The position numbers and the translations under genes were made by a program. A DNA stretch of 64,000 nucleotides. Source: Antedon mediterranea. Taxonomy: Eukaryota; Echinodermata; Crinoidea; Comatulida; Antedonidae. The first letter of the stretch is position 1; the number at the start of each line of letters is the position of its first letter. The DNA lies in assembly GCF_964355755.1 (NCBI RefSeq), contig NC_092678.1:13924922-13988921 (forward strand), given 5' to 3'. The notes beneath the pieces were generated by a model. It was not told where the DNA came from, ran no database searches, and worked only from the letters and a program-made list of their open reading frames with translations. Positions 1 to 64,000 of the stretch are shown here, piece by piece.

Positions 1-190
1 CTATTGGTTTTCAATTTATAGTCGATCTAAGAATTTAAGAAAATCGCGCATAGTTACGCTACGCGACATTGCACAACTACATGTATACGCGCATCTGCTG
101 GCCAAGTTACAACATAACTGCTACCGCCGTTTTTCAGATCTGCGTGCAACAAAAAATAAGCAAAAAAATTGAAATCTTTGACAATAACAA

Positions 191-222
191 TAGGCTATCG
201 CTCTACAGATAGCGATAGCCTA
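191..222. repeat. Perfect hairpin, 12-bp arms
   Basis: Arms TAGGCTATCGCT (191-202) and AGCGATAGCCTA (211-222) are exact reverse complements with an 8-nt loop. The decamer ACAATAACAA directly precedes it, as for the hairpin at 2191-2222. Hairpins of this kind are common at the ends of Helitron-like or foldback elements; the assignment is inference. Confidence 0.7.
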
Positions 223-1587
223 AATAGAACTTAACTCTTTCCATTCCATAATGCCTCACCTGAACTTAGTTCACTTGAATTTTTTCTTTAAGGCCTACAT
301 GTTTTTTGAGGTTTTATTGGAAAATAGGAAAAATCCATTTCTGTAATAAAGAAATGAAAAAAAATCATGATAACACAAAAATAAGTATTTAACTAGAATT
401 TAATTCGTCACTTTGACGAATTATAGGTGATCATTTTTATCATTTTAATGAAATTAAAACTTTTTAAACATGCACGTACGTTAACATACGATCGTAAAAA
501 GTTGATGTACGCCATCCTATGACATGATGCATACGCTTATAGTGCTGAGTTGTGCCTATTATATGCCATATACAATATGTACAGTATATACTGTATATCT
601 ATATACAGTGTAGCATAGGTGAAATTACGGGACCCACATCATGTTCTAATTTTTTGGTATGATGGAATTATCAAAATAAACTCAAGGATGAGAATTTTGA
701 AAGATAATGAATTGAGGAAATAAATATAAGAATTGCAAGAGAATCTGGCACGTAGAAGCGCTGTGCGCGCTCTTTGAAATTTGTATAACTTTGACGAAAA
801 AGATGAAAAAAACTACTTTATAACTTCATCTGGCCATATGTTAACGTCACAACATCCGATAGGCTTGGTTTTTATATGAATTCATATCTACATTTCAATT
901 AGCTTTTATAATAAATTATAATCATCAAGGTAACCTTCAATTCTGAAGAGCTGTAAGATATTCAAATTTAAGGCAAAGGTGAAATTACACGACCTACGTT
1001 ATTCAAGTTTTTACGCGTGATGACGTCATCAAAATGAAAACACAGACAACTTATGATAAAGATAAATAATTAAGCAAGCACACACTGAAATTTGTGCGAA
1101 AATCGAGCTCAAATAGCGGAGATGCGCTCTATTGAATGTGATAACCTACACAAAACAGAAAAAAATCCTAATTTTTAAATTCAAGTGGCCATTTGATGAC
1201 GTAATACCATTTTGTACGTCTAATGTGTATATACATTTATATCTACAACTCAATGGCTTCCCGAATAAGTTAAAAAACTTAGGGGTCATCGTGCATTCTG
1301 AAGAATTATTTTATTTTTATTTTTCATAATTTTCAGCACTTTTATGCAATTAATGTGCGCATTTTGTCATTTTTAACATGCTCGTATAGCGTTATTTTAA
1401 GTCGGAACGGACTCAAATTTGGTGAATGTACTAAGGATGGTGAGTAGAATGCGATTTCTAAAAAAAAATTCGTATTTTTACGCTTTTTAAGAATTGCGCA
1501 TTTTTGCAAAGTAATTTTTTGAAACACGCAAATAGCCTAATTCATGCTCTAAATTGATCAAAACTTAATTTTGAGCTTTTTAAATTT

Positions 1588-2134
1588 TTAACGCGCGATT
1601 TCACGCGTATGACCTTACGTGTGCGTGCCTTTTATTGGTTAATATATTTACCTTTTACCTGAAGTTTACGTATTGTGAATTTTATTGATATGTGATAAAG
1701 AGTTATGGCGATATGATTGATAATGTGATTTAACAAAATGGCGTATAAATGACGTCACGGTTGAGTGATCACGCTAAAAAGCTTATTATGATTAAGTTAC
1801 AGTATTTGAAAGATATTGTGAAACTTTTGTCATCTTCAACATTAAACTTTTTGAGATAATTTAACGCGTGATTTCACGCGTATGACCTTACGTGCGCGTG
1901 CCTTTTATTGGTTAATATATTTACCTTTTACCTGAAGTTTACGTATTGTGAATTTTATTGATATGTGATAAAGAGTTATGGCGATATGATTGATAATGTG
2001 ATTTAACAAAATGGCGTATAAATGACGTCACGGTTGAGTGATCACGCTAAAAAGCTTATTAGGATTAAGTTACAGTATTTGAAAGATATTGTGAAACTTT
2101 TGTCATCTTCAACATTAAACTTTTTGAGATAATT
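1588..2134. repeat. 273-bp tandem duplication (2 copies)
   Basis: A block beginning near ACGCGYGATTTCACGCG is repeated head to tail with a 273-bp period (GACCTTACGT at 1611 and 1884). The copies differ at only a few sites (for example CGCGCGATT/CGCGTGATT and TTATGATT/TTAGGATT), so the duplication is recent. No coding signal. Confidence 0.9.
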
Positions 2135-2190
2135 GTTACACAAAATCTGTACAGAGAGAAATAAAGAATAAAGATTTCATACAATAACAA

Positions 2191-2222
2191 TAGGTGATCA
2201 TTTTATTCTAAATGATCACCTA
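2191..2222. repeat. Perfect hairpin, 13-bp arms
   Basis: Arms TAGGTGATCATTT (2191-2203) and AAATGATCACCTA (2210-2222) are exact reverse complements with a 6-nt loop. It is preceded by the same ACAATAACAA decamer as the hairpin at 191-222 and followed by ATTACC, so a CTAA|T boundary of Helitron 3'-end type can be read. Confidence 0.7.
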
Positions 2223-2327
2223 ATTACCTCATAAATATAGAATGAAAATTCAAATAAAAACCTTACAAACCAGAGGTATTTTACCTTGAAAATATTTATA
2301 AACTATAAAATATTCCCTCTGTGATGT

Positions 2328-2732
2328 TGCCATATTATTTATGTTCTGATTCCCTGTGTTTAGATAAGGATGCTTGAGACCAGGTCCGCCTAATATTATT
2401 AGCCTATCAAAATCGTATAACTTTGGAGGGAAAATGTTATCCTCCTCTGAAGCCTAAAATGTGCATGTCCAGTATAAAAGTGGAATGTAATAGATATTAG
2501 AGGGAGAAGAGAGAATAAGATCAAAGTAGATAAACGGAAAGATGATAAAGAAAATATTAAGGCTTGACTGGTAGTGGTAGAAAGATGTATTAATCGAGTT
2601 ACAAGGAATAAAAGTTCTAGTTGAGTTAAATATACTTTTTGTATGAGTTATCATTCAGTGACAGCAGTGTACGTCGCGTGGAAATATATACGCCTGAGAA
2701 AGCTCGGAACCAACTAAAAAATATTCACTACA
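2328..2732 (+). repeat. 5' LTR of Gmr1-like element
   Basis: Starts TGCCATATTA and ends CTACA. It is 405 bp, equal to the 3' LTR, with six substitutions by hand count (about 1.5%). A TATA-box-like TATAAAAG lies at 2473-2480 and an AATAAA polyadenylation-like signal near 2607. The LTR would supply promoter and poly(A) signal. Confidence 0.93.
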
Positions 2733-2750
2733 TGGTGGCAGCGGTAAAAA
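2733..2750 (+). other. Primer-binding site
   Basis: TGGTGGCAGCGG begins immediately after the 5' LTR; TGG is the complement of a tRNA CCA end. The priming tRNA was not identified. Confidence 0.6.
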
Positions 2751-2780
2751 TTTTTGTTGAAGATACATGATTTAAGTATC

Positions 2781-2783
2781 AAG

Positions 2784-2813
<30 letters not shown>
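2781..2813 (+). repeat. (AAG)11 microsatellite in retroelement leader
   Basis: Eleven uninterrupted AAG units in the untranslated leader of the Gmr1-like element. Confidence 0.95.
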
Positions 2814-2814
<1 letters not shown>

Positions 2815-3290
2815 GACAGTGCCTACTCCACGGGCCTGTTAAATCAGTAACCAAAAAGTTAAATGGTTACGAAGATCTGGATTCCTGACAGTTTTTATAC
2901 CGTGCGTTGTTTGGATATTACAACGAAGAAGAAGTACTGTTGAGCTCACGACTGCTGGATATTCATCGGAGATATATATTCACCGAGATCTGAAAGAAGA
3001 AGACTGAAGTAACAGAAGGAAGCCCAGTAAATGTTGAGAAGATTTGCAAAGCTGACTTTGTAAACTATTATTATTTCGAAAGTAAATTTTTGTACGGAGC
3101 GAACTTGGAACGATGTTTGTGACTTTGAAGTAAATTAATGTCTTATATTGTATTGCATTTAAAAATTTATGTGGATTTCATATTTTTTACATATCTGAAT
3201 GGAATCAAGGTAATACAAATACTTTTATAACATATTTTGTATACATAAGTTTACATATTTCATTAGTAAAATTGTTATTAGCATGATAGC

Positions 3291-5781
3291 ATGACAACTT
3301 TAAGATCGGGTAAAAATATAGATAAGACTATGTCAGACAAAGATACTAGGGAAGATATGGTTGACCAAGAAGAGGTTGACAAGTCAATGAAATATATGAT
3401 AAAATGGCTAGGGATATTGATTTTCCCGAAATACCCGGCGGTATGCCTAAAGATATGATGCTCGAATATTTTCGAATGAAGTTCGAGGCCGAAAACAAAA
3501 AGTTAGAAATACAATACCAACAAGACCAATTAAGATTAGAAGCAGATATAGAGCTAAGAAAAATTGAATCACAAGAAAGAGTGAAAATGATGGAATTAGA
3601 AAATAGGTCTAGCTACAGTAATGCTAGGAATATAGTAGATGAAATGAAGGTAAAGGTTCCTACTTTGAAGGAATCAGATGATATTGATATATATTTTAGA
3701 ACATTTGAACACTTGGCAGAAGCCACAGGTTGGGATAAGAATACGTGGACCGCTAGGTTAGCACCTGAACTGTCTGGTAAAGCTAGGACAGCCTATGCAT
3801 CCTTAACCGTAAAAGAATGTGTAGATTATGATACCTTAAAGAAGGCAATCTTAGAAAAGTATGATGTGTCCGCAGAGACCTACAGATTTAAATTTAGAAA
3901 TTCAAACAGAGTTAAAGATATGTCCATCAGGGAATGGCTGAATGAGCTCTCCCATTATTTAAAATGTTGGATGAAATGTGCTAATGTAAAAGAAGATGAT
4001 GCTGCAGGCATTATTGAAATGATTATAATGGAACAGGCACTTGATAAAATGCCTGAATATCTGAGGCTTTATCTTAGAGATAAACAAGTAAATAAGAGCT
4101 ATGATATGGCTATGATAGCCGATGATTATATAGCTAATAGAGGGGGTGTCACAAAAGCTCAGACCACGAAAGCTCAGACCCCCTAAGACCTAAGATCACG
4201 AAAGCTAAGACCCAACACCTAAGATTACAAATATTTATCTTTCGCACCTGCCTTGTATTTTAACTCCCAACATTTATTCTGAATACCACACCTTAGAATT
4301 GGCACTTTCATGAAAAAGAATCACATAAAAAGTAACAAATACATTTTTAAATTGATGATTTTACAGACGTTTTTCTCGCACACAAAATGACTAGCCTACA
4401 GTACAGTAGGCCTACCCCATGGGCCATGTTCAATGTTTTTGTTTCTATGGAACGTCAAAAAAGCAAAAATTATATAGAGGGCTGAAAACTCTGTGGAGTC
4501 CATCTACAGTGTGGACGGAACAATGTAAAATTAAAATTGTAATGATAATAGTATAATCATGCAAGTACAAAGAAATAAATACTGGCAAATAAATTTTAAT
4601 TTAAAAATCATGATAAGTTTTTTTGTTTCGTTTTCTTTCTGTTTTTATACTTGTACTATTATTGTTGCTCTTTTGGCGCTCCATAGAAACAAAAACATTG
4701 AGCATGGGGAGCTCGAGGAGTTACATTGTCATTACAGTATACAAAGAAACACATCTGTAAAATCATCAATTTAAAGGATTTATTTATTTGTTATTATGTG
4801 TTTCTCCTTTTGAAAGTACTTATAAGTCCTAATTTTAAAGTGTGGTGTTCAGGATAAAGTTAGTCAACAAATTTGGAGTCAAAATACAAGAAAGGCAGGT
4901 GCGTAAGAAAAACATCCTCTGAACCAACACAATGGAGTAAATATATACCAACAAACAACCCGTCAAGTTTGTTTGTTGTAAAGAAAAAATATACTTTTAC
5001 TCAACGGGCGAAAATAATGTGAGTTTATCTATGTTTTGCGGTAGTATTAAATTATATTTATGGTAATAAATGAAACCTACCTGCTGTGTTTAAAATTATG
5101 TATGGATAAACAAGTATTGTTTTTAAGCTGTAGTATATCTTAGTATTTGTAATCTTAGGTGTTGGGTCTTAGCTTTCGTGATCTTAGGTCTTAGGGGGTC
5201 TGAGCTTTCGTGACACCCCTAATAGAGGTGGCCGTGGCTATTGGAATGCCGTAAATTCTGAAAATAAGCCTACGTGTTATAAGGGCCAAGAAAATAGTAA
5301 ACCTAAGAATAGTACGACCCAGAATAACCCTGGAGCTAGGCAGCAAGGATACAATAGGTATCGCGGAAGGGGAGGCAAATTCCATAACTATGGTAGAAAT
5401 TTCCAACAGAGAGAACCTTCAAATGAATGGATTAATGGCCTATGCTTTAATTGTAAGGAGAAGAGACATAAAATAGGGGATTGTCCTAAGATGGTAGCAA
5501 AAGGAAAGACTAGTGACACTAAGAAGGGCCCGAATGTGAAAGATGGCTTCAGATGTGAAGGACTAAAATCAGATAGACCCCAAGTAGTTATAGATAGTGT
5601 AGAAAATAAAATGGAGAAATGTACACTACCAGGAAAATTAGAAGGACAGGATAGAACTATGCTGAGAGACTCGGGATGTACCCAGTCAGCTGTCAAAGAA
5701 AGTCTAGTGCCTAACAAATTTTACTTGCCAGGAAAATGGGTTATGTTAAGAGGTATAGGAGGCGATATTACCGTCCCTTAA
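3291..5781 (+). pseudogene. gag: gag and protease of Gmr1-like element, disrupted
   Basis: The N-terminal reading starts at the ATG at 3291 (MTTLRSGK) but is out of frame with the main gag frame open from 3404. Seen in that frame are a charged coiled-coil segment (about residues 20-70), then a gypsy-type capsid region with FEHLAEATGW and WTARLAPELSGKA. A 1077-bp DNA transposon interrupts gag at 4143. The frame resumes after 5227 with a zinc knuckle C-x2-C-x4-H-x4-C (5443-5484) and a retropepsin active site DSG (5668-5676). It ends at a stop at 5779-5781, and protease C-terminal sequence (LLGHDLD, near 5860) lies in another frame. Assignment of capsid, nucleocapsid and protease is firm; it is non-functional as it stands. 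Confidence 0.88.
4143..5219. mobile_element. Foldback DNA transposon with 8-bp target duplication
   Basis: Ends are GGGGTGTCAC at 4143 and GTGACACCCC at 5219, and the inverted repeats continue for about 75-90 bp (the left arm has an extra ~15-bp internal duplication). The 8-bp sequence TAATAGAG occurs at 4135-4142 and again at 5220-5227, as expected of hAT or P superfamilies. Similarity between arms extends much further inward (4210-4460 against the reverse of 4680-4915), so most of the element is one long hairpin; the right arm has roughly 230 extra bases. No transposase is present, so it is non-autonomous. It lies in gag of the Gmr1-like element. Confidence 0.88.
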
Positions 5782-7234
5782 GCTGAGGTAGCTATAGAAA
5801 GTAAGATAGTGACAGGAAAAGTGATTGTAGCCGTAATCGAAGGATTACAGAGGGGGACATGTTATTGGGTCATGATTTGGACCAGAATTGTGGGGAAACA
5901 ATGGCTAAAGAAATGTTCGTCCTAACTAGGGAGCAAGCCAGAATAAAAAATGATGTTAGAATACAAGACGAAATGATATTGTTAGGGAAAGATAGTAACT
6001 TTAAGCCGATAGAAGAGCCGCCTAAAGAAACTAATGTACAATTGTTGAAAACAGTAGTAAATGACAACAAAGTAAATAAAACTAAGTGTTTAGATGATAT
6101 GAATGGAACAGAAATGAATAATTTGTTTGACGAAAATGAGGAAAAAGCTAAAGATAAAACAGTCAAACGTAAAACTTATGAACAACAGCACAAGCTGAAC
6201 CTAACTAAACAAGAACTGATCAAATTGCAAACTAAGGATGACTCACTCAAAGGAGTGTTTGACAGGGTAGTCCCTATAGAAGAAATAGGTCAGCATAGGG
6301 TATGTTTCTTTATGAGACAAGGTATATTGATGAGAAATTGGAGTAGTATTAAAGATAAGAATAACCAAGTGGAACAGATTGTATTACCCACTCAGTGTAG
6401 ACAGGGTGTATTACACTTAGGTCATAATGTGCCATTTGCAGGTCACATGGGTGTTGAGAAAACTAAAAGTAGGATCCTGAATCAATTCTATTGGCCAGGT
6501 ATGTTTAAAGATGTGGTAGTCTATTGTAAAGTCTGTAAGGAATGCCAAAAGGTAGATAAGGGTAAAAGTAAAAGGAAACATACTTTGATACCATTACCGA
6601 TTATAAGTACACTATTTAAACGTATAGCGATAGACATTATTGGACCCTTATCTAGAACAAGCCGTAATAACAAATATATGCTTACTATAATTGACTATGC
6701 TACGAGATATCCGGATGCTATCCCGTTACCCAATGTTAGAGCTGAAACAGTAGCCAGGGCTCTAATAGAAGTCTTTACTAGAGTAGGATTACCCGAAGAG
6801 ATTGTAAATGATCAAGGAACTAATTTCATGTCTTCAATTATGCAATCTATATGTAGTATGTTGGGGATTAATCAATTAAAGACTACAGTGTACCACCCCA
6901 AAGCAATGGGCTTGTTGAAAGATTTCACGGTACATTGAAATATATGATAAGGACACTTACAGTTAAGCAAAGAAAAAATTGGGATAACTACATACCCCCC
7001 TTTCTGTTTGCATACAGAGAAGTTCCTAGTAAAGCGACGGGCCATTCACCTTTTAAATTGCTTTATGGTAGAGAGGTGAGGGGACCCTTGAGTTTACTCA
7101 AAAGTAATTGGGTAGAAGATGAAGAAACATCTACTGATGTTATCAAATACATGTTAGACATAAGAAAAAAAATGGAGGAATTAATGAAAGATGCTAATGT
7201 AAACAAACTTGAACAACAAGAAATTATGTCCCAC

Positions 7235-8037
7235 AATAGAGACACGTTTCGCGCTCGCGAGGTCACCGTCAGTTTTACCTTTTAGTGGGTATACAATGGT
7301 AAACAAACACAGCGAGAGGTATGTTAAAGCATGGGAGAACTGAGAGATGATCATCTTAAAAAGCAATCGTCAAAACTAGCCTTTTGATGGAATGGCATGG
7401 TAAGGATGTTATTTATTTTCTAAACTTATGTTTTATATTCACTGTAGAATTATTTGGGCATTTGGTTCGGAATCATCGACTTTATTTATGTATTGTCATT
7501 TTTGGTTTGACACATATATATTACAGTGCATTTAATACATGTTAACTGTTGATTTTATTTACAAATGTTGAGTAAATATATTAATTATTATCTTTCATTC
7601 TTCTTCATGCTCCTATTGCATCTTCCATGTATTATGTGATGTTCTTCGGCGCCTAAACAGACACCCAAGCCTCCTAGGCCTAGTAGACGAAGTACCGCAT
7701 CAGGCAACGCCACCGGGCGGGCGGAGAGCCACGAGCACATCGTGGACGTACCTTTCCTTGAAAAATTTCCAAGATTTTGAGCCACTATCCTTCGGAGCCG
7801 ACGCAAACCACTCAGCAAGTGTTTGAAAATTAAAAACAGGAATATTATTCAGTGATTTTGTGTAGTTAAATTCACAATTTATCCAGCATAGGCAACATTT
7901 ATGATGCACCTTGCAACAAAAGCACTCGGCAGTCGCCATTTCGCTATGCTTCAACACGCACTAGGGGAGAGGTGTTCGGTTTGTTTACAAATCTATACCC
8001 ACTATTTCTGATTGGTCGCGAGCGCGAAACGTGTCTA
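7235..8037. mobile_element. TIR DNA transposon nested in integrase
   Basis: Inverted termini GACACGTTTCGCGCTCGCGA (from about 7239 and reversed to about 8036) continue imperfectly for about 100 bp, sharing AGTGGGTATA, TAAACAAAC and AAGCATRG blocks. Integrase similarity stops and resumes exactly outside these ends. The target duplication is not clear: both outer junctions contain AATA/TATT, and a TA duplication is one reading. About 0.8 kb, so probably non-autonomous, although a short protein-like ORF runs inward from the right end. Confidence 0.8.
7718..7939 (-). CDS. Possible first exon inside the nested TIR element
   Basis: A minus-strand reading opens with an ATG near 7939 (MATAECFCCKVHHKCC) about 100 bp inside the right terminus and stays open for about 75 codons. 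It is cysteine/histidine rich at the N-terminus (FCC, HHKCCLC), which could be a zinc-binding module, then WFASAPKDSGSKSWKFF. I do not recognise the family. It could be the N-terminal exon of an autonomous relative, or a captured host exon. No continuation is seen before the other terminus. Confidence 0.3.
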
Positions 8038-8299
8038 TTATAACAAGAATGCTATTGATAGAGAATTTGTAGAAGGGGACAAAGTCTTGATATTCCTTCC
8101 AGTAGGAAATAGTAAGTTAGACAGTAAATGGCAAGGCCCCTTCACTGTTACAAAAAAAGGTCAATGATGTAAATTATGAAATATACATAGGAGGTAGAAG
8201 AAAAGAAAAACAAATTCTACATGTTAATATGTTAAAGAGATGGTGTGATAAAGTAGAAATAAGTAAAGATGGTTATTATGTAGTAACAAATGTCCAGTC

Positions 8300-9800
8300 G
8301 ATAGAAGAAGTAGACTTAAATGAAACAGTCCATGACAATGAGTTAGATAGTGAAATAGACATAGGATTGTCTTATCATCAATCACAAACATGGAGAGATG
8401 TTAACGTTAGTAGTAATTTAAATGATACACAAACTAAACAATTAACAGAATTGTTAAAGTACCAACAGAATGTATTCTCGGATGTACCAGGTAGAAACTC
8501 ACTTAGTGACACATGAAATTAAGACTAATGGTGAAATGCCTATAAGGCATAGGGCATATAGAACGCCCCAAGCATTAAAGGGTAAATTGAAAGAAGAATT
8601 AGATAGTATGTTGGCTATGGGTATAATAGAACCTACAGTTAGTGCCTATGTTGCACCTATTATTGCCTGAAGAAAGGCCAGAATCAAATTAGAATGGTGA
8701 CAGATTTTAGATCACTAAATAAGACTACACAATTTGACCCTTATGTTATGCCTCGCATAGACGAAATGTTGGATGAGGTATCATCCGCAATATAAATAAC
8801 TACATTAGATCTTACTAAAGAATTTTACCAGGTGCCTCTGGATCCTAAGACCAAAGACAAATCAGCATTTATTACACAATTTGGACAGTATTGTTACAAT
8901 GTACTTCCATTTGGTATGCAAAATAGCTCTAGTACTTTCCAAAGATTAATGGATAAGGTATTACAAGGTACTGAGGGATATGCTAAGGCATATATAGATG
9001 ACATATGTATTTATAGTCAAACTTGGAAAGATCATATTTTTCATTTGAATGATGTATTAGAAAGATTAAGTAGTGCTGGATTGACAGCAAAGCCTATGAA
9101 ATGTAAAATTGCCTATGCACAGGTAGAATTTCTGAGGCATAAGATTGGTAATGGAGAAATTAGACCCATGATTGATAAGGTTGAGGCTGTGGAAAAGTTC
9201 CCCAGACCTTTGTCTAAGAAACAAGTCCGATCATTTCTCGGATTAACGGGCTATTACAGAAAATTTGAACAGAACTATGCCGATATTGCTAAGCCATTGA
9301 TTGATTTAACTTTAAAGAGTAAAAGTAATGCCGTTAAGTGGAATGAACAATGTGAAAAGGCCTTTGTAACTTTAAAGAAACGACTTACTGATGATAATGT
9401 ATTGAAAGCCCCAAATTTTGATAAGATGTTTATATTGCAAACCGATGCCTCAAATTATGGCATAGGTGCAGTGCTGAGCCAAATAGATGGTGAGGGTAAT
9501 GACTATCCCATTGTGTATTTAAGTAGAAAGTTATCTGTACATGAGCAGAGATATTCTGTGCCAGAAAAAGAATGCCTCTCTATTGTTTGGGCTATCAATA
9601 AACTTAAGTATTATCTGTATGGTTGTGAATTTCAAGTTCATACTGACCACCAGGCATTGAGATGGATGGACTCAATGAAGGGTGCCAATGTTAGACTTTT
9701 GAGATGGGCTCTGTTTTTACAGGATATAAATTTAAAGTTATTTACAAGAAAGGATCATTAAATGGAAATGCAGATGAATTAAGCCGTGCATAATAATATT
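8300..9800 (+). pseudogene. pol: Reverse transcriptase and RNase H of Gmr1-like element
   Basis: RT begins after a short linker; motifs are in several frames. RT signatures seen are RMVTDFRSLNK (near 8694), LPFGMQNSSSTFQRLMD and the active-site box YIDD (near 8993). They are followed by a thumb/connection with FLGLTGYYRKF (near 9235) and an RNase H domain starting LQTDASNYGIGAVLSQ (near 9437) and containing TDHQAL (near 9643). Frame breaks or stops occur near 8515, 8668, 8795 and 9760. The 310-codon block 8832-9761 is the longest intact part. The domain follows integrase. Confidence 0.9.
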
Positions 9801-9884
9801 ATAGAGGTGTTATTAGTAGATAGTTTAAAGTAAAATGGTTTTAAATGTTAAAATTTTTGGAAAGATTGACACAATCTTTTTCCC

Positions 9885-9895
9885 AAAAAGGGGAA
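9885..9895 (+). other. Polypurine tract
   Basis: AAAAAGGGGAA abuts the 3' LTR start and would prime plus-strand DNA synthesis. Confidence 0.85.
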
Positions 9896-10300
9896 TGTCA
9901 TATTATTTATGTTCTGATTCCCTGTGTTTAGATAAGGATGCTTGAGACCAGGTCCGCCTAATATTATTAGCCAATCAAAATCGTATAACTTTGGAGGGAA
10001 AATGTTATCCTCCTCTGAAGCCTAAAATTTGCATGTCCAGTATAAAAGTGGAATGTAATAGATATTAGAGGGAGAAGAGAGAATAAGATCAAAGTAGATA
10101 AACGGAAAGATGATAAAGAAAATATTAAGGCTTGACTGGTAGTGGTAGAAAGATGTATTAATCGAGTTACAAGGAATAAAAGTTCTAGTTGAGTTAAATA
10201 TACTTTTTGTATGAGTTATCATTCAGTGACAGCAGTGTACGTCGCGTGGAAATATATACGCCTGAGAAAGCTCAGAACCAACTAAAATATATTGACTACA
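9896..10300 (+). repeat. 3' LTR of Gmr1-like element
   Basis: Starts TGTCATATTA and ends CTACA; 405 bp with six differences from the 5' LTR. It is followed directly by the second GATGT target copy at 10301. Confidence 0.93.
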
Positions 10301-10305
10301 GATGT

Positions 10306-11290
10306 ACTTACAAGATGCTTGGTAAAGGTATTTAGGTACTTTAATGTAATTTTCGACAACATTTCAAATGATGGTCAATGTGATTTTAGTCGTAGTTCGC
10401 TCTAAAACTTCATCATAAACCAAACTTCAACTAAATTCAGGCCAACCTCGACTAAATCGAGACGGATTTTGATCAATTTTGTTAGTCCTGGAGGGGGCAG
10501 GCAAATGGTCAACTAAATGGTTTTTAAACGATGTTTATGAAAAACGTAACAGTCATTGAGTTGTTATATTGGCCAGATATTGAAGAATGAAATATCTATT
10601 TTTATATTAGCTTAATTAAATATACATTGGTATAAGTTATAATAATGAAAATCATCTTTATTTACAACTGTATACAAATTACATTATTTTCTTCGCGCAA
10701 GTCCGACTTGAACTACGTCATGCCATAGTGACAATGGCAGATGCGGAAATTCACCAAGCGATGGAATGTTTAGGGGGCCAAGCGCTTTCTTGTCACGCTA
10801 TGAAGTACGTGGTTTGTTGCGATCATACTTTGTTGGGGGCCTAGAAAATATGAAAGTTACCGTACCGCCATGGTTCCTAAATATATTTTGAAGATTTCGT
10901 TTGTTGTTAATCAAAAGCACTTCACTGTTAAATTTATACTGATCTTAATTAATTAATGATTAAAATTATATTTCATGTATATAGTCCTGATGCGTAAAAA
11001 GTTTTGTAAGAAAATGGAAAGTGATATCAATGCGAAAAATTTCGTCTGCTCCTCAAATACTCTCTTGTAATTGGCCAATGTATAGCCTTTTTTACTCAGA
11101 CGTGTGCAACTCGACTAAAACCTTGACTTTGTTAAGTCGAACTGCAAACTTCGACTACTTCGTTTATGAATCAAATTTGAAGTAATAGCTCGAACTACGA
11201 CTTTTTCAAGTCGAACTTTGAACTACGACTAAAGTCCGGTTTAAGAATACTAAACTATAGTTTAAGACTCAACGTAATTAAACATAATTA
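10306..11290. repeat. Spacer with AGTCGTAGTTC inverted repeat
   Basis: No gene seen. TTTAGTCGTAGTTC (about 10385) and GAACTACGACTAAA (about 11218) are inverted with respect to each other, and both ends contain further CGACTA/TAGTCG words. The block 10385-11245 may be a decayed foldback or TIR element, but no target duplication is visible. Confidence 0.4.
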
Positions 11291-11298
11291 CAGCCTAC

Positions 11299-12328
11299 CT
11301 TCATCGTTTTCATCAGAATGATCAAGGTGTTTCTCTTCTTTTTTCTTTTTCCATCATCTTCATCTTCTTCGAACGTTGACGTATCTTCACCTTTCCTTCT
11401 CATTTTTTTTGCTAACTCAAAATCAGTTGTTAATTTGCTTATTTTTCTGATTTTGAATAATTTCCAGTTTTCTCTATCTGGTTGTTCGTGTTTATACGCC
11501 AATTTTAAAATGTTTGATCGGCCAACCGGCCAATGTACTGCTCTGACAATTTGGTTGTCCTAAAAAAAACAATTACAATTCTTTTTTTGCAAAATAGAAC
11601 ATTAACAGCATAATTTTTAGGTTATTTCACTTGCAGCAATACAAACTAAAAATAGGACAGCAGTTTACTTGACCTCCTACAGACAGGATTGAACTTTTAA
11701 TATACTATCACATATTAAACATTGTATTTATGTATGTCAAACAACATGAAGCAAACATGTTTTCAGTCTAAATTTTGTATAATTCAATTCAATTCAAATT
11801 CAATTATTCACAAACACAGTTCCTACTAGTACTTGGTTTCGTCTGTATACTTTTACTATAAACTAATCACACGACTATGGTTTAACTAAAATCATAATTC
11901 CTGAATTAAACATTCTTTATGAGTAAGTAAGCACAAGATGTATGTGTAAGACACATAGCCCATTTCCGACAGGCGTGCTTGCAAAATTATTACCAACATA
12001 TATTACAAATATTCACATTGGACTATAATACCAGGAATCATTCGGTGAAATAGGGTCGAGGTATACCCAGGCAATAAAAAGTTTCTGACAAAATATGAAT
12101 AATTTATTGATTTATTTTTCTAAATATAGTATATTATTCCTCATACATTTTCAGAACACAGTTCTGTGAGAAAGGGGCTTAAGAGAGAGAATAACAAACA
12201 ATCTAAAAAAAATAGTGCTTACTTACACTATCTATCACTTCGGCTAACCATTTCTCTGATATATTTTCAACCGACTCTTCTTCTAATTCTGTGCCTTTAA
12301 ATATAACTACAGCATATCTTTGTTCCAT
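11299..12328 (-). CDS. Two-exon accessory ORF of an EnSpm/CACTA-like transposon
   Basis: Exon 1 is 12328-12227: ATG at 12328, 34 codons, ending at a strong donor GTAAGT. Exon 2 is 11559-11299: the acceptor is a T-run then AG, and the donor is GTAGGC. Joining at these sites keeps the frame with no stop. The N-terminus is hydrophobic (YAVVIFKG), then acidic; exon 2 has AVHWPVGRSN and ENWKLFKIRKI followed by acidic and basic low-complexity runs. The layout (short VVxF strand, tryptophan motif, ENW motif, acidic tail) resembles the second ORF that accompanies animal EnSpm-like transposases; that is from memory of the family. Later exons are not found. The transposase remnant lies upstream on the same strand, which fits a two-gene element. 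Confidence 0.5.
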
Positions 12329-12707
12329 TCTGTAAAGTTAAAAAGACTACATGTTATTGCTTTTTTCTCATAAAAAGTCTCATCTTTTTTGTTATGTCCG
12401 GTTGTCATAACTCTACATAGTAGCAGGTGCTCTACATAGATTTTGCCTTAGAAATACTGGTTTCTGAGTGAAAAGATATGTTTGTTTTTAAGTCTTTAAA
12501 AAAGGTATCAGATATAAATTAAATAAAAAATAAATAAAATTTAATTGTTAACTATTCTACTACATACATACAGTACTGTGTGTAATTGTAACTGATGAAA
12601 GTATGGTTGCACATTACGAAACCTCTTTTTTTTCAAATTAATCTACTATATCACAGTAGGACATACAGGTACAGCTAAGTTAAGATTTCTCAACTTCTTA
12701 GAATCAC
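12329..12707. other. Spacer between the two transposon ORFs
   Basis: AT-rich; no gene or repeat recognised. It probably holds the promoter or leader of the minus-strand accessory ORF. Confidence 0.4.
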
Positions 12708-14474
12708 TCAATTATAATGTAAAAAACCCATAAACACTGCAGCGTTGTCATCAATATTACACTTCATTGCTTTAAATCTTAAGTCTGTCCTTTTTATCTT
12801 TTTAATTGAGGTAAACCTGTTTCTAACTTTATGTATATTTATTATCTTGGAGTCACAAGGAGAGGTAAATAAACTTTCACTTCTGGCATATACCCTACAT
12901 AAAAAACTAGTAGAGTTCTCATCATAATGATCTTCAATAACTTCACAACAAGTGTCAGCTGATATAATGTAACAGTTATTTGGTGATTTAAATGATATAC
13001 TTGCAGGTGTTTGATTTAAGTTAACTCTTTCCTTCAATACATGTCTTTCACTTATTCTTTTTGCTATTTGCGAAATGGGATGTCTGCCAGACCTTACAAG
13101 TTTCTTTAAAGTGTACAATTATTCAGATTTCCAAACAAGTCGGCTTCATCTGCCAAATGTAAAAGTGTATGAACATTGTATATCAAAAATTCTTCGCCAT
13201 ACAAATTTCGCCCTTTTTCTACAAAACACACTATAACCGATGGGCATATTCCTTGTAGGCAAGTGCTAATTTTGAGTTTAAAAGTATACAGCAAGCTACA
13301 CTCAAGTACATAAAATGCTCATTATTTCTCATGTGAAAGGATTCTACTCAGGACAAGCTTTCCTGTGTAAAGTAAGAATTGGCGAAATTCAATGGCCTTC
13401 CATCTGTCTATTTCTGATAATCCTCTTGGTTTTCTCTGGAAATCATTGGTCACAAATATTTTTAACCCGATTAATTTATCACTCACAGTTTGTACTTGGG
13501 CAGACAAAAAACGAAATCTCAACAATCTGTTTGATCCTTGACCCACATCAACAACATTTTTTTCATAACACCAAGGCAAGTTTGATGCATAAAATCTAAA
13601 GGAAAAGATGTTATCCTACCAATCGGCAAGTCAAGGAATGGTGATTCATCATTGTGATGATGTTCTCTAAACTCTCGTTCCCTAAAATTTTGGTCTGTTC
13701 TTTTTTTTAAGTCTCTTGTTTGCAGGAACAACATTCTGCCATTTTTATGTTGCCCTCTTTGGCTAAATTTATCACACCCGTGATAGCCTGAGTAAAGCTT
13801 TGTACGTTTTACGAACACCCTGGCGGGTGCATCACATATTATGTACCGTATTTTGACTTGAACTCTCATTTCATTGACATCAAGTCCATTTTTTAGAAGA
13901 TGCTGTAAATCAGCTATGGTGTCTGAAAGAAAATCTAAGTTACTAGGTTTTGTAGAACTTTCGGTCAATGCAACAATAAAGACATAAGTTGGTGTCAAAT
14001 TGGCAATACAGCAAAGAACAGGCTAGATTGATGAACTAGAACTTTTAAACAATGGTGCACCATCAATATTAAAACCAATTTCAAGAGTTTTTATGTGAAA
14101 TAGCTTTGGTTTGCAGTAAATGTAAGCTTCTTTTAACACTTCAGTTAATCCAAAGTAGTGATATTTCATGTTTGATTTATTTCCAATTTCTACTGTTCTT
14201 ACTGTACCAAGCAAAGTGCATGCAGTACCAGGTAACTCTGAATGATGTCCAGTTAAAAATAATACTGAATCTTCATCAACTTCATAATTAGAACGGATGA
14301 TACATTCATAATTAGATCTGCTTTTAATGCTACTTTCTTTAACTTCATCAAATTGTCTGGATTTTCATTATCTCTCATTCGTTTTACTGCACGCAATGCT
14401 TTCATACAATTTCTTCTATATCTTTTTCTTTTCTCTTGCTTACTTAGTTCAGAATTCATAGTCAGTCTATCCAA
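12708..14474 (-). pseudogene. Decayed EnSpm/CACTA-like transposase
   Basis: The minus-strand similarity runs through several frames. A basic N-terminal piece (14474-14253) is followed by FNIDGAPLFKSSSSS with a stop near 14025. Next is a 159-codon block (13998-13519) with PSNLDFLSD, ICDAPARVFVKRTK, GYHGCDKFSQRG and PLDFMHQTCLGVMKK. Then come NDFQRKPRGLSEIDRWKA and EFRQFLLYTG (near 13440-13370), YNVHTLLHLADEADLFG (near 13170) and VRSGRHPISQIAKRI (near 13090). These are recurring motifs of animal tnp2/EnSpm-type transposases as I know them. Stops and frameshifts separate the blocks, so the gene is dead. Confidence 0.62.
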
Positions 14475-14567
14475 ATAATTATAATACAGTTAAACTCGCC
14501 GAAGTCAAAAAATCAACGAATTCAAATTTATTTTTATATCACTTCATTTTCCCTATACCTACAATTG

Positions 14568-14750
14568 TTAATACCGTATATATTCAAATAAACATGGGAG
14601 CGTTTATTCAAGAGAGGCGTTTATTCAGGGGAAGGCATTTATTTTTTTTTTTAGTGTGAAATGGTAAAATATATACACATAAACGCCCCTTCGAAATGAA
14701 AACTAGCTAGGCTACCTAGGCCTAGTTTACCATATCAAAATGTTTATCTC
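14568..14750. repeat. Dispersed repeat, GGCGTTTATTCAGGGG family
   Basis: A block with TATTCAAATAAACA, GGGAGCGTTTATTCAAG and TAGCTAGGCTACCTA. The same block recurs within both large duplicated units at about 19065-19245 and 27640-27830. AATAAAC/GTTTATT pairs give it a hairpin character. Likely a non-autonomous element; no coding. Confidence 0.65.
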
Positions 14751-14940
14751 ATGGTAATGTACATAATACATTTTATTACAATATTATAAAATATTGGAAT
14801 GCACTTTCCATTAATATAAAAAAATTGCAATACTTTAAATAGTTTTAAATACAATGTAAAGTCACTTTTATCTGAAAGAATACCTGTGTATTTACTTACT
14901 TGTTTCCCGTACACTTTCGTCTACGGGATCGAGGCGAAGC

Positions 14941-17059
14941 ACTCAGTGCTTAAAAGCCCCTCTTAGCAATAAAATCATATTCTATATAGGGTGAAAACTT
15001 CAGCGGGTGGTTAGACCATGCGACGTTAAGTTTTGCTTTGAACAAGTTCCCCGTAGCACATGAAACTATATCCATAGGCAGAGCATTCCATAAGAGAATA
15101 ACTCTCCTGGAGAACGTGTCCCTCCTAATATTAGGACGAGAGCTTTTAAACTTGAGTTTATATGGGTGTCCACGGGTCCAAGATTCTAGATCAAATTCAA
15201 AAAATGTGTTGATCGAAATACGATCGAAACCTTTAACTATCCTAAAAACTTGGATAATATCCGCTCTCTGCCTTTGATATCTCATGGTAGGAAGACCAAG
15301 AATTCTCAAACGTTGTTCATAAGGAATATTACGGTACCTAGGAATCAATCTTGTTGCTCTTTGCTGGACCTTCTCTATTTTATCCTGATCTCGTTTTCTA
15401 ATAGGATTATAAACAGTGTTACAATATTCAAGCGTTGGCCTGACAATAGATTTATACAGCTTCAAAAATCCATCTTTATTCAAGAATTTAAAAGATCTAT
15501 AAATCATTCCTAGTTTCTTATTAGCTCTTTTACAAATATCCGCTACATGCAAATAAAAGATTAAACTAGGATCAAAGGTAACACCTAGATCTTTCTCCTG
15601 CTTTACCTCATGTAGTAAATTACCAGCCATTGAATACAAGAAATTGGGATTATCACGACCATAATGAAATACTTTACACTTAGTGTCATTAAATGGCAAT
15701 TGCCAAACATTAGACCAATTGGAAGCACTGTCAATGTCTCTTTGAAATAAATCCGCATCATCATTGTTATTTACCACTCTATACAACTTGGTGTCGTCTG
15801 CAAATAAACATATACTAGATTCGATAACATCAGGTAAATCGTTAATGAAGATTGAAAATAAGATTGGGCCCACAACGCTACCCTGTGAAATTCCACTTAA
15901 TACTGGAGCCTGTGATGACAAATGACCATTGACACTAACTCGTTGTGTTCTATTTGACAAATAATTAGAGAACCATCCTAGTAGATTTCCCGTAATACCA
16001 AAACCTTTCAATTTGACTAGAAGCCTTTGGTGCGGCACACTATCAAAGGCCTTTTTATAGTCTAAATAGACACAATCAAAGCTATCATGGTTATCCAGGT
16101 TAGTAGTCCAACTCTCCAGGACATCAAGTAGTTGCAATGCACATGATCTACCTTGTCTGAATCCAAATTGCTCATTGCACAAAAGACCATTACTCTTAAG
16201 ATACATTACAAGTTTATCCCTAATAATCCTTTCCATCATTTTCCCTATGACCGACGTTAAACTAACCGGTCTGTAGTTAGCCGGGTCCTCCTTTTTGCCT
16301 TTCTTAAATATAGGTATTACAATTGCCTCCTTCCACGATAGAGGGGCCTTCTGATCATTGAATAATCTAGTGAATATTAGATTGAGAGGGTAAGCAATTT
16401 GATCCTTTAATTCAATCAAAACCCGTGGGTGAAAGCCATCGGGGCCAGCTGACTTATCTATAACTAAGTTAGACAACAGCTTATGAATATCTTCTACATT
16501 AAACTCAATATCTGACAAGGAAGCCTCAATCTTTTTATCAAGATTCGGAACATTCGATAAGTTCTCCTTACAAAACACACTGCTAAAAAAAGAATTAAAA
16601 GACTCGGCTTTATCTTGGTCATCTACAACAAGTTTACCTTCAACATTTCCAAGAGTAGGAATACCAGATCTGGTGTTTAACTGAGAATTTACATAACGCC
16701 AAAAAGACTTTTCATTGACTTTAACCTCATTTGCAATCTTATTTTCGAAGATGCTTTTAGAACTCTTAATCAAATTGACAATATCATTCCTTACTCTAAT
16801 GAACGTGTTCCATTTGACACTAGCACAGTCATGCCCTTTACGTTTTGCTTTGATATACTGTTTCCAGCATTTATTCTTCTGTTTAATAGACTTATCAACC
16901 TCATTTAGTATACCACAAAGGTCTCTTAACATTTCCAGACAAGTGTTTCTTACACTTTGGAACAAACTGTTCCATACCTCTAGATAAGATCTCATCAAAA
17001 GAACCGTGCGAGTGTAACCCGTCCTTATCCAATAACTCAGTGTCCCAATCGAAACAGTT
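14941..17059 (-). pseudogene. 5'-truncated Jockey/CR1-type LINE (RT ORF)
   Basis: An open frame of about 680 codons (16998-14950) encodes a LINE reverse transcriptase. Fingers and palm motifs are DKSAGPDGFHP, PIFKKGKKEDPANYRPVSL, GFRQGRS and AFDSVPHQ; SGISQGSVVGPILFSIFIND and the active site FADDTKLY follow. The C-terminus has DLGVTFD, YKSIVRPTLEYC, QQRATRLIP and VILLWNALP, typical of Jockey/CR1-like LINEs. Upstream (17059-about 16900) the junction to the endonuclease lies in a different frame (FDWDTELL, RPLWYT), so there is a frameshift. The endonuclease itself is missing. The long clean RT frame suggests recent insertion. Confidence 0.9.
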
Positions 17060-17220
17060 ATGTACAGTATTTTATATATTTTTAACTTTAAGCAATTGTA
17101 TTATGTGCAATTAAACGCTTAGTGCCACGGGCGGCGTTAGAAACCCCATGGGACATGCGTTGAAAACCCCTAGTCGGCGTTACACACCAAACGTTCCTTC
17201 TGTGTTTGAGGGCGATAATC
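17060..17220. other. Spacer between LINE and duplicated region
   Basis: No gene; weak similarity to the LINE linker may extend to about 17090. Confidence 0.4.
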
Positions 17221-17476
17221 ACTAACTTCTGCTTGTCTGAGGATTCTGGGATAGCGATCAATCGAAAAATTTTCTTTCGAAAAATGTCAACGAAAACATT
17301 TTCGCTATAGGAAAATCTTTTGGAAATATTAATTAAAAACTGATTAATTAATCAAAATCATGTTGTTTGTGGATTACACGTTCCCCGTATCTAGTCAGAC
17401 AACCGGAAACACTGACTCCTTTGTTGAACAAGGGCAACAGCCATTAAGTCGCGTGCTACAATGCATAGTGATACCG

Positions 17477-17527
17477 GACCGACAGACAGACCGACAGACC
17501 GACAGACAGACAGACCAACCGACCGAC
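17477..17527 (+). repeat. GACA/GACC microsatellite
   Basis: Interleaved GACA and GACC tetramers following GTGATACCG. The same type of array recurs at 18123-18215, 21293-21366, 21974-22036 and 47812-47866, and reversed at 50873-50905. Confidence 0.9.
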
Positions 17528-18122
17528 ATAGTGAACTATACTGACCGAAATTACTGAACATGTTTAAAAATGTTGAAATGTTTAAAAACATTTATATTTT
17601 TTTAATTTACACGTGCGTAGCCTGTCACTTTTGACGTGCTCGTATAACGTAATTTCGAGTTGAAAAGTAAGTCAAGAAAACAGAAATCGGGCAAAAAGAG
17701 TGCGCAATAACATTTAACGCACAGTGCGCGCGCAAAAATATGCTCACTCATGGCTATTTTGTAAACGCTTAAAATTGCCTGAAACGTACTCTTATTTCAT
17801 CGAAAATAAATTTTGAAAATTTTAAGCGCGCGTACGCATGCGTTACATGCGCTACGCACGTAATTGTATTGCCATATGATGATTTATGCCATGAAATTTA
17901 TGAGTACCAAATTTTATTTAATTGTGATTCATGGTTGTGAAGATATGATTACAAACGTGACTTCGTTAAATCGTGCGTAGACCGCGTAATTTTTTATTGC
18001 GCAGCGTGAAAACATAACCACATTGATTCCTGGCCTTAAGGAATATACTGTGAAAAATTGACCTAGCTAGATTAAACTGATATCAAGATAAGATCAGAAA
18101 GCGATAAAACGCATAGTGATAC

Positions 18123-18158
18123 CGGACCGACAGACCGACAGACAGACAGACATTAACC

Positions 18159-18193
<35 letters not shown>

Positions 18194-18215
18194 CGACCAA
18201 CCGACCGGCCGACAT
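18123..18215 (+). repeat. GACA/GACC microsatellite
   Basis: Longest array of the family in the window. It ends with CGACATAGTGAACTATAGAG followed by the GTCGC...GCGAC palindrome that closes this repeat family. Confidence 0.9.
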
Positions 18216-18739
18216 AGTGAACTATAGAGTCGCTTCCACGCGACTAAAAATGTGCAACGCGAGAAGGATTGTTTGTAGGCCCATGCAGCACGTTGTCAGA
18301 ATTTACTCGCCTGAGCAACTTGCTTGTAGTGGGCATGCCCAGACTAACGATGGTGATAGGATGGTTTGATTGGGCCTAGGCTAAAATTATACGATGGCGG
18401 TTTATTTGAATAAAATAACTCGTATCTAACTCTCCTATTATTACTTTTGTTCAAGTAAATGTACATTTATAGGTATGTATTATAAATATTTGTTTCTTGG
18501 GGTTTCCTAAATATCATTTTATTATCGTTTTTATACGATTTTTTAAAGCAATTTCTTGGAAAGTTTATTTAATTTAATAATAATTTAATTATTGTTTTTA
18601 GAAACATATTTTCATACATTTATGATAAAATGATGAAATTACTGTTTTAAAAATGTCAACTCCCTGGAGTACTATACAAATGCTGTTCTGAAAAGAATTC
18701 GGTTGAGGGGAAATGGCTCTCTCTTGGGAATTTGGTACT

Positions 18740-19033
18740 AATTAACGCTTAAACATTGCAATATTTTAACTAAATTTCAAAATACGTACCTGTGTAATCC
18801 TTCATTTTATGTTTTCTGTGCAATTTGTTAACCTTTTAGTAGTCTTAGGGCGCTTTAAGTGCAATTAACAGTGTTATTTTTATGTCTGAGGACCCCAATA
18901 GAAATAAGTTTTCTTTTAAACTTTCTTATTCCTCGGTTCATTCTATTAATATTGTTATCTTGTTCTTTTTTCTATGTTATGTTTGTCTTTGTATTTTTGA
19001 GTGAACCAAATAAAACTGAACTGAACTGAAAAT
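18740..19033 (+). mobile_element. LINE 3'-end-like fragment
   Basis: A GAGGACCCCAATAGAAATAAG segment, T-rich tract and terminal AATAAAACTGAACTGAACTG with short tandem pentamers resemble the 3' UTR and tail of CR1/L2-type LINEs. The second copy is at about 27317-27604. Confidence 0.5.
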
Positions 19034-19854
19034 GTCACTTCATTTTCCCTATACCTACAATGGTTAATATTAAATACCATATTTATTCAAATAAACACGG
19101 GAGCTTTTATTCAAGGGAGGCGTTTATTCAGGGGAAGGCGTTGATTTTTTTTAGAGTAAAATGGTGAAATATATACACAAATAAATGCCCCTTCAGAATG
19201 AAAACTAGCTAGGCTACCTATAGGCCTAGTTTACCATTTCAAAATTTTAATTAAAATTACCGGTTTGTTCGGAATTTCTTCTCTGGGCCTAATAAGTTAT
19301 TTATAGTTCATAGTTCATTTTATTTGTCCATACGGAAATTCTTGTGATCATATAATATATAGATAGTCGCCCTTTCTTCTCTGTGCCTAATAAGTTATTT
19401 ATAGTTCATAGTTCATTTTATTTGTCCATACGGAAATTCTTGTGATCATATAATATATAGATAGTCGCCCTATATCTTATCATATTGCCTGGTTAAGCCT
19501 TAGAAGTATAATAATATATATAGTTTATCAGGCTAGTTAGTTAGGCACAGTTAGGCATCACTAGTATCAGACGTCTAGTCTAGGGCTAGGCCTATCTAGG
19601 ATAGCATAGTACTTGGTACTTGGTTTGTCCTCCTGAATCTTCCACGAGCGAGGGAAATTAACTAGATAGGAGGTCTCAGTGAAGTAGGCGCGCCTACCAC
19701 AATAGACTTTCCTAGATTATATGGCCTATACTAATACTAGGCATAACATCAATTCATAAACATTCTATTTACGTATGCAAAATATTAGATACCTAATAAT
19801 GTTATCTCTATTTTTACAGTAAAAATATAATTAACTTACTTTATAAAAACGCAA

Positions 19855-20506
19855 CCTCGTTTTTACAACGTGTATGCCGAACGTTTGCTTTGAACGTTGT
19901 ATAAATGTTATATTTGGAGTTAATCAAGACTTTAAAATGTTATGTTAATAAGTAACATAAAATATACGTTATTATAATACGTTTTTATAACATTATTATT
20001 ACATCTTAAATTAACGTTATGTTATAGTTTGCATTTTACATTTGTACAACGTATTTCACAAAGTTTGTCTTAAACGTTGTATAAGCGTTATACTTGTACA
20101 TTATCAAGACGTTAAAATGTTACGTTAATAAATAACATTACAACTAAGTTATTAAAAAACGTTTCTATAACATTATTATTACATCTTAAATTAACGTTAG
20201 TTTATAGTTTGTATTTTACCTTCGTATAACGTATTATTAACGTTTGTCTTAAATGTTGTATACATGTTATATTGGTACGTTATCAAGACTTCAAAATGTT
20301 ACGTTAATAAATAAAATATAAACTACGTTATTATAATACGTTTTTATAACATTATTATTACATCTTAAATTAACGTTAGTTTATAGTTTGTATTTTAGGT
20401 TTGTATAGCGTATTTCTGAACGTTTGTCTTGAACGTTGTATAAATGTTATATTGGTACGTTATCAAGACGTCAAAATGTTACGTTAATAAATAACATATA
20501 ACGTAC
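19855..20506. repeat. ~180-bp satellite, about 3.6 copies
   Basis: The phrase ATAACATTATTATTACATC recurs at intervals of 180 and 179 bp, with AACGTTGTATAA-type palindromic words in each unit. The array is absent from segment B copy 2, which runs straight from the left to the right flank. No coding. Confidence 0.85.
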
Positions 20507-20810
20507 ATTGTCGTTTAGAGAAACAAATAAATATACACATGAGTTATGTAGTCAACTCAAATTAGCACCCTGGGAATTAGACCTACTTCCGAAAGAGAAA
20601 TTTATCATAAAATGCGTCAACATTTTTTATTTGGACTTATTTCAACAAACTTGTGTTTTGTATGTAACATTAGTGTTGACGGATGGGTACAAGAGGAACA
20701 CTTTTTAAATATATTCTTTATATCTTTATTCTTCCATGTTTTATAGGCCTATAAATAATATCACAATAATACAGTACAACATTTGCGATTTAATACTTTG
20801 TTTTTTTTTA
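20506..20810 (-). mobile_element. Fragment of the window's Helitron family
   Basis: ACATTGTCGTTTAGAGAAAC through TTTGCGATTTAATACTTTG matches the interior of the Helitron copies at 40144-41383 and 49918-51040. Both termini are missing. Confidence 0.65.
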
Positions 20811-21292
20811 TCTTTTCTCATTTCATATAATATATAATACATTTCCGTTTCCTCAGTAGTTTTACTTTTTTTTCTATTAACACATGTTATTTTCACCATC
20901 CTACTTAACATCTAATATTCAATTAACAATGTTTGTTTTTTCTTCTGATTAGAACAATCAGTTGTATTCATTTCGTAACCTATTCTTATATAATTTCTAC
21001 TAGTACTGATTTCTTTTTTTGTATACTAACTAACTTCTGCTTGTCTGAAGATTCTGGGATAGCCTTTATTCGATCAGGCGTAAAATTTTCTTTCGAAAAA
21101 TGTCAACGAAAACATTTTCGCTATAGGAAAATCTTTTGGAAATATTAATTAAAAACTGATTAATTAATCAAAATCATGTTGTTTGTGGATTACACGTTCC
21201 CCGTATCTAGTCAGACAACCGGAAACACTGACTCCTTTGTTGAACAAGGCCAACAACCATTAAGTCGCGTGCTACAATGCATAGTGATACCG

Positions 21293-21366
21293 GACCGACA
21301 GACAGACCGACAGACAGACCAAACAGACCAACAAACAGACCGACAGACTGACAGACCGACCGACCG
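21293..21366 (+). repeat. GACA/GACC microsatellite
   Basis: Segment A copy 2 counterpart of 17477-17527, longer and with variant AACAGACC units. Confidence 0.9.
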
Positions 21367-21970
21367 AAATAGTGAACTAGTGAACTATACTGACCGAAAT
21401 TACTGAACATGTTTAAAAATGTTGAAATGTTTAAAAACATTTATATTTTTTTAATTTACACGTGCGTAGCCTGTAACTTTTGACGTGCTCGTATAACGTA
21501 ATTTCGAGTTGAAAAGTAAGTCAAGAAAACAGAAATCGGGCAAAAAGTGTGCGCAACAACATTTAACGCGCAGTGCGCGCGCAAAAATATGCGCACTCAT
21601 GGCAATTTTGTAAACGCTTAAAATTGCCTGAAACGTACTCTTATTTCATCAAAAATAAATTTTGAAAATTTTAAGTGCGCGTGCGCATGCGTTACATGCG
21701 CTACGCACGTCATTGTATTGCCATATGATGATTTATGCCCTGAAATTTATGAGTACCAAATTTTATTTAATTGTGATTCATGGTTGTGAAGATATGATTA
21801 CAAACGTGATTTCGTTCAATCGTGCGTAGACCGCGTAATTTTTTATTGTGCACCGTGAAAACATAACCACATTGATTCCTGGCCATAAGGAATATGCTGT
21901 GAAAAATTGACCTAGCTAGATTAAACTGATATCAAGATAAGGTCAGAAAGCGATAAAACGCATAGTGATA

Positions 21971-22036
21971 CCGGACCGACAGACCGACAGACAGACAGAC
22001 AGACAGACCGACCAACCGACCAACCGACCGGCCGAC
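21971..22036 (+). repeat. GACA/GACC microsatellite
   Basis: Copy 2 counterpart of 18123-18215, shortened. Confidence 0.9.
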
Positions 22037-23250
22037 ATAGTGAACTATAGAGTCGCTTCCACGCGACTAAAAATGTGCAACGCGAAGGATTGTTTGTAGG
22101 CCCATGCAGCACGTTGTCAGAATTTACTCGCCTGAGCAACTTGCTTGTAGTGGGCATGCTCAGACTAACGATGGTGATAGGATGGTTTGATTGGGCCTAG
22201 GCTAAAATTATACGATGGCGGTTTATTTGAATAAAATAACTCGTATCTAACTCTCCTATTATTACTTTCGTTCAAGTAAATGTACATTTATAGGTATGTA
22301 TTATAAATATTTGTTTCTTGGGGTTTCCTAAATATCATTTTATTATCGTTTTTATACGATTTTTTAAAGCAATTTCTTAGAAAGTTTATTTAATTTAAAA
22401 ATAGATTAATTATTGTTTTTAGAAACATATTTTCATACATTTATGATAAAATGATGAAATTACTGTTTTAAAAATGTCAACTCCCTGGAGTACTATACAA
22501 ATGCTGTTCTGAAAAGAATTCGGTTGAGGGGAAATGGCTCTCTCTTGGGAATTTGGTACCATTACGCGGACCAGGCTACTTTAGCGTTACGTTTGGCATC
22601 CACTGAATCAGTGGATGACCTATCCCCTCAACATGTCAATTGTGGTATAAGTTGACAGGAATAATACTCTGTGGTGTAATAAAAATGCCAGCGTGTTTAT
22701 TTAAGACTGCAAGTGTTAAGAATAACTTGTTGTCCATTATCAACTTCCTCTTACCAATGACCAATAGCAAACAGGCACTGCTTGTCAATCAGGTCCTCAC
22801 TGACTGGGTATTAACCAATCAATTTACTATTAGATAGGTCACTGATTTTATACAATAGTTTGCGGGAAATTTGATTTCTGACCTTATACAGGAATAAATA
22901 CTTTAGTGGTTGTTTATAATCTAATCTAAATATTTCTCAATGCTGCTTTATGCAAAGCAAAGGAATTTAACTAGAACTACAGACACATTAAATAAATACT
23001 TTTAAACATGAACAATAGTTTTGCTAGGGAATTGGGATGGCCGTGTGATATTCAATTTATTAAATTTAATGGGAAAGTACAGTATATATATTTCACAAAA
23101 TGACTTAAAATATCTTCGTATGTCATCAGGCAGCATTTTAAAGGCCATGGAAGCCCTTTGGTCGATTTTGGGAACAAAATGGATTGATAGTCAATCATGA
23201 GTACTTCCGAACAGTGCTATAAATGTATCACGAAAGCATATTAGTGTTTC

Positions 23251-23490
23251 ATGTTTTATTCACCTGTTGTTGGGTGGTGGACATCTTGTAGACAATATGT
23301 ACAGCAGCAACAAACATACATAATTGATACAAATGAACACAATTTAAATTTGATAACTCTACGCGATTTTATACGAGATAAATGCGTAGACTCGGTCATC
23401 AATGACCGTCTACTTGATAATATAAACGACGAGCCCGTGGTTGAAATTACCTGGAAGAAAATGTACAACAGAACTATTAGAAAGAATTAA
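23251..23490 (+). CDS. Unrecognised protein-like ORF inside the TIR element
   Basis: An 80-codon plus-strand frame. The part from about 23310 (YIIDTNEHNLNLITLRDFIR onward, with DEPVVEITWKK) has a balanced composition unlike the repeats around it. It is followed by a stop at 23488. No family recognised; it may be an exon or remnant of the element's own gene, or captured sequence. Confidence 0.3.
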   Translation: MFYSPVVGWWTSCRQYVQQQQTYIIDTNEHNLNLITLRDFIRDKCVDSVINDRLLDNINDEPVVEITWKKMYNRTIRKN

Positions 23491-24079
23491 TCGCAAAAGG
23501 GTTAGGCCTAAGCCAGATATACCATGGAGTTCAAATATCCCCCGCCATTCCTCTTGATGGATTGAGGCGGCAGGCCTCAAAGCGATTTTAAAATTGAATG
23601 GAAGCGCATCGAAAATCAATAAAAGATCTTTCTCGGAAGATTCATTGTGGAGGAAAATCTGACTTGCTGCATGCGTTTGCATGGTAGGTAGAAATCAACA
23701 GTGCCGATAAAAATAAAATAATTAACAAATTCTTATCAGATAGATCTACGTAAATGTGTGAAGTAGGACTAAAGAGGTCTTATTTACAGTATATCAGTAG
23801 GCCTAATATATATTCGTATAAAATATCCTAATTTCCACAACTCAGGATTATGTCCATAATGATATCAATAGTAAGATTCTGTTATAGGCCTATGCGTGAT
23901 TTTTTTTTATTAAGCCACTAATTTTTCATTATCATACATTAAATTCAATTATACCATACACAATTCAGTGATTATTTTACAGTTATTTTCTCATTTTCCC
24001 AATTGTCTTTTCTCTTACAGGTAATAACGTGGTACGTGCTTCATGATTGATGGTAAAATTAATTTATACCTGTAACAAT

Positions 24080-24300
24080 AGAGTATGGCAAGGCGTTTCG
24101 GACCGGATGGAGTACTCCTTTAAAGTTGTCATCGGAGAAGATTAGGTGGAAGAAATGCTTTCCATGGACTGCACCAGAAGTAATTTCTGGTGTCAATTTC
24201 TGGTGTCGAAGCACCATCAGAGCACAGCGATATTTACGCGTTTGGATACATGTGCAGCCGCATATTTACCAAAACGAACAACATAAGAATACGGGAAACT
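24080..24300 (+). pseudogene. Protein-kinase-like fragment (activation segment to subdomain IX)
   Basis: In one frame WKKCFPWTAPEVI (about 24148-24186) matches the kinase P+1 loop ending in the APE motif. In another frame, after a short duplicated stretch (TTTCTGGTGTC repeated), EHSDIYAFGYMCSRIF (about 24211-24258) matches the conserved aspartate-containing subdomain IX (SDIYAFG). No catalytic HRD or DFG motif is visible upstream, and the frames are not continuous, so this is a broken piece. Its position inside a TIR element suggests capture of a host exon, but the element could also have inserted near an old pseudogene. Family not determined. Confidence 0.55.
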
Positions 24301-24719
24301 GCATGCGGCGGCCGTCACCTGCAGAGCTAGCTTGGCCACCACCTTTTATGTAATAACGTTAGATCATGAATAATTAAAAGTCATACGTTTTTCAGAATGG
24401 ATTTTTAAAAAAGGGGAGCAATAAATTGTAGCTTTGTTTTCTTTTATTTATTATTAGTTTATGTATACATATTTTTTTATTTTTCGTATTCGTATTTAAT
24501 GTTATATTTCGGGGTGGGTGAAACTTACTGACTGACTTATTATGACTCTCTCCCCACATGATTACTTCATTGCATTTATTATCCTGTATGTATGTTATTA
24601 TATTGTGGAAATAAAATAAATAAAATAAAATTGAAATTGAAATTATATTTATTTGCAATTATCACATATTTTGTTCTATTTTACATTGTATAAAATTGTT
24701 ATAAAACGATGACAACATA

Positions 24720-26530
24720 CAATGACAGGAAAAACAGTAGCAGGATACAAAAACAGTTTCTGGGTACAAAACATTTGTAAAAAAAATTGTTTTGTACAAA
24801 AACATTGACTGGGTACAAAAACGGTGGTAGGGTATAAAAACAGTGGCAGGGTACAAAAACAGTGGCAGAGTACACAAACAGTGACAGGGTACAAAAACGG
24901 TAGCAGGGTGGTACAAAAACAGTGGCAGGGTACAAACACGGTGGCAGGGTACAAAGTCGATGGCAGCTGGGTACAAAATCAGTAGCAGGGTACAAAAACA
25001 GTAGCAGGGTACAAAAACAGTGGCAGGGTACAAAAACGGTGACAGGGTACAAAATAGATGGCAGCTGGGTACAAAAACAGTAGAAGGGTACAAAAACAGT
25101 GGCAGGGTACAAAAACGGTGGCAGGGTACAACAACGATGGCAGATGGGTACAAAAACAGTGGCAAGGTACAAAAAGGGTGGCAGGGTACAAAAACGATGG
25201 CAGATGGGTACAAAATCAGTGGCAGGGTACAAAAATAGTGGCAGGGTACAAAAACGGTGGCAGGGTACAAAAACGATGGCAGTTGGGTACAAAAAAATGA
25301 GCAGGGCACAAAAACAGTGGAGGGTACAAAAACGGTGGCAGGGTACAAAAACGATAGCAGCTGGGTACAAAAACAGTGGCAGGGTACAAAAACAGTGGCA
25401 GGATACAAAAACAGTGGCAGAGTACAAAAACAGTGGCAGGATACAAAAACGGTGGCAGGGTACAAAAACGATGACAGCTGGGTACAAAAACAGTGGCAGG
25501 GTACAAAAACGGTGGCAGGGTACAAAAACGGTAGCAGGGTACAAAAACAGTGTCACTGATTTTATACAATAGTTCGCGGGAAATCTGATTGCTGACCTTA
25601 TACAGGAATAAATACTTAGTGGTTGTGATATTCCATTTATTAAATTTAATGGGAAAGTATATCTTTCACAAAATGATGTATGTATGTCAGGCAGTGTTTT
25701 AAAGGCTGGAAGCCCCTGGTGGAAGGGTACAAAAACGATGGCAGCTGGGTACAAAAACAGTGGCAGGGTACAAAAACGGTGGCAGGGTATATACAAAAAC
25801 GATGGCAGGGTACAAAAACGATGGCAGCTGGGTACAAAAACAGTCGCAGGGTACATAAACAGTGGCAAGGTACACAAACAGTGGCAGGGTACAAAAACGA
25901 TGGCAGATGGGTACAAAAACAGTGGCAGGGTACAAAAACGGTGGCAGGGTACAAAATCGATGGCAGCTGGGTACAAAAACAGTTGCAGGGTACAAAAACA
26001 GAGACAGGGTATGACAAGCAGTGGTCTAGGGTACAAACACTTTTGTTGTATACAAAGTGTCTGGGAAAAAAGACGATGACAGCTAGTGGTACAAAAACGG
26101 TGGCAGGGAAACAAAAACGGTGGCAGGGTACAAAAACGGTTGCAGGCTATAAAAACAGTCGCAGGGTACAAAACAGTGGCAGGGTACAAAAACAGTAGCA
26201 GGGTACAAAAACAGTCGCAGGGAACAAAAACGGTGTCAGGGTACAAAAACAGAGACAGGGTACAAAAACTGGGGCATGGTACAAAAACAGTAGCAGGGTA
26301 CAAAAACGGTGGCAGGGTACAAGAACAGTGGCAGGGAACAAAACAGTGTCAGGTACAAAAACAGAGACGGTACGACCAAGCAGTGGTCTAGGATACAAAA
26401 ACTTGTGTTGTATACAAAGTTTCTGGAAAAAAAAGAAGATTGCAGGGATACAAAAACGGTGGCAGGGATACAAAACAGTGGCAGAGTACACAAAATTGTG
26501 TTGTACTAAAACAGTGGCAGGGTAAAAAAC
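24720..26530. repeat. 19/22-bp minisatellite (GTACAAAAACAGTGGCAGG)
   Basis: About 1.8 kb of tandem 19-bp units GTACAAAAACRGTGGCAGG mixed with 22-bp variants ending CAGCTGG, broken by about 150 bp of unique sequence near 25552-25725. The units contain no stop codon on the minus strand, which creates long artificial ORFs (up to 534 codons) rich in YPATVFVPC. Not a gene. Confidence 0.93.
25552..25725 (+). repeat. Internal duplication within the TIR element
   Basis: TCACTGATTTTATACAATAG to AAAGGCTGGAAGCCC repeats sequence from 22841-22915 and 23048-23158 of the same element, and lies inside the minisatellite. It indicates rearrangement or a nested insertion of a deleted copy. Confidence 0.7.
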
Positions 26531-27282
26531 ATACACACTTATTTGTAGCATTTTACGAAAAAAGTATCGGTCCGGAGTATTCATCAACAGAGCTAAACAA
26601 ATGAAGGAAAGGGTCAGAACATGTGACTCTGGCAGATAACAGCTAGATAACATTACTTTTCAAGAGTAATAAGAAAAAAGGAAACATATTACAGTATATT
26701 CAATTTGTTAACCTAAATATATCTTTCATTTTTAATTTAAGATAATTATTTACATGATGATAACACTTTTTAATGTGTATTAATTTAAATTGGTTATTTA
26801 AATTAATAACATATTCATTCATATTCATAATTGTCAATCATTTTTTTCCATTAAAACTTAAAAATTGGCTATTTGTAGTTTATTGTATTAATCTTTATGG
26901 TTTATTTTACATCATTTATATCTCAATGTATATTGCATTATTTTTATTATCTTTGATTAAATATTAATATTATGTACTGTAGTAGTCCTATACACATTTT
27001 TAAAAATGCTCAACAAAGTCTCAAACCACATAAAATCTAAAAGTTGAAACTGAATATTTAATGGCCCTTGAGAATTCTAGGTAGCCTGCGCAAAGGTCAT
27101 CAAGGCCAAATTTAAGAGGATGACTCAAGCTCTTCCATGCGAATCATCTCAGGTTAGACCAACCTCCAGTGGGCAGGACTTGTAGTTAGAACTTGTGGCT
27201 CAAATGACACTCCAGGGCAATAAAATCACAATAACTTACAAAGCACTGACAGTAATTGCTTGTCAAAACCAAATTGCCTAAC
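26531..27282. other. Right interior of the TIR element, no gene
   Basis: AT-rich sequence with no recognised domain; ORFs are short and hydrophobic by composition only. Confidence 0.5.
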
Positions 27283-28702
27283 CGTAACGCTAACGTAGCC
27301 TGGTCCGCGTAATGTAATTAACGCTTAAACATTGCAATATTTTAACTAAATTTCAAGATACCTTTGTAATCCGTCATTTTATGTTTTCTGTGCAATTTGT
27401 TAACCTTTTAGTAGTCTTAGGGCGCTTTAAGTGCAATTATCAGTGTAATTTTTATGTCTGAGGACCCCAATGGAAATAAGTTTTCTTTTAAACTTTCTTA
27501 TTCCTCGGTTCATTCTATTAATATTGTTATCTTGTTCTTTTTTCTATGTTATGTTTGTCTTTGTATTTTTGAGTGAACCAAATAAAACTGAACTGAACTG
27601 AAAATGTCACTTCATTTTCCCTATACCTACAATGGTTAATAGTAAATACCATATTTATTCAAATAAACACGGGAGCTTTTATTCAAGGGAGGCGTTTATT
27701 CAGGGGAAGGCGTTGATTTTATTTAGAGTAAAATGGTGAAATATATACACAAATAAATGCCCCTATCAGAATGAAAACTAGCTAGGCTACCTATAGGCCT
27801 AGTTTACCATTTCAAAATTTTAATTAAAATTACCGGTTTGTTCGGAATTTCTTCTCTGTGCCTAATAAGTTATATTATAGTTCATAGTTCATTTTATTTG
27901 TCCATACCGTGTGATCATATAATATATAGATAGGCGCCCTATATCTTATCATATTGCCTGGTTAAGCCTTAGAAGTATAATAATATATATAGTTTATCAG
28001 GCTAGTTAGTTAGGCACAGTTAGGCATCACTAGTATCAGACGTCTAGTCTAGGTCTAGGGCTATCTAGGATAGCATAGTACTTGGTACTTGGTTTGTCCT
28101 CCTGAATCTTCCACGAGCGAGGGAAATTAACTAGATAGGAGGTCTCAGTGAAGTAGGCGCGCCTACCACAATATACTTTCCTAGATTATATGGCCTATAC
28201 AAATATTAGGCATAACATCAATTCATAAACATTCTATTTACGTATGCAAAATATTAGATACCTAATAATGTTATGTCTATTTTTTATTTGGACTTATTTC
28301 AACAAACTTGTGTTTTGTATGTAACATTAGCGTTGACGGATGGGTACAAGAGGAACACTTTTTAAATATATTCTTTATCCACTCACTTACGATTTTTTTC
28401 CATGTTTTATAGGCCTATATATAATATAACAATAATACAGTACAACATTTGCGATTTAATACTTTGTTTTTTTTTTTATCTTTTCTCATTTCGTATAATA
28501 TATAATACATTTCCGTTTCCTCAGTAGTTTTACTTTTTTTTCTATTAACACATGTTAGTTTCACCATCCTACTTAACATCTAATATTCAATTAACAATGT
28601 TTGTTTTTTCTTCTGATTAGAACAATCAGTTGTATTCATTTCGTAACCTATTCTTATATAATAATATAAGTAGTTCTTTGATAGTAAACCAATAAAACTT
28701 AC

Positions 28703-28762
28703 GTTGGCAAGACAGTTTCGTCTAGCTGTCAGCTTGACTTCTTCAGTTGCTATGATGCGTTA
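28703..28762 (-). ncRNA. Hammerhead-ribozyme-like motif, left arm
   Basis: Read on the minus strand: helix I GCAA, core CTGAAGA, a stem II hairpin (GTC/GAC and AGCT/AGCT with a 3-nt loop), GAAA, a minimal helix III, cleavage triplet GTC, then TTGC closing helix I. All core nucleotides of CUGANGA...GAAA...GUC are present. Helix III is too short for a stable monomer, which fits the tiny helix III reported for PLE hammerheads. It is on the same strand as the endonuclease, downstream of it. Confidence 0.65.
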
Positions 28763-29308
28763 TGGCGCCGATTGGTCTTCTTTCCAGCCACTAGATGATT
28801 TTGTTGTGTAGCCTAGGGGACCAGTCGTCGTCAGAAGCTGATCGTAAATGTGAGATAGTTGGTGCGCGCCTTCGTCTCTATTCATCTTTGTATTTTTATT
28901 TTGCTTTCTTATGCTGATGCTTTCTTTAATTTTACGTTTAAGCCAAACTTGTTCTTTGTGTAGTACTTCTATCTTATCCCAGTTAGGTATGTGGTTGTGT
29001 GTGGTCATATGGTCCGTGATTGCTGATTTATGTAAAATGGAGGACGAAACTTTCCGTGATGCACGCGTCTGCATGTTCTGTGTGTTTTCCTCAACATCTT
29101 TCTTGTGCTCTTTAATTCTGGTTTTGAGTGCCCTACCCGTTTCCCCAATGTACACCATCTCACAGTTGGTGCACCCCACTTTGTAGACGACACCACAGGA
29201 ATCCTCTTTGCATGCTTTATCTTTCGGTCGGACGATTAAGTTTTTAATCTCACATTTACGATCAGCTTCTGACGACGACTGGTCCCCTAGGCTACACAAC
29301 AAAATCAT
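28760..29308 (-). pseudogene. GIY-YIG endonuclease domain of Penelope-like element
   Basis: An open frame of 182 codons. Residues about 38-70 contain GVVYKVGCTNCEMVYIGETG, the PLE form of the GIY-YIG core, followed by the catalytic-helix arginine region ALKTRIKEHKK. The CxxC pair and downstream histidines (ITDHMTTHNH) fit the zinc-binding features of PLE endonucleases. The C-terminus NRDEGAHQLSHIYDQLL is also PLE-like. The RT domain that normally precedes it is missing, so the frame is a 5'-truncated remnant; its first ~30 residues come from the inverted arm. It would nick DNA during retrotransposition in an intact element. Confidence 0.87.
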
Positions 29309-29340
29309 CTAGTGGCTGGAAAGGAGACCAATCGGCGCCA

Positions 29341-29400
29341 TAACGCATCATAGCAACTGAAGAAGTCAAGCTGACAGCTAGACGAAACTGTCTTGCCAAC
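29341..29400 (+). ncRNA. Hammerhead-ribozyme-like motif, right arm
   Basis: Identical motif in the inverted arm: GCAA 29353-29356, CTGAAGA 29357-29363, stem II 29365-29383, GAAA 29384-29387, GTC 29390-29392 with predicted cleavage after C29392, TTGC 29393-29396. Evidence as for the left copy. Confidence 0.65.
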
Positions 29401-29629
29401 GTAAGTTTTATTGGTTTACTATCAAAGAACTACTTATATTATTATACGAATCGAAACCAGAAGAAATGTTTTCATTATTCTTATATAATTTCTACTAGTA
29501 CTGATTTCTTTTTTGTATACATATAATCTATTCTAACCCTTTCCCATTCTCTTAGCATTTTTTTTCCATTTTTTTTTAGATATTTACAATCGTAGTATCG
29601 TTGCGTTTGTTTCGACCAAACATACATTT

Positions 29630-30235
29630 AACTAGAGGGTACTCCGAGAGTACAAACCTCCGCCTACAGTGAAATTCCCCTACATAAAATTCCCCCCGAA
29701 AATGTTTTTTTTTTACATTTTTTTTTTATTAGTTCTAAAGTGTAAATATGCTAACTGCACACTACAAAGTTGTGGATGAGAGTTTGGTGTAATGGTTATG
29801 TTTCCAGCCTCTCACATTTAAGGTCCCTGGTTCAAGTCCCGCTGAGAGTTTTTTTTATTTTTTTATTTATTTTTTTTTTGTGAACCTTGATCTTTAACAC
29901 TGACCCTTCAAAATGTAACCAAATTTATATGATGAGTCATTGATCATTGTGGCTAAGTTTGGTGAGAATCGGATCAAAACTGTGGTCTCTAGGCAGTAAT
30001 ATAGTTTTTTGTTAGTTGTGACCTTGACCTACGACATTTCTCCCTCAAATTCGAACTTGTCCGAGCTTTTTGGGCATAGATCATTGTGTCCAAATTTGGT
30101 TAGAATCGGATAAAAACTGTGGCCTCCAGGCTGTTCACAGACAAACACACAAACGCACCCACCCCCCCCCCCCCCACACACACCCAAACATACAGGGGTG
30201 AAAACATAACCTCCTTGGCGGGAGTAATTAACAAT
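29630..30235 (+). mobile_element. SINE-like repeat with tRNA-Glu-like head
   Basis: The left end ACTAGAGGGTACTCCGAG and right end CTCCTTGGCGGGAG frame a repeat. It contains a pol III tRNA-like segment (29778-29849), a T-rich spacer, then two divergent copies of a GTTTGGTGAGAATCGGATC...AAAACTGTGG module. The module copies (about 29950 and 30090) suggest internal duplication. A C-run and CACA tract sit near 30160. Repeats with the GTGACCTTGACC and AATCGGA words are widespread in marine invertebrates; exact family not known to me. Confidence 0.65.
29778..29849 (+). other. tRNA-Glu(CTC)-like pol III promoter segment
   Basis: An A-box-like TTTGGTGTAATGG (29783-29795), CCTCTCAC resembling the tRNA-Glu anticodon loop, and a perfect B box GGTTCAAGTCC (29829-29839). 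The T stem has two mismatches and the acceptor arms do not pair, so it is a tRNA-derived promoter and not a tRNA gene. Confidence 0.7.
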
Positions 30236-30594
30236 GCATATTCTCTCTTTTAACTGTAAATTACTATACTTACTAGCTATTTAAACTAACAAAATATTAA
30301 CATTGCTTTTTATTTTGAATAATAAAATATTTTCATTTAACATTGCTTTTTATTTTAAATAAATCCACTTTTCAACAGTGTTTCTTTTGCCTTATTGTTA
30401 CAAAAAATTTACTTAAAGCATAGCGAATGTTGCATGAAATAGTTAGTGAGTCCAAGATATATGATAAAAACTACATAAAATGTCGTATATTATGTTCCCA
30501 ATCTTAGTACAAATATTGCACATTCCTTGTGATTAGTTCATTATGAAAGACAATAATAAGATTGTTTTTATAGTTACTGTGTTTAAATTTACAT
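30236..30594. other. AT-rich spacer, nothing recognised
   Basis: No gene, repeat end or RNA feature seen. Confidence 0.5.
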
Positions 30595-31391
30595 ATTGAG
30601 ATTTAATACTTTGTTAAAACAGCGACATTTTCGAACAATGACCAAATAATCGATTGAAATAATAAGGTAAATGTAACGATACACCTCTACGGCATTGATC
30701 TTTTTTGGGAATTATTCATTAATATACAAACGTGAGTAGCAACTATCAGTAACAAAGTTAATTTGTATATTGTGCGTTTATCTAACAGTGGTGCCTACCC
30801 ACACTCACAATAAGAAATTTGCGATTCAAATGGCGACCAAAATTGTTTATACTATAACTAAATGTTTTAGGTTTATTCTCCAAGGTCTAAAAAATGTACC
30901 TACAGGTACCTGTGTTAAACCAAATAATAATATTGGAATGTTCCATTCATCGCAAATTAATACAATTGTATAAATATATATTAAATCTGTCAAAATAGTA
31001 TTTTTTTTGGAAAATCGGGATGTCTTCAAAATTATAATGCTGTACCCGAGCTGTTCAATCGAATTTTAGTTATCAAAAACAATTATCGTAGAAGGAGATA
31101 GGTAAATGCAAAGCATCTTCGTAGTATTATGTGCTGGGTTCTTTCAAGATGGACATCCATTAGACACTAATAGACAGTGTATACTACGATCGGAAAAACA
31201 CCCCTATTTGAGGCAAATCGTTGAACCTAAATTCATTTTAATTGTCAATAACTAATTATCTAACTCAATTTAGTTAGTAAACATGGTTACATTAGGAGGT
31301 TAAAATCAGTATCGAAAGTACGAACCAACTTGATATATCATCCAGTAAACATTCTAGAAGTAACGCGCGATTTACCGAATATTGCCCTTAC
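30595..31391 (-). mobile_element. Helitron-family copy a, 3'-truncated
   Basis: Colinear with the left-to-right sequence of the 40144-41383 copy from GATTTAATACTTTGTTAAAA to TACGAAAATGTATATATAGA. Read on the minus strand, the 5' end is TCTATATATA at 31391. The 3' hairpin end is missing. Confidence 0.65.
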
Positions 31392-31669
31392 GAAAATGTA
31401 TATATAGACACATGACCAAACAATCCTTGCCTTGCCTTGCCTAATACTAACAGGCTAGACCTACTAGCTAGGCTGAGAGGTAGCAAATACCAAATACGAA
31501 ACTTCGACATCCAACTGGAATTCATTTAGGCGAACGATTCTACAAAATAGGTGGCTCTGTTGTATTTCAAAGCAATAATATAAAAAATAATATTTTCCAA
31601 ACGCGAAAAGATTGTTGTTTTTTTTGCACACGAAAAAAAATACTAATAAACGATCGTTTAATAGTGCGT

Positions 31670-33414
31670 ACTATTGCACGCAATGTGACCCACAATCGTC
31701 CAATCAAATGACAGGAATTTATTTAGGCTATATAATATACAAATAAAGAATGTTTATGAGTGGAAGGTTAAATATCAACTCGGCGTTGTCTCGTTGATAT
31801 TATAACCTTTCATCATTCACCTCATGTTATTATTTGTAACATTACACGAACATAAAACATTAAATATTTATCTAAATAGATTCCTGTCATTTGAATCAAA
31901 TAAAAGGTATTCCTAGCCAAGGCCTACATTATTCATTATTGATTAAAACAGTAAGATTTGTTTTTTAATAATATTATATTAAATGTTATATTTATATGGA
32001 TTTTATAAACACACCTACTTAAGTGTTAATTATGTCAACAAACGACCAAACAATCCTAGGCCCAGCAAGGCTAAAACGCCTAGGCTAGGCCTAGCCTAAT
32101 GCTAACAAGCTTAGAAGAACGTTTTGCTAGAAAAACTGCAGCCATCAAATTAAACTGCCAGACTCATACAGAGTACATGGTGTTGAACCTAAAATCGGTA
32201 AAAAGCCATAAGATTGCCGTTCTGCAATGTAATCTTTGTAACAAGCACGCACAATTTTGCATTTTAACTGAATAACAAGAACATTTAAATGACGTTTGTT
32301 TTCGTAGCTCATATACCCTAACATATTTAACAGGTTAATTTAAAACAAAAAATCAAACAAACTAAGTCGAAATCAATTTTTTTAAACTAGAAAACCGATT
32401 GATTGATTTACTGATAATATACGAATAATTACGACGGGTGCTTTGACATCGTTTTATTTGAATGTAATATGGTGTTATTCTATTTTAGGGTAATATACGA
32501 ACCATGCCATTTTGTGAATGTGATTGACTGTCAGTAGAGCATATACAGTAACATTGTATTGAAATGTTCAAAAATATTCACAGGAGGATAGAACTTGATT
32601 TTATTTTAAATTGTGACAATTATATTTTGAAGATGTATTAGGCCTACAATTATAGATAATGATTTTACTTGTAAAAAAAAAGTTGGTTTCCTCCACAAAG
32701 AAAGAGATTCTACATTATTAGATACATTTATTCTCAAAGAGATAAAGTTTAATGTTCCTCTTTCCATGGTTTTTACCTATATTAAATTATAAAATCTGTA
32801 TCTACTTTTACAAGTTGTACTTAACCTTTCAATGATGTCAAATAAATGTTTATTAATATAATGATGTGGAAAACAGTTTCGGTTTTCGTATTAGGCTGGT
32901 AGACAGATTTGTCTTAGTTTATAATTGGTTTGTATTTTTGAAATTGTATTAGGCCTACATTTATAGATAATGATTTTACTTGTAAAATAAAAGTTGGTTT
33001 CCTCCACAAAGAAAGAGATCCTACATTATTAGATACATTTATTCTCAAAGAGATAAAGTTAAATGTTCCTCTTTCCATTATTAAATTATGAAATCTGTAT
33101 CTACTTTTACAAGTTGTACTTAACCTTTCAATGATGTCAAATAAATGTTTATTAACATATGATGTTGAAAACTGTTTAGGTTTTCGTATTAGGCTGGTAG
33201 GCAGATTTGTCTTAGTTTATAATTGGTTTGTATTTTTGAAATCATAATATTAGTAGATCGAGGGAGCTCAGAATATGTTTATACATTTGATAATATTAGT
33301 AGATTGAAGGAGCCCAGAAGATGTTTAAATATTTGATAATATTAGTAGATCGAAGGAGCTCAGAATATGTTTAAACATTTGATAATATTAGTAGATCGAA
33401 GGAACCCAGAAGAT
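31670..33414. repeat. Module R, copy 1, with internal tandem duplication
   Basis: From TATTGCACGCAATGTGACCC this matches 38372 onward, and from GGAAGGTTAAATATCAACTC it matches 33419 onward. Inside, about 310 bp (32627-32939) is duplicated in tandem (32941-33239). It ends in four short repeats of GATAATATTAGTAGATYGAAGGA. No gene. Confidence 0.85.
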
Positions 33415-35229
33415 GTGGAAGGTTAAATATCAACTCAGAGTTGCCTCGTTGATATATAACCTTTCATCATTCACCTCATCCCATTATTTGTAACATTACA
33501 CAAATATAAAACATTTAATATTTATCTAAATAGATTCCTGTCATTTGAATCAAATAAAAGGTATTCCTAGCCAAGGCCTACATTATTCATTATTGATTAA
33601 AACAGTAAGATTTGTTTTCTAATAACATTATATTAAATGTTATATTTATATGGATTTTTTAAACACACCTACTTTAGTATTAATTATGTCAACAAATGAC
33701 CAAACAATCCTAGGCCCAGCAAGGCTAAAACGCCTAGGCTAGGCCTAGCCTAATACTAACAGGCCTAGGAGAACGTTTTGCTAGAAAAACTGCAGCCATC
33801 AATTTAAATTGCCAGACTCATATAGAGTACATGGTGTTGAATCTACAATCGGTAAAAAGCCATAAGATTGCCGTTCTGCAATGCTGTCTTTGTAACACGC
33901 ACGCACAATTTTGAATTTTAACTAAATAACAAGAAAATTTAAATTACGTTTGTTTTCGTAGCTCATATACCCTAACATATTTAACAGGTTAATTTAAAAC
34001 AAAAAATCAAACAAACTAAGTCGAAATCAATTTTTTTAAACTAGAAAACCGATTGATTGATTTACTGATAATATACAAATAGGGCTAATTACGACGGGTG
34101 GTTTTACATCGTTTTATTTGAATGTTATATGATGTTATTCTAATTTAGGGTAATATACGAACCATGCCATTTTGTGAATGTGATTGACTGTCAGTAGAGC
34201 ATATACAGAAACATTGTATTGAAATGTTCAAAAATATTCACAGGATGATAGAACTTGATTTTATATTAAATGTTGTACAGTTATTTTTTGAAGATGTATT
34301 AGGCCTCCAATTATAGATAATGATTTTACTTGTAAAATAAAAGTCGGTTTCCTCCACAAAGAAAGAGATCCTAAAGTATTAGATACATTTATTCTCAAAG
34401 AGATAAAGTTTAATGTTCCTCTTTCCATTATTAAATTATGAAATCTGTATCTACTTTTACAAGTTGTACTTAACCTTTCAATGATGTCAAATAAATGTTT
34501 ATTAATATAATGATGTGGAAAACTGTTTCGGTTTTCGTATTAGGCTGGTAGACAGATTTGTCTTAATTTATAATTGGTTTGTATTTTTGAAATCATAATA
34601 TTGGTAGATCGAAAGAGCCCAGAAAATGTTTAAACATTTGATAATATTAGTAAATCTAAGGAGCCCAGAAAATGTTTAAACATTGGTTGGCGCAGGGACA
34701 CCCAAAATTCAGAGTATACATTTTATTCATGTGAAATGTCGTATCGTATCGTTTCCTTCCTATACAAAAAGATCAAAATGGAATGACAGCAGGAAAAGAA
34801 ACTCTTAAAGTCAGCTGCAGTTCTTTACTTTAACCATGTAAAGCTGAAATAAAAATGTTCCTAATGAGTTTGAAGAATGAAGATAAGAAGTTTGTAATGT
34901 TATTCTTTATTCTTGTTAGGCAGATTTTCAGAGTTTGTGATTGGTTGGTTGTAAATTGCAAATGACGGCAATTTTCTTATTAATAGTAGCACGAAGTAAA
35001 ACAGCTCCAAAACTCTGTCATTAACATGTGAAGACAAACATAGATTCTAGACCTAAATTTAAAACAAACGAGAAAAAATTCAATCAAAATGATATACTAA
35101 TAACATTCTGTTAAACATAATATACTTTTGTCATATTCATTTCAAAGAAAATGCAGACTGTAATATTTTGTTATAAGCATTCTGAGACACAATTTAAACA
35201 CATATAAAAAGCTACAACGATAGCACTGA

Positions 35230-35310
35230 TTATTATTATTATTATTATTATTATTAGTGTTATTATTAGTGTTATTGTTATTGTTATTATTATTATTATT
35301 ATTTTTGTTA
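35230..35310. repeat. (TTA)n / (GTTATT)n microsatellite
   Basis: Long run of ATT with GTTATT variants. The equivalent site in P2 was the target of the Helitron at 40144. Confidence 0.9.
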
Positions 35311-35368
35311 ATAACATTATTACTATGCTACGTCCGCAATTGTAAAAGTATAGATTTATTGTATCTTA

Positions 35369-36504
35369 TCTAGATATATAAATTTACGTAAGGACAAAAT
35401 TCGGTAAATCGCGCCTTACTTCTAGAATTTTTACTCGATGGTATATAAAGTTGGTTCGTACTTTCGGTACTGATTTTAATCACCTGATGTAACCCTGTTT
35501 ACTAATTAAAATAAGTTAGATAATTAGTTATTGACGATTAAAACGAATTTAGGTTCAACGATTTGCCCCAAATAGGGGTGTTTTCCGATCGTGGTATACA
35601 CTGTCTAATGGATGTTCATCTTGAAAAATACCCGCCACAAAAATGCGAGGAGGCTTCGCATTTTCCTATCTCCTCCTACGATAATTGTTTTTAATAGCTG
35701 AAAACCGATTGAACAGCTAGAGTACAGCATCATAATGTTGAAGTCAGGCCAATTTTCTTTAAAAAATACTATTTTGATAGATTTAATATACGATTATACA
35801 AATGTATTGATTTGCGATGAATGGAACATCCCAATCTCTCAGTCTGCCAGAGTTTGGTTTAACACAAGTAGGTAAATTTATGAGCCCTTGGTTTAACACA
35901 TACGGTAGGTAAATATATGGGCCCTTTGAGAATAAACTTGCAATACTTTGACAATACTGTAAATACTATTTTTTGTCCTCATTTGAATCGAGCATTTCTT
36001 ACTGTGAATGTTCGTACTGTTAGATGTAATATAAAAATATACAAATAAACTTTATTACTGAGATTGTGTATAGGCTCTACTGTTAGATATACAAATAAAC
36101 TTTATACTGACAAATGTTTTACTGTATTTAGAGGTATATTATTTATAGGCCTATAAAACATGAAAAAAATATTTTGTTACTGAGTGGATAAAGAATATAT
36201 TTAAAAATTGTTCCTCTTTGTACATATCCGCTTTCCCATCCCTCAACCCTAATATTACATACAAAACACAAATTCATAAATTTGGACTCATTTTGTGGTA
36301 AGTTTCTCCTTCGGAAGTAATTCCCAGGGTGCTAATTTTAGTTGACTACATAAATCATCGTGTCCATTTATTCGTTTCTGTAAACGACAATGTATTATAG
36401 TCCTGCGGTACGTACATTTGAAATCGCCAATTTTGTTACGCTGAAATTACTGTGTATTCGAGAACCATCTGTGGGCACGACCTAGATGGTACGTGAGCGA
36501 AGCG
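35369..36504 (+). mobile_element. Non-autonomous Helitron, copy b
   Basis: Begins TCTAGATATATAAATTTACG preceded by A (35368) and is followed by T (36505). P2 has the unoccupied site GTATCTTA^TACAATATAA at about 41455-41475, so insertion was between A and T with no target duplication, as for Helitrons. The 3' end contains CTAGATGGTACGTGAGCGAAGCG but stops before the second hairpin arm and CTAG seen in copy c. No Rep/helicase gene; 1136 bp. Confidence 0.8.
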
Positions 36505-36672
36505 TACAATATAATTAGGCCTACTGTCCTTAATTTACATTTTTGAAGAAAAGATGAATCATTTTGTAATAATTTCCTGAAAAAGGATTTGAATTATTAT
36601 AGCAGGCGGGATACGATTTTTGTTTTTGTAAATAAGTTATGGAATCCTTATGTGAAGGAGGAATATATAACC

Positions 36673-36927
36673 ATAATGATGTGTTGTTTTGTAAACTATA
36701 GTAATCAATAATATAATAATGTCTACAGTCTACATCCAATAAATCCCAAAACATAATCCACATGTATTTTAAGAGGCACTATATGTCAACAAATAATTAT
36801 TAGTACTCTCTCCATGACGGTTGTCACATAATGCTTTGTATTATTTTTTATTGTATTTATATGTTTCATATGGACAGTTTGTCTGAAATAAAGTTGAATT
36901 GATTGATTGATTGATAACATAACCTAA
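36673..36927 (+). mobile_element. LINE 3'-tail insertion
   Basis: Present in P1 but absent in P2 (ATATATAACATAACATAACC there). It ends AATAAAGTTGAATTGATTGATTG, a CR1/L2-style tail of short tandem repeats, followed by ATAAC, which is also found before the insertion. About 255 bp, no ORF of note. Confidence 0.7.
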
Positions 36928-38371
36928 CCCTCTAAATAATCTCTCTCACTATAAACTACAAATAAATTGCTCATTGGATTCGAACCCCATACATCGACAT
37001 GCAAAGCCCATAGTCTAAACCATTTGACTACACAGACGTTGCATTTGAATTATTGGCGAATTGTAGTCAGATCTTGAGTCATTTTGTTAAAACCCTGTTA
37101 GTTTTTCAAGGATATCAAATAAATCTATATTCTGTAAATACTGTAAGATAGTTTCAAGTTGAAAGAAGTTTGTTGTCATGCTATTCTTTATTTCTGGTAG
37201 GCAGATTATCCTAGTTTGTGATTGGTTGGTTGTAAATTAAAAACAGTGCCAATTTTTCAATAAGCAACGTAAAGTAGCTCAGATATCCTTAAATATTAAA
37301 CAGGTTGAGAATATAACTGTAATATTATTAAGATAAGAATTTTGTTGTCAAGCTATTTTTTATTTCTGGTAGGCAGACTATCCTAGTTTGTGATTGGTTG
37401 GTTGTAAATTGAAATTGTCCACCAATAAGCAGTAGCACAACGTAAAGTAGCTTGGATACTCTGACATTTTTAAACAAATGAAGAGCATAGAATAGAATAT
37501 GATACTAGACCTAAATTTAGCATATCTAAACAAGAATTTCTTTTTCTTACATAAACTTCCCTCGATTTGTTTACGTAAGTTTCAATTATAATTACATTTA
37601 TATATAATTATATAAATATAGTGTTGCCTACAAATGTACAGAACAAAATTATAAGCATAAACTGATTTCTAATGTCGTAGTGACTATTGACATTTCATAA
37701 ATAAGTAAATTTTTTTCAAACAAATTATACATTGCCTATTAGTATAGAAAGAATTATGAAAATCTGATTTGTAGTTTTCGAAATATAGGGTCTAAAACAT
37801 AGCCGAAAATAAGCGTTTTTAACCACGAACAAAGTAAACAAATTGCGCCCTCAGTCGGGAATTGTATGAACTACGCCATTTTTCGATAAAAGAATTACAT
37901 AAAATCACGATTTAGTAATATATTTTGTAATAAAAATAAAATATGATATTTCAAGTTTGTTAAATCAAAAAGAGTGTTTATTTAACCTGACAATACATAA
38001 ATTTCACTTGTATAATATATCACGTGAACATGACAGTCCTCAGAATCAACGTAACGTCATGGTACTTTCTACGGTGTGTTGATTCGCGTCAACCAATCAA
38101 AAACCGTGAGCCCTCTCTTTTCCCTTATTTTCTTATTGTCGTTTTATTTCCAAAGAAAATGTAGACCATGATATTCTGTTAATCCTTGCACACATCATTT
38201 GCATAATTAGGCCTACCTCCCTCGAAATATATATATATTTTTTTAAATAAAATTTTATTTATAAAAAGAGAGATGATTTAATTGCCTGAAAAACGTTTTC
38301 CATTTGAATTGTTTTAGAGGGCGGGATACTAAATGTTTTTGTATAACTTGTTAAACTTTGTATAACCTTTC

Positions 38372-41300
38372 AATGATATTGCACGCAATGTGACCCACAA
38401 TCGTCCAATCAATTGACATGAATTTATTTAGGTGCTATATATTCTAAAAATAAAGAATGTTTATGGGTGGAAGGTTAAATATCAACTCGGCGTTGTCTCG
38501 TTGATATAATCTTTCATCATTCACCTCATGCCATTATTTGTAACGTTACACGAATATAAAACATTAAATATTTATCGAAATAGATTCCTGTCATTTGAAT
38601 CAAATAAAAAGTATTCATGGCCTTGCCCTACATTATTCATTATTGATTAAAACAGTAAGATTTGTTTTCTAATAATATTATATTAAATGTTATATTTATA
38701 TGAATTTTTTAAACACACCTACTTTAGTATTAATTATGTCAACAAATGACCAAACAATCCTAGGCCCAGCAAGGCTAAAACGCCTAGGCTAGGCCTAGCC
38801 TAATACTAACAGGCCTAGGAGAACGTTTTGCTAGAAAAACTGCAGCCATCGAATTAAATTGCCAGACTCATACAGAGTACATGGTGTTGAACCTACAATC
38901 GGTAAAAAGCCATGAAGATTGCCGTTCTGCAATGCAGTCTTTGTAACAAACACGCACAGTTTTGCATTTTAACTGAATAACAAGAACATTTAAATGACGT
39001 TTGTTTCTGTAGCTCATAATATATCCTAACATATTTAACAGGTTAATTTAAAACAAAAAATCAAACAAACTAAGTCGAAATCAATTTTTTTTAAACTAGA
39101 AAACCGATTGATTGATTTACTGATAATATACGAATAATTACGACGGGTTGTTTGACATCGTTTTATTTGATTTTTTTTTAAATTGTGTACAATTATATTT
39201 TAAAGATGTATTAGGCCTACATTTATAGATAATGATTTTACTCCCCAAAGAAAGAGATCTTACATTATTAGATACATTTATTCTCAAAGAGATAAAGTTT
39301 AATGTTCCTCTTTCCATGGTTTATACCTTTATTAAATTATGAAATCTGTATCTACTTTTACAAGTTGTACTTAACCTATCAATGATGTCAAATAAATATT
39401 TATTAACATAATAATGTTGAAAACTGTTTCGGTTTTTGTATTAGGCTGGTAGGCAGATTTGTCTTAGTTTATAATTGGTTTGTATTTTTTAAATCATAAT
39501 ATTAGTAGATTGAAGGAGCCCAGAATATGTTTAAACATTTGATAATATTAGTAAATCTAAGAAGCCCAGAAAATGTTTAAACATTGGCGCAGGGACACCC
39601 AAAATTCAGAGTATACATTTTATTCATGTGAAATGTCGTATCGTATCGTTTCCTTCCTATACAATGAGATCAAAATGGAATGACAGCAGGAAAAGAAACT
39701 CTTAAAGTCAGCTGCAGTTCTTTGCTTTAACCATGTAAGGCTGAAAATAAAAATGTTTCTAATGAGTTTGAAGACTGAAGATAAGAAGTTTGTTATGATA
39801 TTCATTATTCCTGGTAGGCAGATTTTCAGAGTTTGTGACTGGTTGGTTGTAAATTGCAAATGATGGCAATTTTCTTATTAACAGTAGTACAATGTAAAGG
39901 AGATCCAAAATTCTGTCATTAAAATGTGAAGAGAAATTTAGATTCTAGACCTAAATTTAAAACAAACGAGAAAAAAATTCAATCAAAATGATATACTAAT
40001 AACATTCTGTTAAACATAATATACTTTTGTCATATTCTTTTCAAAGATAATGCAGACTGTAATATTTTGTTATAAGCATTCTGAGACACAATTTAAACAC
40101 ATAATATAAAAAGTTACAACGATAGTACTGATTATTATTAATACTAGATGGTATGTTCGCTTCGCTCGCTTACCATCTAGGTCGTGCCCACATATGGTTA
40201 TCGAATACACAGTAATTTCAACGTAGCAAAACTGGCGATTTCAAATGTACGTACCGCAGGATTATAATACATTGTCGTTTACAGAAACAAATAAATAGAC
40301 ACGAGGATTTATGTAGTCAACTAAAATTAGCACCCTGGAAATTACTTCCGAAGGAGAAACTTACCAAAATGAGTCCAAATTTTCGATTTGGACTCATTTA
40401 AAAAACCCAATTTGTGTTTTGTATGTAACATTAGGGATGAGGGATGGTGAAGCGAATAGGTACAAAGTAACGAAATATTTTTTTCATGTTTTATAGGGCT
40501 ATAAATACTATACCTGTAAATACAGTGAAACATTTGCGATAAATAATACTTTTTAAAAACTGTCAATGTCATAATCGATTGAAATATTAAAGTACGTGTC
40601 ACGATACACCACTACGACGTTTATATTGTTGGTAATTATTAATTAATACAAACGTTGAGAAGGAACTGTCAGTAAAAAGTTTATTGGTATATAATAATGT
40701 GTTTATATATCTAACAGTAGAGCCTATCCACAATCTCAGTAATAAAGTTTATTTGTATATATTTTTATATTAAATCTAACAGTACGAACATTCACAGTAA
40801 GAAATGAGGAAGTTTATTCTCAAAAGGCCCATATAGTTACCTACCGCATGTGTTTAACGAAGGGCTGATAAATTCACCCACTTGTGTTAACCAAACTCTG
40901 TCAGACTGAGAGATTGGGATGTTCCATTCATCGCAAATCAATACATTTGAATAAACGTATATTAAATCTATCAAAATAGTATTTTTTAAAGAAAATCGGC
41001 CTGTCTTCAACATTATGATGCTGTACTCTAGCTGTTCAACCAATTTTCAGCCATTATAAACAATTATCGTAGGAGAAGATAGCAAAATGCGAAGCTTCCT
41101 CGCATTTTTGTGGCGGGTATTTTTCCAAGATGGACATCCATTAGACAGTGTATACCACGAACGGATAACACCCCTATTTGGGGCAAATCGTTGAACCTAA
41201 ATTCAATTCGTTTTAATCGTCAATAACTAATTATCTAACTTAATTTAATTAGTAAGCAGGGTTACATCAGGTTGTTAAAATCAATACCGAAAGTACGAAC

Positions 41301-42640
41301 CAACTTTATTTACCATAGAGTACAAATTCTAAAAGTAAGGTGCGATTTACCGAATTTTGCCCTTACGTAAATTTATATATAGATTATTATTATTATTGTT
41401 AATAACATTATTACTATGCTACGTCCGCAATAGTAAAAGTATACAGTTATTGTATCTTATACAATATAATTAGGCCTACTGGCCTTAATTTATATTTTTG
41501 AAGAAAAGATGAATCATTTTATAATAATTTCCTGAAAAGGGATTTGAATTATTATGCAGGCGAGATACGAATTTTGTTTTCGTACATAAGTTATGGAATC
41601 CTTATGTGAAGGAGGAATATATAACATAACATAACCCTCTAAATAATCTCTCTCACTATAAAATAAAAATAAATTGCTCATTGGTTTCGAACCCTATACA
41701 TCGACATGCAAAGTTCATAGTCTAAACATTTTGACTACGCAGACGGCGCATTTGCATTAATGGCGAATTGTAGTCAGATCTTAGGTCATTTGGGTAAAAC
41801 CCTGTTAGTGTTTCAAAGATGTCAAATAAATCTTTAAATACTGTAATATAGTTTCATGTTGAAATAAGTTTGTTGTCATGCTAATCTTTATTTCTGGTAG
41901 GCAGATTATCCTAATTTGTGATTGGTTGGTTGTAAATTAAAAACAATGGCAATTTTCCAATAAGCAACGTAATGTAGCTCGGATATCCTAAAATATTAAA
42001 CAGGTTAAGAGTATAACTGTAATATTATTAAGATTAGAAGTGTGTTGTCATGCTTTTCTTTATATCTGGTAGGCAGATTATCCTAGTTTGTGATTGGTTG
42101 GTTGTAAATTAAAAACAGTGGCAATTTTCCAATAAGCAACGTAAAGTAGATCAGATATCTTGAAATATTAAACATGTATAACTGTAATAATGTTTTGTTT
42201 GCCATCCTATGCTTTAATCTTAGTAGGCAGATGAACCTAAATTGGTGTGATTGGTTATTTGTAATTGCAAATGAAATTTTCTTTTAGTAAACAGTATATA
42301 AAGCAGCATTTTTAAACAGATGAAAAATATAGAATAAAATATGATTGGCCTACTAGACCTAAGTTTAGCATATCTAAACAACAATTCTTTTCTTACAAAA
42401 AATTATACATTGCCTATTAGTATAGAAAGAATTATGAACATCTGAATTGTATTTTTCGAAATTTAGGGTCTAAAACATCGCCGAAAAAAATCTTTTTTAA
42501 CCACGAAAAAGGAAACTAATTGCATCTTAAGTCGGCAATTGTATGAACTATGCCATTTTTCGATAAAACTTGTTAAACTGTTTGTAACCTTTCAATTATG
42601 TCAAATAAAAGTTTATTTAATGATGATGAGGAGTCAATAA
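38372..42640. repeat. ~5-kb tandem duplication, copy P2
   Basis: R (38372-39585), S (39585-40143) and T (41384-42570) match P1 in order and orientation. It carries Helitron copy c at 40144-41383, which P1 lacks. T contains several further repeats of a GGTAGGCAGATT...GATTGGTTGGTTGTAAATT module. No gene. Confidence 0.85.
40144..41383 (-). mobile_element. Non-autonomous Helitron, copy c, complete
   Basis: On the minus strand it starts TCTATATATAAATTTACG (41383) preceded by A. It ends with a hairpin, stem GATGGTA/TACCATC around a GCGAGCGAAGCG loop, then CTAG (40144), followed by T. These are Helitron hallmarks: 5' TC, 3' hairpin with CTRR, insertion between A and T, no target duplication. It lies in the TTA microsatellite whose P1 counterpart is uninterrupted. 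1240 bp, no Rep/helicase. Confidence 0.85.
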
Positions 42641-42929
42641 TGTTGTTGCTGGCAATTTTATTCCGAGTCGAAAACATTATCTACTTTTACAACTTTTTGA
42701 ACTAATTAACCTTTCAATGATGTCAAATAAATGTTTATTAAATGAAGTTTAAAACTGTTTCAGTTTTTGTGTTTACTTTATTCCTGGTGGGAATTCTATC
42801 GTGATGGCAGTTGTAGTCCGTTGTTCAAGGTTATAATGTCAAAAATGTCTTTTAACAACGTATAATCAAGATACTAGATAATCAAGTTCATCAATTTTTC
42901 AAATTACTTTACTTTTACTTTACTTATTA

Positions 42930-44284
42930 CTGACAGAAAGTAACCAGTACGACATAATGAAGAAAGCAATATTACAAAGGTATGACATAACTGAAGCGAC
43001 ATATAAATAAACAAAGATTTAGGTCAATTAAAAAGTAAAGTGAAGAAAGTTATAGAGAAGTGTATGTTAGATTGAAAGATTTATTTACCAAGTGGGCTAA
43101 GTCCGCTGATAAATGCAAAGATGATTTAGCTGAAATTGTTATTTTAGAGCAATTGATAAATGCCCACATGGGTACACATTTGGGTTAAAGAACATAAACC
43201 AGATTCTGGATTAAATGGTGCGGAAATGGCAGATAATTATTTTCAAGCCTAGAAAAGGTATCGATTTTTTAGATAATAGAAACAACCAGGAGAAAACAGT
43301 GAAAGGCATTCCTGATGTTGACATTAAGCGTAATAATAATCCCCCTGATAACTTTCACAATCTGACGCTAGACAACCTCTCGTTTGTAGACGGTACACAA
43401 TAAGTAGGCCATATTGAACGATTTTGTCGTAGTAAGGATGGCTTTTTGTCGAAAAAACCATGTACACCTTAGATTTGTAGAAGCCTAGTTGAAGGATGTG
43501 ATTGTGAAATTCTGATAAATTCTGGATGTGATATGACAGATGTTCATTCTGATTTAGTAGCGACTACACTAATTAATTTTAAAAACAACTAAAAACCTGG
43601 GACCTGTAATCCTTGGTAGGGACCCTGACGGATACTTTCCCTCCGGGTCAAAGGGATCCAGAAACTCATGGTGGCCAGGGGCGCTCATCTTCCTGTTCAG
43701 GACTATTCCCGATGATTACCCAACCTATTTACATTTAAAATTAAAATTAAACATCAAGACATATAACTTAATCAACTTAATGACTACTGGACATAGTAGT
43801 TATTGTCTTCTATAAAAGATGCTGGAAGCACTTCCTTATATAGTCTTCTCGGTCTAGTTGACTAGCGTTTATAGTTATGTGAAGTATACTTGGGCTCGGT
43901 CTTCCTATCAATTAACGTTTTTGGTCATAAAATGTAAGAACTTTGCAGGGATCATAGTTTTGTCTCCGAATACATTGTGAAATCCAGTTAGATTGCTGTT
44001 GTTGGTATAATTTAAATACTGATATCATGTTGGTTATTGCGTAGAGCCTCTGGTTATTGACAACGTACCGCCAATCAGTTTCCTGTTGTTCTTTTTTTTT
44101 CTCAAACTCTATTTATTTTATACATGACCAGGTCCAAGCCTATCCTACTGCATTCGTCAATGTTAAGGTTAATAACAAAGACCACAATTTGTTTGTTGGC
44201 GTTTGCAGCGATTTGCCAAGAGATGTAATTCTTGGTAGGGACTTATTTTGGAGACTTATTAGGGAAGGGGAATCCGTATCATGA
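42930..44284 (+). pseudogene. gag: gag and protease remnants of the second Gmr1-like element
   Basis: YDIMKKAILQRYDITEATY (near 42950) matches the capsid part of the first element's gag. After a degraded middle, ILINSGCDMTD (near 43508) is a retropepsin-like site in which the usual aspartate of DSG appears as asparagine. PRDVILGRDLFW (near 44218) is the protease C-terminal segment. About 500 bp of unrelated sequence separates the two protease halves. Dead. Confidence 0.7.
43590..44110. other. Unrelated sequence splitting the protease remnant
   Basis: The protease similarity stops near 43590 and resumes near 44130. The segment includes a GC-richer stretch (43610-43720, CCTCCGGGTCAAAGGGATCC) unlike its surroundings, then AT-rich DNA. 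Probably a nested insertion; termini not identified. Confidence 0.4.
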
Positions 44285-44639
44285 TAGGCGTAGTTGCCAC
44301 TAGAGATCAGAATAGAAAAGGAAAACTAAGAGATGAAAACAAATTAAATGCGGAAAAGGCTTCTGGGGTTTTTTCACGTCAGATGGTTAGATGATGTGGT
44401 TAATTTCCAAGAAGAATTTGGACATATAGATGGCCAACTCCTCAGTGACAACCCTTCCAAGAAAAAAGTTCATAAACCAGAAGTGAAAAATGAAAAGTTA
44501 GGAAAGAGTTTGCAAAAACAAAGGAAGCTAAATCTTTCCAAAACAGTGAATTAGACATTTTAGATATTGGCAGAGATAAAATTAAGGATTATCAGGTTAA
44601 GGATAGAACTTTAATCCCACTTCGAGAACAGATGTTAGT

Positions 44640-45700
44640 ACAGAAAGATGACTATGCTATACAGATAAATCTGTAAGGATGGAATAGTATTTAGGCAGGT
44701 TTTTACTAAACACCAGCCAGAATCAATAGAGCAATAGTAGTTCTATGTGTCTCACATGATATTTCTTTGGCAGGTCATTTAGGTAGAAACAAGACATTAG
44801 ATAGGATAGAGCAAAGATTATTTTGGCCTGGTACTAGAAAGGATGTGAAGGCCCGGACCATTTCTATGCCGATAATCAGTGCACCATTCCGCTGAATCGA
44901 TATGGACATTGTTGGTCTATTAGCACAGAGTAAGTCCGGAAATAAATATTTCTTGGTTATATGTGATTATACAACTCGATAATGAAGCTTCAGAGAAAGC
45001 GGATATGAGTTGATTAAATAATTTTCCAAAGTTCCGTAGGGGTACCAACAGAAATGTTAACCGATCAAGGCTCTAACTTTACCTCTAAGTGGTTGAGTCA
45101 GTTTTATAAGTTATTTTCAATTAAGGGCTTGGCTACTTCTCCCTACCATCAACAAACCGATGGATTAGTGGAAAGATTCAATGGTACCCTAAATAATATG
45201 ATTAGGAAATTTTTTAGGATGATCTTCGAGGATGGGATAAATTGCTTCAGTACCTATTATTTGCTTATAGGGAGGTACCGAAGGAGTCTTTTGAATTATA
45301 GTATAGCTGGAAGGTACGAGGTCCATTTGATGTAATGAAAGAAATGTGGACAGGCACGGTGACAAGTCCTCAGAGCGTGGTTTCACACGTTGTTAAGATA
45401 AGAGTTAATGAGAATAACTAAGATCTAGTCCAGGAAAACATTGAACTAATCCTAATTAAGGTAAAAACAAACATATGATTAGAAATCTGTTTGTAAAGAA
45501 TTTAGTCCAGGTGATAAAGTTCTATTATTCTTACCATCTAGTAACGATGCCTTATAGGAAAAATGTCAAGGTCCATACAAGGAAGGAAACTAGGTCCAGT
45601 AAACTATGAGGTGGAAACTAATGATAAACGGAAAAAGTCAAAAGTCTACCACGTATATCTTTAAAACAATTTTATCGTAGCACTATGGAGGTTATGCTGG
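44640..45700 (+). pseudogene. Integrase remnant of the second Gmr1-like element
   Basis: GHLGRNKTLDRIEQRLFWPG (near 44770-44835) is the HH half of the zinc domain, but the CxxC half expected next is deleted. The frame then shows RIDMDIVGLLA (near 44897). The DDE core continues with LTDQGSNFTS (near 45056) and the glutamate motif DGLVERFNGTL (near 45160). A C-terminal GDKVLLF-type motif follows near 45510. Frameshifts separate the parts. Confidence 0.78.
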
Positions 45701-45779
45701 CTATAAATGATGTAACTGGACTTATTTAACCTTATATTCTGGTAAAGGATTAGATGAAGCTCAGTTTTCAGATTTAGCA

Positions 45780-47095
45780 GAGGTGTTTTATGAATTGTAC
45801 TCAGTGTTACAGGATAAGCCAGGAAAAACTATTGTAACAAAGCATGATATTGTAATGAACTGAGGGGTACACCCAGTTAGATTAAAACCTTACACAATTC
45901 CTCAAGCTAAGTTAGGCAATATTCTATGTGGGAACTTTGGGTAATAGAAGAGTCTCACATTCCCTGGTCCTCTCCTTATATCATGGTACCAAAGCCGGAT
46001 AGAACAGCTCGCTTTTGCGTAAATTACAAAAAAAAAAGTGAATAGTTTGAGCAAGATTGATGCATAACCAATGCCTCGAATAGATAAATTAATAGGCAGG
46101 GTTGGTCCTGTTAAATTTATAACGAAGTTAGATTTATGTAAAATTACTGGCAGGTTCCCTTAACTGAACGGTCAAAACCATATACAGCTTTTTCAACACC
46201 AATGGGTTTGCACGAATTTAAGTATTTACCATTTGGCTTGCATGGGGTTCCTGCAACGTTTAAAAAATGATGGATCAACTGTTGCGTAAGAAAGAATATT
46301 ATGCAGCAGATTATATGGATGATCTGGTAATATTTAGTCCAAATCGGGAAAGTCATATCCATCATATTAGGGACATTTTCAGACCCTTAGGCAAGCTACT
46401 GTAATCTGACAGTCAAACCTGCAAAATGTAGTTTCGCATATATATAGTAAAGTGCATTATTTAGGGTATGTAGTTGGAGAGGGGATGATACGTCCTCAAA
46501 AGACTACGGTAGAAGCGGTAGTACATTGGGAACAACCTAAAACTACGAAGGATGTTAAATCTTTTCTTGGCTTGACAGGGTACTACCGAAAGTTTACTCC
46601 TAATTATGCTGAAATTGCAGCACCTCTAACTGATCTGACGGGAAAAAAACATCCTGATAAAATAAATGGACGCCTGAGTGCGAGGACCACTTATAAAGTT
46701 AAAACCCTGTGTTACGAAACCCCGACTTTAATGCAGAGTTTATACTGCAAACAAATGCGTCAGATAAAGGGTTATGTGCAGTGCTTATGTCAACTAGGTC
46801 CTGATGGTACTGACCATCCAGTATTGTATCTTAGTCGTAAGTTGTTCCCAAGGGAACGGAATTATGCAACTGTAGAGAAAGTGCTTAGCTATAAGGTGGG
46901 CTGTCAAATATTATTATCTAACATGAAGAAAATGTAAGTTACTGACCATCAACCACTGAAATGGTTGGTTGATATGAAAGAAACAAACAAAAGACTAACT
47001 AGATGGAGTCTTGATTTACAACCGTGTTGCTTTACTGTTGTACATAGAAGGGTATTTATAATGGTAATGCTGACGGATTGTCACATTCAAAAAAT
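45780..47095 (+). pseudogene. pol: RT and RNase H remnant of the second Gmr1-like element
   Basis: ARFCVNYK (near 46010), GLHEFKYLPFGLHGVPATFK (near 46205) and the active-site box YMDD (near 46313) mark RT. MIRPQKTTVEAVVHW and FLGLTGYYRKFTPNYAEI mark the connection. PVLYLSRKLFPRERNYATVE and TDHQPLKWL (near 46943) mark RNase H. The first RNase H aspartate region is changed (QTNASD-like), and many stops intervene. Confidence 0.82.
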
Positions 47096-47199
47096 AAATT
47101 TTATTTTTGTATATCCCTATGAGAAGAAGTATAATATGTCAATTAATAAAATGTGTATACTCGTTTCATGGTTATACCTGAAATGAGTATTTACTTTAT

Positions 47200-48790
47200 G
47201 ACTTGGTAACCTTTAAAAGATGTCAAATGAATGTTCTGATCATGTACTGATGTTGAATGAAGACTGCTATATAATTGTTTCAGTTCTAATCGTATCATTA
47301 TTTATTTATAACTTTCGTAACCTTTCAAAGATGTCAAATAAATGTTTATGTAATGATTATATAACTGTTTCAGTTCCTTATCATTCTATATTTAATACGT
47401 GGTACTAGGCAGATTGTCCTGGAATATGACTGGTAGGTTGATTTTGGATTAACAATAATGTGTAGACGTGACTGGGCAAAACAGAAAGCTCTGTTCTTTA
47501 TGATTAGTTGATATTATGACCTTCCTCATGTTATATGACCGAAATCCAATCAATAATCAACAGTAAAGCGCCTACATAATTCTAACTAGCTAGACTAGAA
47601 CGGCAATAATACCATTACGAAACGATCGTCATGACAATTGAAACTAATCTAGGCCAATTCTGATTTTACCAACGATTGTTGTAAAGTTGTTTTCATTCAA
47701 AATAATACAAAAGATCTAAAGGTAATTACATTTTTTTTGGCCTAAATTGGTATGTAAATCTCTCCAAACAGCCATGGCTACAGTCGTGTGTTCAAATTTT
47801 AGTTAGTGTTTACCGACCGACCGACCAACAGACCGACTAACCATCCGACCAACCGACCGACATAGTGAACTGTAGAGTAGAGTAACTACAGTGGATGCTG
47901 CAATTTTCTTGAAAGAAGAAGGTGTTAGATGAAAAAGGAACTCTTATAGATTATCAGAAGAGGGGCAAGAAGAGAAAACCAAGGGATGGAAAGAGAAATC
48001 CATACATGGAGATTCTTGTAGAACAGAAATCGGGCAAAAATAGTGCATATTAAGGTTTAAGCACGTAATTGTATTGCAATATGATGAAATATGCCCTGAA
48101 TTTTATGAGTACCACATTTTATTTAATTGTGATTCATGCTTGTAAAGATATGATTACAAACGTGATTTCGTTAAATTGTGCGACGGTAGACCGCGTAGTT
48201 CTTAATTGCGCACCGTGAAAACATAACCACATCGATTCTTGGCCATAAGGATGGACTGTAAAACATTGACTTAACTAGATTAAACTGATATCAAGACAAG
48301 GCCATATACAAGTTGGTGTTTACCAACCAACCGACCAACCAAACGACCGACCAACATAGTGAGCTGTAGAGTCGCTTTGCACGCGACTAAAAATCCGTCG
48401 CGATACGAGAGTTAAAGTTTGTAATTGTATAGGTGGCGCTGTTGGATTTTAAGTTTAGAATAACAGCAATGGTTGTAAAAATGCTTTTCGTACCCGAAAA
48501 ATTGAGAAAATAGTACTATTGAACAACCGTTCAATAGTTCGTATTGCACGTCATGTCACCATAATGTTTTATATAGCGTATACGAAACTAGAGGATGAGT
48601 GGAATTATGGGCAGTCGTGTAAACACGGTTAAATTAAACAAATTTGGTTTTGATGATATCTGCATGCATTCTGCGGTGTCTATAGTGTTTCGTATTTATC
48701 TTTGATTGCTGCGCAGCGTCGCCAAAGCGGTATCCGAGAACATTGGGTCCAAGAGTTGTATATTAAAAATAAAATATCGACGCAATATCG
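47200..48790. repeat. Gene-free repeat patchwork
   Basis: 47200-47440 holds two more copies of the GATGTCAAATRAATGTTTATG module and an AGGCAGATTGTCCTGG piece. 47810-47880 is a GACC microsatellite fragment. 48010-48390 is a diverged copy of segment A (GGGCAAAAATAGTGCA to CACGCGACTAAAAA). The rest is unremarkable AT-rich DNA. Confidence 0.65.
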
Positions 48791-48792
48791 CT

Positions 48793-49124
48793 GCGTCACT
48801 CAATAGTGACAATAACACTTGATTTAAAAAGTATAGAAAGAGGAAAGGGGTTTTGGAAATTTAATAATTCACTTCTCCATGACCAAGATTATGTTACACT
48901 CATAAATGAAATTATAGAAAATACGACGAGTGGAGCACCTGGGATAATCTTCTGTAACATAGAATTGTATTACTCTATATCCTGACTTGATGTGCACAAC
49001 TATATTTATTTTATAAGAAGGTGTTTATATAGGAGAATTCATTAAGTATAATTTTTCTATTTTTTCTCTGTCTGCTTTTTTTTTGGTATTTCAATGTATT
49101 AAAGGAAAAAAAAAATAAATAAAA
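48793..49124 (+). mobile_element. 5'-truncated LINE fragment with poly(A) and target duplication
   Basis: An open stretch (48806-48953) reads LKSIERGKGFWKFNNSLL, a typical post-endonuclease segment of L1/Tx1- or RTE-like LINEs. An A-rich tail follows near 49104-49127. AATATCGCT occurs at 48784-48792 and again at 49125-49133 (the match extends imperfectly to about 15 bp), as expected of target-primed insertion. Internally deleted. Confidence 0.7.
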
Positions 49125-49133
49125 AATATCGCT

Positions 49134-49917
49134 TTGTCATAGTCGGTATACTTTGTTTGCCAATACTTAACAGCTTATATAACGTCACTTTTTTCAGTAT
49201 TATTAAGTTTTATGGTACTTGAATGTAATTGGTTGAATGCTCTGAGAACACTTGCTCATGAAGCTATAAAATGCCTTGCAAAGGGAAAAATATAAGACTT
49301 TAGCAAGTTTAGCCATTCAAGAATAGCAGCATACCGAGCAAAGCCATTTAACAAAGTTCTAAGATCAAAACTGAATTTGATTTAACATTTAGTCAAGTTA
49401 CTTCTTAAATAAAAAGTAAGTAGTATCTTTATATTTATTAGATTACGTTTGGTTTTTCTTTGTTAATTCATTGCTGTACAATTCCTTTTGTTTTCTTTGA
49501 AATGCTATACATTTCTTAATTTCATAAGAAGAATTTGAATGTATGGAAATAAATCATTTAAAAACATATTATATTTTGGTTCTCTATTCAATTCAGTTGT
49601 AGGCCTGTATTGACTTCTTCAAGCTGCGCCTAATGAGCAATCGTTTCACCCGCAACAATATTTTTCATTTTATTTAAGTGATTTTATACTTTATCAATTG
49701 ATGTTATTTTCAACCAATGCCTAGAAAGTAAATGTTAGTAATAATAATAATAATAACACCTATAATAACTATAATAATAATAATACAGTTTTTTTTTAAA
49801 ATATGAGTTAGTAGGCCTAATAATCATACATTTCATTTAAAAAAAAATTATTATATGTTACACATAAGTTTATAATAATATAAAGTATTTCGTAAATAGC
49901 TCTATAATTATATATAA
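49134..49917. other. AT-rich spacer with (ATA)n
   Basis: No gene. A run of AATAATAAT lies at about 49738-49790. Confidence 0.5.
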
Positions 49918-51040
49918 CTAGATGGTCCATCTAGGTCATGCCCACAGATGGTTCTCGAATACACAGTAATTTCAATGTAAACTGGCGATTTCAAACATAG
50001 GACTAAACTATATTGTTGTCTACAGAAACGAATAAATAGACACGATAATTTATGTTGTCAACTGATATTTGCACCCATGGAATTACTTCCGAAAGAGAAA
50101 ATTGTCACAAAGGGAGTCCACATTTTTTATTTGGCTTCATTTAAACAAAAAAACCAATTTCAGTTTTGTATGACTATTATGGTTGAGGGATGGGTAGGAA
50201 CAATTTGTAAATATTATTATTCTTTATCGACTCAGTAACGAAATATTTGTTCATGTTTTATAGGTCTATAAGAGTAATATACCACTATATACAGTAACAC
50301 TTGCGCTTTAATACTTTGTTAAAACTGTCACTGTCATAGTCGATTTAAATAGTAAAGTACATGTAACGATACACCACAACGACGTATTTTTATTTATTAT
50401 TCTTATTTTTTTTTTATTATTGATTGATACAAACGTTGAGAAGCAACTGTCAGTATAAAGTTTATTTGTGTATTATGTGTCTATATATGTAACAGTAGGG
50501 CCTACCCACACTCACAGTAATAACGTTTTATTTTTATGTGTTTATATACCTAACAGTACACAGACTTAATATTCAAATTGCGACCAAAATGTTTAATACG
50601 TATTTACAGTATTGTCAAAGTATTGCAATACTATATCCTAAAGGGTTTTAAGTTTATCTCTCTAGGCCCTATAAATTTACTTTTGATAGACCAAATAATT
50701 AATACGAGAGATTGTTCCATTCATCACAAATCAACATTTGTATAAAAGTATTTTAAATCTATTAAAAAAATTTTTTTTAAAGAAAATCGGCCTGTCTTCA
50801 CCATTATGATGCTGTACTTAATCTGTTCAACCGTTTTTAGTCGCGTGGATGCAACTCTATAGTTCACTATGTCGGTCGGTCTGTCGGTCTGTTTGTCTGT
50901 CCGGTATCACTATGCGTTTTAGCACGTGACTTATGGCTGTTGGCCTTGTTCAGCTATTAAAAACAATTATCGTAGAAGGAGATAGGTAAATGCGAAAAAC
51001 CATCCTCGTATTATTTTTCCCTCTGGAAGCAGACATTCAT
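49918..51040 (-). mobile_element. Helitron-family copy d, 5'-truncated
   Basis: The 3' end is at 49918 on the minus strand with CTAGATGGTCCATCTAG, in which the hairpin loop is reduced to one base; the next minus base is T. The interior is colinear with copy c to about 51040, then similarity stops without the TC end. A segment-A-type insertion lies at 50836-50949. Confidence 0.75.
50836..50949 (-). mobile_element. Short segment-A-family insertion in Helitron d
   Basis: Copies b and c run straight across this point. Here TAGTCGCGTGGATGC, a reversed GACA/GACC array and CACGTGACTTATGGCTGTTG intervene. It shows that the microsatellite core with AGTCGCGTG ends moves as a unit of about 114 bp. Confidence 0.65.
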
Positions 51041-52282
51041 GTAACGTAGAACTATTTAAAATTCACCGCAAACAAATTGACAAAGTTGAAAAATAGAAAT
51101 TTACAGGTTGTATCTGTGACGCGTATCGAGAATTTCAGCTAAATTATGTATTGATAGATGATAGAAGACTAATAATAAATAAATAATTAGCAGTTACCCG
51201 TAGCAGTAATATGCCTTAATATGTGGTTGTATATTAATTTGCATTGGAGGAGTAAGTATAATAAAGCGCACTCTTTCTTGATAAAATTACTCTGACAAAT
51301 TATGGAGAAAAAAAATAACAAATTGTATTAAGAATGAAATTCGGAACTATCTACGTTCATTGTTTTTATTATACACGATCTTTTCCTTGAAATATCTGTA
51401 AGCTAAAAAATGCAATATTGAATATGGGACTTTGAAATAAAAGACATGTACGTAGAAGTCTGTCAATCAGTCGGCAGTTTAAAACATTTCAATGATAAAA
51501 TATTATCGATTGTTAAATTTATAGAAATAAGATGTGAAGTATTTGAATAATAAAACTACAGCTGCTTACGAACTTAAAATCAACATAAAAAGTGAACATG
51601 GTGGTAGTCAAAATTAGATGATGCGCTCAGATAATAACGAAAGTATAAAATATCAAACTATATATTTTGTGAGAGCTCTGTTTTAATTATGCCCAGAAAT
51701 AGTGATGTGTATTTAATGAGTCACATTTACTTATAGAAAAAATAAAACTCGACATAAAGCGAGTGAAAAATGCACGGCTGCGGAAACATTATACAAATTA
51801 CCTTATATTGCTCACACATATTATAAATGAATTGTTTTCCTTAATGTTGGTGGTAATGTGTTTCCGTGGTCTAGTTTTGTTGCTTTAAGCGGTGACACTC
51901 ATAATTTACGCATTTCGCGGAACTCGACTGTACTGAGCATAATACTAATGACCATGGCGCACTGTGCTGATCTTGATTTACGAAATACATTATGTTCCAG
52001 GGATACGTGCAATTATTAAGAAACCTTATTAGAAATGTATTTTTTCGTAGTAATTATAAACAATATTGTTAAATTTAGTACTGTCAAAAATTAAGTACTG
52101 TAACATGATTGCTTTACTTCATATAATAAGATGACATAATCAGTCTGTGTTGATATATCAACGTGTTGGTGACCTAACTCGTCCAAAGTGACGAGTTCAA
52201 AGGTACTTTTAATTACTAGTTATATTTGTATTTATTCTTTGTTTATAAATGGTTATCTTGTTGTGAAGCGCTTCGTACTTCA
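51041..52282. other. Gene-free spacer
   Basis: No ORF, repeat end or RNA gene that I can support. Confidence 0.5.
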
Positions 52283-53592
52283 ATTCAATTCAATTCAATT
52301 CAAAGCAACATTTATTTTCTCCTTTCATATACAAAATAGATTTCAGTGATCAATAAATATGTAAACAAAATTTGAAAGAAGAAGGTACACGCCCAGAAAG
52401 ATGAAAAACACATCTTGTGGAGGACGTACCTATTACAGACACAGACAATGAAAATTTATAAAATAAAAAAAAAAAAAAAATAACTAAAAATAAAAAAAAT
52501 AAATAAAAAAAAAAATTGACCGAGAAAAAGTTAATATTTGGCAATAAGGTGACTTTTAAGTTTAGATAAAAATGATTTACTAGAAACAGAGTTTAAGATG
52601 GGGAGTGGCAGATCGTTCCAAAAAGTGGGTCCGGAATACCTAATGTTGTGTTGAAAGTGGTTGGTTTTATGGGTTGGAATATGTAATTTTGAACAAATAC
52701 GGGTATTATGATAATGAATTGAAGAATTTGGAGTGAACATGGAGCAGAGATGTTTGGGAAGGTTGGAATTAATAGAAGAAAAGATGAACGAGCCTTGTTG
52801 GGTTAGATTGATATCGGAGAGTTTGAGAAGATTAAGCTTTGAAAAAAGATGAGATGAATGAGACAGGGGTGGGGCGCCAGATATAACCCTGATGGCCTTT
52901 TTTTGAAGAGTTTGAAGTTTTTTAATACTGGAAGGATAAGAGTTGCACCAGACAATATTGCAATAGTTAAGATAAGGCAGGATGAGGGAGCAGTACAGGA
53001 TACAAAGAATGTTAGGGGGTGAAAAAGAAGAAAGTCTAGTGATGATGCCAAGACTTTTTGAAATTTTATTCTCAACAAAATTGATGTGATTTTTCCATGA
53101 AAGTCGACTGTCAAGATGAACTCCTGATGTGTATTATTTGATTTATTGAGCAGGGAATTAATTGATTTCCAAGTTGCCTTAATATCATTTTTGTGTTTGA
53201 GAAACGTTTTGTGAAAATGATTTTTTTTTGCAGCTTTAATTGTAGTATTTAATTTATTACGGAATTGTTTAAAGGCTGTTTCATTTTTTTGGGTGGGACA
53301 ATGGATAAATTTAGAGTACAGTTTATGTTTGTGTTTAATTGAATTAAGTAGGCCATTAGACATCCATGACTTTAATTTATTATTTTTTTTTTCGTTTTTG
53401 AGGAGAGGAAAGTGTTTATCATATATTGATTTTAATATAAGTTCAAAGTGTGAATAAGCCTTATTTGGGTCATCAGTGTTAATAACATCAGTCCAATGTT
53501 GGGTGGAAATTTCAAGACGAAAGTTTGCCAGTGAAGTAAGGTTAAATTTTCTAAAAGATAATTTTCTTGAGATAATCCATAATCCTGTATAA
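52283..53592 (-). pseudogene. Internally deleted CR1/L2-like LINE
   Basis: Read on the minus strand. A post-endonuclease linker (KLKSWMSNGLLNSIKHKHKLY, near 53360) is followed by WKSINSLLNKS, then similarity jumps to the region after RT (NILCILYCSLILPYLNYCN-type and KLQTLQKKAIR motifs in a shifted frame near 52990-52900). It ends with RYSGPTFWNDLPLPI (near 52625) before a stop at 52531. The RT palm motifs are missing. The 3' end is a T/A-rich tract and tandem AATTG pentamers (52283-52305), a CR1/L2-type tail. Upstream it is cut by the MITE at 53595. Confidence 0.75.
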
Positions 53593-53594
53593 TG

Positions 53595-53993
53595 CATGGC
53601 AAGCCACGTCCGCCAAAATTCCCAAATCGATACCATTCACAATGCATTCATAATAAACCCAAACCAGTCATTTACAAACCTAAATCACTCACCGTCTTGC
53701 CAAACAAGTTGTTATATCATGAAAATCAATTTATTGTCAAGTAAATTTAACCATTCATTCAAGTCAAATCGGTCTTCGTGAAGAAGTCAAATGATTCATC
53801 GCCAGACCAGACCAGATATCGTTAAACCAAACCAATCATCATGAGGTTCAAGCTATTCAAACAAATGGTTTGGCTAGACGGCGAATGACTTATTTTTACG
53901 TTGAATTTTTAAATGAATGGTTTGGATTGGTTATGAATGCATTGATGGTAAATGGTATGGACTGAGGACTTTTGTCGGACTTGGCTTGCCATG
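53595..53993. mobile_element. 399-bp MITE with CATGGCAAGCC termini
   Basis: CATGGCAAGCCACGTCCGCC (from 53595) is inverted at 53993 with two mismatches (GTCGGACTTGGCTTGCCATG). The interior is rich in CCAAACCA/TGGTTTGG words that pair across the element. TAAT flanks both sides but is not a clean duplication. No ORF belongs to it. Confidence 0.75.
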
Positions 53994-54597
53994 TAATTGT
54001 TCATACATGAACAGATTAGTTTTTCGTTACTTGGGCCAGTCAAATATTGAATGTGTGTGTTTGAAATAGTATAAGAAAACATGAGCATCAGGAAGAGTGT
54101 TATTTAGCATAAGTTATATAGGCAAGGGATGACAAGTGATTAGTTACAAGTAAGGGGTTCTATGAACCTTGAATGGGGGAAAATTTTTCACAAAATATAG
54201 TTTCTCTTAGGCCTTCTTTTCTGTTATTGTGAACAATGTAGGCCTATGAATCAATTATTATTATTTATTTAGTTTTAGCTGTTGCCATCACTTCGCTAAC
54301 ACTAATGATAATGTTTACATACGTACAATTTTGCCTAATAAATATTCATATGCTTTATTATTATTCATTAAACTCTTGTATATAGCGCTTAACGCTAAAA
54401 TCTCAGTAATAACAGATCCATGATATTTTGTTCATTTATATTTCAATAATAAAAACAGCAGAATGCTGCAAACAGGAATTGTTTTCCATTTATAAAACGT
54501 AGAGTAAATATCATAGTAAATATTATTTTGTTTAAAATATTTTAGTTTACTAAAAAATATAAATATGATTAACGTTTTTTTTCATATCAATTTTTAG
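53994..54597. other. Upstream region or intron of the right-end gene
   Basis: AT-rich and gene-free. It ends in a pyrimidine-rich TTTTTTTTCATATCAATTTTTAG acceptor-like tract just before the coding exon, so a non-coding 5' exon probably lies further left and was not located. Confidence 0.5.
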
Positions 54598-54842
54598 GAT
54601 GGGCAGCACAGACAGCATTCCGATTGTAAGCCAGGTCAAGTCTCTTATTCAAGTGATTTCAGGGGATAAAGAAGGTGCAAAGAGAACTCAGGAACACTTT
54701 CTCCACACTTTTCCTGTTTTGTCACAGATCACTTCAGCCGTACAAGCCATTGAAGGAGACTCAAAGGGTGCTAAAGAGACACAGGAAGAGTTTGCTGAAA
54801 GTTTAGGGCATTTTGCTGATGGAATTCCCGTTATTGGTCATA
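54598..54842 (+). CDS. Glycine-zipper repeat protein, N-terminal exon part
   Basis: The exon follows a TTTTTAG acceptor (AG 54596-54597), with ATG at 54599. Residues 5-37 and 38-70 are two tandem repeats of about 33 residues: IPIVSQVKSLIQVISGDKEG and FPVLSQITSAVQAIEGDSKG, each followed by AKxTQExF. A third repeat starts IPVIGH at residue 75 and is cut at 54842 by a 7164-bp insertion. In the insertion the frame runs on only eight codons to a stop at 54863-54865. The missing half of repeat 3 begins at 62009. No signal peptide. The repeats look amphipathic; function is unknown to me. Invertebrate multi-copy proteins with PVVGH and glycine-zipper segments seem related, from memory only. Confidence 0.8.
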
Positions 54843-54869
54843 CACAGCAAAATTTGAAATTCTAAGCAA

Positions 54870-56690
54870 GAAAAAAAAATCTTGTTTTAAGAAAAAATTC
54901 TTAAAATAAGTATTTTTTTTCTTGTCAAGATTTAAAATTACTTAAAACAAGAAATAATTTTCTAGAAAAGACACATTTTCTTAAATTAAGTTTTGCAATA
55001 TTCTTGAAAATGCTTATTACAAGAAATATTTTACTTAAAATAAGAAGTCAATATCATTCTCTTCTTATTAAGAATAGTTTTGCTTAAAACAAGATTTGAA
55101 AATACTTAATTTGAAAAGTATTTTACTTAAAATAAGAAATCTATATTATATTTATCCCTATCAAGAATAATTTTTCTTAAATCAAGATTGATGAATTATA
55201 AAAATTACTTAAAACAATCAATATTTTTCTAGGTAAGACAAAGTTTCTTAAATTAGGTTTCGCAATAGTCTTGAAAATACTTGTTTTGAGAAATATTTTA
55301 CTTAAAATAAGAAGTCAATTTCACACTACCCTTATCAAGATTATTTTTACTTGAATCAAGATTCGCAATATTCTTGAAAATGCTTATTACAAGAAATATT
55401 TTACTTAAAATAAGAAGTCAATATCATTCTCTTCTTATTAAGAATAGTTTTGCTTAAAACAAGATTTGAAAATACTTAATTTGAAAAGTATTTTACTTAA
55501 AATAAGAAATCAATATTATATTTATCCCTATCAAGAATAATTTTTCTTAAATCAAGATTGATGAATTCTAAAAATTACTTAAAACAATAAATATTTTTCT
55601 AGGTAAGACAAAGTTTCTTAAATTAGGTTTCGCAATATTCTTAAAAATACTTATTTTGAGAAATGTTTTACTTAAAATAAGAAGTCAATATCATACTATC
55701 TTATCAAGACTATTTTTGCTTAAATTGAGATTCGCAATATTTTAAAAAATACTTATTTTGAGAAATGTTTTACTTAAAATAAGAAGTCAATATCATACTA
55801 TCTTATCAAGACTATTTTTACTTGAATCAAGATTCGCAATATTCTTAAAAATACTTATTTCGAGAAATGTTTTACTTAAAATAAGAAGTCAATATCATAC
55901 TATCTTATCAAGACTATTTTTGCTTAAATTGAGATTCGCAATATTTTAAAAAATACTTATTTTGAAAAATGTTTTACTTAAAATAAGAAGTCAATATCAT
56001 ACTATCCTATCAAGACTATTTTTGCTTGAATTCAGATTCGCAATATTCTGATTTTGAGAAATGTTTTACTTAAAATAAGAAGTCAATATCATACTATCTT
56101 ATCAAGACTATTTTTACTTGAATCAAGATTCACAATATTCTTTAAAATACTTATTTTGAGAAATGTTTTACTTAAAATAAGAAGTCAATATCATACTATC
56201 TTATCAAGACTATTTTTGCTTAAATTGAGATTCGCAATATTTTAAAAAATACTTATTTTGAAAAATGTTTTACTTAAAATAAGAAGTCAATATCATACTA
56301 TCCTATCAAGACTATTTTTGCTTGAATTCAGATTCGCAATATTCTGATTTTGAGAAATGTTTTACTTAAAATAAGAAGTCAATATCATACTATCTTATCA
56401 AGACTATTTTTACTTGAATCAAGATTCGCAATATTCTTTAAAATACTTATTTTGAGAAATGTTTTACTTAAAATAAGAAGTCAATATCATACTATCTTAT
56501 CAAGACTATTTTTGCTTAAATTGAGATTCGCAATATTTTAAAAAATACTTATTTTGAGAAATGTTTTACTTAAGATAAGAAGTCAATATCATACTATATC
56601 CTATCAAGACTATTTTTGCTTGAATTGAAGTCAATTCTATTTTAATATTCTGAAAAATACTTATTTTGAGAAATGTTTTACTTAAAATAG
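54870..56690. repeat. Left tandem array of the TIR element (102-bp unit, 296-bp higher order)
   Basis: GAAGTCAATATCAT recurs at 55681, 55783, 55885, 55987, 56079, 56181, 56283 and 56375: spacings of 102, 102, 102, 92, 102, 102 and 92 give a three-unit 296-bp higher-order repeat in the later part. Units are built from TTACTTAAAATAAG and CTTATTTTGAG, short inverted words related to the element's ends. ORFs of 63 codons here are repeat artefacts. Confidence 0.88.
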
Positions 56691-57126
56691 ATTGTCATCC
56701 TTATATTCACACAACGGTAGAGCAGTTAGCACTTCAGTTTCAACTGATGAAAGAATCTGGGTAATCAAACTGTTTGTGCTTTGAATAATCGATTGCACTG
56801 CAACCTAAAGAAAATAATATTGATTTAATATTTTTTATATTCAAGTTTTAATATGTTTAAAAACTAAGTTGTGCTTTAGTTGGGGAGCTATGCAGCCTAA
56901 CAAAAAAAATGTTATTTGTAACAATGAAATTGGTCACAAAAAATGCAACATAAACTTAGAGTGTATAATGCCTAGGCCTAGGCCTAGTACCCAAGTCCTA
57001 TAGTTACTATAGCTAATAGTCCTGTATAATAACAGTACCAGCAAGGCCTAGGAAATAGACGTATTTCTCTAATAAAAAATAGTTTAAAATGCATAATTGT
57101 TGTAATTTTAAAGCAAAATGGCTTAC

Positions 57127-57372
57127 CTGTGGAATCTTGTTTCTCTCCTTTAATTTTAGTAGAAAGAAATCAGCATTTTTTATACTATTATCTGCTTGTT
57201 CATCCTCTAGTTAGTAGGCCTTCTTGCTGAGCATCAACAAGATAATTAATATTAAACAATCATTAACAGTATAACAATACTAGAATTATCACTACTACTA
57301 TCGTCAGTTGATAAATCATCCCCGTTATAATAGTTTTTTTCTTCATTAACTTCGTCAGTCTCCTAGTCTAGG
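57127..57372 (-). CDS. Exon-like islands on the minus strand inside the element
   Basis: 57206-57127 is bounded by an AG acceptor and a strong GTAAGC donor and reads DEQADNSIKNADFFLLKLKE and a few more residues with no stop. Upstream on the same strand (about 57360-57275) is an acidic stretch EVNEEKNYYNGDD followed by a serine/aspartate run. An ATG reading MPGENEDAN lies at about 57420. This could be the 5' part of a gene carried by the element. The DFFLLKLKE phrase resembles multi-copy transposon-linked proteins, but I cannot name the family. Confidence 0.4.
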
Positions 57373-57458
57373 CCTAGTTCTACTTCATCCTCAATTGGCA
57401 TCCTCGTTTTCTCCAGGCATACTTATATACTGATGTTTCCATCGTCAACTGCAGGAGG

Positions 57459-57752
57459 TTGCCGATTGTTATACTCGTCCTTAAAATGGCGTCTTATGAC
57501 ATGCTTGTAAAACGAATTGTAAATTCCAAAGCTTGCCGGGCAGCGAACCACCAATTCCACATGTTACTCGAAAATTCGGAGTATTTCCATGAATTGAATT
57601 ATAATGCCTTAGCAAATAGGGTAGCAAATACTGTACCTACTTCAGTTTACTGGCACCAACTTATCGCTTTTTTTCGGACTGCAACAAACATGTGTCATTA
57701 TTATTGTCTGTCGTATTACTGTTGGTCCAGACGTTTTATAGATTTGCTTTAA
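57459..57752 (+). CDS. Unrecognised 97-codon ORF in the element core
   Basis: An inner ATG at 57486 gives MASYDMLVKRIVNSKACRAA and continues to 57752. Composition is ordinary for a protein (cysteines, aromatics, HQL) and unlike the flanking arrays. The first ~50 codons are the most convincing. It lies between the divergent exon islands. Function unknown. Confidence 0.35.
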   Translation: MPIVILVLKMASYDMLVKRIVNSKACRAANHQFHMLLENSEYFHELNYNALANRVANTVPTSVYWHQLIAFFRTATNMCHYYCLSYYCWSRRFIDLL

Positions 57753-58011
57753 CCACCATGGAGGTTTATACCTCCATGCTTTAACGTTAAGCAGTATAAT
57801 GACCTTATACATTCTGGGTAAAAGGCCAGCGATAATAGTTGAAAAACAACACTGTGTGTGGTCGATGACCTAGCTCCCGGCGGGATCATGGCCAACGGTT
57901 TTTTAAAGTAATCATTCAAAATCTAGAGTTTGTAAGTACTGTAAAAGACACCTTTCATCGCAATTTATATATTAAATGCTTCAATAGGCCTAGTAAGATT
58001 AGTCTAATATA

Positions 58012-59815
58012 ATGTCGAAGGAAGACGCTTTGTTGAAGATCCGAGAAATAGATGAAGAAGTGGCCAACATTTTAACAGGTTCGTAGGCCTAATAATTATA
58101 TTTTAATCTACCAGCAGTCTAGGCCTAGCCTAGGCTCCTTCCTATTTAGTAATACTGTAGGCCTGGAACTAGTAGGTCTAGGCTAGCCTACTATGCCTGT
58201 ACTGACGGACAGGTGTATAGGTTTAGCTTAGCATTTTAGTTCAGACATTGACAGAGGGGACAAATATTGTCGGACCTATTTCAGCTAGGTATAAGGAAGG
58301 CCTAATAATAGATAATACAATTATAATGTAACAGTAATATTTTGCAATGTAGCCATGAAATATCTACGAAGGATTATATTATATACACATATTCCAATGA
58401 GAAATATAATGACATTTAAAAACACTTCTTTATATTTAATTAATTGTACACACTAAGTAATCCCCGAAGTGATCACATCGATATTGAAACTGCATAACTA
58501 AAATTGTTATATTAAATTTCTTTTTTTATCTTAAATTATTTGTTAGGTAATTGAAGAAGTTCGAAGGATACTAATTATTACTAGGCAAAGAGGAATGAAA
58601 TACAAAAGAAAGCTTTTTAAAAAAGTGCTTAGCAAATTTTTCCAAAGAAGAGTATAATATAGTTTATTTTGGTATTTTAAAGAGAAACACCAGTCCTCCA
58701 TCTGGTAAGTACAGTGTATGTTTTTGTACTTTTATCTATTCATAAATATTTTTATAATGGACCAATGGTAGTGAGGAAAATACGTGTACATATTGTGTAC
58801 GTATTTTTAACAGCTTGGTTCGACTCAAGCTAGTGTCATGCACTCCTCCCTTTGACAACTAAAATTAAATAAATGACTTATGAATATTAATTTTTGACAT
58901 ATTAATGCTCTCCTGGCCAGCCCACCCTTTCCCCTTCCTTTTACATTGACCACCTACAAAACTGTAGGCTACATTATTAAAAATTTGAGCTACAGTATAT
59001 CAAGTTTATGTCCATACATTATTCCACTCATTTAAATAAATTTATATAATATAATGTTTTCAATTTGTTATTTTTGGTTAGGTTCAAAGATAACCCATAT
59101 GTTGTCAAATCTGTCAAACATATTTGTTGGGAAAAACTCATCAAAAAAAGTCTGCCGACCTTGAAGGTATTTAGTGTTTTTTAAAATTTAAAATACAAGT
59201 AACATTATGTACATTAAAAAAAAATATCTTAAAGTGTTTTTTTTTAAATCAAATTTATCTTAGCTTAAAATTCGAGGTATATACTATGTTTACAATAATT
59301 TATTAAAATCAAACAATTAAACAAAATTTACATTTAATTGTATGATTGTTATTATAAACATTGATACAGAATAAAAACATCAATCAGGATTGAGCACCGT
59401 TTTGCCTAAATAGTAATATTAAAAATAAATTTAGACCCTAATAATTTAACTAAAAATAATAGATACAGCCAGGCCTGTCTTTGGGATCGGTATAAACAGG
59501 GCAAAGTTTGTGATTAAAAAGTTCAAATGCATATTCCACCCACCCTTATGTCTTATAATGTAAAATTATTCTTACCACCGTTCTAATATTGCGTCATGTT
59601 TTTGTGTTTACCGCCCCAGATATAGGACTCTAAAACCACACCGTACCCAATTAGTTGATGATGTTACACATATTTTAAATACAGTAATAACTAAAACTAT
59701 ATTAATCTCTTTTCATTTTTAGGAACATGAATAAAGATCCAGAATCCTGGTCTTCACGCCGATCAGGTAATATGCCGGTATTGCTTTTGGACACAGAAAT
59801 GGCCTACATTAAAGT
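58012..59815 (+). CDS. Exon-like islands on the plus strand inside the element
   Basis: ATG 58012 opens MSKEDALLKIREIDEEVANI up to a GT donor at 58079. Further islands: 58556-58650 (VRRILIITRQRGMKYKRKLF, then a stop), a short piece ending at a strong GTAAGT donor (58703), 59082-59165 (FKDNPYVVKSVKHICWEKLI, followed by GTATTT), and 59725-59815 (NMNKDPESWSSRRSG then a stop). Intron-like spacers carry T-rich acceptors. The whole resembles a small multi-exon gene, basic in its middle. Family not recognised; it could be the element's own regulator or a captured gene. Confidence 0.4.
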
Positions 59816-60479
59816 TTAGCAAACAATTCTAACTACAAAGAAAGCAAAATTAGATGAGGCTCTAGTTACTCTCCTCTCCACTTTTTACCTTCTGGATTTC
59901 GATTATCCAAAATGAAAAGAAGTAGGCCTCACTATCCTTTAACAGTTAGTGATTTGTGATGAAAACACACCTGTACACTTGACAAAGGCTGTTGAATCAT
60001 CATTAGTATACTACATTAATAAATTTAAAGACACCTAATAGTTTAAAGCCCAGGTGCGGGAGAAGAATTTTACGAAATTTGTATTTTACCATTTTAATGT
60101 TTTTAAGTTTTCTTTTGATGGCATTTTATTATTAATAAAAACAAGTTTGTTTTAAAGAAGTTGTATATATTATTGTACCTAATGTCATGTAAATTGTAGT
60201 TCTTAATGAAAATAACAGTATTGTTAATATTATGTTTTATAACATTCTTGAATTTATTTGTTTAAGTAAAATATTACTTAAAATGAGTATTCATTTATCG
60301 TTCTTAAAATAAATTTTTAGTGATTTATATTTTATAGAATTCTTGTTTCAAGCAATTTTTTTCCCAATATAAGTAAGAATTTACGAATTTTAATTTGATA
60401 GAATTCTTGTTTCAAGCAATACTTTTCTTAAAATAAGTAAACATTTACTGGTTTTTATTTGATAGACTTCTTGTTTACT

Positions 60480-61720
60480 TATTTTAAAAAAAGTTTTGCT
60501 TGAAACAAGAATTCTACAAATAAAAATCGGAATATTCTTACTTATTTTAAGAAATATATTGCTTGAAACAAGAAAACTAAAAATATAAATCGGAATATTC
60601 TTACTTATTTTAAGAAAAATATTGCTTAAAACAAGAATTCTAAAAAATACAAACCGGAATATTCTTACTTATTTTAAGAAAAATATTGCTTGAAACAAGA
60701 ATTCTACAAATAAAAATCGGAATATTCTTACTTATTTTAAGAAATATATTGCTTGAAACAAGAATTCAAAAAATACAAATCGGAATATTCTTACTTATTT
60801 TAAGAAAAATATTGCTTGAAACAAGAATTCAAAAAATACAAATCGGAATATTCTTACTTATTTTAAGAAAAATATTGCTTGAAACAAGAATTCAAAAAAT
60901 ACAAATCGGAATATTCTTACTTATTTTAAGAAATATATTGCTTGAAACAAGAATATTAAAATTAAAAATCGGAATATTCTTACTTATTTTAAGAAAAATA
61001 TTGCTTAAAACAAGAATTCTAAAAAATACAAATCGGAATATTCTTACTTATTTTAAGAAAAATATTGCTTGAAACAAGAATTCTACAAATAAAAATCGGA
61101 ATATTCTTACTTATTTTAAGAAATATTTTGCTTGAAACAAGAATTCAAAAAATACAAATCGGAATATTCTTACTTATTTTAAGAAAAAAATTGCTTGAAA
61201 CAAGAATTCAAAAAATACAAATCGGAATATTCTTACTTATTTTAAGAAAAATATTGCTTGAAACAAGAATTCAAAAAATACAAATCGGAATATTCTTACT
61301 TATTTTAAGAAAAATATTGCTTGAAACAAGAATTCAAAAAATAAAAATCGGAATATTCTTACTTATTTTAAGAAATATCTTGCTTGAAACAAGAATTAAA
61401 AAAAATACAAATCGGAATATTCTTACTTATTTTAAGAAATATATTGCTTGAAACAAGAATTCTATAAAATACAAATCGGAATATTCTTACTTATTTTAAG
61501 AAATATCTTGCTTGAAACAAGAATTCAAAAAAATACAAATCGGAATATTCTTACTTATTTTAAGAAATATATTGCTTGAAACAAGAATTCTATAAAATAC
61601 AAATCGGAATATTCTTACTTATTTTAAGAAATATATTGCTTGAAACAAGAAAACTAAAAATATAAATCGGAATATTCTTACTTATTTTAAGAAAAATATT
61701 GCTTGAAACAAGAATTCTAT
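60480..61720. repeat. Right tandem array of the TIR element (63-bp unit)
   Basis: ATCGGAATATTCTTACTTAT recurs every 63 bp (for example ends at 60720, 60783, 60846, 60909, 60972), about 19 units. Each unit contains TTGCTTGAAACAAGAATTC, a near palindrome. Because 63 is a multiple of three, the array gives 128-codon ORFs with a 21-residue period; they are artefacts. Confidence 0.92.
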
Positions 61721-62008
61721 TTTAAAAAATCGATAAATTGTTACTTATTTTAAGGCAGATACTGCTTAAAACAAGAATGAAAAAAGCAATTAAATTCTTG
61801 GTAAGAATATTGTTCTTAAAGTATTATTTCTTGGTAAGAATAATTTTCTTGATAAGAATTTGTGTGATTCTTGTTAAGAATTTTACGATTCTTGGTAAGC
61901 CAAAAAGTATTGAAATACGGACAAGTCAAAATTTACTTGTTTCAAGAAATATTTTGCTTGAAACAAGTTTTTTTTTTCTTAAAACAAGAATCAGAATTTT
62001 GCTGTGTA

Positions 62009-64000
62009 TAATAGGAGCGGTCGAATATGCTACTGGACACAAAGCGGCAGGCGATGCTTCTATGAAGGCTGCCAGTAGAACATTGGGTGTTATTGCAGGA
62101 GGAGCTGCTGGTTTTTTTGCTGGAGGGCCGGCTGGGGCATTCCTGGGAGGTGTTGCAGCTGGAGCTGCAATGGATGGCATCATCACGGGAGTTGATTCAG
62201 CAGTTCATCATAGATACACCCCTTATGGTGAAGTATCAGTTGTGACAAATATGGTCAATGGTCACTATGATCCTGGAGAAGAGTTCGACTTTGTGGCTGG
62301 TATCGGTTTTGATGGACTAGCAGGTCTTGCAGAGGCAGGTGAAGGTAGCTTGACGCAACTTACATCTGAGCATTTCACTGGAAAGCCAATCTACCGTGTC
62401 ATGGATGACGATGCAGGTAATAAGGCCATAGCGACTCAGGCAATTCCTACACCCCACAAAGGAGGCGAGATTTGGATTGCTGAAAGCACTGAGCATACAC
62501 GTGCTTTTATAAGTGGCGACCCTGTAAATCGCAGTAGTGTCGTTGAAATAAAAATTAATAAAGCATGGTATACAAAGATGCGAGAAGACAACCTTGTTCA
62601 TCAAAATGGAGCCAAAGATGTTGCAATCAATGGCAAAAATGTGTGGAATAATGAAGCAGGAGGAGCTGGAGCTGGTTCTACAGGCAATAGGCCCGGTCAC
62701 GGTGCTGTCAACATCGGTGTTAAGCATGTACAATATAATAGAATATGGGGAGGGGGTAGAAAGGAGGGCGGTTTTAGTGCTTTTAGAAAGAAACTGGAAA
62801 CATTCACAGAAGCACTTGAAACTGATTTGTCTGTAGGTGATCACCAAGTATCACCTGAATTTAAGAAAGCTCTATTCGATGTTTTTGGCTCAAAAAAGAA
62901 TGTTTTGATTGTTGACAAAGGCACAGGACTGGCCAACCGTTTAAGAGCGGAATTCCCCTATATGCAGTTGGCAACTGATGCTGCTGACAAAATTGAAATC
63001 CAGCTTGATCCATTTCATGAAATGGCTGAGAGATTAAGGCCTACAAAAAACAAAGTATCTGTTAAGGAAACAGATATTATTCATGTCAAGGCATTACTGG
63101 AAACAATTGACAAAACCGTAAAAGATGTATGTGGAAATGACAACCTTGCTGCGTTAAACAGTCATGTGAAATCTATTCGTCTCATCAATCCTTGGAGTTG
63201 GAGATACAAAACTGGTGCTATGTTCAAGAATTGGACTGCAAAACACCCAGAAAAATTTGGTTCAGCCGTTATCAGCAGTTGGGGATTGGATAACCCTCAA
63301 ACTGAAGTAAGAAAAAAAACAAAATACGTAGAAGAACCTTTACAATCAGATTACACTCTTGCAAACACAACGCAGGGATACGAAGCACCAGCAAATATTG
63401 TAATCAATGGACGTACAAATTCTAAGGGACCATTAATGAACAAAGCAATAACTGTAGGTGGACTTCCCGTGACAAGAATTCAAGTTGAATGTATTGTGAA
63501 GATAAAAGAAGCTAGTAATGCTCAAAACATGAACGTAGTTTTAGATGGTCGATTGTATCTTCGTCTTCGCAAACATGATTGTTGGATTACTGAATTTCAC
63601 GATATTGACATCTGTGGTAGCATTAATTCAACTACTGAGAGACAAATCTCCTATGATGACAGCAGTGTTGGTCTTGAATATATTGGTCTTGGGGGAAGTA
63701 TTGAGTTGTGGTGTACAGTTGGGACAGGCATGGAGCTCACTTGTAAAAACCTATCGTGCCGTATAACCTATGGTTCTCCGCAGTTCCGTTTCGAAAAAAG
63801 TGGTGACTATTCCCACATTATCTTCAGTCCTACTCGGAATGTGTCCTTAGACGACAATAGTGGACAAAAAATTACTCTCTACACAGAGCGAATTCCTCTT
63901 GGTGTAGCAACGATTAAAGGTATACATGTAAATTTTGAAGCAAAAGATCAAGATTGGGGAGAAAAAAATGGCGAAGTATATCTTCGTATTTGGCATAATG
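62009..64000 (+). CDS. Glycine-zipper repeat protein, main exon (runs off the window)
   Basis: Open without a stop from 62009 to the window end (664 codons), in the frame that continues the exon at 54598-54842. It completes the third repeat (GAVEYATGHKAAGDASMKAA). Next is a glycine-zipper segment VIAGGAAGFFAGGPAGAFLG and VAAGAAMDG (about 62080-62170), which could insert in or pack against membrane. Later parts are HFTGKPIYRVMDDD (near 62370), a glycine/alanine linker AGGAGAGSTGNRPGHG (near 62660), a helical region, and from about 63430 a beta-rich domain (LDGRLYLRLRKHDCW) whose pattern seems to restart near 63840 (NGEVYLRIWHN). No catalytic motif is certain. Intactness implies recent constraint. 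Splicing across the insertion is possible (GT 54837, AG 62013-62014). Confidence 0.82.

Follow-up and report, generated by a model that had tools for sequence, protein, structure and literature searches.

The window, a 64,000-nucleotide stretch of Antedon mediterranea DNA (C9:13924922–13988921), contains a 7164-bp transposon (54843–62006) with perfect 12-bp inverted ends, CACAGCAAAATT, lying inside a coding exon. The features of the locus, in order along the window, are as follows.

54599–54842 (+): left part of the interrupted coding exon, from the ATG to the insertion and including the left TA; 81 codons
54837–54838 (+): host GT proposed as a splice donor (TTG/GTCATA, the slash marking the proposed cut); weak
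54841–54842 (+): left copy of the TA target-site duplication, from the sequence and the paralogue empty site
54843–62006 (+): non-autonomous DNA transposon; its family counts 59 left ends and 59 right ends genome-wide
54843–54854 (+): left terminal inverted repeat, CACAGCAAAATT; pattern match
54863–54865 (+): TAA, first in-frame stop on read-through from the host exon, ending an 88-codon ORF (54599–54865)
54926–56689 (+): left subterminal tandem repeat arrays, with a unit of ~102 bp and longer periods
57486–57752 (+): internal ORF of 88 codons from an ATG, common to copies, with no Pfam match
60324–61778 (+): right subterminal tandem repeat arrays, with a unit of ~63 bp
61995–62006 (−): right terminal inverted repeat, CACAGCAAAATT; pattern match
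62007–62008 (+): right copy of the TA target-site duplication, from the sequence and the paralogue empty site
62009–64000 (+): right part of the interrupted exon, which runs past the window; its stop codon ends at window-equivalent position 65691 (L009:3713)
62013–62014 (+): host AG proposed as a splice acceptor (AATAG; AAAAG in both paralogues)

The element lies in the single large coding exon of an uncharacterised crinoid gene that is present in three paralogous copies. A splice-acceptor-like AG at 54596–54597, conserved in both other paralogues, lies ahead of the left part of the exon. The right part is open in frame from 62011 for 1226 codons, with its first in-frame Met at the 18th codon; the initial annotation was right that this part is clean, and the open frame continues beyond the 664 codons visible in the window on which that description was based. 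An annotated A. mediterranea protein of 1308 aa (P0002) aligns unbroken with both parts (78 of 81 left and 1109 of 1225 right residues identical), and a protein of Anneissia japonica (P0003) is continuous across the insertion site. Two insert-free paralogues are encoded on the same contig: the first, at C9:8572585–8576508, encodes P0002 at 100%, and the second, at C9:8603592–8607506, stands at 94% to P0002. Neither contains stops, and both are continuous at the site, with no intron (TTGGTCATATAAAAGGAGCG). In coding DNA they are about 93–95% identical to the window copy. The empty site in their DNA is TTCTTGGTCATATAAAAGGAGCGA (C9:8576253 and C9:8607251), while the window reads TTATTGGTCATA, then the element, then TA and TAATAGGAGCGG. 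This empty-site DNA establishes where the element went in, that TA was duplicated and that the position is exonic; as both paralogues lack an intron here, the element entered uninterrupted exon. An open coding exon split by a 7164-bp element with these inverted ends and a flanking TA, together with the empty site that would precede it, had been inferred from the window alone; both ends match exactly, and the uninterrupted paralogues and proteins prove the empty site. One codon past the site, the paralogues encode Lys and the window copy Ile, a point difference. Pfam searches with the host protein and its relatives returned nothing above cut-offs, and a PDB sequence search returned nothing credible (best E 0.096).

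Within the window, CACAGCAAAATT is found twice at up to one mismatch, both times exactly; shuffled windows gave a mean of 0.80 matches, and at least two in 18 of 100 shuffles. Since the window matches alone are not beyond chance, weight was placed on copies elsewhere and on empty sites. The family was searched for in the 354-Mb genome (18 contigs). Allowing up to three mismatches, the left-end pattern was found 128 times, against control counts of 32 and 37; the 59 left ends with the exact 21 terminal bases of the family were retained and the others discarded. The right-end pattern was found at 59 genomic places, with control counts of 0 and 0. Fifty-four elements have paired ends, with a median length of 7044 bp (range 3548–19477). 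The dinucleotide at the 59 left ends is TA in 37 cases, CA in 12, TG in 6, TT in 2, and AG and CG in one each. Eighteen of the 36 other TA copies were read in 10-kb stretches, and both ends were found in 15; TA was present on the right too in all 15, a sample picked for its left TA, in which the right end of L027 was assigned by the 12-base inverted repeat only. Among the 22 copies with another dinucleotide, 20 were tested at the right end, and the left dinucleotide was repeated in every one (11 CA, 6 TG, 2 TT, 1 AG). The target duplication of the family is 2 bp, and TA is preferred without being needed. The TA duplication of the initial annotation thus stands for the window copy, in length and sequence, but is not a specificity of the family. 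Elements of the Tc1/mariner type make a strict TA target duplication, and this assignment was rejected because CA, TG, TT and AG duplications occur.

Members of the CACTA/EnSpm (CMC) superfamily are defined by a Transposase_21-type (tnp2) DDE transposase, carried by the element or by a same-ended partner; their inverted repeats start with CACTA or something near it, and they have subterminal repeat arrays at both ends. The window copy has such arrays, of ~102-bp units on the left and ~63-bp units on the right, and a target duplication of 2 bp, in the 2–3 bp range of the superfamily; its inverted repeat has CAC in common with CACTA at both ends. We therefore label the element CACTA/EnSpm-like, purely on its anatomy. 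Animal members such as the TRC elements are similar in combining a short inverted repeat with a 2-bp target duplication, and a 2-bp repeat is given for 7 of 14 SmTRC1 copies (DeMarco et al. 2006, PMC1636069). The present element differs from them in an inverted repeat that starts with CACAG rather than CACTA or CCC, and in that no transposase was seen in the 18 copies read.

The element is non-autonomous. By eye, none of the ORFs of at least 110 codons inside the 18 read copies (not all of them complete) is transposase-like, and the search for a partner transposase with CACAGC ends found none. Related transposases are present elsewhere in the genome; among the matches listed, 0 of 29 lie inside the 59 family spans. 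A decayed transposase at ~12.7–14.5 kb of the window (minus strand) was rejected as a source of mobility, being from another family; no CACAGC ends were found in the 9 kb read for its intact relative, L077. The 19.5-kb copy on C4 (C4:24799206–24818684) was considered as an autonomous partner, and the longest open frame in the 4 kb of its interior that was read has 72 codons. An internal gene of the element was rejected, as just the 88-codon ORF, without a Pfam match, is common to copies; 62 of the 67 genome matches to this ORF fall inside the 59 family spans. A Pfam scan of the 124-codon frame, common to copies, of which this ORF is a part and an Rfam search of 54000–63000 gave no match. A literature search found no published account of the family, which is not proof of its absence in print.

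For the age of the insertion, 13 copies, including the window copy, were aligned over the unique middle of the element. Six of the 18 read copies were excluded, four for a missing anchor (L018, L024, L027 and L028) and two for a stretch exceeding 4.2 kb (L021 and L022). Pairwise distances among the 13 are 0.002–0.012. Across 3663 sites, private substitutions number 1 in the window copy, the fewest of all, and 6–15 in the 12 others; this supports the view of the initial annotation that the insertion is very young, although the evidence is a single unmutated stretch in a single copy, and a count of 1 has wide Poisson limits. A fraction of ~0.04 of substitutions in the exon would create a stop, and by hand calculation ~0.04 stops are expected in the right exon since the insertion, or 0.22 with the upper Poisson limit. 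A clean downstream frame is thus what the youth of the insertion predicts, and it says nothing on splicing. Two explanations had been offered for the intact right exon; youth is supported, and removal of the element from RNA is not. The divergence of the paralogues is far older than the insertion: Biopython (experimental module) gives dN 0.048 and dS 0.082 between the window copy and its closest paralogue, dN 0.056 and dS 0.083 to the other, and dN 0.029 and dS 0.067 between the two insert-free paralogues. The insertion may still be polymorphic.

Turning to selection on the window copy before the insertion, changed codons on the window branch together with the stem of the other two number 78 amino-acid-changing to 28 silent, compared with 20:23 and 38:22 on the two other branches (Fisher p = 0.002 and 0.22, respectively; 0.009 against both pooled). 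With P0003 as outgroup, 57 of the changed residues could be aligned, of which 25 are assigned to the window branch and 10 to the stem of the other two, with 22 undecided. From these branch counts, constraint on the window copy was looser or the change adaptive, though the frame was kept open until recently. The pre-insertion frame remained open through ~5% divergence from the paralogues; the copy must have been coding up to a recent date, so that there would be a use for a rescued transcript, a point that counts against plain gene breakage.

Other insertions of the family in open frames were sought at 54 of the 59 loci, 16 of them on both sides, 18 on the left only and 20 on the right only (5 of these later on both). 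Long frames were defined as non-transposon frames of more than 300 codons across the empty site, a count that short exons of multi-exon genes escape. Three loci lie in such frames: the window copy, L025 and L069/L073. At L025 the element is antisense in a URGCP-type GTPase (Pfam URGCP_GTPase, 8.7e-120), presumably GVIN-like, with a frame across the empty site of 800 codons, or 1013 with more flank. At L069/L073 it is antisense in a papain-like protease frame of 306 codons, one piece of which matches Peptidase_C1 (5.5e-5) and the other has no Pfam match. Frames across L023 (238 codons), L055/L072 (204) and L067/L074 (166) were rejected as genes and taken as retroelement frames: at L023 the next downstream frame matches Exo_endo_phos (2.4e-12), and the other two were assigned by eye only, with no Pfam match above cut-off. 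A frame of 141 codons at L020, with 136 open sense-strand codons before the site and 5 after it, has a weak DUF4806 match below cut-off and was not counted.

Taking these data together, the locus is very probably an ordinary, gene-breaking event: a very recent insertion of a non-autonomous, cut-and-paste element of CACTA/EnSpm-like type, with a 2-bp TA duplication, into the coding exon of one of the gene's three copies. A transcript running into the element would be halted by the stop 7 codons in and could yield at most an N-terminal fragment; alternatively, it might be removed by decay or early polyadenylation. Because read-through stops after 7 extra codons, the copy is probably a null or strongly reduced allele, a loss for which the two intact paralogues could cover. 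As the first in-frame Met of the right part is its codon 18, a truncated product might also be expressed from a promoter inside the element. Expression of the window copy is uncertain, as the match to the paralogues ends 27–50 bp ahead of the ATG, at window position 54572 or 54549, yet extends ~1.2 kb beyond the stop codon. This asymmetry is one reason to consider that the copy was already a dying duplicate, with its 5′ exon or promoter lost, in which the insertion was neutral. Such a history is compatible with the preferred explanation and, in our estimate, possible but rather unlikely. The preponderance of amino-acid-changing codons on the window branch plus stem and the outgroup assignments fit with it, although this excess could be adaptive, and 1226 codons have stayed free of stops and frameshifts even though the closest paralogue differs at 196 positions. 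The paralogues do not, moreover, establish that a 5′ exon was lost, since the upstream regions of the paralogues are repeats that are mutually in register over just ~220 bp. An assembly artefact fusing the element to a gene fragment is extremely unlikely. The locus was read in one assembly only, but the duplication is an exact 2 bp at a site that is intact in the paralogues, both exon halves differ from both paralogues, and duplications match at all 35 of the other loci for which both sides were tested. As a recent gene-breaking insertion, the locus provides a dated, clean case, useful for the study of transposon load and gene death, of how coding frames of a crinoid (the host gene, a URGCP-type GTPase and a papain-like protease) are struck by a CACTA-like family that is low in copy number and was active recently.

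The initial annotation had also raised a different outcome, in which the element may behave as an intron: splicing from the host GT at 54837 to the AG at 62013–62014 would remove the element and 12 host bases, leaving a protein four residues shorter. Such an event would be introner-like, with the target supplying both splice sites. We consider a nascent intron of this kind very unlikely, and the proposal that it amounts to very recent intron creation in an animal gene, through a young 7-kb CACTA-like element spliced via a chance host GT and AG, if anything slightly more so. If splicing did occur, the locus would offer a dated case of intron gain, rare among animals, for comparison with the two paralogues that lack the intron and share its contig. 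The GT and AG are indeed present in the host flanks and in frame, as annotated. The acceptor is moderately good, with 273 of 3553 window AGs scoring higher (metazoan weights), which places it in the better tenth, and an A-to-T difference from the paralogues makes it TAG rather than AAG. The donor GTCATA, on the other hand, has no G at +5 and no purine at +3, and is outscored by 1716 of 3519 window GTs with the same weights. Equally close in-frame pairs recur along this exon: 15 of its 201 TA sites have an in-frame GT and AG each within 6 bases, and 22 have them within 10 bases, so that the coincidence is a 7–11% event, at the frequency given by chance. Splicing would also cost the third repeat its GHII; the corresponding residues, GHIK, are retained in P0002 and P0003. 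An in-frame host pair is present at L025 too, but is absent at L069/L073; the GT and AG distances in gene sense differ among the three loci, rather than showing the fixed splice offset expected of an introner-like family, and in two of the three cases the element runs antisense to the gene it interrupts. The intact exon, finally, is accounted for by youth. A paralogue with a conventional intron at this place, which had been named as grounds for abandoning the proposal, was looked for; neither paralogue has an intron, and the intron idea is not refuted thereby. No feature of the sequence shows that splicing takes place.

Insertions of Ds and dSpm in plant exons are partially spliced from pre-mRNA. 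They resemble the present case as exonic insertions of cut-and-paste elements whose ends may hold cryptic splice sites or have them close by, but in plants splicing was demonstrated on RNA, whereas in the present case it is no more than conceivable. Introners, as described in a published survey (PMC9860276), are many similar DNA elements with terminal inverted repeats and duplications. Some of their families recruit both splice sites from the target, including in Florenciella sp., where both are taken from the insertion site, which lends the intron proposal a precedent. That survey gives family median lengths of 30–654 nt, compared with 7 kb here; in the present family, 3 of the 54 examined loci lie in long non-transposon open frames, with no constant splice offset.

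Pyrimidine-purine target dinucleotides predominate at the 59 left ends of the main-element family in the Antedon mediterranea assembly (TA, 37; CA, 12; TG, 6; CG, 1). Further copies of the element lie antisense within two coding frames on other contigs. One, at C11:15930913–15938967 (fetched loci L069/L073), sits in an open papain-like protease frame and is flanked by a target duplication of CA, read in the orientation of the element. The other, at C4:32998159–33008158 (locus L025), occupies a URGCP-type GTPase frame that is open apart from the element copy.

The interrupted gene in the window (right-hand part at 62009–64000) is uncharacterised and exists in three copies, all on one contig, the two insert-free paralogues lying at C9:8572585–8607506. 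It has one segment in common with a coral protein (P0004), and the branch leading to the window copy carries an excess of amino-acid changes.

A second, CACTA-like transposase family is represented at window 12711–14489 on the minus strand by a decayed, weakly Transposase_21-related gene with several stops. Two relatives, at C4:23787246 and C8:7985130, each retain an open 684-aa frame; the two are identical in protein sequence, which suggests that this family, distinct from that of the main element, has been very recently active.

Elsewhere in the window, approximately 79 diverged copies of a 19-bp unit form a long array (24794–26368), both strands of which contain extended open frames that overlap.
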